NCBI GenBank assembly: GCA_021234155.1
Contig: JAJEKV010000196.1
Span: 307,640-371,639 of the forward strand
Direction: 5' to 3'
DNA from: Isoetes taiwanensis
Lineage: Eukaryota; Streptophyta; Lycopodiopsida; Isoetales; Isoetaceae
DNA length: 64,000 nt
A program made the translations under genes and the position numbers. Of this stretch, positions 1 through 64,000 are shown piece after piece. Under the pieces are notes generated by a model that was not told the DNA's origin, did not search any database, and was given only the letters and a program-made list of their open reading frames with translations. Position 1 is the stretch's first letter, and the number at the start of each line of letters is the position of its first letter.

Positions 1-2042
1 TTGCTATAATTCTTTGATTGTTTAAATCTTAGCTTCATTTTGCACCCTTTGGCCATTTTAAACACTATCTTTTTGCCATACATTTTATGATCTATATATA
101 CTTGCGATTTGTTTCCTTTTAACTTTTTTATTTCTCCCAATCGTATCCTCATGGCTTTAAGACCACTTTCTCGAGTGGTCAACACACTGTAGGTTTTGGA
201 CAATTTCTAGAGCTCTCATGAACATTTAAAGGTCAGTACTCAGTAGTATGTGGAATCAGTTTAGCCAGATCAAATATACTCATTGCCATTGGGTAGCAGG
301 AATGATGGCGAAGGTCTGTTTTGAAATGATGGCAGCATGCTAATCAGCAGCAGTAGTGCAGGGCTTTGTTGATCATAAATGAAAAATGAGTGATTAGCAC
401 TCCTGCATATGCAAGGGTCTGACTCTATGATCTTCCCATGTGGCTACCATTATGTTGAGCTAAGTTGAACTTTCATTATGGGCGCAACACTACTAAGCGC
501 TGAGCTAAGTTGTAATTTTATTGCGGGCTTGGCACTTAACAACACTATATTTGAGCTTTGAGAATGCTTTTAGATATTTGCAGGATGAGTTGGGAGGGCA
601 CTTTGCAATAAATTTTAAAAGTGGTTCCTATTTGGTGCATTGGTTTTCTTTCCAAGCTATAAGTTAGTTTAGAAGCGGTTGTGTAACATGCAACATCAAT
701 GATGGCATCAATGGTCGCTTTTTTGCTACTGAGGAGAGTCGAGAGCAAGGAATAAGCGGCGACTATTATCTCTGGCTGAAGCACTGCAGACACCACCAGA
801 AAAAGCTTCAATCTTTGTGGTTGGTTCACATAAATCCATCTTTCAGTGTACTTTGCAAGCTTAACAGTTCGGCAGGTCATACCATTAATTTGTGGAATGG
901 TTCGAAGGTTGGAAATGGGGATAAGATGGTTGAACGATGGACATCAGTTTTTAGTTTGTTTAGGTAGACTACTAAATTGCAATGAGGCAAATTAATACTT
1001 CAATAGATTGTTTAACCATTAGATATGGAGACCTTATAAGCCTTTTCCCTAACAATGCTTTGAGACCTTATAAGCTCTTAATAATAGTAAGATTTACAAT
1101 GCTAACTAGATAATATTCGTACGTGGAGGTAACTGGTCCCTGCAATAGGAAAAGAAAATTCACTAACAAGATTGTAATAGAAAGTCTGGAGCAGGATATT
1201 TAAATGAAACATCTAGAAGATTCCAGCTCTAAACGAAACGGATTGTGAATGAAGCACCCAGGTGGAGAAGTGTGATACATTCACAAGAACAATATCGATT
1301 TGGGACACACTTGATTAATTGAGTAGCATGATATGCTTCGTCACTCTTTATCCAATATTCACATGCAATCTTAGCAATCTTCGGTTTATAGCGCAAATAT
1401 CTAAACTCCTGATGCAGCTAAGTTTGTTATGAATGTACAATTCTATTAATGTTGTTAACATGTACTTTGTATGATTCTTTAATGTTGGCCACATGTATTA
1501 GCTTCAGAGAATTGCAACTAGGGTCTTGGGAACGTTGCGAGTTAGAAGCCGTGCAGGTCTGGAAAAGCAGTGCAGATCCCTAGAAGCCCTGCAGATAGCT
1601 GGAGCGATTCTAGAGTCCAGGAGAAGCCTGAATACAGGGCCGGTTTGGGACTGAAGGAGTTGGAGTTCGGAAATTGAACGGTGGAATCACGGATCAACTG
1701 CTTCATCCGTTTGCCTAGTTGGGTTCTGCTGATGCAACAGCCATGGCTAATCAGGATCTCCGGTTTTGGGCTGGGTAGCCGTTACATCAAAGGTCTTGTA
1801 AATATGTGATTTACATATAATAATAATCGTAATAAAGTTTTTGGAACCATATGTTCGATTTGGAAGTTGTGTGTTGATTTGTGTTGGAAATGTTTATATC
1901 CATTGATGATCTGGCACAATATAGGGAATATGCCACAGATAACGACTCAAGACAAAAAAGATGGAAACAAACCCATAATCCAATATATGCACGTTGAGGC
2001 GGGTTAGGCGATGTGTAAACTACACCAGGTAGGTAGTGCCCA
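1..2042. other. AT-rich stretch without a supportable gene
   Basis: I see no recognisable gene here. A 111-codon open frame on the minus strand (545-880) has no motif I recognise and no clear splice sites, so it is not called. A small hairpin (GACCACT/AGTGGTC) lies near 160-180. The more GC-balanced stretch at about 1,500-1,800 could be a relic of something transcribed, but no frame in it is convincing. Confidence 0.5.
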
Positions 2043-2110
2043 TTGGTACATGGGCAAAGTTTTAGTCTTTGTTACGTTCGCATAGGAAAGATCATTTCGA
2101 TTTCCTTTGT

Positions 2111-2223
2111 CTTAGAAATAAAAAATGGCCTTACAAACTTTTTCCCCCTTTTTGTCTTAGAAATAAAAAATGGCCTTACAAACTTTTTCCCCCTTTTTGT
2201 CTTAGAAATAAAAAATGGCCTTA
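2111..2223 (+). repeat. 45-bp tandem repeat, 2.5 copies
   Basis: Copies begin at 2111, 2156 and 2201 with essentially no mismatch, so the expansion is recent. The unit begins CTTAGAAATAAAAAATGGCC. Because 45 is a multiple of three, a plus-strand frame crosses it as a repeated 15-residue peptide beginning VLEIKNGL, but nothing else indicates a coding role. Confidence 0.9.
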
Positions 2224-2349
2224 ATGGGCTCTCTGCTTTAAGCTGAATATGCCTGCCTTATTAAGGTTCAATGTTTACAAACTGAATAGAAGCAATTCTA
2301 GTAAAGCATGCTACAAAAAGTACTATAATAAGCTTTTTTTAATCATAAA

Positions 2350-3172
2350 TTGATTTCATGGTTTGGTGTTCCAACCATTCTTTGTTTTGACCGGGGAGCC
2401 TATTTCATGGGAAAAGTAGTGGTTCAGTTAACAAAAAGGATTGGTGTTCCCACGTGTACAAGCTTTTGCTTTATCCACAGGCCAGGCTGAGTGTACCAAC
2501 AAAAATTTGAAAGCAATTTTGGCTAAAACAGTGAAGGATAATCAAAGAAATTGGCATGAGGCTTCAACAGGTGCCTTATGGAGTTTCAGGTGTATTTACA
2601 AGTTGGCTACACCATTTGAATTGGTCTATGGGGTGCAAGTTGTGATGCCTATTCATTTGGTTATTCCTTTGTGTTCATTTGTGGAGCTACCTTATTATGA
2701 GAATTTAGTGCAAATTCTGACTCCAAATCAGCTACATAATAGGATGGATATGATTTGCTGTAGTTACAAGAAATGAGACAAGAAGCCCTTCAGGGTGCGG
2801 TCCAGTGGTAGGATCTTAAACTTGCCATGCAGCAAGGTCAGGAGTTCGGGACTGGCCAATATTGGTCTTGTGGTTGGGAGTGTAAATCTGCCACATGTAA
2901 TGTATATAATCACATGCAGTAGCTCCTTGCATAAGGGATCGCGGCTTGGCGTGCATTAGCTCCATGTGATAAGTTGTGTATGTAATCGTGAGTTGATGAT
3001 GAATATAAGATTGGCGTCCTTCAAAAAAAAAAAAAAAAAGAGACAAGAAGTAGTAGACTTCAGTATGAGGCATAAACAAAAAGTAGCCGATCAAGGACAA
3101 GTTACAGGTTGTCAATCCATTTGAAGGAGGACAATTGGTTTTGTGCAAGACCACAAAGAAGCATCTAACAAA
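2350..3172 (+). pseudogene. Ty3/gypsy integrase 3' relic, interrupted by a SINE
   Basis: This is the remains of a retrotransposon integrase, the enzyme that inserts element cDNA into the genome. Around 2,360-2,440 the frame reads FGVPT...DRGAYF, matching the second catalytic-Asp region. After a frameshift near 2,450-2,480 it continues GQAECTN (catalytic Glu region) and FELVYGV, as in plant gypsy integrases. Beyond the SINE, the frame near 3,111 reads NPFEGGQLVL, matching the start of the C-terminal domain. No zinc-binding domain, reverse transcriptase or LTR is visible nearby, so this is an isolated 3' piece. Its wording resembles the integrase of the element at 9.2-20.2 kb, suggesting a related family. 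Confidence 0.8.
2786..3039 (+). mobile_element. tRNA-derived SINE with 11-bp target duplication
   Basis: A short retroposon of about 254 bp. An A-box-like motif (GCGGTCCAGTGG, about 2797-2808) and a B-box-like motif (GAGTTCGGGAC, about 2842-2852) are spaced as in an internal RNA polymerase III promoter. The element ends in a run of A at about 3023-3039. It is flanked by the perfect 11-bp repeat GAGACAAGAAG (2775-2785 and 3040-3050), the target-site duplication expected from LINE-driven insertion. It sits inside the integrase relic and so inserted later. The source tRNA was not identified. Confidence 0.85.
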
Positions 3173-3266
3173 ATGAGTTGATGATGAATATAAGACTGGC
3201 GTCGTTCAAAAAGAAGAAAATGAGACAAGAAGCAAGAGACTTCAGTATGAGGCATAAACAAAAAGT
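2990..3266 (+). repeat. Local duplication of SINE tail plus flank
   Basis: The segment at 2990-3085 (SINE 3' end, A-run, target-site copy and adjoining integrase sequence) recurs at 3174-3266 with an offset of about 184 bp. The second copy has a degraded A-run (AAAAAGAAGAAAA) and a few substitutions. The duplication therefore happened after the SINE inserted. Confidence 0.85.
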
Positions 3267-3379
3267 AAAGCCTGCATCTCCATCATTAGCAGTTGAGGAC
3301 AGCTTCTTCTGTCCTATCACTACCCCGCTCTGGACGAACTTGATCCGCTTCTTTGGGGACCCTAGTTAATTGAGAACTT

Positions 3380-3640
3380 TTATGGCAAAATGTCGAGGAA
3401 AATGTTGGAGAATCTTTGCTGACGCTCATGTTCTGTCTCTCTGGTAGCCTGTTGCAACTTTCTTTTCTTGTAATACTCTCTTTGCTTTTGCAATCGAGTT
3501 TCACGGTCCTGAGGCGTCTCTCTAGCACGTTTCTCCCTGTAGTTATTTCTCGCGGATGCAAGCCTCATTGTTTGATTAGCAGCTGTTGCGAACCGGAGGA
3601 CCCACAATGTGCAGCTACAAAGCTCCTCTAAAATGATGTT
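3380..3640 (-). pseudogene. Exon-like fragment with basic R/K-E-T-P repeats
   Basis: A minus-strand frame reads ASARNNYREKRARETPQ, then DRETRLQKQREYYKKRK and a further diverged unit. This is a charged, probably helical repeat of about 22 residues built on an 'ETP..R..RL..QREY' pattern. Similar arrays occur in several transposon-associated and unclassified eukaryotic proteins, but I cannot name the family with confidence. The upstream part of the frame (ANQTMRLASARNN) is duplicated at about 3,926-4,074, where it runs into a different tail. The frame ends at a stop near 3,380. It may be one exon of a broken gene transcribed leftward from a candidate first exon at 4,416-4,464. Confidence 0.35.
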
Positions 3641-4880
3641 AAATATTGTGAGTCCTTGCTCCTCTATGGAACTTTTTAAACCTAGTGAAATGGAGAAAAG
3701 GCTAAAGTGGAAATGGCTAAAGGGCAAAAGGGTAAAGGCGAGAAAGGCCAAAGGGAAAAAGGCTAAAGGTTTCAAAAGGTGTTTTTTTTGTTGCTAGAAG
3801 GGGAAAAGTGGTATTTTGAAAGGCAAAAGGTGAAGAAGATAGCAAAAGGTGGTATTAAGCTATTTGAAGTTCAAAAGGTTTTTTTTGTGCTTTGTGCTTT
3901 TAAAGTAACTCACGAATTTTATGAAAGTTATTTCTCGCGGATGCAAGCCTCATTGTTTGATTAGCAGCTGATGCAGACCGGAGGACCCACAATGTGCAGC
4001 TACAAAGCTCCTCCAAAATGATGTTAAATATTGTGAGTCCTTGCTCCTCTATGGAACTTTTTAAACCTAGTGAAAGGGGGAAATGGCTAAAGTGGAAATG
4101 GCTAAAGGGCAAAAGGGTAAAGGCGAAAAAGGCTAAAGGTGGAAAAGGTGGTATTAGAAAAGGCTAAGGGGTGGAAAAGGTAGCAAAACGTGGTATTATG
4201 CTTTTTGAAGTTCAAAAGGTGTTTTTTTTTTGTTGCTAGAAGGGGAAAAGTGGTATTTTGAAAGGCAAAAGGTGAAGAAGATAGCAAAAGGTGGTATTAC
4301 GCTATTTGAAGTTCAAAAGGTATTTTTTGTGCTTTGTGCTTTCTAAAGTAACTCACGAATTTTATGAACCTGTGATAGCAGCCCTGAGAAATTTAGCCTA
4401 AGTTTTGCATCTTACCTATTGGCTCTGGCACAGGAACATCTCGATTGCTATCGGCCATCTCCATTGCTATCTGCGTTCGTCTGTGGTAAGGAGGCCGCTC
4501 CTTTCTGTTCAACAACAACAGGTAGATTAGGGCTAGTTGTAATCTAAAAACAAAAAACAAATCTTAGCCGTCCAATGTTAGGGTCCAATCTTAGCTCTCT
4601 GATTTAAGGGAAAAAGGCTAAAGTGGAAATGCCGGGTAAAGGCGAAAAAGGCCAAAGGGGAAAAAGCTAAAGGTGGAAAAGGTAGTAAAAGGTGGTATTA
4701 TAAAAGGCTAAGGGCGAAAAAGGTAGCAAAACGTGGTATTATGCTTTTTGAAGTTCAAAATGTGTTTTTTTTTGTTGCTAGAAAGGGGAAAAGTGGTATT
4801 TTGAAAGGCAAAAGGTGAAGAAGATAGCAAAAGGTGGTATTACGCTATTTGAAATTCAAAAGGTATTTATTGTGCTTTGG
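3540..4880. repeat. Purine-rich repeat block, two full units and one partial
   Basis: Unit A (about 3,540-3,925) and unit B (about 3,926-4,368) share an exon-like start (ATTTCTCGCGGATGCAAGCC), then a long strand-asymmetric purine tract built on GGCAAAAGG/GGTGGTATTA motifs, then an end with ACTCACGAATTTTATGAA. A third partial unit (about 4,605-4,880) has only the purine-rich part. The first two are back to back. Units differ mainly by insertion or loss of the short AAAAGG motifs, as expected from slippage. No protein function is implied. Confidence 0.8.
4416..4464 (-). other. Candidate first coding exon, minus strand
   Basis: On the minus strand an ATG at 4464 opens MEMADSNRDVPVPEPI and ends at a good splice donor (ATAG|GTAAGA). 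No convincing in-frame second exon was found: joining to the nearest acceptor downstream (near 3,620 or 4,000) gives a stop. This is either a first exon of a gene broken by the purine-rich repeat block, or chance. Confidence 0.25.
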
Positions 4881-4963
4881 GTAGGTTGCAAGCGCTAAAA
4901 AGGAAATTGCCTTTTTCTAAAATAGTTACCCTTTAGAAAGTATTGAAAAAGGACCTTTCCTTG

Positions 4964-7225
4964 TTAGGTGTAAGTTGTGTAAGTTGTGTTAAGTTCTTCG
5001 TCACAGCTAACAATTGTGTATCTTTGTGAAAGAGAACTTATATCCTTCCTTATTTTGTCAGCAGCTTGAGTAGCCTCATTCATTTCAAGTTTTAATTCCT
5101 CAATATTGCTCTTATACTCCTCCAAAGCTTTAGATATTTCCTCCTGCAGACAGAAGATTGGCAAAACAATTTTCAAAATGCTAAGATGCCAAGATCTAGC
5201 AATTGAATAGCTTTAGTACCTCAAATCCAGATGCACCACACTGATGACAAACATCTCATCAATCACCTTTTCAATTGACAAAGATGCAAGATGTAACCTT
5301 CATCACACTAAAGGTTTCATGCAAAAAGGAAAATGGAGATCAGCTGAGCAACCCAGTTCCTTTGCAGTTCAATTGGTGCATTTCTTTTGCAGTTTTGGCA
5401 ACTAAAAGCTCCAGAAATGACATACCAGCGAATAAGAATAGATATAATGAAATAGCCGCAATCATGTTAAGGAAAAAAAAAGAGTGACTATAATTTTGGC
5501 ATACCCACTGCGCACACAGATCTCTTGCAGCCATGCTTCTGGCAGGTTTTGCATTTTCTAGCTGGGTGCCAAGCTCTTGACTGTGTATCAGCCGTATTTG
5601 GAAAAGCTAGTGGCCTATGCAGCTCATGTGCTTCCTGAATCCTGATTCCTGAATTATGATCTGCTACAAAGGCATTGATGTGTCAGGAAGATAAAGTAGC
5701 GGTGACAATAATGTGATCCCATCAAACTGCAATCTCATCAATTCTATAATGTTGGCAAGAGTAGGGCAAGTGCTAAAATCTACGTGAGCATTATGAAGCA
5801 AAGTGATGGCAAATAGGGTGATTGGATTTGAATAGAGCATCCGGATTTCATAACCAAGCTCATGGTACTAATGCATAATCTAACTCTGGAAAAATGATAT
5901 CTACTATACGGAAAATAACCTTACCATCAAAAGCAATAAAAGAAAAAACAAATATGCAGACATGCTGCAGAAAATCAAAGATCCTGTCATCATCATCAAG
6001 CTTAGACGACCTTAGAAGACAGCCTGTGAAGATGAACATAGAAGACTGATAATGGGAAAATATACTTTATGAAAAAATATACTGGTTATATAGAGATGAG
6101 CTGGGACCAATCAAGTATTTAAAAGCTAACCTAGTAAATCTTTTGAGATAATCTTACTTTGGATGAGGTGGGAATCAGAATACACATTTTCATCCATAAA
6201 ATAAATTATTATTTTCGATAGTATGCTGCAGAAAATGTGTGAAAGAAGATGTTGTCCTTCAGCAGATATCTGTATGTTGTCTGGAACAGCATATTGCACA
6301 CTCAATGTACATATATCCATGCAGTTAGAATAAGCAGATAATTTGAACAGGTGGGCAAAAATTTGTTCTCGTACCTCAAAAGGTGCTAGACTTAGATCCC
6401 ATAGATATGCATTTGGCTCCGCTTCCAGCATATTCTTAAATGTGTTACAGCATATTCTTAAATGTGTTAAGCTGATGTAGTTCCATTGTCCCATAGAACG
6501 ATTCTAAAGTTTTAATTGAGTAGCTAAGAAAAGCTATGTTCACCTTACGAAGTTCACGATCATAGTGCGCAACAGTAGCCATCACTTCTCGGCCCTGGAG
6601 CTCCTTCACCTAATGAAACAAAGCAATTAATCTCCCAGCATCTCATTTAAGCATCAAGTTATTTAATTTTAAAATGTTTGGTGCCAAGAGCTCCTCCTGA
6701 TATTTGCAGTAGCAATGACATTAAGAAACTGGTTTCAACATATGATGAGAATTTTTAGATCAGCCAGCTGGTTGCTTGTAGGCCAACTGCCAATTACTGT
6801 ACATATATGTTTGTTACACAGGTAACTTTATTCATGGGATCTAACATCTGTAACGTCAGGCAAGATGCAAAGGCATAATTTAACAGACAAAACCACAAAC
6901 CTGTTGCTCGAGCAGTTCGTTCTGAAAGGTGATCTCATTCTTTCCAAGTTCCATATCCTCTAGTCGACGTTCTAAACTTTTTGTCCTCTTTTTTGCTAGC
7001 TCAAGAGCCTCCGTTAGTTTTATGCTTTGTAAAGTCTTCAACACTGTAACTTGATATGCCGGATTCTTCAGAGACAATATTTTCACCATTGTTCGTGGAC
7101 GGATAGACCAAATTTGTTTTGTCTACAGGTGATGGCCGCCATTGATCATCCAAATTAAGGGTCAGTCAACAGAAAACCAAAGGAAGAAAGCAGACTTTAT
7201 ATGCCTGTACTTACGATTTTCCATG
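4964..7225 (-). CDS. Spliced coiled-coil protein gene (partial model), minus strand
   Basis: Several exon-like blocks carry matching splice sites. They are a candidate start exon (ATGGAAAATC before GTAAGT, 7225-7216), 6901-7122 (acceptor CTGTAG, donor CAG|GTTTGT; reads LTEALELAKK, RTKSLERRLEDMELGKN), 6544-6609 (acceptor CATTAG, donor AAG|GTGAAC; VKELQGREVMATVAHYD), 5505-5580 (ELGTQLENAKPARSMAAR) and 4964-5143 (acceptor CTGCAG; EEISKALEEYKSNIEELKLE, then a stop). The residues are charged with heptad spacing, typical of a coiled coil. Exons 6901-7122 and 6544-6609 are both open in phase 0. Splicing from the 10-base start exon would enter the other frame, which stops after about 40 codons, so either the true start differs or there is a frameshift. 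I do not recognise the family. The 5.6-6.5 kb interval may contain missed exons. Confidence 0.5.
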
Positions 7226-9183
7226 TTATAAGCGCCTTGTGTCTTCTAATCTTCGACAAAAACTTTCTTCAAGGCGAGATCCAAGATTCAAAAAAGACCT
7301 AACCATTGGCAGATTGCTTCAAAAGAAAAGACGCAACATTCCAAAAAGGCCCCCCTTTTTTTCCCTACCGCCATTAGATCTTAGCCCGAGATTTCAGCCG
7401 TTGGATCTAGGGCTAGATACAACACCACAAAACATTATAATATAAGGATTAGGTATTCTCTACTTGCAGGGCTTTATGAAGGAAAAGGAAAATGGGTTGA
7501 ATGGGAAAAGGAGAGATTATTTTCCTAAAGTTCCAGTCTCTCTACAAGTTGCTGGAGGGCATATGGAATCATCATACCCTTACTCGTTCCCGAATTGTGG
7601 GCGGCTCTTCTAGCTTTAACCGGAGTCGGAAAGGCTTTTTTTGGCTGGCTCTTGCTGCGAAATCTGCCATGGCGAGGAGCTTCGCCAATCTACCACAGAC
7701 CAAGGCAAAAGCAAGGCCTGTAGAAGCGCCCTCTAATCGACGAAATTGTTGGGACTGGTGCGATTTCTTTCTTCTTGTGTTGGATCTTGGTTGGATTAGA
7801 TCTGATGCATCTTGGGCAAGTGTATGACTTATGATGTTAACACATCCTGCGATTATGCTCTCTGATTGTTTATCTGTTAATAGCTCATTTCCAAACCTTG
7901 TGGATTTGATAATAATCCAGCTTAGGTAGGTTTTACACCTTAGCGCAGGCTCTTTTGCTTCAAACTTTATATCATAATGAAACTGGGAATGTTTATGCTC
8001 ATAGATTCTGTTCAAAGTTGCATGCTGAATATGTACCTTTTGTAATCGTGCTTCATTTTCTTATCCATCTAGATGTGGCCAAAATCGTTGGATTGATGAA
8101 GATTTCTGGCCCCTTTTGCTCAAGCAAAGTTTTCGCTGATAAGGGGTACTCCACATTGTTTTGCATGTTCTTTCTGCTATATAATCTTAGAGTAATTGTC
8201 CCTTCAGCTTGTATACATATACAAGTAGTTTTTTATTTAATAAATTATCGTAGGTCATTTTTTTGAATAAAATGGCGGAGGATAAGTCAGATATGAAGAA
8301 AGTGATTTAGTGCATGACTAAAGTATCCACTTTGGGTATAATGCACAATATATGGTTAAAATGGGGTTCAAATCCTCATAACTTTGATTTATTTGTTTTT
8401 ATTATTTTTTTATCTTGCAAGCTTATGGAATTTGGGACTATCTTTTAGAAACCACTAGTCATATACACCTAGGCTTTGGAAAACAAGACGGTAGTGATAT
8501 ATGCTTCAGATAACACACCAATTATGAAGGGTTTGAACAAAGAAACCACTACAAGTTAAGAAAATAAAATTATGTATGGTGTTATAAAGTATCTTAATCT
8601 GGTTTCAAAAACAAAACACTAGTGATTTATGACCTTTAACCACTCCATAAAAAACTTACTAAACCATCGTCCCATATTAAAAGCATTACGGGTTTGATGC
8701 ATAAATATGCAAGGCTTTAGGCCATTAAACAATCATGATCTATGACATGTAAACACAAGGAGAACCATATAAATTTACCATATCAATAAGTCATGCTATT
8801 TTAGCATTCTAAAAACCACGTATATATAACAATATATTAAACCACGTCTTATTACCACCATACCACACCACATTCACAAACCATGTATATAAAGCATTAT
8901 ATTTAATTATTGCCTTTAAACATGTTAGAAAACCACCTTGGTGAACACCATATAAAATTCATATAAGGTTTTTAATGATATCAACCCACAAAGATGTATT
9001 GGTTTTATTAAGCGGTTTTATATATATAACTAGGGTAAAAACCCATCTTATATTATAATGTTATGTAATGGACCACGCCCTAAATCGGACGGCTGAGATC
9101 GTTCAATGAAATTGGACGGCTTGGATGCTATGTTTTAACTTGCTTTAGGTTTTTCTGTTAGGTTTCTTATGCAAGAGCACCGT
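7226..9183. other. Upstream region of the coiled-coil gene and AT-rich spacer
   Basis: 7226-7500 is the likely promoter and leader of the minus-strand gene; it contains a plant-style AGCCGTTGGATCTAGGGC stretch. On the plus strand an ATG near 7669 opens MARSFANLPQTKAKARPVEA and a good acceptor (TTATCCATCTAG) precedes 8071, but joining them gives a stop, so no gene is called. From 8,270 to 9,060 the DNA is very AT-rich with scattered AAACCAC motifs and no frame of note. Confidence 0.4.
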
Positions 9184-9188
9184 GGGCC

Positions 9189-11674
9189 TGTTGCCCATTT
9201 TTGGCAACATGGACCAGCATCTATGTTTCAAAACCTTTGTTCCATTTACATTTCCTTTAAGGAAAAGTTCCAGGCTATTGTGATCCCATCAGAGTTTGGA
9301 AGACATTTGACCAAGATTGGAAGACATTGGGGATCTCCTATTATGGCCTAGTCTTTTCCTTGAGGTAAAACACCTTTCTAGACACATTCCTATTAGCTTA
9401 ACATTTTCCTTTGATTTGAAGACCAGGCAAAGGCTATAGCAAGTTTATCAAGGAGGCACAAGACATTTTACCAAAGCTCAAAACCTTATGAAGCTTGCTT
9501 GAGAAGTTTGAAGTCACACACATGAGGATGCTACCCTAGAAGTGAAATTTGCTCTTATTCTAGCCTTGAAGTTTGGAAGACCCTTATAGAAGTTTGGAAG
9601 ACCTTAGGCTTTGAGCAAATCTATCTTCACTAGGAGGTATGAATTGAGCCCTAGAAACAATTTGAGATAAGATCAAGTGCTACAGAGGTACCCATCTCTT
9701 CTTCATTCCATTCATCTTACATCCCCCTTTCTATATCCCAAGAGCCTTCAAGACTTTTCCTTCACCATTGTTTCCACTTTTGAGACCTTTTCTCATCATT
9801 CTACTACTTATCTTTTATGAATCCCACCTTCATTTGAGAATTGTCCCCTAGTGATCTTGAAAACCTTCAAAGGCAAGAAGGCTTCTTTCTCATTCTCATT
9901 TCATCTTCCTAAACCCTAGTATAGCCTATTTACACCCTTTTCCCATCTTTTTCCTATGACTTTTTCACCATCCTTATGTTCCAACATTCATTGACCATGG
10001 GTCAAAAGGGACCAAAAATTCAAATGTTTTAGTTTGACCTAAAAACCCTCTAGATGGGAAGCTGGGAAAAAAAGAGCTGACTTGGTCTTTTAAAATTCAA
10101 AAAAAACCTTTGGGAAAGACCTTCAAAATTGGATTCTTGGGATGCGTGCCAAAAAAAAAAAAAAAAAAAAAAAAAACCTATTCTAGCCTATCTACCCTAT
10201 CTATTTCTGCATAGTTCCAGGTCACCTTCCCCCCCTTTTTTTTCCACGTGGCAGCAGGGCGTGGGGGCCAGACACGGGCTGGGTGTCCCCTCTGCGTGGC
10301 ACGCAAATTTAATAGTGGGTCTGCATTTTTCCTTATATACCTTAGCCTCCAGAACCACTTCGGCCTGTGGGATATATCACCCTTAAGAATTTTCGATGAA
10401 CCCTAAGAAATAGGGGAACATGCTAAATCCGGCCAATTCGTACCTAAACTTGATTGAATCCCGCCAATTTCCGCCCGAAATTAGCTCCTAAACCTTTTCC
10501 GAAACCATGGGGATCCTTTGTGGCATTTGATTCGATGGAAATTGCTAAATTTGGGCCTCAAATCACTCAACCGAGCTAGCTTTTGGGAAGAACAGTTCTT
10601 AAACCAGCATCACAGACCAAATCGACACGCCCCTCGGGAGACATACCCTCGTGGATTTTGGCGCATTGAATTTTTGATATCCTTTTGCTCGCCTCATTTC
10701 GGATTCCAGCTCCATTTCGTTCGAGATTGAAGTCCCTGTTCGTTGTGACTTGTTCAGCATCGAAGCACCTCGTTGGCAAACTTAAATAATCACTCCATAT
10801 TACTTCATTGGTATTTTTGAAGCTCTCGAAAGGCTCAAGCAGTCTTGAATTTTCTCTCAAGCATTATTATTTTCAAAACTTTGGTAATACCCTGTTGACA
10901 TTGTCATACCTTCTCAGATCACATTGCTATAATGCATAGTCTTTGCCCGAAAAATCATTGTCTTCATTGTACATCCCTTTTTTGTAGTTCTGCATTGCCC
11001 TTTTAAAAGAAAAAAAAAAAAAAAAAAAAAACAAAAACAAGACCAAAAATATTTACTCAGAGATTATATCTTCTTCAGGTAGTTGTATCTCATCCTTATA
11101 GAAATCCTAGACACCTATACATTCGGGAGAAAACATATAAAAGATTTCTTTTCATAATCCCATTACATGAGTTTGTTCTTTTCTTGAGGTTTTGTTTACT
11201 TGAGAAAAACTAAAACATCCTTTTGCTATTCAAACCTTTTGCACGTGATCTAGAGGTTATTTTGAAGTTGCCCGCACGTATCCCAACCCAAAATTCCCCA
11301 TCAAACTCCATCCGCAAAATTTGGCTCTCTGTTTTTTGGCATCGCCAACTTTTTGACCTGCCTTTGACCTCGATTTTCTTGACCTTCCTTTATTCAAATC
11401 AAGTCAAGTCTTCTCCACCATTTTTCCTCGCTTGTTGACCACCGATAACACCAATCAGACCTTCAAAATCTCAAAGGTGTGTCTGCAAGTTCAGTTTTGC
11501 TCGACGTTTTTTTTCGGTTTGTGGACTCTAGTGATTTTGAAAAAACTAGCACTTAAAAATGAATTTTTGGTTTCATATGACAAGGATTGATCACCCTAAG
11601 TGGTCTGGAGGTTCTAACCACTTTGTTTAAGATTCCTTTGAGGTTAGGCTAAAATTCCGTGTTTTAGGCTAACA
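9189..11674 (+). repeat. RE1 5' LTR
   Basis: A 2,486-bp LTR matching 17,676-20,165. The first 21 bases form a short inverted repeat (TGTTGCC...GGCAACA). An A-run of about 26 bases follows GCGTGCC near 10,151. The LTR carries a TATA-like site and no coding domain. It differs from the 3' copy mainly by clustered small indels and short replacements rather than scattered single substitutions. Confidence 0.95.
10333..10340 (+). promoter_or_regulatory. TATA-like box in RE1 LTR
   Basis: TTATATAC lies in a CCTTATATACCTTAGCC context and is repeated at the equivalent place in the 3' LTR (about 18,820-18,827). It is the best candidate for the element's polymerase II promoter; the transcription start would lie about 30 bp downstream. 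It is inferred from sequence only. Confidence 0.5.
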
Positions 11675-11677
11675 TTT

Positions 11678-11695
11678 TGGAGGTTCTACCGAGAT
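11678..11695 (+). other. RE1 primer-binding-like site
   Basis: TGGAGGTTCTACCGAGAT starts three bases after the LTR end. It has the TGG start expected for pairing with the CCA end of a tRNA. It does not match the initiator-Met site used by the elements at 45-62 kb. I could not assign the tRNA. Confidence 0.5.
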
Positions 11696-11716
11696 TTTCA
11701 CCGGGAGTTGAACTCC

Positions 11717-12960
11717 ATGGCACCAAGAAAGACCGGCCGAGCCTCTTTGAGCAACCCGAGGTAGCAGTCAACCGAGCTAGTAGGGGTAAGCATGAAAGTG
11801 GCTACCAGTTCCACAAACAAATATTACAAATGTTTCGCTTTGCCTTTTCCTCCACAAGCCCCTTACCAATTTGAGCTCACTATACATTGCCTTCCCCTTG
11901 TTATGATTCTTCCATGAATGCTAACCATTTCTGAAGAATTTTGAAGAATATTATGAGGAGCATGGAAAGAAGAAAGGTACCAGTGTTTGCTTTGAAGTTT
12001 ATCAAATGCATGAAAGGTGATGAGGCCGGATCCTGGTTGGATTTCGAACCGTCAATAGGTACTAAGTGGGATGAATTGGAACAAAAGTTTACATCAAGGT
12101 TTGGTAAGACTACCTCACCCCTGTGATCTTGTCTTTGAGCTAAATTCCTTTTCTATTAAAACCGGGTGAAAGTGTGAAACAAGATGTGGAAAGATTTAAC
12201 TCTTACTTGCTGGTTTGTAATAGGAACCATGTTTCCCACCCAACTTTGCATCTGGTTGCTTCCTTTATCGAGGTCCGATGTCCGTGCCTAAGATTTATAG
12301 AAAGTTATTAAAACTTCAAAAGTTTGGTGAGCTAGATTCAATCCATAAGACATTTGTAAAGGTCAGTAGATTTAGTAGAAATGCTAAGCTATCCGCCTCA
12401 CCGATGATGAAATCGAGATCCATTCTACCCTCCTCATCATGATAATCGAAAGCACGAAGTCACACTATGCTAATGCTGCCTCGCGGTATGCGCCGTAAGG
12501 AGGAAAAAGAAGCCAAAAGTCGAAGAGCTAGACCCTCGTGTTTTAAATGAAATCTCGAGATAAGTAAGGTATCTGAAGCTCTCTTAGAAGTTACCAAACA
12601 ACTCATGGAGTTAAAAAATAGTAATAATGCCCCTTCTTCTAGCTCGCCATACCTGAATGCACAAACCGTGGTAAACCCTATCATAGAGCTGAAAATTGCT
12701 TTGCAAGATCCTCGTCCTAAATGCCACAAAGGGGCCATTTTGGTAGAGAATGTCCTGTTTGTTCTTTTTGCAAAGAGATAGGTCATGAAGAGAAGTTTCA
12801 AGTAGTTGTCAAGAATTACCTTGCAAAGCAAGAAAAAGGCAAACAGTGTCCAATATTAGTTTTATTGAGGCTTGTGCGTAAGAACAAGAAGAACAAGATG
12901 TTATGGTTGTGCAAACACGTGCTAGGGCTCCATTCAGTACATCCGCAAGTTTCCGTCCCC
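11717..12960 (+). pseudogene. RE1 gag (capsid and zinc-knuckle region), broken
   Basis: Gag packages element RNA into virus-like particles in the cytoplasm. A start at 11,717 reads MAPRKTGRASLSNPR and meets a stop. At 11,941-12,126 a frame reads ALKFIKCMKGDEAGSWLDFE and WDELEQKFTSRFGK, the usual retrotransposon gag core. A downstream frame continues GESVKQDVERFNSYL. Near 12,718-12,810 two zinc-knuckle-like motifs are visible: RGHFGRECP preceded by KCHK in another frame, and CSFCKEIGHEEK, whose last Cys appears lost. At least three frame changes and several stops are needed to follow it. Confidence 0.8.
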
Positions 12961-13019
12961 ACCAAGTGTAGCTCCTAAGGTAACATTTCAGCCAAATCCT
13001 CGTGATATAGCTCCTCCCC

Positions 13020-13610
13020 TACTCAAAGGTATAAACGTAAAGATTTCGAGCTTGATGAATTTGACTTGCTTATGAAAAACTCCAAGGTTATGTAGACTTA
13101 CTAACTTTATTGAGGATTGCACCATCATACAGGGAAAAGCTTATCAAAAATACCCAAAATGTTGAAGAAATTGCTGAAGAAACTTGCAATAACATTTTCA
13201 GAAGTTTTACCCGAGCACAATCAAGATCCGTGTGCTTTTATTTGTAGTGCTACTATAGGGACCTCCCATTTAGATAAGGTTTTCTTTGGATGGAGGTTCT
13301 TCCCTAAATGTCATGCCTTATCATGTTATGAAAACATTGAATCTCAAAGTAGAAGACAACACTTCTATTGTTCTAAAAATCCTTTTCCAATGCTAAGGTA
13401 GTACCAAAGGGAGTAGTGAGAAATGTGTCCTTATTATGTGGGGAATCATTGTCTTAGCTACATTTGTGGTTGTTGATTTTGAGAATGTTAACCATGCTAA
13501 CATCTATGATTTATTATTGGGAAGAAGGTGGATGAAAACAGTAGATGCTAGGCCTATATGGTCTGAAGCATTTGCACTATTTCAAATGGAACAACTTCCA
13601 TTAAACTGGT
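13020..13610 (+). pseudogene. RE1 aspartic protease, broken
   Basis: This is the enzyme that cuts the Gag-Pol polyprotein. One frame gives DPCAFICSATIGTSHLDK, then after a shift near 13,285 SLDGGSSLNVMPYHVMKTL, with DGGSS as the catalytic motif (usually D-T/S-G; D-N/G-G-S-S is common in Athila/Tat-type elements). The C-terminal signature IYDLLLGRRWMKTVDA follows at about 13,500-13,550. The flap region is disrupted by stops. The upstream gag-protease linker (ELDEFDLLMKNSKV) is readable near 13,045-13,085. Confidence 0.8.
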
Positions 13611-13650
13611 AAACAAGACTGACCCTTCTGCTAACATTGGATTCATAGAT

Positions 13651-14265
13651 GTGGATATTTTGCAGGAAAAAGAGTTAGGAGTCTACAGTTTAGGTCCGGA
13701 TGTTGATATGAATGCGAAGGTTATCAACTTTGCTCATGTAGAGTTCCCCGATCCAAACGAAAACAAGGCCTACCTTTGGTTTGATGGAGGTATGTCTAAA
13801 AAATTAGGGATTGCTTCTTCTGCCGCTATTCAAGGATGCAGATCTTAAGCTGATGACTAAGATAGGGAGAATTCATCCTAATATTTCTTCTAATGCAGCA
13901 GAGTATAGGGCCCTCATTGCAGGCCTACAGAAGCAAGATTCATGAATATTTCCCATATTGTTATCTATGGAGACTCACAACTTGTTTGCAAACAGATTTT
14001 GGGGGAATACCAAACAAAACATCAAGATATGGAGGATCTGAACACACAAGCTCAAGAATTGCTAACTTTTTTTGATCATTGGGAAATTTATCATATTCCA
14101 AGGTCTAAAAACTTTGAGGCTGATTCTTTGTGTGCAGGGAAAACACTCTTAGAGCATCTCTCCGAGGGAGCTATCAAGGAAGATGTCCTAGATGAAGATG
14201 AACTCTCTCGCCCATCCTATCTTGACCATCAACCTGGCACAAGAAGAATCACACCAAGAACTTGA
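13651..14265 (+). pseudogene. Extra (archaeal/plant-type) RNase H, upstream of RT
   Basis: A second RNase H, unlike the one attached to RT. The fold motifs occur in order: YLWFDGGMSKK (Asp codon 13,783), SNAAEYRALIAGL (Glu codon 13,901), HIVIYGDSQLVCKQI (Asp codon 13,972), GEYQTKHQDMEDL, and IPRSKNFEADSL (Asp codon 14,122). All four acidic residues of the D-E-D-D active site are present. This is the type of additional RNase H known in Tat-lineage plant elements, where as I recall it lies after the gypsy RNase H. Here it lies between protease and RT. Two frame changes (near 13,845 and 13,935) break it. It would degrade the RNA strand of RNA:DNA hybrids during reverse transcription. Confidence 0.85.
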
Positions 14266-14274
14266 AGTGCACAA

Positions 14275-15099
14275 GGGAGGTATGTCCAGGACTTTGCAAA
14301 TGGGAGATCTATATGATGAAGATTGCAAAGGTAAAATGATTAAGTACTTTGAAGATTGGGTGGATGTTTTTGCATGGGAATATTCAGAATTGAAAGGGGT
14401 TGATAGGAGCATTTGTGAGTTTGAGATAAAAGTTCGTGAAGATACTAAACCTGTCATGCAGAGATTGAGAAGAATTAATTCCTCACTTTTAGATCTTATC
14501 AAGGTGAATTATTCAAAATGCAGGAGTCAGGTTTGATAGTTGACATTGTGAACCCCTCTTGGGTTTCTTGTATTGTTCCAGTTCTAAAAAAGAATGGTTC
14601 TCTAAGAATATGTGTGGATTATAGAGATCTAAATAAAGCTACTGTTAAAGATTGTTACCCTTTGCCTTTTTTGGAAGAAATCCTTTATGCAGTGGCTGGC
14701 AAGTCTATGTACTCATTTTTGGATGGTTTCTCTGGTTTTAATCAGATTAGCATCAAAAAGGAAGATCAGCCAAAGACATCCTTCATTACTCCATGGGGAA
14801 CTTATGCAATGAAAAGGATGCCTTTTGGCTTAATGAATGCCCCTGCCACATTTCGTAGAGCTATGGATACCGCCTTTGCAAATATGACTCCTGAGCAATT
14901 CAGAGTTTATCTTGATGATTTATGCTTGGGTACTGGTACAAGTGTTCATATTTCAGAGCTAACAAGGATATTTACATTGTGCAGACAAACTGGAGTTAAT
15001 CTAAACCCAAAGAAGTGCATCTTTTTGGCATCCAAAGGCCAGCTCTTAGGCCATGAGGTTTTCGCTAAAGGCCTTCAAGTAGTGAAGAGAAGATCATAG
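14275..15099 (+). pseudogene. RE1 reverse transcriptase, broken
   Basis: Copies element RNA into DNA. The N-terminal linker (DWVDVFAWEYSELKGVDRSI, 14,350-14,410) is followed, after a shift near 14,510, by SCIVPVLKKNGSLRICVDYR, the palm/finger motif FLDGFSGFNQI, MPFGLMNAPATFRRAM and the catalytic motif VYLDDLCLG (YLDD at 14,908-14,919). Both catalytic Asp residues are kept, and the frame is open for 193 codons from 14,518. It ends in a frameshift near 15,095, beyond which the RNase H frame starts. Confidence 0.92.
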
Positions 15100-15121
15100 C
15101 TTTAAAAAGCTTCAAACACCC

Positions 15122-16324
15122 GTGACAATTAAAGAAGTCAAGGGATTTATGGGAATGACCTCTTTCTTAAGAGTGTATGTGCCTAATTTCTCTCACCTTA
15201 TTAGTCCTATCTCTAAGTTGACTAGAGTAGGCCAAGTTAGTAAAAGAGAAAGTAAATATAGGCCTGTTGTTTGGACTGATGAGTGTGAAAAAGCTTTTTT
15301 GCAGATCATAGAGGCTATTTGCCATTCTACACTTTTAAAAACTCCAGACCTTTCATTACCATTTAAAGTTTACATAACTATCACTAAAAAGGTCTTTGGA
15401 GTTGCCATTTTGCAAGATAGACACCCTATTGCTTTTGCAAGCAAACAATGGTCTCAAACTGAAGAGAAGTATGCTAAGATAGAAAGGAGTGCTGCTTCTC
15501 TCATCTTTTTGATCGAGAGACATGGTCATCTTTTACAAAAATCCCAAGCCACTATCTACATGCAGCAGAACCCCATGCCTTTTTTGTATGGTAAGAAATT
15601 AGAAAAACCTAAGCTTCATAGGTGGGCTTGTAGGCTTCAGTCTTATGATTTAAAGGTAAAGGTTATTCATGTATTGAACAACCCGAGTTTATACTTGCCT
15701 GCTGCCTACTTTGAACATGAGGAGTTGATACAAGAAGAAGAAATGACTAACCTTGTTGTAAATGAGCAGGACTTGTTAACTATACCAGCTCAAGGTTGGC
15801 AACAACCTATTAGGAGGTTCCTTCAGTATCAGGAGATACCTTCTAAATTTTCAAAAAGCCAAGCTTACAAGTTTAAGTTAAAATGTTTGACTTACTCATT
15901 GGTTGGTGACATCTTGTGCAAGGTAAATAGGGATGGTGTACTCTTAAGATGTGTTGATGAAGATGAAGCTGCCCTGGTACTTGCTGAAAATCACAAAGGT
16001 GTTTGTGGTGGTCATTTTGCAGCAGACACAACTGCCAAGAAAATATTGAGGTCTGGTTATTTCTGGCCTCATTTATTTAAAGATTGTTATGATATTATAA
16101 AGACTTGTCATCAATGCCAGATCTTTGGCAAAAGAATCTTGCATCCTGCTCCTCTTACAGGAATTGTCTCCCCTGGTCCATTTCAAGTTTGGGGATTGGA
16201 CTATGTTGGCCCTATCAATCCCCCATCCTCAGCTCAGCATGAATACATTGTTGTGGCTACAGATCTGTTCACTAAGTGGTCGGCAAAGACCTTTAAGGAA
16301 AGCAAATGCCCATACCATCGCTAG
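15122..16324 (+). pseudogene. RE1 gypsy RNase H (degenerate) and integrase N-terminus
   Basis: An open stretch of 400 codons. It begins with the RT connection (VKGFMGMTSFLRVYVPNFSH), then the RNase H fold. The usual TDAS motif is replaced by VYITITKKVFGVAI and the TDH motif by TIYMQQNPMPF; the central Glu in AKIERSAASL is retained. Two of the acidic catalytic residues are therefore absent, although the reading frame is clean. The integrase zinc-binding HHCC region follows (HKGVCGGH, later TCHQCQ) and then the first catalytic Asp in VWGLDYVGPI. A frameshift near 16,315 cuts the DDE core. Confidence 0.92.
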
Positions 16325-17106
16325 ATTTTTGCATGAGAATATTTGCTCTAGGTTTGGCATTCCTTTTAAAATTTTGACTGATAGAGGCTCCACTTTTATT
16401 AATGAAGTTATTAATTTCCTTGTTTCAAGCCTCAAGATCAAGCATGTGAAAAGCTCAGCCTATTATCCTCAAGGAAATGGCCAAGCTGAGTCTACTAACA
16501 AAGTGCTTAAGAGTATTTTGCAGAAAACAGTTTGCCAAAACCAAAGGGATTGGCACTTGAAATTATATAATGCTCTTTGGGCTCATAGAATTACTTCTAA
16601 AGCAGCTACTAATGCCTCACCTTTCAGTTTAGTATATGGAGTAGAGGCTGTTATTCCAAATGAAAGTTAGAAATACCTTCTTTAAGGATGGCACTCAAGC
16701 TTGAGTTGGAGTTTTTCAAGCCTTGAAGCAATGTGTGTATGAAGTTCTGTTAAAATTAGATGAGGAAAGGTTTGTTGCAGAGAATTACAACTTGCTGAAG
16801 AAGGCTAAGAGTGCAGCAGCTTTCAAGGCTGCTCACAAACTGCAAGACAAGTTTGCACCTATGGAATTAGTTTTAAAGTGGAATGCTGCAGATGAAGGGA
16901 AGCTTTCAAAGTTTGAAAATCCCTGGGAGGGTCCCTATCAGATTTTAGGAGATGCTGGCTGCTCATCTTATAGGTTGGCAGATCTTAGTACAGGATTAGA
17001 GTTGCCAAATCCCATTAATATTCAACACCTTAAAAGATATTGGCCTCAAAGATGCCCGCTTGAGCCCCTTCACTTCTATATAAGCATTTGTTCTAGCTTA
17101 GAATAG
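16310..17106 (+). pseudogene. RE1 integrase catalytic core and C-terminus
   Basis: Continues the integrase in another frame: KILTDRGSTFINEVI carries the second catalytic Asp and YYPQGNGQAESTNKVL the Glu, followed by FSLVYGVEAVIP. After a stop and a shift near 16,670, the C-terminal domain reads LDEERFVAENYNLLKKAK, NPWEGPYQI (GPY/F-like motif) and NIQHLKRYWPQR. There is no chromodomain. Catalytic residues are intact, so damage is limited to frame breaks. Confidence 0.9.
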
Positions 17107-17675
17107 TTTAGTCTATAATTTCAAAGTCGAGGTTTTAATATTTCTTTTGATTAGCATATTTCCTTTGAGGTTTAATATTGTGTCTTTTTCTGTTTAGTCT
17201 GCGGGAATGTGACCACAAGGGATGAAGACTTTGATTATTACCTATTAATGAGTTCTATGTTGTCATGACAGATCATTTGTTAAAACATTTCATCTCTGTT
17301 TTCTAAAGCTGGCCTATTCTTCATAAGACCTTGCTTCTCCATTGGAGTTCTAGAGTGCTATCCATATATCATTTTCCACATCTTGCTTTGGCACTCATGC
17401 TAACCTTGATTTTATCATCATATGTGTTCATTCTTTTCTCCTCCATTTTCATCCGCCTATAAGTTGCCTTTTACATTCCATTTCAACCTTCTATCCTTTT
17501 ATTTTCACTCCCTACAATGCTCGCACCACATTTCCACCATAGCGAGTTCATCTCACACTCATACCACTCACTTCATTGCTCTACATCATTCTCACACCGC
17601 ACCAAGATTTGAAGATCCTCGGCCTAAGTTTACATCTGTAATGAGGGGACCAGCCCATTCTTTCCTTTGAGGAGA
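17107..17675 (+). other. RE1 3' untranslated region and polypurine tract
   Basis: Noncoding, pyrimidine-rich plus strand, with two purine-rich runs: AATGAGGGGA (about 17,640) and TTTGAGGAGA immediately before the 3' LTR at 17,676. The latter is the likely polypurine primer for plus-strand DNA synthesis. Confidence 0.6.
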
Positions 17676-18633
17676 TGTTGCCCATTTTTGGCAACATGGA
17701 CCAGCATCTATGTTTCAAAACCTTTGTTCCATTTACATTTCCTTTAAGGAAAAGTTCCAGGCTATTGTGATCCCATCAGAGTTTGGAAGACATTTGACCA
17801 AGATTGGAAGACATTGGGGATCTCCTATTATGGCCTAGTCTTTTCCTTGAGGTAAAACACCTTTCTAGACACATTCCTATTAGCTTAACATTTTCCTTTG
17901 ATTTGAAGACCAGGCAAAGGCTATAGCAAGTTTATCAAGGAGGCACAAGACATTTTACCAAAGCTCAAAACCTTATGAAGCTTGCTTGAGAAGTTTGAAG
18001 TCACACACATGAGGATGCTACCCTAGAAGTGAAATTTGCTCTTATTCTAGCCTTGAAGTTTGGAAGACCCTTATAGAAGTTTGGAAGACCTTAGGCTTTG
18101 AGCAAATCTATCTTCACTAGGAGGTATGAATTGAGCCCTAGAAACAATTTGAGATAAGATCAAGTGCTACAGAGGTACCCATCTCTTCTTCATTCCATTC
18201 ATCTTACATCCCCTTTCTATATCCCAAGAGCCTTCAAGACTTTTCCTTCACCATTGTTTCCACTTTTTGAGACCTTTTCTCATCATTCTACTACTTATCT
18301 TTTATGAATCCCACCTTCATTTGAGAATTGTCCCCTAGTGATCTTGAAAACCTTCAAAGGCAAGAAGGCTTCTTTCTCATTCTCATTTCATCTTCCTAAA
18401 CCCTAGTATAGCCTATTACACCCTTTTCCCATCTTTTTTCCTATGACTTTTTTTCACCATCCTTATGTTCCAACATTCATTGACCATGGGTCAAAAGGGA
18501 CCAAAAATTCAAATGTTTTAGTTTGACCTAAAAACCCTCTAGATGGGAAAGTTGGAAAAAAAGAGCTGACTTGGTCTTTTAAAATTCAAAAAACCTTTGG
18601 GAAAGACCTTCAAAATTGATTCTTGGGATGCGT

Positions 18634-18667
<34 letters not shown>

Positions 18668-20165
18668 ATTCTAGCCTATCTACCCTATCTATTTCTCAAG
18701 ATAGTTCCGTGTCACCTTCCCCCTTTTTTTCCACGTGGCGGCAGGGTGGGGGCGGTGACACGGCTGGCCAGGTCCCCTCTGCGTGGCACGCAAATTTAAT
18801 AGTGGGTCTGCATTTTTCCTTATATACCTTAGCCTCCGAACCACTTCGGCCTGTGGGATATATCACCCTTAAGAATTTTCGATGAACCCTAAGAAATAGG
18901 GGAACATGCTAAATCCGCCAATTTGCACCTAAACTTGATTGAATCCCGCCATTTTTCCCCAAATTAGCTCCTAAACCTTTTCCCAAACCATGGGGATCCT
19001 TTGTGGCATTTGATTCGATGGAAATTGCTAAATTTGGGCCTCAAATCACTCAACCGAAGCTAGCTTTTGGGAAGAAACGGTTCTTAAACCAGCATCACAG
19101 ACCAAATCGACACGCCCTCGAGACATACCTGCGTGGATTTTGGCGCATTGAATTTTTGATATCCTTTTGCTCTGCTCCGCCTCGGATTCCAGCTCCATTT
19201 CGTTCGAGATTGAAGTCCCCGCTCGTTAGTGACTTGTTCAAGATCAAGCACCTCGATTGGCAAACTTAAATAATCACTCCATATTACTTCATTGGTATTT
19301 TTGAAGCTCGAAAGGCTCAAGCAGTCTTGAATTTTCTCTCAAGCATTATTATTTTCAAAACTTTGGTAATACCCCTGTTGACATTGTCATACCTTCAGTA
19401 TCACATTGCTATAATGCATAGTCTTTGCCCCGAAAAATCATTGTCTTCATTGTACATCCTTTTTTTTTGTAGTTCACGCATTGCCCTTTTAAAAGAAAAA
19501 AAAAAGAGCAAAAAAAAAAAAAAAAAAAAGACCAAAAATATTTACTCGAGATTATATCTTCTTCGTGTAGTTGTATCTCATCCTTATAGAAATCCTAGAC
19601 ACCTATACATTCGGAGAAAACATATAAAAAGATTTCTTTTCATAACTATTTATGAGTTTGTTCTTTTCTTGAGGTTTTGTTTACTTACGTAAAAAACTAA
19701 AACATCCTTTTGCTATTCAAACCTTTTGCACGTGATCTAGAGGTTATTTTGAAGTTGCCTGCACAGATCCCAACCCAAAATTCCCCATCAAACTCCATCT
19801 GCAAAATTTGGCTCTCTGTTTTGGCACTGGCCAACTTTTTGACCTGCCTTTGACCTCGATTTTCTTGACCTTCCTTTATTCAAATCAAGTCAAGTCTTCT
19901 CCACCATTTTCCTCTGCTTGTTGACCACTGATAACACCAATCAGACCTTCAAAATCTCTCAAGGTGCGTCTGCAAGTTCAGTTTTTGCTCTGACAGTTTT
20001 TTCAGTTTCAGGGACTCTAGTGATTTTGAAAAAACTAGCACTTAAAAAATGAATTTTTTGGTTTCATATGACAAGGATTGATCACCCTAAGTGGTCTGGA
20101 GGTTCTAACCACTTTGTTTAAGATTCCTTTGAGGTTAGGCTAAAATTCCAGGTTTTAGGCTAACA
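17676..20165 (+). repeat. RE1 3' LTR
   Basis: A 2,490-bp copy of 9,189-11,674 with the same TGTTGCCC start and GGCTAACA end. Differences cluster at GC-containing spots (for example near 18,735-18,775 and 19,985-20,015), with length changes in A and T runs. The target duplication GGGCC follows directly. Confidence 0.95.
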
Positions 20166-20170
20166 GGGCC

Positions 20171-22995
20171 GCCTGTTCTGATCCCTACTCTGGTTGATCA
20201 ACTGCTGCTTATGGCTTGGACGTGGCGATGGCGGAAGCGAAGTCGGAGGTAACTGTTGCTAACTGTTCCGCCATCGAAACAGCAGCTGGTAGATCACAAG
20301 GGGCCATCGACTGGGAAGGCAAAGGGCAAAGGCTAAGGCTAAGGCAGGGTAATGGCTAATGCATGGCGCAAACCAAATCCGGCTATCGATGCATCAGGCC
20401 AGACTTCTGTTGCCCACATCTCTTCATCTCATCAGAACGAAGCGCTATATTCATAGGCTTTTCACTTTGGAGCTAGCCGAACCTATCCTTCGTTCCTTCA
20501 GGCAATGCTGGAAAGCTCAAAAAATGAACGACAACCTTCCAGATATTCATAAGAATTTCCAAGTTTCTGTCAAATATTTTCAGCTATCTTCTCTTTGATT
20601 TATCACCAGAGTAATTTACTTTGTTGTTTCGTTTGAGGAAACGACTGCATGTGCATGTATAACAAGAATGCTACATTTCACTAGAGAAGTGTATTTTTGG
20701 CCAAGATCTTTGTTTCGAAGTTGAAGTGTTTAAGAAGGATTTGAGGTCGATGCCATGGTATTGGACTAAAATCTATCCAAAATCTTCACTTTCTGACAGA
20801 AATAATCTGTAATGCTGCCGGGACCAAAAGGGGGAAATGGTTATTTTTCTGCGATGGACCTGCGGAACAAAGGAACGGTAAATGAATTGTGCGGATTTTA
20901 GAATTTAAGAGACCTGGAAACATCGACCATTCATGCCTTTAGAAACTTTATTCACGTGATGACAGAGAAATTAAAGATTCCGAAAGAGAGGTCCAAACAC
21001 TGTTTGTTAGGCACATGGGAAAATGGTTCATAGATCATCCAAAATATGGGTCCACTTCTAATTTGAATAAGTAAAAGTATTTAGACGTCTATAAAATAGC
21101 ATAGCAACACTGTAACAGCATGCAACGGATCTTCCTGCAGTGATTCTTCATCGATTCTTAATGTGGGAATATAGAACGATATCCCATCCAGCTTTAAGGA
21201 TGCCCATAACCAGAATCTTCACACAAACAAAGGATTTCAACTTCTGTGCTATTGACGAGGCAAGACATAAATGCAGTTTCGTCCTTTTTCCATTTTCCTT
21301 CCACATTTAGAAACACGCAAAATGCAGTTTTTTCCACTTTGGCTATTTAGGAACAAGAAAGCAACCTTGGATCGGTGCTAGAATCGTGATTCATTTCATT
21401 TCTATGGTCAACTATAGACGTTGATGGCAGACATATGGAAGTGTACAAAGACAGGTGAATATAGTTCACCGAACAGTTGAAAATATCAAGAACATATCCC
21501 TGTTTTTATTTCATCATTGCTAATTATCTGCATTTTTTTCTAATTCTTATGCTTCTTACTGCATCTAAGAGCTTTTAGAATTTTTTGCTTGGCTTTCATT
21601 GCTCAGGTTAATCTGGCATCTGCAGGGATATGACTCTGATCTGGCCCCTCTATTGTGGCCAAAAATTCTATAATAAACTCCTATGGCTTTTCCATTAGCA
21701 TTCATCAAAATAGTCCTAAACCATGGGTCTGTTTAGTTGCAAGACGTGGCATCTTGCAAAAATTTTATGCTTGGTGAAGCATGGCATTTCAAAATCTGGG
21801 AGATATTTATAGTTCCATTTTCAATTCAGTAATGTCTGTTTGTGTTTTTTCATCCCTAGATGGTAAGATGTATAAGACGGTAAGATGTATAAAGAGATGT
21901 GACTTCCATATACTTAGAATTCTCTATTATTTGCAGGCAGTGAAATTCTCTGGTCAGTCGTGTGAAATATAGCGTGTGAAGTAGCATGAGGGAGCGGAAG
22001 AGATGAGGCTAATGAGTATGCTGGTACCGACCATCTTTGTAAAGCGCTTTGATAAATCTCAAGAAGAGGAAGAGGTGTGCCTGTTACTTTATTGTTAATT
22101 TCTTAAATAAAATCTAATACAATGGTCCTTTTTCCCGATTTTAAAATTCTCAGATCCGCACATCATATCTGAGACACTTCAATGATTGTGGTCCAATGTG
22201 TGCGATTAGGATTTCTATTGATCTGGAATATGGATGTATTAAAGAGCATGATAAATTTTTGAACGAATATTCTTGAAGTTTTGAGTACTAATGCATTATT
22301 TGCAAGGGTATTTGGTCTGCACCTCCTGTGCTCCAGATGGTATAACTTTTGTCCATTTTTAGAAACACTTGGCATGCATTTGTTGGCCACGAATGACACA
22401 ACATTTTGCTTGACTGGATTCTTATATATTCTCGCTATAATTTAATAAACATTATAGCATTATGCCTCATAAAATGCTGTTTAATACAGAAATACATTTG
22501 TTTCCAGGTTGATATTGAATCTGGCCACTAGGAGGGTATCCCCTGTTTAATGGATGCATTGAAAGCGGCCAAATTTTGCCTTGAGCAGTTACATTGGTGG
22601 GATTATAACATTTCTGGCAAAGAAATCCCACCAAGAACAAACAGAGAACAAACAGATATACACCCCAGCGTTCAATCAAGCACGCTAATCCAATAGCGTA
22701 TAAGCATACTTGCTGATGTGGCCTATATTAGTGGCCTATATTATAATGGCACGTCATGTCACACTTTGATTAGTCCACCTGCCATTCCATTTTGGTCACC
22801 AGCTTAGAGTAGGATGGTGTTCAGTAGCAAGATATATTAGAGAATGAACATCAAAGCAACTAAGAATGAACATGAAGAGAATGCATGTGAGGGTAGAATA
22901 GCTATATGGGACCAGCTTTTGAACACAGAGAAAAAATATTAAACTACACTATTCATTTTGACTTTCATACACCGATATGTGCTCTACCTATTTGT
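20171..22995. other. Noncoding spacer
   Basis: No frame with recognisable domains. The first 180 bases are GC-richer and would be continuous with the sequence before 9,184 in the empty site. A possible acceptor (TATTTGCAG, near 21,935) and a short frame LVPTIFVKRFDKSQEEEE (near 22,020-22,070) hint at an exon relic, but without support. Confidence 0.4.
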
Positions 22996-23864
22996 CATAT
23001 TTAATTATTTGGACCTTATGTATGCAATAAAAATATATCGGATTCCATGGTCAATCATAACTTCAAGACACTAAATAGTTACACGTATATAGAAAAGTTC
23101 TACAATTTGATATGAATATATTGTTTTGGTAAGTGGTTGTCTGTGATCTTGAATGTAGTTAGTATATGACACATGAATATTCTATGTTCCATACATGCTT
23201 TAAAAGGAAACCATTTAGATCGCACATTTATAGCTCAGAATCCAGTTCAGATAACCATCTAGATCGCACATATAACTCATGAAGAATCCAGTTCAGATAA
23301 CCATTTAGATCGCACATATAACTCATGAAGAATTCGGTTCACATAATTGCCTAACTCATTGCTTAACTTTGGCTCTTGATCAAGGAATATACTAGGTGAT
23401 ATTCTCTCTCTAAGAACTAAAACCTTTGAATACAATCAAGGCATAAAACATTGTTGGAATTAAGCAGTTAATATTTAGCCTACGTGTCTAAGCACGCACT
23501 TATGACATTGACATAAAATGCCATTCATACGGTGGTACCCAAGCAATGCAACAATAATTCCGTCAACACAGTAATCGCAAGGTTTGAGATAATCAGGCTG
23601 CTCCAAAACAAGATGTTTGGTCAGTCCTAACAAAGAACAGTCACTGAAGGTGGGCAATTTGCTATAGTTAGTAAAGCACAAAGGTTTTGAGAGCCCTTAC
23701 GCACAACTTAAACTTGGAGTACTGAGTTATGTGACAACCAATGATAATTTCTCTATGGATTTGATTAATTATATTAGATTTATGAAAAAGAGTCTGAGAT
23801 GAACAAGTGCCAGTTCACACAGGTCCGCAACTTATGCCCGGCAATGCTGGGCACCATTACTATA
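22996..23864 (+). repeat. Left arm of a large diverged inverted repeat
   Basis: Five blocks here recur in reverse-complement and in mirror order at 28,536-29,440: a block ending in GCCCGGCAATGCTGGGCACC (23,829-23,859), CAAAACAAGATGTTTG (23,604-23,619), a block with GGTGGTACCCAAGCAATGCA (23,531-23,560), a block around CCATTTAGATCGCACATTTA (23,205-23,235) and a block around TAATTATTTGG (22,996-23,034). Sequence between the blocks has diverged or been lost. The arms enclose about 4.7 kb. Confidence 0.75.
23209..23344 (+). repeat. 46-bp tandem repeat, 3 copies
   Basis: Copies start at about 23,209, 23,253 and 23,299, each beginning AACCATYTAGATCGCACAT and ending CAGTTCAGAT or a close variant. 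The equivalent place in the right inverted arm (about 29,190-29,230) has a single copy, so the expansion is specific to this arm. Confidence 0.85.
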
Positions 23865-24153
23865 AGCATATATTTTTGTATCTGTAAACAAGGCACCAAG
23901 AACCTTACTCTGCCTAAGTTGTTGTAGTTGCTTGGAGATAATATGACGCATGGCAACAAAATGAGAAAGGTATTATCTGCTGATACCATCAGCAAGGAGG
24001 ATTGTTGCATTACTGCTGACGGGTAGAATAGCCACATGGGAGTATTGTTTGTGTTACTCAGGTTTAAACAAAAATGAGATGAAGTAAAGTCACAAACTAC
24101 AAACACACTCCTTATATTAGAAACCAAAAGCCACAATCCTTATATTAGAAAAC

Positions 24154-24475
24154 CTAAAGCCCACCGAAGGTGGGCACTTTTCTAGTATTGGTTTTAATTT
24201 TGGGTGCCTTGTGAGTACTTGCAGCACATCTTCCACATTGGAGAGTTGCATTGATGACCATATACCAACACAACACTTCTGTAACAAAGTCTTCAAGAAG
24301 AACACTGCTTTTGGTCTGAATATCACTTTCTTTCTGCTAGTGTATGTCATTGTCAATCCTGCTTCCAAGCGTATGTGTTCATTTGCACCAAATGTTTTTA
24401 CCAACACGCCATTTAAATCCAAGACAATGAGTTTATCTTTGGCTGGCAAATCAATATTTAGTACGTTGGAACATC
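24154..24475 (-). pseudogene. FCP1-like (NLI/CTD phosphatase family) exon
   Basis: One exon with an acceptor (GTATTCAG) at 24,476 and a possible donor after 24,154. The frame reads LPAKDKLIVLDLNGVLVKTF, then VIFRPKAVFFLKTLLQKCCV, GIWSSMQLSNVEDVLQVL. This is the start of the FCP1 homology fold (HAD superfamily): the catalytic loop normally DxDGTL appears as DLNGVL, a variant common in a subset of plant FCP1-domain proteins, followed by the RP...FL and WSS motifs. Members dephosphorylate proteins such as the RNA polymerase II tail; activity with Asn in the loop is uncertain. I found no neighbouring exons with the rest of the domain, so this is an exon fragment or part of a gene with distant exons. 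Confidence 0.7.
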
Positions 24476-24659
24476 CTGAATACCAACACAACAGGAATTA
24501 CTACATGAATAAATAGATGAAGATGAAAATGAAAAATGGGTTGAATGTGGAAACCTTTTCGTATCAACGGCAGGATTTCTCGACCTAAATGAATCAGCTG
24601 GTAATCCTACAGATTGAATGCAACAAAAGAAAATCAATAATATTCAATGTTTTAAGCAA

Positions 24660-25290
24660 CACTAAGTTGTGGCCTTCTTGCCCAACAATGCCCATACCCC
24701 CCTTTCGGGGTTAGTAATGGCGGCAATCACTTGTTGAAGATCGGGCTCACGAAACTTGAGGGGCTGATTCGCATTTTCTTGAGAACACACTTCGATATGT
24801 GTGGTGTCATGATTGAGGCTGCGTCCTGCATCTTTTGCATAGCTACTTCTTGTTCTCTTTCTTGTAGCTTTGAACAACTTGTTTGCTATCCTCCGGCTTA
24901 CCCCTCTTTGTTCTTCGCCCTTTCCTTTACGCAAATATTGACCAAGTTGCCCTCATCCGATGGAATTACTCCCTCAACTTCCTTAGGTGCTTGATTAGTG
25001 TACAATGGTCTGTTGTTTTTTCCACAACTTGTCTTTGTGTTTACAACCGGTCTGTGTGTTTATAACCGGTCTTTGTGTTTCTGACTTCTTCTATAGCTTC
25101 TTGGGCGACTTCTTGGTGGTGGTGGTGGTTCTCATTGTTGCAATCAAATCAGTCACAATTGATGTACTCCTATAGGACTTTGCAGGTGTTGTGCATCTTC
25201 AAATGACACCATTGTCCTTCTTTGAACCACGAAGCGGTGAGACCTCAATTGCGGGACGGATTAACACATCCTTTTTGGTGTACTATTTGA
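24660..25290 (-). pseudogene. Basic 3' part of an unrecognised minus-strand gene
   Basis: A minus-strand frame at 24,662-24,934 reads RIANKLFKATRKRTRSSYAK, then HIEVCSQENANQPLKFREPD, LQQVIAAITN. Upstream, in broken frames, come SYRSTSIVTDLIATM and a Thr/Lys run (TTTTTKKSPKK, around 25,085-25,130). This looks like a lysine/arginine-rich tail of the gene that also includes 25,290-26,737, but stops and shifts between the pieces prevent a proper model. Function unknown. Confidence 0.35.
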
Positions 25291-25790
25291 AGCACCCCGC
25301 AACATGGCCAAAACCTAGCTCGTCAAATATACCCTCTGGCACCTTTCCAGGGCAACCATGAATACATTGTCCTCCTCTCAACAATGAACAACAAGCTATA
25401 TGATACTCATGTTGGCAATTCAGTGCTAGTGAATTCCAGACCACATGCCGAACATGTATAAAATGGATCTTCCACTAGCAACTTATCTCGTATAATAGTA
25501 GAGATGCTAAATGTTGCAGGAGTATCCATTTTCAGCTTCCACAAATTGTTTATGTAGAAATGCAGAAGTCTCTGTTCTTCTTCGAGAACTTTTAACTCCT
25601 CCTCAAGTTTGAGTTTACGTTTGACCTGCTCATTAACAGATGTAGGGTTCATTGCTTTTTGTACCTTGTTCCTGTGCCAAGTTTTCATCTGGACAGTCTG
25701 CTCCAAATCTTTAATTTCTGCCTCCAACTCACATGTTGGATTAAGCTTGAACTCCTCCTGTTTTGTAGCCAAATCATCTGTGGGGTGAAA
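25290..25790 (-). pseudogene. Coiled-coil and Cys/His cluster region, unrecognised gene
   Basis: The frame reads HPTDDLATKQEEFKL, a coiled coil (VKRKLKLEEELKVLEEEQRL), then VEDPFYTCSACGLEFTS. A stop follows. One frame over, the sequence continues EYHIACCSLLRGGQCIHGCP and GFGHVAGCFK. A CX2C pair followed by His and Cys pairs suggests a zinc-binding fold split by a one-base shift near 25,410. I cannot name the family. It lies directly downstream, in minus sense, of the gene part at 26,099-26,737, from which it is separated by a MITE. Confidence 0.45.
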
Positions 25791-25797
25791 GCATGCT

Positions 25798-26089
25798 AGG
25801 GTGTACCATCTAAAGTACTTTTTAGGGAGTGCAAAACTACCCAGAAAAGTACCCAGCACTGGGTACTGGGAACTTGCATAAATGCTGCAATAAATAATAA
25901 GTTTGAGAGTTAATCCATTTATATTAGTCTCTAATAGTATTGTTATCCTCTAATACTATAGATTGACATGTTATTGACCTTCAATTCAAAAAATTTCGAT
26001 TGATTTTAATGGAAAGAAAAAACAGAAAGTACCAGTTTTAAAAGTACCCAGTGTAAGTACTTTTGAGGGTTCCAAAAGTGGTACACCGT
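25798..26089. mobile_element. MITE, 292 bp, hAT-like
   Basis: Terminal inverted repeats AGGGTGTACCA at the left and TGGTACACCGT at the right (one mismatch) are flanked by the 8-bp direct repeat AGCATGCT (25,790-25,797 and 26,090-26,097). Inner AAAGTACTT motifs are also mirrored. There is no coding capacity. The 8-bp duplication and the AGGG-type terminus suit hAT-derived MITEs. The duplication is itself palindromic, so the exact ends could shift by a base or two. Confidence 0.8.
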
Positions 26090-26098
26090 AGCATGCTT

Positions 26099-26737
26099 TT
26101 ACCCTGTGGCCTGTCTTAAACTGTTTTCAGCCTCTTCCAACATCATTTTCTGTAATTCAGAGGCCTTCTCATTGCCTTTCAGCTCACTTCCTACTGCTTC
26201 CAGATTCTTTGTGATAAGTAAAACTGATTTTCCAATCTCCTGTACTGCATTCTCTAAGGTTTTTATGTTTTCATCACATGCACTGACCTCATTTGATCCA
26301 GCTGCCACCTTTGGCTTTGCCTTCATTTCAGTTTTCCTAACATGTGCTACAATATCTGCCTCTGTTTTTACTTGTCTATTGTTGTGGTATCTTTGACATT
26401 GCACAGCAAATGCAGCCCAGTTTACTTTGTGTTCCTCAGGTGCAAGTATTGATCTAGTGCAATTTTCAAACGCAAAAGCAAGGGCCAGTTGCTTTCTTAC
26501 TTCTTTGTTGTGACAATTCTTGTAGATTTTTCGGCAGAGTGTTTCCAACTTCTCTTGAAGATGCTCCTTTGCACAGTGCCATTTTATCTTTCCCTTGTTC
26601 AACTTCTTTGTCCAAACAGAATCCCAATCTCGATCCGTGACATTATTTTCCAACCAAGCTTCTTCCTCGTGGGGCTTCACCCCCGAATTGCACAGACCTC
26701 TGATGGTGTGAAAATCATCCGCGCCCCATGCCTCCAT
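26099..26737 (-). CDS. Hypothetical protein, N-terminal part
   Basis: A 212-codon open frame from the ATG at 26,737: MEAWGADDFHTIRGLCNSG, RDWDSVWTKKLNKGKIKWHC, LETLCRKIYKNC, ALAFAFENCTRS, then a Lys/Glu-rich segment (ADIVAHVRKTEMKAKPK) and an amphipathic helix (VQEIGKSVLLITKNLEAVGS). The first ATG at 26,830 is less likely; the inner one fits the composition change better. The frame stops at the edge of the MITE target duplication (GGG TAA AAG CAT). Without the MITE, the adjoining sequence would lead into the coiled-coil part at 25,290-25,790, but one base out of frame. No family recognised. Confidence 0.55.
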   Translation of the reverse strand: MEAWGADDFHTIRGLCNSGVKPHEEEAWLENNVTDRDWDSVWTKKLNKGKIKWHCAKEHLQEKLETLCRKIYKNCHNKEVRKQLALAFAFENCTRSILAPEEHKVNWAAFAVQCQRYHNNRQVKTEADIVAHVRKTEMKAKPKVAAGSNEVSACDENIKTLENAVQEIGKSVLLITKNLEAVGSELKGNEKASELQKMMLEEAENSLRQATG

Positions 26738-27005
26738 CGTCAACAGTAAAACACTGATCTGAGTTTTCGCGCCCAGAGGAAAAGGAGGGAGAAGGGCGTG
26801 ACGGGCTTCGACGTCCGCGAGTTTCAGCACTTAAAGTGCTTAAACGCTTCGCCAAATGTTGTACCCCACTAGCGATTTTACACCCAAGATGCGTCAGACA
26901 TTACTAGAAAATGAACAGACATGGGGCTGCAATGAAGAATAGCATAAGAACATGCAAAACTACAAGGAATTGAATTCATTATTCGTTCACGCGCACTGCG
27001 CGTGA

Positions 27006-28290
27006 ACCTACTTTCTCCTTATAGCATAAATACTTATAAGCATAAGAACAGAAAAATCCACAAGGACTTAAATTCATTATTCGTTCACACGCAGTGCGCG
27101 TCGAGTAGGTATTCACAATTCGTTCACGCGCTGGCGCAGAGATGCTAAAGCTAACACCAGCACCTGGTCTCTGATCTAGTATTCCACATGCATACTAATC
27201 TTGCAGGTGAAGTTTTTTTCAGACCAGGAACCAGGTGCTGATAGCTTGCACTCAACACACCCTCAGAGCAGAAACTCACTACATCACATAAACTTAGCCT
27301 GAAGCATAATAGCTATTCTTAATCGGTGAATTGATCATAGATCACTTCCAAATCAATTATGATCAATTCAATTATTAAGCAAAGACACTATGCTTCAACC
27401 CAAAGTTTATGGGATGTAGTATTTTACCTGAAAGGTGCTGCATGTGAACGAATTGTGAATACCTGCTCGACGCGCATTGCGGGTGAACTTACTTTCTCCT
27501 TATAGCATAAATACTTATAAAAATATGGACATGAAAAACCACAAGGATGAATTCATTATTCGATCCCATAATGCAATCTTGCTGGAGCGGTATTCGAGAA
27601 TTCGTTCACGCTAAGCAGCGATTACGCGGAACAATTGTGAATACTCGCCGACGCCAAGACCGCTAGCTCGAACCTACTTTACGCCGCGTGAATGAATTGT
27701 GAATACCGCCGACGCCAAGATCACAAGATGAACCTACTTTATCCTTATAGCATAAATACTTATAAGCATAAGGACAGGAAAAACCACAAGGTCTTAAATT
27801 CATTATTCGTTCACGCGCAGTGCGCGTCGAGTAGGTATTCACAATTCGTTCACGCGCTGGCACGGAGATGCTAAAGCTAGGACCAGCACCTGGTATCTGA
27901 TCTGGAAAAGTACTCCACATGCATACTAATCTTGCAGGTAAAGTTTTTTTCCAGACCAGGAACCAGGTGCTGATAGGTTGCACTAAACACACCCTTAGAG
28001 CAGAAACTCACTACATCACATAAACTTAGCCTGAAGCATAATAGCTGTGCTTAATCGGTGAATTGATCATAGATCACTCCCAAATCAATTATGATCAATT
28101 CAATTATTAAGCAAAGACACTATGCTTCAACCCAAAGTTTATGGGATGTAATATTTTACCTGAAAGATGCTGCGTGTGAACGAATTGTGAATACCTGCTC
28201 GACGTGCATTGCGTGTGAACCTACTTTCTCCTTATAGCATAAATAAATACTTATAAAAATATGGACATGAAAAACCACAAGGACGAATTC
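27006..28290. repeat. Tandemly duplicated compound hairpin element
   Basis: Two copies with a period of 726 bp (for example CTTATAAGCATAAG at 27,033 and 27,759). In each copy an outer inverted repeat (27,080-27,131 with 27,441-27,490; 27,807-27,857 with 28,172-28,220) contains the motif GTTCACGCGCAGTGCGCGTC. Inside it are two further hairpins: one with CCAGCACCTGGT opposite ACCAGGTGCTG, and one with CTACATCACATAAACTTAGC opposite its complement. Fragments of the outer arm recur at 26,955-27,005, 27,590-27,720 and 28,290-28,400. It is noncoding and resembles a foldback element. Confidence 0.85.
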
Positions 28291-28535
28291 ATTATTTCGC
28301 CCACGCGGAAGTCTTGGCGTCTAGCGGTCTTGAGAATTGCTCACGCCAAGACCGCACGCGGAAATGAGCAATTCAGAATACCGCTTGACTAAGACCGCAG
28401 ACGTGGACCTAATTTCTCCTTATCTTATCTTAATAAGGCAGGTAAACAAGTTGCATTTGCGGACGAAGGTCACAAGGAGAAGCAAAAGTTACAAATTGCT
28501 TATATGAAATAGTTAAGCTGTTATTGTGTTACTAG

Positions 28536-29440
28536 TAATGGTGCCCAGCGTTGCTGGGCATAAGTTAAGAATGTGTAAATGATATTCAAGAGAATGAATG
28601 ATATGCTCTAATGGATTGGGTTTAGCTCATTATTCCTTAATCAATAAGCTAAGTGAGGCTGGGCATAATTTGGTAACTTGCAAATGTTGGGAACTTTTCA
28701 TTGCATTGATATAACTTGCAAATGTTGGAAACTTGTAATTGCATTTCTTTGATATAACTAAGGGCTTTTTGGCCTTCTCCAAGTTTGGCATGTACCACGA
28801 TAATGGCAAACCCTATATGTTCCCTTGGGGGTTATCAACATTTAAGCATATTGTCAATAGTAGGCTTTTGAAACTATTGTATAGTTTGATATATATGAAT
28901 GAAAATAGTATTAAACATTGTGTGTTTCTTTTAAAATTTAACACTATATTGTGTATACATTCCTAGACCCAGGAAGGTCACTTAGATCGAGCAAACATCT
29001 TGTTTTGTGGCAATTTAGTTGTCTCATTTATACCTTTTAAAGCATACCTTGCAATTAGAATTATTGTTGCATTGCTTGGGTACCACCAGATATATGAGTG
29101 GCATTTTATGCCCATGCCATAAGGAACCAACTAACGATCTTTTTAAGTCTTGATTATTGTTAAAAAGGTTAGCATGTGAATTGGATTCTTCATGCTATAA
29201 ATGTGGTAGCTAAATGGTTTGCTTTTAACACACATACGGAGCATATATTATTTGTGTATTATATTGTAACTATGTACAGGATCACAGCCAAGGAAAACAA
29301 AATCTAAGCCATGAATTAGATGAAAATCTTTCTTACTACAAAAGGAAATCACATCCTTGTGTAACTGTTTCGTGTATTGAAATTAATCATGCAATCCAAT
29401 ATCTTTTATTGCATATAAACTCCAAATAATTAAATTGATA
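28536..29440 (-). repeat. Right arm of the large inverted repeat
   Basis: Mirror of 22,996-23,864. Matching blocks are at 28,536-28,566, 28,992-29,007, 29,058-29,087, 29,191-29,229 and 29,401-29,440. It lacks the 46-bp expansion of the left arm. A short open frame at 28,739-28,966 has no recognisable motif. The arm ends just before a second repeat family (from 29,497). Confidence 0.75.
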
Positions 29441-29496
29441 TATCTATTCTATTATATTATCCTTATATTTATACAATTATATGGAGGTCTGGATCA

Positions 29497-29700
29497 TGGT
29501 GTAGAGATTGATCTCGGCCGTCCATCTCTGAGATGGACGGCCCAGACGGTGCCACCTCGTAACACCCCAAGCATTCCCCCTTTATTTGGGGCTTTTAATC
29601 TGGGCCCTTGAAATTGGGGCATTTCATCTAAACCGTCGATCCCAAATATTTAGGGCTTTTAATCTTGGGCCTTAGAATTTGGGGCATTTTATCTGGAGCG
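29497..29700 (+). repeat. Palindrome-bearing dispersed repeat, copy 1
   Basis: Contains a perfect 13-bp stem (GGCCGTCCATCTC with GAGATGGACGGCC, one base between; 29,516-29,542), then CCCCTTTATTTGG and repeated GGGGCATTT phrases. A second copy in the same orientation lies at 37,957-38,135. Similar GCCGT(C/T)GGAT phrases occur near 4,570, 7,395 and 9,085, so this is probably a plant repeat or promoter-type module rather than a gene. Confidence 0.8.
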
Positions 29701-29759
29701 TCCATTTACGCTTGGTGTATCTTTTGATCTTTTGATGTTTTGATCTCTACTGGCCCGCC

Positions 29760-31615
29760 TCGGATCTCGACGGCCCACGCCAAAAGCCCCAATTTGATTT
29801 CTCCATTGAATCTCGATCTCTGGCCGATCATGTGTTGTGGCTTGTGGCAGGGTTTTGATCGGCTAAGCTTACCGGGTGCGTGTGGATTGTGTGGCTTTCT
29901 AGGTGTGGTTTGTTTGATCGGCACGCCACCGTGGTGTTTGATCGGTTGTTGATGGTCTTTCCGTGGTTCATGGTCGAGCTTATCATTCCTACGATCCTCC
30001 ATTTTCCAAAAGTCTTAGCCCTTATGAGGCGGCGTACCATCTAGAGATAATGTTGGGTCCGAAACCTATGTTATTGGATGTGTTTCATGTATACTCTTAT
30101 TATTGCAAATTAGTTTTGGACAAAGCAAGCTATAAACAGGTTTAAATTTTATTCCTTTGATGTTTGTTGAGTTCTAGTCTTCGAATGCCCAATTTCATTT
30201 TTTCGTGAAATGAGGTTATTTTGAGAGTGCATACTCCAAGTGGACACTATTCCACATTGTGTGTCCAAAACAGTATGCCAATGGAGAAGTATGCCATTAT
30301 TATGTCACTATTAGGACTTCTTTTGTGAAAAGATTGACATTATCGAAGTCTCAATTTTCTAATCAATGCTTATTTAACTCTATAAACCGCTCATATCTCA
30401 TAGGAGATACAAATTTCTAGTGTGTATCCGTTAGCTTAATCTACGCCATATGGCTAATAAGCTACATCCACGCTTGATGCCGATCACCTTGATGGTTATA
30501 TTGTTGGAGATTTATTGGTATCCGCATGGTCTGCGGATCGCCTCTCTTTTCCACGGCCAAGTTATTATCAAGTTCGTATTTTCATCCGCTTTTAAATGAC
30601 TCTATTTTTATTTAGGTTTGGGATTTTGCACCTGTTGCCCCGCTATTGCTCGGGTATTTCGTTGTTCATTAGAATTGACCTGCTCGCTTTGGCTTTCTTT
30701 CTCATGTAAGACATGAATCCTAGTTTGTGGTGTGAACAAAGGTAAAGCCGACCAAACCAATTGTGTTGCCATTGTTACGGTGTTTCGTTGTTCCGCCAGA
30801 TGCAAATTCTTCAAATGCCTTTGCATGTAAATGCCGACATTCCAAGACAAATGCGACTTGGGTGGTTTATGTGAATAACTAAAGTGGAATAACTAAAGGT
30901 AAACAACCTGTTCTTTTGTCAATCCTTTTGTATGTTATAATGTTTTTGCTTTTGAACGCCAACAATAGAGTATCTATTTTTAGAGAATAATTTGAGAGTT
31001 TTATACCTTAGCGTTTGTTGCATTTGGATAGACCTTGGGAAATGTTTCCATCTATAGAGTTTGCAGCCTTTTACCTCGGGCGTTTCAAGATCTTTACATA
31101 ATATTCTAGTTTCCACGCCTTATATTTGTTGTTTGCAACATCTTTGTGAGTCCTTGGAAGTCAAGATGTTTATGCCGTTGTTATTTCATTGGGGTAAGTT
31201 GTTCTTACCATTTGCGTTCTCAGAATTCTAGAATAGCATTTTTGCAAAATTTGTTCTAAAAGAGATAAAAGCTTTAGATAAGCTATTTTGGTTTAATAGA
31301 TATTGCAATTCCCAACTAGAAAGACTTGAGTGCATTTAGTTATGCACCGATTAGATCATGTTGATCAAGCAAAGATGTTTGGATCATACATAGGCGAATT
31401 TTGTTTCTTGGATTTAATTCATGATAGCTGCATGTTCATGCTTTGATGACATCGGGTTTATATTTTGACAAAGTTGCGCCTACCCGTGACATGCAAAGGG
31501 TGTGTTAATCATCACGTGGTATGGCTTTTACTAGAGATACTAGAAAAATGGCGTCTTCTAGTCAAAAAATGAGATTAGAGGGTAGGTTATTATATGGTTC
31601 AAAATGATTGAGCAA
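29760..31615. other. Noncoding spacer
   Basis: No supportable coding region. Overlapping open frames at 29,706-30,145 on both strands are low-complexity and mirror each other, so they are probably by-products of composition. The rest (30,150-31,600) is AT-rich single-copy-looking sequence. Confidence 0.45.
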
Positions 31616-31619
31616 AGTT

Positions 31620-33135
31620 GTTCGAGAATAATGGAAACTTAGGGAATTATGTTTTACCTTTGTTTGTGGAATGTGGCAAGATATCGATGGTCAACAGCTT
31701 TCAACGGATTACTTCATCTAAATGAGCATTCCCGGACTTCCTCCGATTTTAGGATGTATTAAAATTGGACAGCACCGATCGTGCTTTTTAAGGTCTACGA
31801 GAGGATGCAAAGGGATAGCATAGAACCTAGTCTGTTACACACTTATAGCTTTGCCGCAGCAGTTTGTGCAAGATTGAAAGATATTGAAAGAGGACGCTGG
31901 TTTCATATTCACATTAGTAAAATCAAACTTGGCAAAGACATCTCATATCAATGCATTAATGGACATGTATATCAAATGTAGTTGCCTAACAGAGGCACCC
32001 GGATGTCTTTAACCACCGTCTGTTAGAGATGTTTTGTCCTACAACTTTTACTTGCGGGATATGTTGAAAATGGGTGCAATCGTGAAGCAACGCGCGATGC
32101 TATCAACAAACGCAAGATGAATGCTTATCTCCTAATGCCCTCACATTTGTTTACATCCTATGCAAGATATTCTCCGAAATGGGATTTGAGAAGGATATTT
32201 ACATTGGAAATAGTTTGGTTGACATGTATGCCAAATGCAAACTCATTTAGAGAAGTACACTAAGTTTTTTGACAAGTCGTTGTTCCAAAGTGTAGTTTCA
32301 TGGACAGCAATAATTGGAGGATATGCCAACCGCCAATGTGATCAATGGCATCTTGATTGCTTTGAGCAGATGGAACAGAATGGCATATCCCCGGATGTTG
32401 TTACATTTATTTGTTGCTTGAAGCACCAAGCAGTAGCTCGGGGACCATAACCGGGGCGTAAGGATTCATGCGATATTGTACAAAAGGGATCCGAAAGACA
32501 ACTTTCTACTTGCAATGCTTTGATTGACATGTATTCAAAATGTGGCTCTCTTTAGAAGCACAAGAAGTGTTTGACAATCTCCCCGTTGGGGATGTGGTGT
32601 CATGGACAAGATTAATGTCCGCTATGCATTAATGTCTCCTTATGCAGAAAAACAGTTTAACTGAAGCACCGAGAGTGGAAGGCATATCTCCAAACGCAAA
32701 GAACATAGAATAAGCCATATGCAAAGGTCGAGAAACTCATGTCAAGATTTTACTGCATGGGGGTTTGAGAAGATTGTTCGCTTAGCAACAACTTTGTCGG
32801 GGAATGTATGCTAAGTGTGGATCTCTTCCCAAGCCTGGGAGATCCTTGACAAGCTTCCAGCTCGAGACGATGTCTCTTGGACACAAGTTATGGTGGGTTT
32901 TGTTGAAGGTGAGTTTGGACACAAAGCAACGGGTTATTTGAAGAAATGGACCGGAGGATGTTTTCTCCGATGAACCTTTGCAGGAGCATAGGAGCCATAG
33001 AGAAGGGTCGAGAAATCCACTCTCGCCTTATCCAAAGAAGCGTTTGAAAGCAATTTATCTCTTGGCAACTCCCTAATTGGTATGTATGCCGATTGTGGTT
33101 CACTTATAGAGGCATTTGTAGTTTTTGACAGCCTA
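31620..33135 (+). pseudogene. Decayed pentatricopeptide repeat (PPR) gene
   Basis: PPR proteins bind and edit or process organellar RNA. Readable pieces in shifting frames include HTYSFAAAVCARLKDIERGR, NALMDMYIKCSCL, DIYIGNSLVDMYAKC, VVSWTAIIGGYA, DCFEQMEQNGISPDVVTFIC, NALIDMYSKCGSL, GDVVSWT, LPARDDVSWTQVMVGF and LGNSLIGMYADCGSLIEAF. The order and spacing fit at least five PLS-type repeats, with the 'DMYAKCGSL' and 'VVSWT' signatures typical of the plant PLS subfamily. At least six frame changes and several stops make it a pseudogene. No transit peptide, E or DYW domain was seen. The absence of introns fits the family. Confidence 0.85.
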
Positions 33136-33139
33136 CCAG

Positions 33140-36100
33140 TTCTACCAGGCCGTGACAGTTTACCACTTTCAGGCCATATATCAGCTGGACGCCACTTTCT
33201 TAACTTTATTCAAACCCGGCGGGCTTTTGAAATATCTAAGAGGGTTTTGAAAAATCGATCTCGGTTAATCACCGCCGGCCAAAGATTCATTGATGATGAG
33301 GTGGCAACTACAGTTTGATGGCGTTCTACTTGTGTGCAAGAGGTTATGTCTACTTGTGTGCAAGAGCTTATGTCCAGGCGCACTATTTCTAGATGCGTCC
33401 CTTTCTTTTTGCTCGTTGCTCAATTTAGGATAGTTTAAATTTATTTTAGACCTCATCAGAAAAATGGGCATAACTCCCATAAACAAGCTCCATTTTTGGT
33501 GCGAGAACATGCGTTGGAAAGGTTGGAGAAAGATCTACAAATGGTCTTAGGTGTATATTTTTCAGATTCAGAGCGTAAATGGTGCAAAACAGAGAAAACG
33601 TCTATGCTATATCCAGATAGTTCTTGCAGCAAAACTTTGATAGCTGATTGGCATTACTTCTCTATAATGATCTCCTATGCTTTCATAAGTTCACGCCTTT
33701 TTACGATGAAGTCCCGAGCCTCCTCTTGAAATGGACCGAGCTTTGATCTATGAAATCGATGATGTCTATATGCTTGCCTTCCTTTTGAACTTTGCCAATC
33801 ATTGTATGTGAGCTTCGGCAATGGATCCACAAGGCAATGGATCCACAAGTTCAAGTGGGCCGTGAACTTATGTTCAATGCATATGGTTTTGTTCTTGCAG
33901 GATGTCGGGTTGTTCTTGGAGCATGTCGGGTTTTATGTTCCAAAGCAAAGATGTCCACGTGATCACGTATAATTAAAGTTGATGATCTATCTTCTATTTC
34001 ATGGCAAAGGACAAGGATGATGCGATAAGCACATGGAAGTTGCAGAAATGTATTGTGCCCGGACTTGACATCCTCTCCACGTTTTTGGGGATGAGATACT
34101 TCCGATTTTAATGCCTCCGGGTCCGGTGGTTATGTTTTTAAGCTTCAATATTTATTACGCATTTTTCCAGAACTTCGTCATAATACAAGCTCACAAATAG
34201 TATGAAAACAACAAATCATGTTGTAGACGTTGTTGAGGAAGTATATGTCATTTGCAAGGGAAAGCATAGCATTTTGTATGGTGTAATAATGGCTATTTAG
34301 AAAATAACGCACAAGGTTCTATTACAACAACTTTTGCTTTAAGTGCGTTCGGATAACCACCCTCATGCTTTAAGTCGGCTATTTTTTAACCTATGGAGAG
34401 GTGAGGTGACAGAACCGAAGCTTTTTTCTGCTCGAAATCCATGTCCTAATTCTTTATTTTACATGTGTAATTAACTTCTTTGGCTGGAATTTGCCAAAGA
34501 ACTCTAAATCCAAAGATGCTCACATGCGTAATGGTCAAGCTTGATTCCCAGATCATTTTGTATCCAATTCTCAAATCCATGTGCTACTATAACATGTTCT
34601 TTATAGTACAAGCGACCAAGGCTCCATTTTGCAAAATAAAGCTAATTCGTGATGGGTCAATCATTCTTCACATTTGCAATTGCTCGTTATTTATGCTTCA
34701 AGGCGACATAACCATGTATTTGCTTCCGAAATCCACGTGCTAATGTGACATGTTCGTTGTTTTTCAAGTATCCAAATTCTCTTTCTATCTTTGGGGCTGC
34801 ATTTTGCAAGATAGCAAGGAGTTCTCTTTTGAATGTTATTGTTCAGAGTTACCGATTTCGACATGCTCACTTAAGCTAGAAAGTCACCAAGAGGGTCATC
34901 ATTTCTTCTTGCTTTCGTTGTTTTATATATGAGAGTGTTGAATACCATATTAGAACCGAAAAAATTTGCATGTTTAGCCTATTTTCCCAAAGAACAGATA
35001 GTCATGCAACATTTATGTGCAAAATGTCAGAATCAAAATGCCAAAGATATATCATGTTCAATATCCGTGGGTCTAATAATGGGCTATTCAAATGTATCAC
35101 ATTACCTTGAAGGTTCCGCCAGGTTCCACGTCCATGATACTAGTGTAGAACGGTTATTCTAGACCGAGATTTTTTGTCCAAGTTAAAAAGATAGATAAGA
35201 TTGTTATAATGTGTTGACAGGTTGGAGGAGAGGACACCACTTCGGGAATGAAGCCATCGGATTTTAAACAAATTGATCCATATGTCGCTTATACAAGATG
35301 GGCATCCGATTTTAAACAAATTGATGTATATGCCGCTTTTAACAAGATGGGGAGGAGCAAGATAACGCTCATGAATATGCAGATGACGCGGTAGCTCATA
35401 AAAATGACTTCTTTCTTCTAAGTGAACCCAAGCATTCTTTGTCAATTAGAGACTTTGAAATCATTTGACGTACATATATATGGTATTAAAATCATGGCAT
35501 TGACTTTAGTTGTTTACCACCTGACATTAAAGCCAACGAGTTGTGTCCACCCCGGTTTATGCAACCTATGTGAAGAGAAGCATTGAGTTGATTTTTGCTG
35601 AGGGTGCTCGCTCTAATTCGAGGTCTTCTTCTCCTTGCAAATTGCACTTTGTATTTGGAAGGATGTGTGGAAGGAGAAAGTTGCACCATTAGGCAACGCC
35701 ATTATAACCTAAATTGGTTTGTCCATATTCATCCATAAGTGTCACTCTATGGTTTTTGTTAAAAGTATAGCCCGAAGAAATACTTGAAACTTACACATTT
35801 CTAAATGGGAGGAAGTGTCCCTACATCGCCCCTGATGAGTAACAAAATAATAGTACTACACAGAGAAGTTCCAAGTTAATGTTAGATATGTTTTATGTAG
35901 GGGAAAAAATGCTTCTAGTTGCAACTATTCCTATTTGCAGTCAAATTGGAGGTAAAGTTGCTATTCCACAGGGGATGGAGCTCATGATGCTACATCTAGG
36001 TCATATGCTAGCCATATCCTGTAAGATGACCAAAAGTTCAATATTAAATTATGTTGTGTAAGAGCTAAAGTATATTATTCACCCTGATTCATTGTATTAC

Positions 36101-36745
36101 ATCCATGTGTTCATTGCAATTCAAAATAATGCTTGGATCACAATGCCTGGAAAGTTATTAAAAGCTATTTTTGCTCTTCACAAACTTTTAGTTTGATGTA
36201 TGTGTTCTCAATGCTATGCTTTTGCAACTTAGACCTCCCAATATTGATAGTTTGGAAGATATAAAGGAATCCTACAGGATGTGAGAGAATAGGGTTGGGA
36301 AGTTTTTTACATTTAAAACTTTTAGAGCAGTGACTAGCACATACAAAAAATGAAGCATAGATGACCACAATTTCATCAATTCAAATGCCAAACCCATACA
36401 CACAATTTCATCAATTCAATGCTAAACACAAATTGGTCTTTTTTTGCTCTTATGTTGACATTCATGTAGAAAGCTATCTATAATGGAAGCTAGATACTTA
36501 TGTCAATAGTGCATGGATGAGGCCTACCATATCCGGATAAGCAACAACAAAATCAATCGCCCTTGGGCAAAGGGCAATTTTTCAAGCACGAAATTTTACC
36601 TAGTGAAATTGTAACTGGAGATGTGTCATTCAGATTTCCAATGATTGGAAAAGAAATTTGAGATTTCATTGCTGTGGTTGGTTATGGTATTTTTTTTTCC
36701 CCTTTTATTTATTTCTTAACCAAAATAATATCCCCATAAATAATA
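33140..36745. other. Noncoding spacer with small local duplications
   Basis: No frame with a recognisable domain. There is a 16-bp duplication (GCAATGGATCCACAAG, about 33,820-33,850) and a 48-bp tandem repeat (listed separately). Short open frames (60-100 codons) are scattered on both strands, as expected by chance in AT-rich DNA. Confidence 0.45.
35255..35351 (+). repeat. 48-bp tandem repeat, 2 copies
   Basis: Copies begin CATCSGATTTTAAACAAATT at 35,255 and 35,303 and end ACAAGATGGG. A few substitutions separate them. Noncoding. Confidence 0.85.
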
Positions 36746-36747
36746 CT

Positions 36748-37475
36748 GAGCTTCATTGAATGGCTATTGGGCAAAGAGTTTAGCTTAAAACTTCATGACT
36801 TTGGGATAGATGCATATTGTCCTTTGTGCTATTCTTAGTCTTGGATTTTGCTCCTAGATGTTCACAAACCACGTTGGAAACAAGATTTCAGCATGGCGCT
36901 TTTATGCAAAGATTGGATCATTTTTATTTTTGTTGATGAAAAAGTTCTAATAAACAATTGTGAGCTTATGGCTGCTAGAAGTTTTAATAAACAATGGTGA
37001 GCTTGCCTGCCCTACCGAACCAAATTGATAGCTATTCACCTAAAGTTAGGATTCAAGATAGTGGGGATTTTGATGGAGATACACTCCATGTATTTGTTCC
37101 GCAATCAGTGAAAACTAGGGCAAGAGTATCAGAGTTATTGCCTTTACAAAACCAGTTTAGTTCTTGCCAGATGGGACCACGTATCAAACATAGTTTCATT
37201 CAACAATGTCTCAAATAATGATGTGGAGTGCAAGAGATGTACCAATTCCAGCAATTTTGAAGTTTCTAAAAGGACTATTATGGATTGCGAAACAAGCTTT
37301 CAGCGTGGCACTTCCACTGGCATTGAATCATTCATATTATGTGGATGAAGAAGTTCTAATAAATAGTGGTGGACTTCTGACTACTAGAAGTTCTAATAAA
37401 CAATGGTGAGCTTCATCTAATGGCTATCAGTCAAGAGATTTGGCTTAAAACATCATGATTTTGGGTTAGATGGAT
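36748..37475 (+). repeat. Diverged partial duplications, noncoding
   Basis: The piece at 36,748-36,813 (GAGCTTCATTGAATGGCTAT...) recurs at 37,409-37,475. The piece at 36,868-37,003 (AACAAGATTTCAGC...CAATGGTGAGCTT) recurs at 37,278-37,415. The motif TCTAATAAACAATGGTGAGC or a close variant is seen three times. Identity is moderate, so these are old duplications. Confidence 0.7.
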
Positions 37476-37956
37476 ACTTCCATTTCTGTAACAGGACAAT
37501 TGAGAGGGTAAAAATCTCAAACAAGATGCACATTAAAGACATTAATAGGTCACCATATAAATTAACTGATATGATACTTGAATTTAACTTGAGCAAACGA
37601 AACTTTGGGATTTACCTATGACATATGATAAGAGAGACTACTAAATTATACGAAACTATATGGCAATGTCGACCGATTCGGCTTCCACTACGAGTTGTTC
37701 TTCCACTATGAAGTCACCCATTGATAGTACAAAGACTTGTATATATATATACAATTATATTATGGGTCCTATGGGGGGGTAGAGATTATTCCTGGCCGTC
37801 GATTTTTTGAGGTGTCGCGACAATAGCCGTTGGATTTGATGGGGGGCATGCATGAGGCATGGATAGGTCATGCACCCCATCCCTGGGCCGTCGATCGGGC
37901 AAGTGAGAAATCGTGGCCCTTGATTTTAAGCTTAAGGAAGGTGCAAGGAAATTGTT

Positions 37957-38135
37957 GAAAGATTGATCTCGGCCGTCCATCTCTGAGATGGACGGCCCAG
38001 ACGGTGACACTTCAATCAACCCCAAGCAGCCCCCTTTATTTGGAGCTTTTGATGTGGCCCGTTAGATCTAGGGATTCAATTGGGGCATTTTATGTAGACC
38101 GTCCATCCTTGAAATTAGGGCATTTTATATTTAAT
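37957..38135 (+). repeat. Palindrome-bearing dispersed repeat, copy 2
   Basis: The same perfect palindrome as copy 1 (37,971-37,997), followed by related CCCCCTTTATTTGGAGC and GGGGCATTTTA phrases. An additional 210 bp with more GGCCGTCGAT-type phrases precede it (37,790-37,950), and a TA-run is at 37,740. A 5'-UTR-like GC-richer stretch (38,230-38,500) follows. Confidence 0.8.
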
Positions 38136-38612
38136 GTTTATTAAATATGGGCCGTTGGATTTAAAGATTTCATCTCGGCCATCGATTAGTAACCCATTGA
38201 AGTTAATGCACCATTAATGGATATGCCAAAAGAGCCGATCTTCATTTGTTGGAGGCGGCTTCTTCGTCTGGGCTCCCGCGCTTAAACCAGGTCCAGGGAT
38301 TTTCGAGCTCCTCAATCTCCAGCGCAAGAAGAAAGCCTAGCTTTTTTCCTTCTATCCAGCCATTTCTTCGATCAATTCATTCTGCTGCAGCGCTACAGAG
38401 GTGTTCGATGCCATGAGCTTCTTATTGTAGTCCGAGCGTCTGTCAGTTATGGCGCCATGGCCATGAGCTTCTTCTTCTTTCCGGGCGCATGTAAGCGGAG
38501 CTGCTGGATCGCCACCACATACGGCAGTGTTAGTGTTGCATGAAATTTGTGCTTATTTTTTACTCGTGGAATTGCACATGTGTTCATGTTAGGAATTTCT
38601 CTGTTTTTCAGC

Positions 38613-38842
38613 AATGGCATTGGCCAGCAACATGGCTGCTTGCATCAGTGGATTGGTTTTTGTAGGTTTGTGTAGAATGTCTATGTATTCCGGAGCCATG
38701 GCTGCCTTTGTCTTGGATTTCAGTTTTGGATATCCACTATGTAGACTCCTTCTAAAAGCTATCGATTTCTTGCAGGGTTTTGATACTAGCTCGAGGAGAA
38801 GTATGTATGCACATCAAGGCTTCGCTGGTGTGGGAAAGATAA
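38613..38842 (+). other. Candidate 5' exons of a plant gene
   Basis: A pyrimidine-rich acceptor (CTCTGTTTTTCAG) precedes an ATG at 38,614 giving MALASNMAACISGLV, a transit-peptide-like, Ala/Ser-rich start. A donor GTTTTTGTAGG may follow. A second acceptor (GATTTCTTGCAG) leads to GFDTSSRRSMYAHQGFAGVG before a donor (ATAAG|GTCAG). Joined, these would be a plausible organelle-targeting N-terminus. I found no downstream exons that continue it. Low confidence. Confidence 0.3.
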
Positions 38843-38849
38843 GGTCAGA

Positions 38850-39815
38850 AATACTTTCAGTTCTTTTCTGTTGAGTTAGTTACAATCCGCAGGAGATAGT
38901 AAAGTTTGGTTAAATATTTGTTGCCTGATCGTGCTTTGATTTGACCAGGTTTTTAAATGCATGTCTTTGCACGAGATTGAAGAGTTTCTCTTGATCTTCA
39001 GTACGCTTCTAATCCATCCAGGTAATGCAATGCTATATTGTGATAGTTTATGGATGAATTTGGTTAATTCATCTGAGTGTCCTTTGGTTCTTGAATGTGT
39101 TTAAAATATGAGTGCAACGTGATCTATATTTTTATCAGAGCGCTCAAGGAAATTTAGCTTTATTGATCTATATGCTGGTTGCAAGTTGAAGACCCATCAA
39201 GGAAATTTAGCTTTATTGATGTAAGTTATAATTTCTGCGATATCTGACTATGTTCTGGTAGTGAAGCACTTCTCTTTCGCAGAATGTGGCCCGTGCAATG
39301 CAATCGTTGCTGAATCTCATATTCGTAGTATTTTCTTAAAAGCATCTCTACATGTATGAATTCTGTGGCCTGCTTGTGAATGCTCCATATTGGATTATCT
39401 GCTTAGTGTTCATAGGACGTTGTTCCAGTTTCATAAATATGGGCGACCCCAATTGAGTTAACTGTCTTATTTAAATAATGTTTCAGGCCATTGGCACTCT
39501 GATCATCCACATTTGTACTACTTAGTATAGAAATATCATTCTCATGCCTGCCAATGTTCTGAAGATAAGAATTTTGCATTTTGGCTTCTCATAACTCAAC
39601 ATCAGGTAGCAAATTAGGCTTCAGATTTGTAAAGCTATAGTTTTTTTTTTAAAATAACATTTTTCCAACAAGATTATTTGATATTGGGTGTCAGACTAAA
39701 TGTACATCTATCACTTTCTAACAACAGATGGCAGAGTGTTGTTTGTATATTAAAAGCTCTGTTCTACTACTTTCTTACATGTAGTTGATGTCGCCAGTTA
39801 AGGTATTGAACACGG
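38850..39815. other. Noncoding spacer or intron-like DNA
   Basis: AT-rich, without domains. A 24-bp direct repeat (TCAAGGAAATTTAGCTTTAT plus 4 bases) occurs at 39,144 and 39,197. Confidence 0.45.
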
Positions 39816-39819
39816 AGAT

Positions 39820-40329
39820 ATGCTGAACATTGGGATCAAGATCGCAAGCTGGAGATATAAGTATACATTAAAACACTCCATTAGCACTAAAGATGGCAAA
39901 ACAGTCGTTACTAGATGTTCCCTAAGTAAAGTGCCGCCTAATGCTTCCTTTATGGATGGTGTGGCAACCAAAGATTGTATTATAGATCCTATAACAGCTT
40001 TATCAATTCGTATTTTTATTCCACAACAGTGTCTTGGCACTGACAACGACACAGGAAACAGGGCCTTCAGCAGGCTACCTGAATGTACAGTTCTTGCAGA
40101 CGGTCTTACTTCAGATTTTAAAACCTTTTCGGAAGCTTCTGATGGTAGCTCTGTCAGCAATGGCTGTGGGAGTTGTGAATATGATAAGCTAGATGACTTT
40201 TTGAAGTTTGGGGGTGCATATTGCCCTCGGAAGGAAATTCATCAAGTGAAGTTACCTTTAATTATTCAGTTCCATGATGGTGCTTTTGTCAACGACAGTA
40301 AGGATTCAGTATCATTGAATGGATTATGA
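39820..40329 (+). pseudogene. Plant carboxylesterase (CXE, alpha/beta hydrolase) N-terminal fragment
   Basis: A 169-codon frame with SFMDGVATKDCIIDP, LSIRIFIPQQCLG and LPLIIQFHDGAFVNDSKDSV. This matches the N-terminal half of plant CXE-type carboxylesterases, which hydrolyse ester substrates using an oxyanion hole HGGG and a Ser-His-Asp triad. Here HGGG reads HDGA, and the frame ends before the nucleophile-Ser region, so it cannot be active as it stands. The break coincides with the edge of a minus-strand ARM/TPR fragment (from 40,330), which suggests a junction between two copied gene pieces. The fragment appears intron-free. Confidence 0.75.
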
Positions 40330-40883
40330 AGACACAGGGCTCTTGTTGCATCACTAACAGCAGCTCCTGGATTCTGCATAAGAAGGTGACACGAAGCTCT
40401 ATTACTGTAAAGAGGCACCCTTGCTTTTCTTGCTTTGAAAGGACATAACATTAAGCCCTCAGTATACTTGCAAGCTGCTCCACAAATGTCTCCAGAAAAA
40501 AAACTTGGCATTGACTTCCAATTTAATAACAAGAGCAGCTGCTCTTCTTATCTGAATGTCCTCCATGGTCATGCATTTCTCTTGCTGAATCCGCTTCAAT
40601 TGGCTAGATAACTCACTTAGGATTGCCTTTGTAGTGGGAGACATGGATGCTGGTCCAAGAGAAATGCAACATCTGAATAATAAGCCAGCAATTTTCTTTG
40701 CAACTTTCCTATGGTCCCTTGATGAATCAGCTCTGCCAAATCTGCTAATGCAGCTATGACTTTGTCTAGAACGTGAATCCGGGTTGCCTGGTCCTCAACA
40801 AGGCATAATAAACAATCAACAGCCATATACTGACAGTCATCAGAAGACCTAGCAAGATTGCACAGTGACATGGTAATATCCAA
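40330..40883 (-). pseudogene. ARM/TPR-repeat protein fragment
   Basis: Minus-strand pieces in order: SLCNLARSSDDCQYMAVDCL, LCLVEDQATRIHVLDKVIAA (ARM-like helices), then MTMEDIQIRRAAALVIKLE, SGDICGAACKYTEGL and YSNRASCHLLMQNPGAAVSD (TPR-like, with the N-R-A-x-C-x-L signature) ending ATRALCLHNPFN. This order is known in plant proteins that join ARM and TPR repeats and serve as protein-interaction scaffolds. A frameshift lies near 40,500. The fragment meets the carboxylesterase fragment at about 40,328. No introns are apparent within it. Confidence 0.7.
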
Positions 40884-41029
40884 TAAAACCTGTTAGTGGA
40901 ATCGCTATATACTCTGTGATTTTCTTTAAAGCTTCAGGGCCAGAGTATGCTGAGCTAACTGAACTACAATGCATGGATTTTTGCATGGGACAGTGACTAT
41001 GGGTTCTACTTTTATTATAATACTCACAC

Positions 41030-41554
41030 ATGAGTCAACCTGAACTGCTCCAGATTGCATGAAGTTTTGTGATCAGCGGGTTTATTTGCCTGAAAGGTAT
41101 TGTAATACACATGGAGAGCAACAAAAGCTTGAAAATGAAGGTAATACATCACCAGCGGAGTAGGAAATGCATTATCAGATGCAATCCTCAGATTATGAGC
41201 CGGTAGTAGAGATTTTGAATGTTGAAGAAATCAACAGTGAGCTGCGTGATAATGAGACTGTAAATATCGAGAATAGAAATGAAATGGTAGAAACCATGAT
41301 CTAAAATCTGATAGACACATGACTGCTTATAGTGATGATAGATCAGTAAGGTGGTTGTACAGGAGGGCCGTAACTCTCTAGCAGCAGTAAGATGTCTGAT
41401 GCCTTAGACAATGTGAATTTATTGATATTGTGGTGGTGTTTTTATAGGTTCCATGATCTTCCACTGCCTCGTGGATCTCATATATGGTTTGAAGATTCTG
41501 AAGAAAGTACTGAAGAAGAGAGAGAGACGGGCATGAGGAGGATGCTACACTAGT
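41030..41554 (+). other. Two exon-like blocks of an unrecognised gene
   Basis: Plus-strand reading about 41,060-41,290 gives KFCDQRVYLPERYCNTHGE, then a stop, then SSDYEPVVEILNVEEINSEL. A good acceptor (GTGTTTTTATAG at 41,447) opens FHDLPLPRGSHIWFEDSEES, TEEERETGMRRMLH and a stop at about 41,554. It could be a third copied gene piece next to the carboxylesterase and ARM/TPR fragments. Family unknown. Confidence 0.3.
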
Positions 41555-42929
41555 GACAAGCCAGTTGGGCCTTAAAACCATCCAGCAAGATTTGGATCTA
41601 GGCTATGATTGCTTCTGAGAGTGAAAACCAGGAGATTTAGGAATCCTTTAGTATTTCATCAAATACACGAGAGGCAATAAGATGGGAAAAAGGGGTTTAC
41701 CCATGCAAGATCCAGTTACAAGTTACAAGTTACAGTATACACTGGACAGATATAATAAATGGATCAGTATCTCGAAAATCTAACTTTAATCCCCAATCTT
41801 ATAGCAAGCAGGTGATCGAGGCATGGTCATTGGTGGGCAAAAAACTCCGGTAAAGTTGAACAATTCAAGATATTCTTTGTGCATTATAATCTGATTGACT
41901 ATGATGAAAGATCCAGTGATCCTATCCTCTGGAGTGACAGAATTTAACATGCCCTATCATAAGGCATAAAACGAGGCATTCTAAATCATGCATCGCACAA
42001 AATGATCGGGGGCAGAAAGAACAAAACATAGATGGACCCCAATCTTCTGTGGGATATTGGGCTTTGATTTTCAAAAAGAAATGAAAGATCTGCTTGCTTA
42101 TAGGCAGTTTGTCACCATTTTTTGTTTTCCATGCCATAGAAGATTGAGACCAAGGTGAATGCATCTTTTTCTTTGGAGTAAGTATTATTTCGGCTTGCTT
42201 AAACAGGATCAAAGAAAGAGGCAAGCCCTTATGCATAATGGAACAGTATTTCGAATTTTAGATATGGTTCCAGAGGCGTCTATTGATGCAGGACTGTCTC
42301 TGTTTCAAAATTCCTTGTGTACATGCTTTTCTGCTCGCATTTCAGCTGATGTGCATCCTGTTATAGACACTAGCTTCCCTATATTGGTTGAGAACAAGAC
42401 CACTCATTCTGCAATTGCACAAGATAGATGACAGTTCTGACTATGCTGAGTTTCTCCATTTATGTAGGAAGAGGTTCACATATATTTGTGAGTTATTTAT
42501 CCTTAACACCCTGCTTTTCTCCATTCTTGCCGGTTTTGCTGTTTTGGTCTCTTTACTTGGAATCCAAGCTTGGTGCCCTTTCCAAATTCCTTGAACCTTG
42601 CATTGTTTGCATGATTTAACACTTTCATTTCCCTTTCCCAATTAATATTGCACAGTAGAGAGCAACGTGTTGTTGCAATTCTGGCATTGAAAGGTGTAAA
42701 CTTAGCAGGTCCTCCCCATTTCCTAGCCACAGTCTATCTCATACATCATTTAATGCTTTGCTGGCATGTGGCAGTGCCCCCTTTTTTTGGCTTATGTTCT
42801 TTGTGGTCCAAACATTTCTAATCGTGATAGCGGCTGTTTTACATAGGTTTGGAGCTTGCTCCGCCCTAAGATGGTCGGAGTGCAATGTTTTTGTCGAAGG
42901 GTTTGTGTTAACGACTTTTTCCCCTCAGA
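41555..42929. other. Noncoding spacer
   Basis: No recognisable domain on either strand. Open frames of 60-105 codons overlap each other on opposite strands and have no motif support. Confidence 0.4.
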
Positions 42930-43066
42930 TGTCTTAAAGTCTCTGCAAACCTTATTGCTAGTTGGATTAGAACAACTGCTTCAATCTTGGCTAGATCTGT
43001 TGCAATACCTTCCGCTTTGAAATTATATGGCGGAGGTAGTCTACCTTTGGTGTAGCAAAATGACAC

Positions 43067-44301
43067 TTACTCGACCGCATACAATTGGTGTCGTCTCAAC
43101 TTCTGCAAGGCCTTCTTTAGATGCTCCACGTGCTCTTCCAAAGTCTTGCTATAGATCAAGATGGCATCAAAGAAAATGATAACAAATTCATCTAGGAACT
43201 CACAAAAAATATCGTTCATGAGTCTCATAAAGGTTGCGGGAGCATTAGATAAACCAAAGGGCATAACTGTGAACTCATAATGCCAATATCTGGTTCTGAA
43301 GGCTGTCTTGTGAACATCTTCTTCCTTGATCCTTGAAGCTGATCCATGAGGTCGTCTGCTCTAGGTAAGGCGTACTTATTCTTTATGGTATGCTTATTCA
43401 ACTGTCGATAACCAATGCACATCCGCATACTACCATCTTTCTTCTTGACAAATAAAATAGGTGCCCCAAAAGGAGACACACTTGGCCTTATAAACCCTAG
43501 ATCTAAGAGCTCTTTCAACTGTTTCTTGAGCTCTACCAACTCCTCACCAGTCATCCGGTAAGGTGCCTTGCTGCTAGGCTTGGTCCCTGTTTCGAGTGCT
43601 ATTTCACACTCTACTCCTCTGTATGGCAGAAGCTTCTCGATCTCGTCTGGAAAGACGTCGTGAAACTCCTTAATTAAGTCCACTACAGACTCAGGCAACC
43701 TTGCAAATAATGATTCCTTCTCGCCTTCCTCTTCAGGTTCGTCTATTGCTTGGAGCTTAAACACATATGTTATTTGTTGCCTCTTAATGCTTTTCAACAA
43801 TTTCTCAATAGACATACATCGATTACTTTCCTTGTCGTGAGGATTACTTTCCTTGCCGCTGTCGATGAAAGCTTTCTTAGGGATAAGATATTCCATCCCG
43901 ACTATGAGGTCGTACTTTCCCATATCCATGATCTCTGCTCCCATACTTACTTCAACCCCCGGCAACTCAATGTTGAAGTTCACTCTTCTCCCTTCGGTAT
44001 ATCTGACTTTCCCATTAGCCAATACAACTGGCCTAGGGTTTAACCGAAGGGTCTGAAGCTTAAGCAACTCTACTATGCGTGGCGAGGCAAAATTATGGGA
44101 TGGCCCCGTATAAAAAAGAACTACGAATGGCTTAGCCTTAATTTTTCCCACTGTGGAAATGATATTATACTGACTCTCTGCCTTCTCAGAATCTATAGCA
44201 GCTAGAATGTGACAATTACCTTGGATATAATCCTGCGCCTCCTCGTCATCATCCCTCTGAGGGGTTTCCCAACCTTCGAGCTCCATAAAGCATTTGCGCA
44301 T
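43067..44301 (-). pseudogene. RE2 protease and reverse transcriptase, broken
   Basis: The protease region reads [20 protein letters not shown] and [12 protein letters not shown]; the catalytic Asp of the D-T/S-G motif is replaced by Tyr. RT follows: [60 protein letters not shown] frameshift near 43,310 separates this from [18 protein letters not shown] and [18 protein letters not shown], where the FFDD catalytic pair reads FFDA. Both enzymes have therefore lost key residues as well as frame. Confidence 0.9.
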
Positions 44302-44315
44302 TCATCACATGAGGG

Positions 44316-45415
44316 CAATTATGTGTCTTATGGCCTGGTTGAAAACACCTGAAGTATAAGTTCTTATCGATACATTCCTGTTTCTTCTCTCTCGGCATAA
44401 CTGTTAGAAAATTCTTTACTGCCTCAGAGTAGCCTGCTTTTTGTTGCCCACCTTGACGATGCGGCTAGAACTGGGGCCTATCCTTGAAGGTCACCTGCTT
44501 CCTTTCCTGCCTCGGATAGGGAGGAGTATAGGGTGTCCTTGCCGGCGCTGGACTACCCGGCCTTGGGCTATACGCTCCAGGAGATCTGTTCCTGTCAAAA
44601 TAGTTCTGCTTTGGCCCAGTGCCTTGCAGGCTTACTGCTTTGGCTTCTTCTTCTGAGACTGAAGTTGGGCAAATTGCCTTCACCAAGCGTCAAATCTCTT
44701 CATTTAGGCCCTCTATGTAGCCATCCACTGCATCCTTCTCACTGAGCCTGGGAACATACATGCGAAGGCGCATAAACTCTTCCATGTACCTCTGTACTGA
44801 CATGTTCCCTTGTTGCAACCTGTGAAACTTCTGCATCATGTTGGTCTTATGCTCTCTCGGAACATACTGCTTCTTGAAGGCTTTCTTGAACTTGCTGAAC
44901 CTAACGGACCGTTTGCTCAACCCATTGCTCTTTGCATAGCTGGTCCACCAAACCTTAGCAACCCCTTTGAGGTTTGTGATTGCTACTTTTCCTTTGTCCT
45001 TCTCGTTCAGGTTATAATTCTTTGCATAATCCTGCATCTCCTCAAGCCAAGCCTCGGCTTCTAGCCCTGACCTGCTTTCTCCTGAAAACATCTCCAACTT
45101 TTGTGCCTTCCAAATGTTCCTCATGGCGGAGTCTAACTTCTTTTGGTAGTTGGCATCGGCCCTATCATTGCCTGGCCTATTGTTTCCGGCCCTGTCATTC
45201 TGAGCTCTTACATTTCTTTCTGGCTCGCTACTATCCTGCTTTGTCTCTGACTCAGTGCCAAAGGAGCCTGAACTGCTATCTGAGGATGAGTGATATCTCC
45301 TGTGCCTCTTCCTACCTCTATGTTCCCGGTCTCGGTTCCGCTCTCGGCCCCTCTGAGGTGTGACGTTCCTCTCCTTGGGGTATCTCGGGTTGTGGGGGCG
45401 ATCTGATGACATCAT
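44316..45415 (-). pseudogene. RE2 gag with zinc knuckle, broken
   Basis: The start at 45,415 gives MMSSDRPHNPRYPKERN, an Arg/Ser-rich leader, then the gag core LEMFSGESRSGLEAEAWLEE, VWWTSYAKSNGL, FKKAFKKQYVPREHK and MSVQRYMEEFMRLRMYVPRL. It is open for 241 codons to 44,690. After a one-base shift, the Pro/Arg-rich linker (GAYSPRPGSPAPARTPY) continues to a stop at 44,465. A degenerate zinc knuckle (YFRCFQPGHKTHNCP; first Cys now Tyr) is near 44,316-44,372. Confidence 0.88.
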
Positions 45416-45499
45416 ATAAATGGGTAGGAGTGACTATCCATAAACGTCCGGACGGTTTTGCCCCAGTGGTTAAGGGGATATGATTTAGGATCGTCTCAG

Positions 45500-46140
45500 T
45501 GGTATCAGAGCAATGATCTCGTAAATCCCGGATCATGGCACTTACCATGGCCAATTAGTACTAATGAGGATTAGTTATAGTTGACCTAGAATTTTATTAG
45601 TATTTGGTATGCTACTAACTTCTTGTAGAGTAGGAATTTGCTAAATTGGAGTGCACCATCGAATTCCCGGGACCCAAATTAGCCAAGGTGGACCCGAGTC
45701 AACGCATGAAAAAGTCAATGCACCCCAAGTCAACGATGGGTGCGCGAATGGGCTTTCGTAATTTTAAAATTAAAAAATAAAAATCCAGATGCCCAGAAGC
45801 GCAACCCGTAGAAAATATTTTCCGTCCGTTTTTTTTATACGTATAAAATAAAAAAAAAAAAACTTTTTAAATACATTCTTTTTATATGTTATTTCCGGGT
45901 TGTTTATCTTTCATCCGCTCAAGTTTTTCGCCACCATCGCCAACTCGGAGATGCTCTTGCGCCATCGCCATATCTCAAAACCGAGCTACATCGCCGGACT
46001 TCATCGCTAAACCGCCATAGCATAGCGCCTTGATTTGTCTAGCCGCTTTGCCCTAGCGCCTACATCCATGGCGAACTAGAAACCGTTTCTCTTTCTACCC
46101 GGACCGTCAATGAGCTACTTCTCTTCCTCGTGATGGGTCT
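45500..46140 (+). other. RE3 primer-binding site and leader
   Basis: TGGTATCAGAGC (45,500-45,511) is complementary to the 3' end of initiator Met tRNA. The following 300 bp resemble the reverse complement of 56,570-56,930 (shared: GGCACTTACCATGGCCAA, CTAGAATTTT-like, AGTAGGAATTTGC). An AT-rich run with TACGTATAAAAT (about 45,838-45,849) could serve as a promoter for the ORF that follows. The 80 bp before the primer site do not look like the LTR ends found at 61,394 and 62,346. Confidence 0.65.
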
Positions 46141-46251
46141 TACGGAACCAGTTGCTGAGCAAGACCCTTACCTTGAGGAGTCCGCCGGTTCTTCCTAGAT
46201 GAGCCAATCCCTTTTCCCCTTTTCCATTACTCTGCTCTCTTTTTGCTTAGA

Positions 46252-47236
46252 CTCAACGCCAGAGGGGCCAACTATACCTTACAAGATCGTCCCGACCTGA
46301 CTCAAGTCATTGTCCGGTACATGCCCCATTCAGATATCCTGCTCACACCAGAGGAATTGAATGCCCTGAATCGACGGGAAAGCGGGGCGGGGGTATCGCC
46401 ATAGCGAAGCCCATGACATTGCGAAGCGGGCGAGCAGACGAAGCGACGCGTAGCGGGGCTTCTACTACTTAGGTGATGGGAAGTGCCTCTTCCAGCAGGA
46501 TTTAGTCACTATTCCCCGTTACACTTTTCTCGCTCCTATGAACCAGTTCATATGGGATCCGAGCGTGAACGAGGGCTTGGAGCCCCTTCTGCTTGCCATT
46601 GGACGGGACATGCTTGCTCACCCTGACAGGTACCACGCTGAGCTTCGCCGCCGTGCACATGATCCTCCGGTGATTCCTGACCGCGTTCCCCAAGCACCTG
46701 TTGATCCTGATCCAGTAGTACCTGATCCAGCGGTAACGTCTACGTCTTCCCCAAGAGTCTCCAACTGCAGACGGAAGCAAACTAACGTCAAGAGACAGAG
46801 GAGGACAAATATCGCCGACCGCCTGCAAGATTTGGGGCAACGAACAGGTGAAGAGTCGCGTAAGTTTCGGGAAGACTTGGCCTATTCACGTCGTGTGCCT
46901 CCAGTATATCCTGCCAAAACAATCCGGAAGAATAGGAAGCCGCATCGCTATAGGCCGGGTACGGTAGCATTGCGGGAGATTCGGAAATATCAGAAGTCGA
47001 CAGAGCTTTTGATCCGCAAGTTACCTTTCCAGCGACGTGTGCGGGAGATAGCACAGGAATTTAAGACCGATCTTCGGTTCCAGTTGCTCGGGGTTCTAGC
47101 TTTACAGGAGGCCGCCGAGGCATACCTAGTCTCGATGTTCGAGGATGCGAACCTGTGCGCTATCCACGCCAAGCGCGTCACCATTATGCCGAAGGATCTT
47201 CATCTTGCTCGCAGGATTCGCGGCGAGACGCGTTGA
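46252..47236 (+). CDS. Histone H3-fold fusion ORF inside RE3 leader
   Basis: From the ATG at 46,538 a clean 232-codon frame runs to a stop at 47,236. Residues 1-45 read [32 protein letters not shown]; residues 46-70 are Pro/Asp-rich; 75-130 are basic. Residues about 134-230 (46,937-47,227) are an almost canonical H3 core: [82 protein letters not shown]. Loop 1 is the normal H3 length, so it is not CENH3-like. The usual H3 tail with Lys4, Lys9 and Lys27 is absent. The frame is open upstream to about 46,467 ([20 protein letters not shown]). An earlier block after an acceptor (TTTTGCTTAG, 46,251) reads [20 protein letters not shown], separated by a scrambled GC-rich stretch. It could pack into nucleosomes; function unknown. 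Confidence 0.85.
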
Positions 47237-47402
47237 CGTCTTTTTGTTGTAACACATTCGTGTGTAACATCATTTTTTTGTACAAACTTAGGTATATACA
47301 GTTTTTCAAAAAATATATGCGTATAAAAATTTTGAAAAATTGCAATACGTTTTTTTTTTGAATATTATATTATTAAGGTTGATGTCACTTTTAGGGTTTC
47401 GC

Positions 47403-47412
47403 CTTTTAAAAG
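47403..47412 (+). promoter_or_regulatory. TATA-like site before the second leader ORF
   Basis: CTTTTAAAAG lies in a TTTAGGGTTTCGCCTTTTAAAA context about 90 bp before the ATG at 47,498, followed by a second AGGGTTTC and a pyrimidine-rich leader. This resembles a plant gene 5' region, and suggests the second ORF once had its own promoter. Confidence 0.4.
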
Positions 47413-47497
47413 GAGGATTTCGTTTTAGGGTTTCATTTTTTCCCCTTCCTTCTTTTTCAGTCTTCCTCCTCCTTTGCTTCTTTCGCTTCTTGCTATC

Positions 47498-48942
47498 ATG
47501 GCCTTTTCAGCACCTCTTACCTTTGATGACCGCCTTAGATGGTATGCAGCTGGAGAGCATTGGGATCCCCAGATTCCATATCCTCTCTTGGATCATCAGT
47601 TGTTGTTCTCCATTGACCTCATTGCCAATATGCAGGCTCATTCTGCCTGCGCAGAGTGGTTAGAGTTTTACTTGCACGATATTGTTCCCCTTTGTGTTAC
47701 CATGGGAGAACCTCCAGCACTTTACCTAAGCCACAATCATCGGTGGAGATCTTTGGGTGGAGATCGAGCAACCGAGCAAACTCACAGTATGGCATTATTG
47801 GCCCGTGCCATTCAGCCGCCTACCCTTGCTTTTGGGGACAACCTTCATTTTGAGGCCACTTTTGCTCTTGCCATCCTTATGGACCGGTTTGTTCCAGACG
47901 AACCGCTTCTTCCGGGACAAGGGTCACACGAGGATGACGATGAAGACGATGAGGAAGTCGACCTCACTGATTTCCAGCATTTGCACCAGCTAGCACACGA
48001 AATACCTGAACGAAGTCGGCATCACCTCCGTTTTGGTAGTTTGGAGGCCTTGCCCGTTGTTTGGGTCAATGGTAAGGATTATTTACTTTTTGAGGATATC
48101 CTCGCCATCTATCATGCTTGTGGTATCAAAAAAGGGGGTCATACTCACCTCAAGGTTGAGATTCTTTATCAATTGGCAGAATACTGTATGGATCCTTTTA
48201 TTGACTACACGGATCCTCAGTTACCACCACCAGTCCAGCATGCCTTAAGTTAGCATGCTGAGGGTTTTGATCCCGCTCGCACTCTTTTAGAATTGCGGGA
48301 TTATTTCCTGGAAAATGCACCTCCGGAACCTGATGCTTCTGAGTTTGCCAGCCGCGGACCTCATGTTCGTCCAATGCATCTGGTGGAGGTAGTTGATGTC
48401 CCAGATGATACTGAAGAATCCCTCACAGAGATTTCGCAACAAGAGCGAAGAGAAATCAAGGAAGAAGAGGACGAAGATGCTCTTCCTATGGATCTCGAGA
48501 AGGAAATTCAGCACTTTCGGCCCGATCCTGCGATCTTCGCTTGGGGTAATGCACTTACCCGTTTCTTTCTCTCGACTTTCGACAAGACCAGGTCTTGTTT
48601 TGTGCCCAAAGGTTATCCAAGGAAGCTGAGGCCCGCGTGGTGGGCATTGCGGGCTTTATCGATTCTGGCGGGCCATTTCGAATTTGGCAGCGGCGGGCGG
48701 CCGTCGTTACGGTACATTTTTGCCCGTCATACGGCATTAGGCGCCTTGTGCCGAGGATCGCCGGGCCCCTTATCTATGAGGGTGCTCACGCGGCGCACCG
48801 TTGGCCACTTTTGTCCTCGAGGACTTCACCACCGGCGGGTTTTGCTGCTCATCCGGCCCGGTTGCCTTGCCGCTATCGCCCTCCGGTGGATGCTCCTCCC
48901 AATTCATCGAGGCGGGACCTAGTTCACGAAAATCTTTTGTAA
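47498..48942 (+). pseudogene. Second RE3 leader ORF, unknown protein
   Basis: The start at 47,498 (ATCATGGCC context) gives MAFSAPLTFDDRLRWYAAGE, LLFSIDLIANMQAHSACAEW, PPALYLSHNHRWRSLGG, LHFEATFALAILMDRFVPDE, then an acidic run (EDDDEDDEEVDL), WVNGKDYLLFEDILAIYHAC and LKVEILYQLAEYC. A single TAG at 48,251 interrupts; the same frame continues FDPARTLLELRDYFLENAPP and a second acidic segment to about 48,600. A shift then leads to a frame ending NSSRRDLVHENLL at 48,942. Originally it was probably about 480 residues. No catalytic motif or known family is recognised. It is transcribed in the same direction as, and lies between, the H3-fold ORF and gag. Confidence 0.6.
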
Positions 48943-49156
48943 TTTCTTAAGTTTACGGATGTAGCCTTCGGGCAATTTTGTTGATTACTAAATACGTTTA
49001 TTTTATATCATCAAACTTATGCCGTACTTTGTGCCCTTCTTTTCTGAGTAATTAGTTGTTCTAGATCATTGCTGTATATGTTGTTTCAATTTTCGTGAAC
49101 TTTGAATACTGCATATACAAGTTCTATCTAAATACAACTACTTCTCTTTTGTATAG

Positions 49157-50560
49157 GCCATCCAGATGAACGCTTGTTTCGGCAACAACTTGCCGATATA
49201 CACGCCTACGTGCTTCAACAACCACGGGCGTCGGAAGGCATGCCAAATATTGGACCTTTGGACAGATATCAGCCTCCTAGCCAGGGGGAGAACGTGGTCC
49301 AGCCACCGCCATCACCACGTGCTAGCAATGTCAGTCACCGTGGGCATCATCGCCATCAGGACCGCCGACATGATGGGGATCACAGCAGACACCACCGTCA
49401 GCACCGTCATCACGATGGTAACCAGGATCAGTACAATCCAGATGGTCGTCGGCTTAGGCATGCTGATGCGGGTGGAGATGGAGATGGTGATGGGTCCGAC
49501 GATGAAAGGCGTCACCGACATGGAAGGGACCATAGACGGCCTCACAGGGATGGTCGTCGTGACAGAAGACGATGTGGTCAAGTTCCAGTTCAGATTCTTC
49601 CGACTCAAATGTTTCCACAGATTTGGAATCTGATGCTACTCGTGCAGGCCACGGGGACTATCGAGGAAGAATGTGAATCTTTGCCATGGCCAATGCGGAA
49701 GAAACGAAAAAACTTTCACAGTTCACAGGAGACGGCCGCACAGGAATCCAAGCCGAAGCATGGTTGGATGAGATGCGAGAGTTTGGCCAGTTCCACAGGA
49801 TGACGGATGCAGATATGGGTAGGGTCGCAACGGCTAATCTAACCTTTGCTTGCTTTCGTGATCGGTGGAAGGGGAAGCTTCGGCGCTCTCGAGTCTCTAG
49901 GACAAAGTGTCCATTTAAGAGGTTTGGCAAGGCATTTAAGCATCACTTTGTTCCTCGTGCCAAAGAGATGCCGGCGATTCGAGGCTCTACGAGGTTCGAC
50001 AAAAGAACATGTCGGTACAGGAGTACACTAATGAGTTTATGCGGCTGCGTCTGTATGAGCCCAAAATGACAGAGCGCCGTGCAGTGGAAGGCTATGTGGA
50101 GGGGTTATCAGATAACTTGCGTAGCATGGTTCGTGCTTTGGGCCCCAGAACTGTTGCGGATGCCGAGGAGAAGGCTTTGAGCTTGGCGGAAGGGCCGGGA
50201 CAATCATCCCGGGGTAAAGCTCCTGATTACACTCCCACCACCAGTAAGCCTTATGTTCCCTATCGGCAAAGGTCTCCAGGGCCGAATTATGCACAGCAAG
50301 CTCCGCCAGCTCCAGAAAAGCGGGTCACTTTTAATGCACCTCCTAGGGTGCCATTGGATCATTTGCTTTCGGGCTGAGCGGAACGGATGAGGAATTTGAT
50401 ACAGACAGTCACTTCCGAAGATAGAGCCCGGGGTTGTGAGAACAACTCCTGTTTCCGTTGTTTTCAACCAGGCCACAGGATGCAGGAATGTCCACGGCTC
50501 ACGGCTATGGCACAAGCGGCGCTTGTTCGAATGGATTTTGATAATTACGCCGACTTTGCT
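49157..50560 (+). pseudogene. RE3 gag with zinc knuckle, broken
   Basis: A good splice acceptor (CTCTTTTGTATAG at about 49,157) precedes HPDERLFRQQLADIHAYVLQ, then a His/Arg/Asp-rich region (GHHRHQDRRHDGDHSRHHRQ). The gag core follows in another frame from about 49,690 (LSQFTGDGRTGIQAEAWLDE, FKRFGKAFKHHFVPRAKE), then, shifted again, MSVQEYTNEFMRLRLYEPKM and VEGYVEGLSDNLRSMV from 50,009. After an in-frame TGA at 50,378 comes an intact zinc knuckle CFRCFQPGHRMQECP (about 50,450-50,500). The acceptor suggests that the upstream ORFs may be removed by splicing to express gag. Confidence 0.85.
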
Positions 50561-51149
50561 GATATTCCTCAATACGAGCCCGAAGATTATATACAAGGTC
50601 AGTGTAAAATTTTTGCTGCTATTGGCCCGACCAAGCGAGAAAGTCAACTGCGATTATTTTCACTTTGTTGGCACCATAGATTCCAAGCCCTTTGTTGTTT
50701 TGTTGGATTGTGGTAGTACCCACAATTTTGTCTCTCCACGAGTTTCCAATATTTTACAGTTTAGGGTCCTGCATTCTAAACTGCGACCTGTGATGTTGGC
50801 AAGTGGTGCTATCCGTTATACAAGGGGACAGCGTCTGAATTTGGATGTTCAGTTGCCCAATGCATCCACTTCTTTTGGTGCCGAAGTCATGGATATTGGT
50901 GGTTATGACTTGATCATTGGCATGGAATTCTTGACTCTAGCAAATGCTATCATTGACTGTGCAAAACACACGGTGACGTTTGATACAGCTGAAGGCAAAC
51001 GCGTCACTATTGCAGGTAAGCCGCTTACGCCTGTCATGCAATGTATTTCTATGAGGCAATTATGCAAGGCATTTAAAAAGAACCAGGTTGCTTATTTGGT
51101 TAAGCTTAATGCTATTGCTGCCCCATCCAAGCATGCCTCAACCTATTAG
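50561..51149 (+). pseudogene. RE3 aspartic protease
   Basis: Reads TIDSKPFVVLLDCGSTHNFV (catalytic D-C-G, variant of D-S/T-G), VMLASGAIRYTRGQRLNLDV, FGAEVMDIGGYDLIIGMEFL and MQCISMRQLCKAFKKNQVAY. The frame from 50,436 is open to 51,149, where it shifts into the RT frame (from about 51,120). The same order is seen in RE2. Confidence 0.88.
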
Positions 51150-52497
51150 GGACTTGTTGCATGAGTTTCAGGATTTGTTTCCTGACAACATACATCAGTT
51201 GCCACCATTCCGTGGAGTGGAATGCGAGATCACCTTGGAGCCGCACACTCAACCTCCAAGTAAGGCACCTTACAGATTATCTTCCCCGGAGTTAGCGGAG
51301 TTAAAGAAGCAGTTGCAAGAACTTCTTGACTTGGGATTTATTTGACCGAGTGTCTCACCTTTTGGGGCACCGATTCTTTTTGTCAAGAAGAAGGATGGTT
51401 CTATGAGGATGTGTATTGATTATCGCCAGCTTAATAAGCATACCATCAAGAACCGTTACGCTCTGCCTCGTCCTGATGACCTCATGGATCAGTTGCAAGG
51501 TGCTAAGTATTTTTCAAAGATTGATTTGCGATCGGGATATCATCAGATTCACATTAAAGAAGACGACATCCATAAGTCGGCTTTCAGAACACGGTATGGC
51601 CATTATGAGTTCACAGTTATGCCTTTTGGTCTTACTAATGCTCCCGCGGTTTTCATGCGGTTGATGAATGATGTGTTCCGTCAGTATTTGGATGATTTCA
51701 TCGTTATCTTCTTTGATGATATTCTAATCTACAGTAAGACTCTTGAAGAGCATACTCATCACCTGCGGTTAGCTCTTCAGAAGCTTCGGAGACATCAGCT
51801 CTTTGCTAAGTTCTCCAAATGTAAGTTTGCAGCCACGGAAGTGGAGTATCTTGGTCATATTGTCTCTGCTGAGGTCATTTCTACAGATCCCTCTAAGATT
51901 GAAGCTGTTCAGGGATGGCCTGCTCCTCAGAATGTCTCGGAAGTCAGAAGCTTCTTAGGCTTGGCAGGTTATTATCGCAAATTTGTAAAGGGGTTTGCTG
52001 AGTTAGTTGCACCTTTGACAAATTTGACCAAGAACCAACTGGTTCGGGATTGGGCTTTGCATTGGAGAGAGAATGTTCAATCCTGTTTTCAGAAATTGAA
52101 GGATGCTTTGATTTCTGCGCCAGTCCTTACACTTCCAGATCCGGAACTCGATAAGTTGGTTGCCACAGATGCTAGCGATGTTGCTACAGGTGGAGTTCTT
52201 ATGCAGGAAAGTCGGGTGATTGCTTATGATTCCAAGAAGTTAAATCCTGCACATCAGAACTACCCCACACATGACAAGGAGCTTTTGGCTATTGTCCATG
52301 CCTTGCGTATCTGGCGCCATTACTTATTGGGTCGGCCATTTCAACTGGATACTGATCATCAGAGTCTCCAGTATATCTTCACTCAGCCCAACTTGAATTT
52401 GCGGCAGCGGAGATGGATGGAGTTCCTTGAAGAGTATGAATTTCAGATAGTCTATAAGCCTGGTAAGCACAATGTCTATAAGCCTGGTAAGCACACT
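51120..52497 (+). pseudogene. RE3 reverse transcriptase and RNase H
   Basis: RT: SKAPYRLSSPELAELKKQLQ, then a TGA at 51,343 where related elements have Arg (a CGA to TGA change), then [58 protein letters not shown] and [17 protein letters not shown] (catalytic DD intact, near 51,715). RNase [41 protein letters not shown] and [12 protein letters not shown], so the acidic residues are retained. The frame is open for more than 350 codons. It ends in a 24-bp duplication (VYKPGKHN repeated) and breaks at 52,497, where RE4 LTR sequence starts. Confidence 0.95.
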
Positions 52498-53181
52498 GAA
52501 CCTTCATCAAAGAGGAACAGCCCGGGAGGGCTCTTATGCACAGGCTGCATAGGGATCTACAGGGATCTATCTAGGCTAGAACCTACTCCTAATAAGCTTT
52601 CAGGCCTCTACCCATCCCTTACCCCATTAACTAAGGAAAGGTGCAACAGCAATACCAACAGAATAGAACAGAGAACATCATCATCATCATAGAATAGAAT
52701 AGCGAAATACTCCATAAAACGAATACAAGGGTCAGTGTAAAGACAAAGAATCATGACAAACTAACCGGAACATCCACTGGATGCATGGAGACTAGATCAG
52801 AGGATGGAGAAGAGCTCGAATCTGCTGATCCAGGTGATGGCAAGCGCCAGAGTTCTCGAACCCTTGGCTGGGTGCTGGGTGCTGGCGCCAGAGCTCTGCT
52901 GCCCAAGTCGAAATTGGGGCAAAAAGGCAGATCTAGGATCTGGTCCCTTTTATGCATGCTCCTGGCCCTTCGATTGGGCCACGTGTCACCACCTTAATTA
53001 ATTAAGTGTCACCACATTAATTAATTAAGTGTAACAAACCTAACATGTTAGTACAATGTTAATGTTAACATATCAAGTTAGACTAACATGTTAACATAAC
53101 AAGTACCTCTTGGGCCGTAGGTCGGTGACGTGTCACGTATGATACAGTATTTATACCCGTATACTTACGGGGAACGTCACA
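52498..53181 (-). repeat. RE4 3' LTR, truncated
   Basis: Matches 57,788-58,474 closely; about 845 bp of the LTR (the equivalent of 56,944-57,787) is missing. In minus sense it starts TGTGACGTTCCCCGTAAGTA and contains a TATA-like GGTATAAATAC about 30 bp in. The cut edge at 52,498 joins directly to the RNase H end of RE3. Confidence 0.9.
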
Positions 53182-56100
53182 TTCTCCCCCCCTTAAAAAA
53201 AATAATGTTGTCCTCAGCATTAGGAAGGGTCTACCACTGTTAGGGGGTCAAGAGCCGTATAACCACACAAAGTGATTGTAACAAGGGATAAAGAAATTAA
53301 ATTAAGATTATGAATGCCAACCCAAAGGTGAGGCGAAGAAAAAGACACGCTTACGCACAACCACCAAGAGTGCTTAACTCAAAGGTCAAGATAAGGTAAA
53401 AAAAAATTGGGTAACGAGAAGGCCAATTATAGACATAGGAATTAAGCACAGGGATAGAAAAAGTATATACAGAACGGAAGCATGAGAGAACTAACTGTAA
53501 TTACTTAATAAGGTCTAGACCCGTTAGTATCGATAACATATTACATGTTACCATAAGGGAAAATTGTTGGCATATTGAAAAGGCGAAACATATTGGAAGA
53601 AGTCCAATATGAGTTGTGGATATGACTCAATAAAGTGAGGGAAATAAAACAATTCCCAGATTCTGAAAAGAATAGGATGGTGAAATCATTAGCTGCACAA
53701 AAGTATCATCGTCAAAGTGATCAATTTTGAAAATGACGTTCGTGTGCAGGGAGATTTTAAATTACACAAAAAAATACCATGTTCAAAATGAGCAGTTTTG
53801 AAAATGATATTCATGTACAATTCATAAGTGCTATTTTGATTTTGATATTACTACACCTAGCGTAAAACACTGAATTTATACAGGAGTGTATAAGACAAGA
53901 TGTAGATGAGTGGTTGGTACTATGTATGTTATAACGTAACATACCTATGATACAATTAACTTGATATACATTTCTAAAGGATGAGGGTTGAATGGAATAT
54001 TTAATATCCCAATCATGGACAGAGTTTGAGAGAAACAATGGGAATGTAATCTTATTATAGATACATGCCGAGACAAGGAGTAAAAACAAAGGGGCGATGT
54101 ATGATGACGGGTCCGAAGAAAGTAGTGACCCGGGAAGATGGGTAACAATGTTGGTCAATTGTATGCCCAACATACGTGGTAAGCAAGAAGGCATGGTTGG
54201 CATGCGATCTCCTATTTAGATCGAACAATTTCCTAAAGAAGACAGGGTAACATGATTATGGTGCTATTGTTCAGAATGAGATGCCAACAATATCACCTGA
54301 GGATTCCTAGAATAGGCAATTACATTTTCTATTAAGCCTTGGAAGGATTAAGAATCTCAAGAGATTCCGAATATTGAGGGAAATTTTAGTTTCCCTACAG
54401 GACAGAGGTTGATTATGAATGGTGACATCACAGTAAGAGCTGACACGGGTAGACGCTACTAGGTGATAACCTTCCATTCACATGGATTGTATGATAGAAG
54501 AAGAAATTTTAAGATTTATTAAACACAACATGTTATATACACAAGATGTGCGTAATATATCTATCGGTTTCTTCAGAAGACTGTCAGGGTGGCTGCATGA
54601 TTGAGGTAACAAGAATCATAAATTCTTGTACTACGAGCAATTAAAGGTTAGCGAAACTTCGAAGATAAGGATCATGTCATGTCCATACCTAGACATGCCG
54701 ACGGAGATAGGGGTTGCCTAGAGAGTCGTGTCTAAGATAATACATTATAGTTACACGGCCGCGTGTAACCCATAAAAGATAAGGTAGAGACTACACTCAA
54801 GTCTGGATAGGAGTCAAGACGAAAGGTATCGGTTCGAATAGATAACAAATAACTTATCTCAAGTATTTGGTTTGGGCTCTATTCAAGGGTTCCGATAATG
54901 GCAGAAAGAAGAGATTAAGGACGACTCTTATAATTATACCCTGAGGTATAATCCCAAAGAGATGAGGTCATACTAGATTGAAGTGCCAGAATAACATTCC
55001 CTAGGGAACCATAGGGTAGATGTCAGAATGGATGGCGATCACACGTTATATAACGTGCAAAAAAAAAAAAAAAGGACATATAGAAGGGACCAAGTAAGAA
55101 TTAGGGTCCGCATTACAAGAGAAATAACAGGCCCATAACAAAATTCAAGGCGCATTACTTTAGAAAAGATGGCAAGAGCGAGGCCGCAATTGGTTCTGAG
55201 GGATTGGTTACGAAATCCCAATAAGGATTTAGAATGACGGCTATGAAAATGCGAGCAGATGTTGGCTACAACATCGAGTTGATACCAAGAGGGCAGGATA
55301 ACCATTAACGAATGCATCCAAAAAGAATGTCGTATGGTAGGTGACGGGTAGAATGACTCAGGGTCAAAGTGCCAACTCCAAGAGATAATAATAGACTTTC
55401 CTCAAGGTTACAAAAGGGCAAGGAAAGAGAATGAAGGGATCTCATAAAACTAGGTGGAAGTGGACCGAAAAAGCGGATTCACGACATACCGAAGGAAGGA
55501 GAATCCCAGACAAGAGAGACGACCAATATCGAACAAGAAGTTCGATGACAGAAACTTGGGTGTTCTATTGGAGCATACCTCATTGTTGACGAAGCGAAGC
55601 CAGCATACCTCGTTAATAATGAAGCAAGGCCAAGACAAAGGGCTTATCACGTTGTAATTCTTAAGGACAATATAGAATTTAGTCAGTGGGTTATCCACAT
55701 CATTTACAGGTTGTGGTAGACTGGCAGAAAGTATACCCCATGTACCATAGGGAATACCCACTAGGTATGGTAACTGACCGAGCCATCGAGAGCACGGCAA
55801 CGGTACCAGAAAGACACGACAGTGGCTATAGGTTGGTTCATCGAAAAACCAACGCTTGGTCAGCGGTGGTGTAAAATTCACGGTGGTTCTTCCACAGTAA
55901 TCCAGGAGTGGCAGACATGACAAAGTACTGGTAAAATACCAAGTACAGACTGGAGAGACGTGTAGTTGACATTTGTAACAAATGACAACAACAGCTAACG
56001 TAAAGTGACTTCCTAAAAAGTCAATTGCATGAACACTGCTGGGTCACGAGGATAGTATAACCATGGTAAATAACCTGGTTAATAAGACTGGAGACTTGCA

Positions 56101-56930
56101 CGTAGAAGTGTTCATGTGAAGACATAGTTCACCAGAGAGATGTGGTCCCTGACAAGATGTAAGGTTGGAACAAGATAATACCCCTAGGTAATCAAAGAAA
56201 CGACACATTCTCTCCCCCTTGACAGGAATGATATAGACAAGGACTACTAAAGCAGATTTAGCCCATCCTTAGAAGGGTTATTCTATACGCGAGAAGTAGG
56301 TGACTATGGGAAAGCGAGCTTTCAAGCTCGGTGGTTATCCTTGCACTGAGTGCTGATGGAAAGATCCCTTCTTCACGGTATAAGGAGTTGACGAGGAATA
56401 GAGGAGGACACTCACCTAGGTAAACGAAGCTATGGGTACGTCGGCTATGGCAGGCGAAGCTCAAGGTATGCCGGCTATGGACGCCACAAGCCGCTGCTGC
56501 ATTACCTGAAGTTCGGCACTCCAACAACTTGGGTCTGATTAAGAACAACAAGAGACATTCAATTGGAAAATAAATCCGGGGTTAGACTTAAAAGAAACAA
56601 GCGGACAGAAAAAAAAATTTAATTTTTTTTTTTTTTTTTATTCAGAGTTGGGGATTTCGATTTTTATTTTTTTATTTTAAAATTCGGATTCCCCATCTGC
56701 GAATAACTTTGACTTTAACCCAGCTGACTTTGTCCAGCGTTGACTCGGGTCTCCCTTAGCTAAATCAGGTACTGGGAACTCGATGGTGACCTCCAATTTG
56801 GCAAATTCCTACTCTACAAGGGGTTAGTAGCATACAAGACACTAAGAAAACTCTAGGTCAATTCTAACTAACGGAAATTAGTACTACTTGGCCATGGTAA
56901 GTGCCATGATCTTGGTCTACCAAGATCATC
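53182..56930 (-). other. RE4 internal region, noncoding
   Basis: Begins, in plus reading, with the complement of a polypurine tract (53,182-53,195). No retroelement protein is visible. Open frames up to 157 codons (55,450-55,923, minus) have no recognisable motif. A second polypurine/LTR-start-like junction (complement of GGGGGAGAGAATGTGTCG) lies at 56,199-56,216, suggesting that a further element or a recombined piece is included. The part at 56,570-56,930 is the leader shared with RE3. Confidence 0.6.
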
Positions 56931-56942
56931 GCTCTGATACCA
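56931..56942 (-). other. RE4 primer-binding site
   Basis: GCTCTGATACCA on the plus strand is TGGTATCAGAGC on the minus strand, pairing with initiator Met tRNA. It is one base from the LTR end (…CATCACA in minus sense), the normal spacing. Confidence 0.9.
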
Positions 56943-56943
56943 C

Positions 56944-58474
56944 TGTGATGCTCCCTGACGATATACGATGCTCCCATCGTATAAGCCCAGAAAATCCCCC
57001 TTCCCAATGCACTCAATGCACCATTGAGTCACTGAGTCGGGCCCTCCATATACCCTGGAACACTCGTGATGGGCGAGCTTCCAAGGGAAGGGCACGGAGG
57101 TGTCTTGGCCTTCCATCCCTTCATAGGAACCTATACAGCGGAAGCAAACACGTTAGCACATACCAATAAGCCAATAAATAATATGCCACCTCCAGGGGTG
57201 GCCCCTCCATCAATACACAACATAACATAGAATATGCAACTATGATGCAAGGCCTTACCCCCGGCTCAGTATCAAGGGAAGATGACTGTCGGTCAAGGCT
57301 CAAAAAACAGCAAGAAGAAGAAGAACAATGGCAAATGGCTGGCACAAGAAGTATAGACCACAGGTATCCACTCCATCCGCCCCTCCTGTGCATACTTTGC
57401 AGAATGGATTGTTCCAACTTCTGATCAGACTCTAGGTCTTCTCGGAAACGCAAACCTCAGGGAATCACCCTCTGAGATCTACTCCGGGGTTCATAATCCC
57501 TCCGACCAAAGACCATGAACTAGAAGTGTTCCAGAGAATGGGGTATCCATGTGCCACAGAAAGATCGTCACCCGGATCACCGGCATCCGACCATACCCGA
57601 CTGAACCCATCTCTCCGCATAGCCAGAGCTAGGGCGTTAGACCTTATACCCAGGGCTCCCTGAGTCTCTAAGTATTAGGCTTAGCAGCTGAAATAGGGAA
57701 CAAGCCAAGATCACTTGGCGAGGCCCCGTACCACTTCTCCCCACCTCCTTCTCGTGAATCCATGGGGTGCAATGACACCACATGGACGAACCTTCATCAA
57801 AGAGGAACATCCCGGGAGGGCTCTTATGCACAGGCCGCATAGGGATCTACAGGGATCTATCTAGGCTAGAACCTACTCCTAATAAGCTTTCAGGCCTCTA
57901 CCCATCCCTTACTCCATTAACTAAGGAAAGGTGCAACAGCAATACCAACAGAATAGAACAGAGAACATCATCATCATCATAGAATAGAATAGCGAAGTAC
58001 TCCATAAAACAAATACAAGGGTCAGCGTAAAGACAAAGAATCATGACAAACTAACCGGAACATCCACTGGATGCATGGAGACCAGATCAGAGGATGGAGA
58101 AGAGCTCGAATCTGCTGATCCAGGTGATGGCAAGCGCCAGAGTTCTCGAACCCTTGGTCATTTGGTCTTTGGGGCGAGCTCTGCTGCCCAAGTCGAAATT
58201 GGGGCAAAAAGGCAGATCTAGGATCTGGTCCCTTTTATGCATGCTCCTGGCCCTTCGATTGGGCCACGTGTCACCACCTTAATTAATTAAGTGTCACCAC
58301 ATTAATTAATTAAGTGTAACAAACCTAACATGTTAGTTAGTACAATGTTAATGTTAACATATCAAGTTAGACTAACATGTTAACATAACAAAAGTACCTC
58401 TTGGGCGTGGGTCGGTGGCGTGTCACGCGTATGATCACGGTATTTATACCCCGTATACTTACGGGGAACGTCCA
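56944..58474 (-). repeat. RE4 5' LTR, full length
   Basis: About 1.53 kb. In minus sense it starts TGTGAC/GGACGTTCCCC near 58,474 and ends GGGAGCATCACA at 56,944. It contains a TATA-like GTATAAATACC close to the start and another candidate (GCATAAAAGGGACC, about 58,230-58,243). Its 3' half resembles the LTR pieces at 59.4-62.3 kb; its 5' half is more diverged from them. Confidence 0.88.
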
Positions 58475-58479
58475 CGGTC

Positions 58480-58936
58480 AACGAGATCTTGCGACATGCG
58501 GGCTTTGGTTGAAGAAATGCGTGCTTACTTATTGGTCGCTCGTAGTCGGTGAAGACTATTGAGATAAGCACCGTACGGATCGTCAATTTCAGGTTGGCGA
58601 AACAGTTTGGCTTAAGATTAAGGTCAAGCAAGCTAAGTTGCGCATTGGCAATTGTAAGAAGTTGGCACCCAGATGGGCGGGTCCCTTTAAGATTAAGGAG
58701 CGTTTGGGATCCCAGGCCTATAAGTTGGAATTGCCATCTCGACTTAAGATACATGATGTTTTCCATGTTAGCTTGTTAAAGCAGCACACTCCGAATCCTC
58801 ATGAGGTTATAGATACTCAAGTCCTGTTGGAGATGACTGAGGAACAGTTGGAAATTGTGCCAGAGGCTTTATTAGAAAAGTCTCTTAAGAAGACTCGTCG
58901 TACTCAACTTACCCAATTTTTGGTTAAGTGGACTTA
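58480..58936 (+). pseudogene. RE3 integrase C-terminus and truncated chromodomain-like end
   Basis: Broken start (EILRH, EMRAYLLVARSR), then DKHRTDRQFQVGETVWLKIK, KLAPRWAGPFKIKERLGSQA (GPF motif), LPSRLKIHDVFHVSLLKQHT and EIVPEALLEKSLKKTRRTQL, FLVKWT, ending in a stop. The last part matches the first strands of a chromodomain (E-x-I/L-L-x-x-R, then F-L-V-K-W); the remainder (usually W-E-P-x-x-N-L) is missing, as if cut at 58,937. Chromodomains of chromoviruses are thought to steer integration through histone H3 marks. Confidence 0.8.
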
Positions 58937-58937
58937 A

Positions 58938-59405
58938 TTAGTTAATAGTTAGCTATGGTTGGGGATTTCCACGTGGCACAACCTAATTGGCCAAGTGAAA
59001 CCCCAAGCCCTCTAAATAGGGCCAACGTCCAATTCTCTCCTTTTTGGAAGGAGGATTTGTTGCAGCGCCTACATCAGCGCCCAGGGAGCTCGACCTGCAC
59101 CAAGCTTGCTCTTGCTTGCTCAGGATTTTCCCAAACTCACTCTCCGATTCTTCCTTTGCCCTTTGTCGCGCCATCATGAGCCGCCGAAGCCGGACCAGGG
59201 ATGTTTCCAATCAGTCAGGTGAGTTGTGAGGGTTTTGCTGATGCTTGTGAGGTTTTTGCTTCATAGATTCTTGTGGTTACGCTAACCCTTGTATGATCTG
59301 GAGCTCGTTATGTTGTTATTCAAGTTATGATTGTATCTCTATGTTTTTGTATTTTTGCCTCTCTCGAGGGTAAGGGATGGGTAGAGGCCTAAAAGCTTGA
59401 TTGTG
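58938..59405 (+). repeat. LTR-like piece following RE3
   Basis: Resembles 59,950-60,430 over its length: TTCCACGTGGCA/TTCCGTGGCAT, a TATA-like stretch (CTCTAAATAGGGCC), GCCATCATGAGCC and GGGTAAGGGATGGGTAGAGGC. It would be the 5' part of the RE3 3' LTR. No clean polypurine tract separates it from the coding end, so the junction is probably a deletion. Confidence 0.65.
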
Positions 59406-59420
59406 GCGGCTCCGACGACA

Positions 59421-59935
59421 TCACGATGCTCCCATCATTATACTTGTAGGGGACTTTCCCCTTCCCAACCATTGGGTGGACCCCTCGGGACACGTGGAAC
59501 ACTCAGGAGGGCTGAGCATCCAAGTGAAAAGGCACAGAGGTGTCATTGGCCGTCCCTCCTTTCATGGAAAAACACCTATAACGTAGCGGAAGCATAAACG
59601 TTAGCACATACCATAAAACATCAATATGCCACCTCAAGGGGTGGCCCCTCCTTCATATAAGATGCAAGACAAAGAAATGCATCTAAGCTACTATGAGTGC
59701 ATATCTTACCGAGGGCTGGGTCAAAGGAAGATGACCTGTTGGTGCGAGCTCGAGATAACGCGAGAAAGAAGAAAGAACAATGGCAAAATAGGTGGCACAA
59801 GAGATATAGACCACAAGTATCCCTCCATCCGCCCCTCCTGTGCACACTTTGCAGTGGGACTGAAACTTGCTATGCTCAAGCTCTGGATCTCTCAGAAACG
59901 CAAATCACATGGAAGCCCCATTGTCCGGGATACTT
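59421..59935 (-). repeat. Inverted LTR fragment with fold-back junction
   Basis: 59,421-59,903 is the 3' half of the family LTR in inverse orientation (complement of about 60,900-61,380). At 59,904 the orientation switches: ATCACATGGAAGCCCCATTG (59,904 onward) is in plus sense and equals 60,791 onward. The switch occurs at a 3-base overlap (ATC). Confidence 0.75.
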
Positions 59936-59949
59936 CTCTAGGGGTACTA

Positions 59950-61394
59950 ACATTGGACGTTGTCCTAACATTGTCTAATTGGTGGTTAATTAATTAGCTA
60001 AGGATTGGGTTTTTCCGTGGCATCATCCTATTGGTAGGTGAAACCCCAATCTCATAAAAAGGCCAAGCTTCCAAAACCCCTCTTTTTGGGCGTGATCAGA
60101 TCAGCCCTTTGACCCGGCCGCCCGGGGCTCGACCAGTTGTTCGTGTCTCCGTTTTTCCACCTAAACTCACCCCTTGATTCGTCTTTGTTCCCTGTTGCTA
60201 TCATGAGCCACTCCGGGAACTCGAATCGGTCGAGGGTTCGTTTGTAGGGTTTGATTCTTTGTTATCTTTCTATTGATTTCAGTTCATGATTCTTGTAATA
60301 CGGATTAACCCTTGGTTGAGATGGAGCTCAATTATATTGTTCTTTCAAGTTATGGTTGTATTCTTTGTATTTTCTGCTGTTTTGCCTCTCTTTGAGGGTA
60401 AGGAATTATTAGAGGCCTGGAAGCTTCATAGAGGCTAGAATTTCAGCCTAGAATAGATCCCTATAGATCCCTTTAGGCACGTGCATAAACCCCTTGTTGT
60501 TTCTGCTATGGAAAGCTCAAGGTCCATGTTGATCTTTGCTGCATCCTTGGGCTTGCAACAAGGAGATGGGATGGAAGTGGTGCGGGGCCCATGGGATGAT
60601 GGACGGAGCCCATGGCCTCTGTTTGGATGCTCAACTTTGGTGGTCAGAGCGAACCCTCACGGGGGGGATACTCTAGGTATGGGGTGAACCTCTCGGAGGG
60701 GGATACTCTGGTTGTGGGTCTGACACCCTAGGCGACAGTACTGCAAATGGGTTAAGTCGAGTACGGGAGATCGATTACGGGACCCCTTGAGCATCACATG
60801 GAAGCCCCATTGTCCGGGATACTTCTTGTCTCTGATTTCAATCCAAACGGGCTCATAACCTGGCAAGTAGATCTCTGAGGGTGATTCCTTGGGATTTGCG
60901 TTTCTGAGAGATCCAGAGCTTGAGCATAGCAAGTTTCAGTTTGCCAAAGTGTGCCGCAGGGAGGGGCGGATGGAGTGGATACTTGTGGTCTATATCTCTT
61001 GTGGCAGCTATTTTGCCATTGTTCTTTCTTCTTTCTGCTGTTATCTGAGCCCAGACCAACAGTCATCTTCCCTTTGGACCGAGCCTGGGTAAGATATGCA
61101 CTCATAGTAGCTTAGATGCATTTCTTTGTCTTTGCATCTTATATGAAGGAGGGGCCACCCCTTGAGGTGGCATATTGATGTTTATGGTATGTGCTAACGT
61201 TTATGCTTCCGCTACGTTATAGGTGTTTTCCCATGAAAGGAGGACTGACCAATGACACCTCGGGTGCCTTTTCACTGGATGCTCAGCCCTCCTGAGTGTT
61301 CCACGTGTCCGGAGGGCCCGACCCAATGGTTGGGAAGGGGAAAGTCCCCGGCGTTATACGGTGGGAGCATCGTATGCCGTCAGGGAGCGTCACA
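59950..61394 (+). repeat. Near-complete LTR, plus orientation
   Basis: Includes the 5' type sequence (GTTTTTCCGTGGCATCATCC, TATA-like CTCATAAAAAGGCC), the middle (AGATCCCTTTAGGC) and the 3' end GGGAGCGTCACA at 61,394. It is not followed by a primer-binding site; instead a second, 5'-truncated copy begins at 61,396. Confidence 0.75.
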
Positions 61395-61395
61395 T

Positions 61396-62359
61396 TGATT
61401 AGAGTTTAGGTTCTAGCCTAGATAGATCCCTGTAGATCCCTTTACGGCCTGTGCACAACCCCAGCCGACTGTTCTTGCTATGGGAAAGCTCAAGGTCCGT
61501 GTTGGTGTTGCTGCACCCCTGGATTTGCAATAAGGAGGTGGGATGGAAGTGGTACGGGGCCCATGGGCTAAAGTGTGTCCCCGTTTTGGATGCTCAGCCT
61601 ATGGCCGGAGAGAACCTTCGAAGGGGGAGATTCCGGGTATGGGTCTGACACCCTAGGTGGCTGATTGAAATAGAGTACCCACGAATGGGTTTGTGAAAGT
61701 CGGGTACGGGATGACTGATTACAGTGTCCCTTGAGTGTCACATGGAATTCCCATTCTCCGGGATACTTCTTGTCTCTGATCTCATTCCAGACCGGAGTAA
61801 TGAACCGGCGAGTAGATCTCTGAGGGTGATTCCTTGGGATTTGCGTTTCTGAGAGATCTAGAGCTTGAGCATAGCAAGGTTCAGTCCCTCTGCAAAGTGT
61901 GCACAGGAGGGGCGGATGGAGTGGATACTGTGGTCTATACTTCTTGTGCCAGCCATTTGCCATTGTTCTTCTTCTTCTTTCTGGCGATTTCGAGCCTTGA
62001 CCAGGTGTCGTCTTTCCTCAAGGCGAGGCACAGGTAAGGATCGCACTCATAGTAGCTTAGATGCATTTCTTTGTCTTTGCATCTTATGTGAAGGAGGGGC
62101 CACCCCTTGAGGTGGCATATTGTTGATTTGTGGTTTGTGCTAACGTTTATGCTTCCGCTATAGGTATTTGTCCCCATGAAGGGAGGGGTGGCCAATGACA
62201 CCTCCGTGCCCTTTCACCTAGATGCTCAGCCCTCCTGAGTGTTCCACGTGTCCGGAGGGCCCGACCCAATGGTTCGATCCGTTGGGGAGGGGAAAGTCCC
62301 CGGCGTTATACGATGGGAGCATCGTATGCCGTCAGGGAGCGTCACAGTGGTATCAGAGC
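61396..62359 (+). repeat. 5'-truncated LTR and primer-binding site of a further element
   Basis: The LTR copy begins mid-sequence (AGGTTCTAGCCTAGATAGAT) and ends GGGAGCGTCACA at 62,346, followed by G and TGGTATCAGAGC (62,348-62,359). The internal region is recognisable for only about 100 bp and shows no gag. This is the 5' end of another family member (RE5), cut downstream. Confidence 0.8.
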
Positions 62360-63430
62360 ATAGGCCCAGGGTTCGAATCTCACCTTGTACGGGGTGGGAG
62401 GAGAATTTCAAGGGTTATTTCACACTCATTCCATCTGTTTGGGAACGTTGCACACTGACCCCAATTTTTGGTCCACAGTTGTTTTTTACTTGTACGGAAG
62501 TGTTGTTTTATGCCAAAAACAACACCGAAATGGCCCCAAAAGTCCACGTGGCCCGTTTATCCGGATTTGCACAAAGAGACGCGGTTGGTTTTGGCGAAAA
62601 TTTCTCTTGTGGTTTTTGCTGACTTTTTTTTTTTTTGGTCAACGTGTCCTTTTTTCATTGTTGTTTTTGCAAATTTTGTCAACGCGTGTGGTTTTTCTTA
62701 TTCGTGGTTTTTTCACGAGCCATACGTTGTTGTTCATCAAAATAACACGCGTTGGTGTAGATATTACTACACGTATAAACTTAAATTACAACGTCAAAGT
62801 AAGATGGTTTGTTAAAAATAATTACATGTCGTTTAACCAAGTACCACCTGTTACTTAAATCTAGCTATTGTTTTTAATGCTACTATCTATTGTTTTTCTA
62901 AAATAAAGACATGTAAAAAGCACTATTAGTACACATAGAAAAAAAAAAAAAAAAGATGTTTCAATGTGTCTTTAGGCCAATGAAATATCGACCACGTGGC
63001 ATACTTTAAAAAAATATAACTTGAATACAATATAATACAATATTGGTACGTGTCATAATTTGTTAAAATAAAAACATTTTTTCGACACATTATTACTTTT
63101 TAAATGTGATTTTTAACCAATGAAATATTAACACATGGCATACTTTTTTAAATAACAAAGCACTATTTTAACTAATGAAATGTAGACACGTGGTGCACAA
63201 TTGAAAAAAAAATTAGTATATACCACAATTTAAAAGTCAATATATCTATGGATCTGTTTATTTCAAAATAAAGAAGCCTTTTGGGAATCGAACCCAAACA
63301 AACCCACATGGCATAATAATATTAGATTGTAAGATTCTATCACTAATTAATAAGGTAATGGAGGTATCAACCATTAGATACAAATAATTTAGATGCCACT
63401 GAAACCATTGAAATTCATAGAATTCATAAT
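62360..63430. other. AT-rich noncoding DNA with short repeats
   Basis: Open frames at 62,385-62,858 on the plus strand are T-rich and have no motif. From 62,970 to 63,210 the phrase CCAATGAAATATNGACACGTG recurs about four times in diverged form. A minus-strand GGGTTCGATTCCC (63,283-63,295) is a perfect tRNA T-arm/B-box match, with stem TTGGG/CCCAA, but no full tRNA cloverleaf could be drawn. Confidence 0.4.
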
Positions 63431-63449
63431 TTTGAAAGCAGAAAATGCA

Positions 63450-64000
63450 TTACAATGCTTTAGATGGAATGATGTTCCACTTTTGCTTAATTTTGATAAG
63501 AAACGGGTCTTTGGATCCATTACTTTCAAGACTACTTCAGGATCTGCATAAGGAAAAAATAATCATGTTCAAAAATGCCTAGATCATACAAAAAATGAAA
63601 CAAGTTCAATGATTTTTACCTGTTTTAGAATCTACACTAATGTTAAGCTTCATCTGCATGCCTGTTGTTTAGAGAACAACGATTTACCTGCTCTGTTTAC
63701 TTCAACAGATTTTGGAACGGGTTTTTTGAAGCTGGTCTAATAGCTTGTCCCTTTAGTTTCATTTCGCAGCATCTAGCAGGTGTCACATTTACTATCGTCC
63801 CTGTAGACATAGATTCAATCCTTCATGAGGTAAGTTGCAAGCCCTGATTCCCAAAACAAGACAGCACCTGCAAACAGAGTCACCTATCATTTAAAGAACA
63901 ACCTCAAATCTAACACAAGGTCAATTACTCTAAAGACAAAAACTAGCCGAGATCTTACTGTTCTATCTCTTAAGCTTTGGTTTACAGAATCGAGCTTCCA
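63450..64000 (-). CDS. Partial multi-exon gene at the window edge, minus strand
   Basis: Exon-like pieces on the minus strand: KLDSVNQSLRDRT before a donor (ACA|GTAAGA, about 63,958); a block at about 63,720-63,830 reading STGTIVNVTPARCCEMKLKG, then IRPASKNPFQNLL; a block MKLNISVDSKTG before a donor (CAG|GTAAAA, about 63,620); and an acceptor (CTTATGCAG) followed by DPEVVLKVMDPKTRFLSKLS. Splice signals are good, but the joins cannot be verified. On the plus strand GAG|GTAAGT near 63,830 is also a good donor, so the strand is not certain. The gene continues past 64,000. Family not recognised. Confidence 0.35.

Follow-up and report, generated by a model that had tools for sequence, protein, structure and literature searches.

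The 64,000-nucleotide stretch of Isoetes taiwanensis DNA analysed here (the window) contains an LTR retrotransposon with a histone H3 fold encoded in its leader. We conclude, at a probability of about 95%, that this element is a degraded member of an old Ty3/gypsy family with many copies, in which the first long open reading frame after the primer site (ORF1) encodes a tail-replaced H3, captured once and held under purifying selection. That the family is as described and that its H3 ORF is also functional, the mechanism being left aside, appears highly probable from the sequence comparisons that follow. The window reaches the end of contig JAJEKV010000196.1, and the genome comprises 1,658,258,908 bases in 1110 contigs.

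The ORF list of the window contains a 232-aa frame at exactly 46538–47236 on the plus strand. Within it, residues 120–228 match PF00125 in Pfam (E=3.2e-40) and residues 126–230 resemble a solved H3.3 chain (E=4.3e-52, phmmer against the PDB), the best PDB matches being H3 chains. The H3 core itself occupies residues 134–230 (46937–47227, plus strand), which bears out an earlier note, made from the letters alone, that had placed an H3 core of about 97 residues at the end of this frame. Compared with one H3 gene of the host, the window core carries 11 differences over the 99 positions from K37 to its end. The frame had also been described as the cleanest of the element, and this does not hold: it is the tail of a longer, broken ORF, and the reverse transcriptase frame is longer. 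The main open part of ORF1 extends from 46454 to 47236 (plus strand; 260 aa from stop to stop), with the reported ORF starting at the ATG at 46538. An upstream piece at 46180–46386 (plus strand), recovered by tblastn with the intact ORF1 proteins of 20 copies, encodes part of the N-terminal domain in a frame other than that of the H3 part. The protein of the window copy itself may not work, judging by its L70R change and altered residues 86–88. A structure prediction for the window protein alone had a mean pLDDT of 47.6 and was left unused. A processed retrogene was considered and rejected, inspection by eye around 46454–47300 revealing neither a poly(A) tail nor flanking repeats.

The H3 ORF is preceded by an exact primer-binding site (PBS) for initiator-Met tRNA, TGGTATCAGAGC, at 45500–45511 on the plus strand. 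Three PBS-like sites are observed in the window against 0.26 expected by chance (at most one mismatch). No LTR match within the window adjoins the PBS at 45500, and since the sequence just ahead of this site resembles an LTR end over no more than a few bases we take the copy to be without its 5' LTR. Downstream of the H3 ORF lies ORF2 (47474–48922, plus strand), which an alignment of five copies and the window piece shows to be collinear with the intact 480–490 aa ORF2 of other copies; it is interrupted by a stop at 48251–48253, and the second leader ORF at 47474–48253 sits between the H3 ORF and gag. The gag region (49132–50377, plus strand) is split over several frames and was recognised by similarity to the gag of other copies, the window gag frames tested against Pfam giving no match. 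It is followed on the same strand by a protease region (50400–51149; RVP_2, E=1.3e-9) and by reverse transcriptase and RNase H (51346–52497; Pfam RVT_1 and RT_RNaseH), which are cut off at 52497. The C-terminal end of the integrase of the same pol resumes beyond a nested insert at 58563–58937 (plus strand; Pfam SH3_Tf2-1 and Integrase_p58_C); Chromo on this end piece alone reaches E=0.15, below the cut-off. The H3 ORF therefore lies between the initiator-Met primer site and gag with all parts in one direction, as the earlier note had it. The window copy is decayed: its 5' LTR is gone, ORF1 and ORF2 are broken, gag-pol is spread over several frames and pol carries the nested insert. Between ORF2 and gag, at about 48942–49156, splice-like borders seen by eye suggest an intron before gag.

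The insert in pol (52498–58472, minus strand) is a related element with no H3 ORF, a PBS at 56942–56931 and repeated LTR parts at 52498–53178 and 57788–58472. About 300 bp of its leader is common with the H3 copy at 78% identity, and its repeated LTR parts are about 95% alike. It looks non-autonomous, because neither H3 nor gag-pol is recognisable in it. The H3 ORF is absent behind two of the three primer sites in the window, namely those at 56942 (minus strand) and at 62348 (plus strand, behind which the window extends for just 1.6 kb); H3-less relatives of the element exist. The minus-strand gag-pol of another relative (42974–45433) ends 67 bp before the plus-strand PBS, with its leader cut at the junction, and LTR-like repeats in both orientations are clustered at 59409–62364, the last of them ending in the PBS at 62348 near the contig end. 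A pair of 2.5-kb direct repeats (9189–20165), 95% alike, encloses a different Ty3-type pol (13909–17106), probably as a full-length LTR element in its own right. Tandem repeats built of units several hundred bp long form local blocks at 3541–4885 and 27003–28381.

A first genome search, in which the best 150 of 8756 candidates were scored, returned host H3 genes, H3 fragments and places matching both the N-terminal part and H3, with open frames of up to 567 aa. We fetched 20 copies, chosen for long open frames, together with 14 shorter H3 places that proved to be ten host H3 genes and four element fragments. With the intact 409-aa ORF1 of copy L015 as query, at least 102 matches were scored of 12410 candidates in this genome; at least 88 of these span the whole ORF (starting at or before residue 2 and ending at or after residue 403 of the query), and 59 of the 88 are stop-free. 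These copy counts are lower bounds, as only the best candidates were scored. In each of the 20 fetched copies, additional ORFs come after the H3-bearing ORF1 in the same orientation; the earlier note had advised looking for copies with the ORF in this place, ahead of gag and behind the primer site. TGTGACGTTCC, the LTR start, is present in 19 of the 20, and the flanking DNA differs among the 18 starts compared. The PBS is exact in 17, one letter short in L013 and L018, and missing, along with the LTR start, from L009. Across the 17 copies with the exact PBS the LTR measures 1574–1690 bp and ORF1 begins 633–795 nt after the PBS, with 2–9 upstream ATGs, mostly opening short frames, ahead of it.

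Two copies retain LTR pairs, with K2P distances of 0.022 and 0.035, 5-bp TSDs (CTGAA and GTTCT) and the PPT GGGGAGAA before the 3' LTR. All the Ty3/gypsy landmarks (LTR pair, TSD, PBS and PPT) are therefore present in these two, the window copy being without a 5' LTR. In the two copies tested against Pfam, Ty3_capsid and RVP_2 were found in L022 and L009 and RVT_1 in L009; in L009 the gag-pol frame follows ORF1 directly, without ORF2. Other copies and the window combined give the order gag, protease, reverse transcriptase, RNase H, integrase. In an LTR survey, 41 LTR matches (44 minus three short fragments) were compared with the scored H3 matches on the contigs they have in common. For ten of the 41, an H3 ORF lies in the same orientation and as far away as expected; for one, on C1097, the spacing is odd. 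The match at C1034:26599355 belongs to a copy that carries a long insert and represents its 3' LTR, a PPT being present; a pattern search did not locate the 5' LTR start of this copy. The remaining LTR matches, with no H3 neighbour among those scored, could represent either solo LTRs or copies with an H3 outside the scored set.

A forward extra ORF of more than 250 codons thus stands upstream of the polyprotein in all 20 copies, in which ORF1 (394–448 aa) comprises a short start, a domain of about 200 aa, a charged linker rich in Lys and Arg, and the H3 core. The N-terminal domain has 31 invariant columns among 16 copies. Intact ORF1 copies match PF00125 at an E of about 2e-41, and the whole ORF1 of three copies (E up to 1) hits histone-fold families only, plus one weak unrelated match overlapping the core. 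A profile of the N-terminal domain found nothing among PDB sequences up to E=10. The N-terminal part alone found no relative in the protein database among candidates of 128–406 aa, a range that ORF1 proteins of about 400–450 aa could escape, and with the whole ORF tandem-H3 proteins came out on top among the best 120 of 8000 H3s scored. A search of viral contigs with the window protein, ORF2, and alignments of the N-terminal domain and of ORF2 confirmed no relative, and PHROGs gave nothing for four proteins. ORF2 is open as frames of 480–490 aa in L014, L021, L023, L024 and L027; it has no match in Pfam, a single match (E=1.3) in a profile search of the PDB and no relative found in the protein database. 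A second histone or a duplicate of the N-terminal domain was considered for ORF2 and finds no support.

The canonical H3 tail, ARTKQTARKSTGGK followed by K27 and K36, is replaced in ORF1 and survives as traces only. Other copies begin MARTK-, MARIKQTA- or MAITK- (L012 MARTKGTK and L010 MARIKQTAS, compared with MARTKQTA in H3), 19 of 20 have a Lys in the place of H3 K4, and all 20 have a G-x-K motif like STGGK14 before the core, with STGGK itself in L014. All 21 sequences carry Arg at position 36. The earlier description of the tail as missing is thus right as far as the canonical tail is concerned, and wrong in that the start, the Lys at the K4 place and the G-x-K trace are kept in other copies. 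We read ORF1 as an H3 whose tail appears to have been split and filled by a new domain. K9-like motifs occur in some linkers (ARKS in 3/21, ARK[S/T] in 5/21 and RKxT in 6/21) and may be remnants, mimics or chance occurrences in a basic stretch.

Across the 21 element cores there is no substitution at R49, R63, R69, R83, H113, R116 or D123, and R72 and C110 are each changed in one copy of the 21. These conserved positions include what we take to be the H4, H3' and DNA contacts, and the residues for H4 and nucleosome contact would on this basis be largely kept. The chaperone-recognition stretch differs from host H3, with T or A at position 86 in 20/20 copies and F87 in 19/20. A CENH3 is recognised by a lengthened loop 1 and a divergent core; this identity was rejected, all 21 cores aligning with host H3 over 99 columns without a gap.

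We built a maximum-likelihood tree of the 99-residue core from 21 element sequences, ten host H3 genes and nine H3s of other species, among them a Cricetulus H3 that was cut across a repeat and sits on a long branch. All 21 element cores fall on one side of a branch with a support of 97; a neighbouring branch, with a weak support of 64, separates the window copy from the remaining 20 and gives it a basal position within the element clade. T107A and I124L are common to all 21. At position 77, Glu is found in all ten host H3 genes and in the window copy, and the 20 other copies divide into nine with E77 and eleven with Q77. By comparison, the retrieved protein set, which is ranked towards tandem-H3 proteins, has D77 in 239 of its 240 H3 domains, the single Glu being that of the window ORF. 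The clade support, the two common substitutions and the pattern at position 77 together point to a single capture, most likely with an H3 gene of this plant lineage as the source; E77 makes a distant donor less likely. The ten host genes fetched (L029–L035 and L037–L039) also have Y41 and L90.

Selection was assessed from Nei–Gojobori medians over pairs with dS of 0.02–1.2 among the 20 copies (190 pairs), the copies having been chosen open and the pairs not being independent. Median dN/dS is 0.041 for the H3 core (104/190 pairs; pooled 0.054), 0.083 for the N-terminal domain (77/190; pooled 0.123) and 0.194 for the linker (104/190; pooled 0.268). For the nine copies with an open gag, the values are 0.039 for the core (28/36 pairs), 0.076 for the N-terminal domain (19/36) and 0.128 for gag (19/36); ORF2 gives 0.105 (6/10 pairs from five copies). 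Between subfamilies, synonymous sites are saturated and core pN is 0.05–0.13 in the pairs listed. Where sites are saturated, path averaging makes dN too high (a pN of 0.07 is obtained for a pair of host H3 genes only one core residue apart), an effect that works against the conclusion of purifying selection. Of the two explanations that the earlier note offered for the open frame, recent capture or selection, the second is favoured by the low core dN/dS (about 0.04) and the conserved core, and the first is not supported, given the synonymous saturation and the weakly supported basal position of the window copy.

These data constrain what ORF1 might do. Transposon silencing works mostly through marks on histone H3. 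In the mechanism that we propose, ORF1 would be expressed and its H3 fold would pair with host H4 and enter (H3-H4)2 tetramers or nucleosomes. Through the rebuilt tail, with Arg at 36 and mostly without the canonical K9/K27 stretch, such chromatin would accept the usual marks poorly, and a factor of the element or of the host would be tethered there by the N-terminal domain. The element could thereby protect its own DNA from silencing or direct where it acts. As a whole, this scheme of a nucleosome-competent H3 variant shielding or targeting element chromatin is tentative, although quite conceivable. A sharper version, which we hold to be doubtful, makes the tail-swapped H3 the anti-silencing tool of a lycophyte retrotransposon: nucleosomes would lose or change their K9, K27 and K36 sites and display a docking domain, and the element would write its own chromatin state on its DNA or targets. 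The ARK[S/T] and RKxT motifs count against the anti-silencing step, since K9-like sites may persist in the copies that have them. The upstream ATGs ahead of ORF1 and the existence of H3-less relatives are further points against the overall reading.

ORF1 might instead be a packaging or particle protein, its H3 fold and basic linker condensing element RNA or cDNA, with or without host histones, as an accessory nucleocapsid that reaches chromatin only with the cDNA. Its position beside gag on the same strand and the Lys/Arg-rich linker ahead of the core would suit such a role; however, the gag of these elements has a zinc-knuckle match of its own, albeit a weak one (E about 0.04), and the H4 and H3' contact residues are kept beyond what DNA binding by itself would call for. 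We consider this unlikely, and give the same low credence to a decoy or tail mimic that would occupy histone chaperones or H3-modifying silencing enzymes and so lower their activity towards the element. The H3-like start with its Lys at the K4 place, the G-x-K motif of every fetched copy, the K9-like motifs of a minority of linkers and the altered chaperone site with F87 are all consistent with mimicry, but a pure tail decoy would have no need for a core, and it is the whole core, including the DNA-contact arginines, that is the most constrained of the parts measured; ARK[S/T] is absent from most copies.

Extra ORFs of doubtful function are described as frequent in plant elements in passages of PMC6317226, and an H3 gene could have been picked up by chance and amplified without function; yet the core is the most constrained part examined, which makes a mere passenger unlikely, and with a core dN/dS of 0.04, below that of gag, across saturated synonymous distances, and with two thirds of the full-span copies (59/88) free of stops, we find it very improbable. 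Least credible, to the point of carrying almost no weight, is the idea that elements have inserted into or around an H3-like gene of the host. The window is indeed a nest of several elements and its H3 copy has no 5' LTR, but the same ORF occupies the same place in every fetched copy, with differing flanks at the 18 LTR starts compared. The counter-case envisaged in the earlier note, copies without the ORF and a single host locus, fails likewise, the fusion recurring genome-wide behind the PBS and in two copies with both LTR pairs and TSDs. A nucleosome-competent H3 variant that shields or targets element chromatin is the reading of function that we carry forward, with the reserve stated above.

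A retroelement family with its own H3, a rebuilt tail and a core constrained beyond gag would make transposon-encoded chromatin directly testable, and the element H3s form a natural variant series showing which parts of H3 can change. In Isoetes taiwanensis, element-borne H3 copies can also confuse histone annotation and chromatin work. If the sharper, anti-silencing version is true, no earlier case would be known of a retroelement that encodes and maintains a histone variant, and an arms race with the host would be recorded in the diverged versions of this one. The earlier note knew of no described LTR element with H3, and our search of open-licence PMC papers likewise found no LTR element carrying a histone. 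The nearest precedent for an element-borne H3 is a fungal hAT DNA transposon: according to passages of PMC3538342, an element of Pyrenophora tritici-repentis carries an H3L gene, with 26 H3L genes in all. As in Isoetes, an H3-like gene there travels with a mobile element, alongside the genes of the element itself, and is multiplied by it. It differs in being a DNA transposon with terminal inverted repeats and in its nearly identical, recent copies, as those passages describe them, whereas the Isoetes family is an LTR element with diverged subfamilies, a new tail domain and purifying selection; in place of terminal inverted repeats and a hAT transposase we find LTRs, a 5-bp TSD and a reverse transcriptase.

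Virus-encoded histones are a second point of comparison. Viral H3s, including single ones, are known, and a bracovirus H4 is reported to enter the nucleosomes of the host and, via its N-terminal tail, to change host expression (excerpts of PMC9145170; PMC5423620). These too are core histones encoded by a parasite, but their carriers are DNA viruses, and the excerpts of PMC9145170 mention no retroelement. A third comparison is with plant Ty3/gypsy elements whose extra ORFs belong to the eORF-5'F class, such as Athila and Tat/Ogre, which have in common with the Isoetes family a forward extra ORF upstream of the polyprotein, an iMet primer site and a long element. In the sections of PMC6317226 that treat them, their eORFs are highly divergent with no lineage-wide domain, and the domains named (plant mobile domain, Transposase_28 and Athila ORF-1) include no histone, in contrast to the H3 of the Isoetes ORF1. 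Chromoviruses, which are Ty3/gypsy elements with an integrase chromodomain (passages of PMC3350952 and PMC6317226), are likewise linked to H3 biology, but where they are described as reading the marks on H3, the Isoetes family carries H3 itself.
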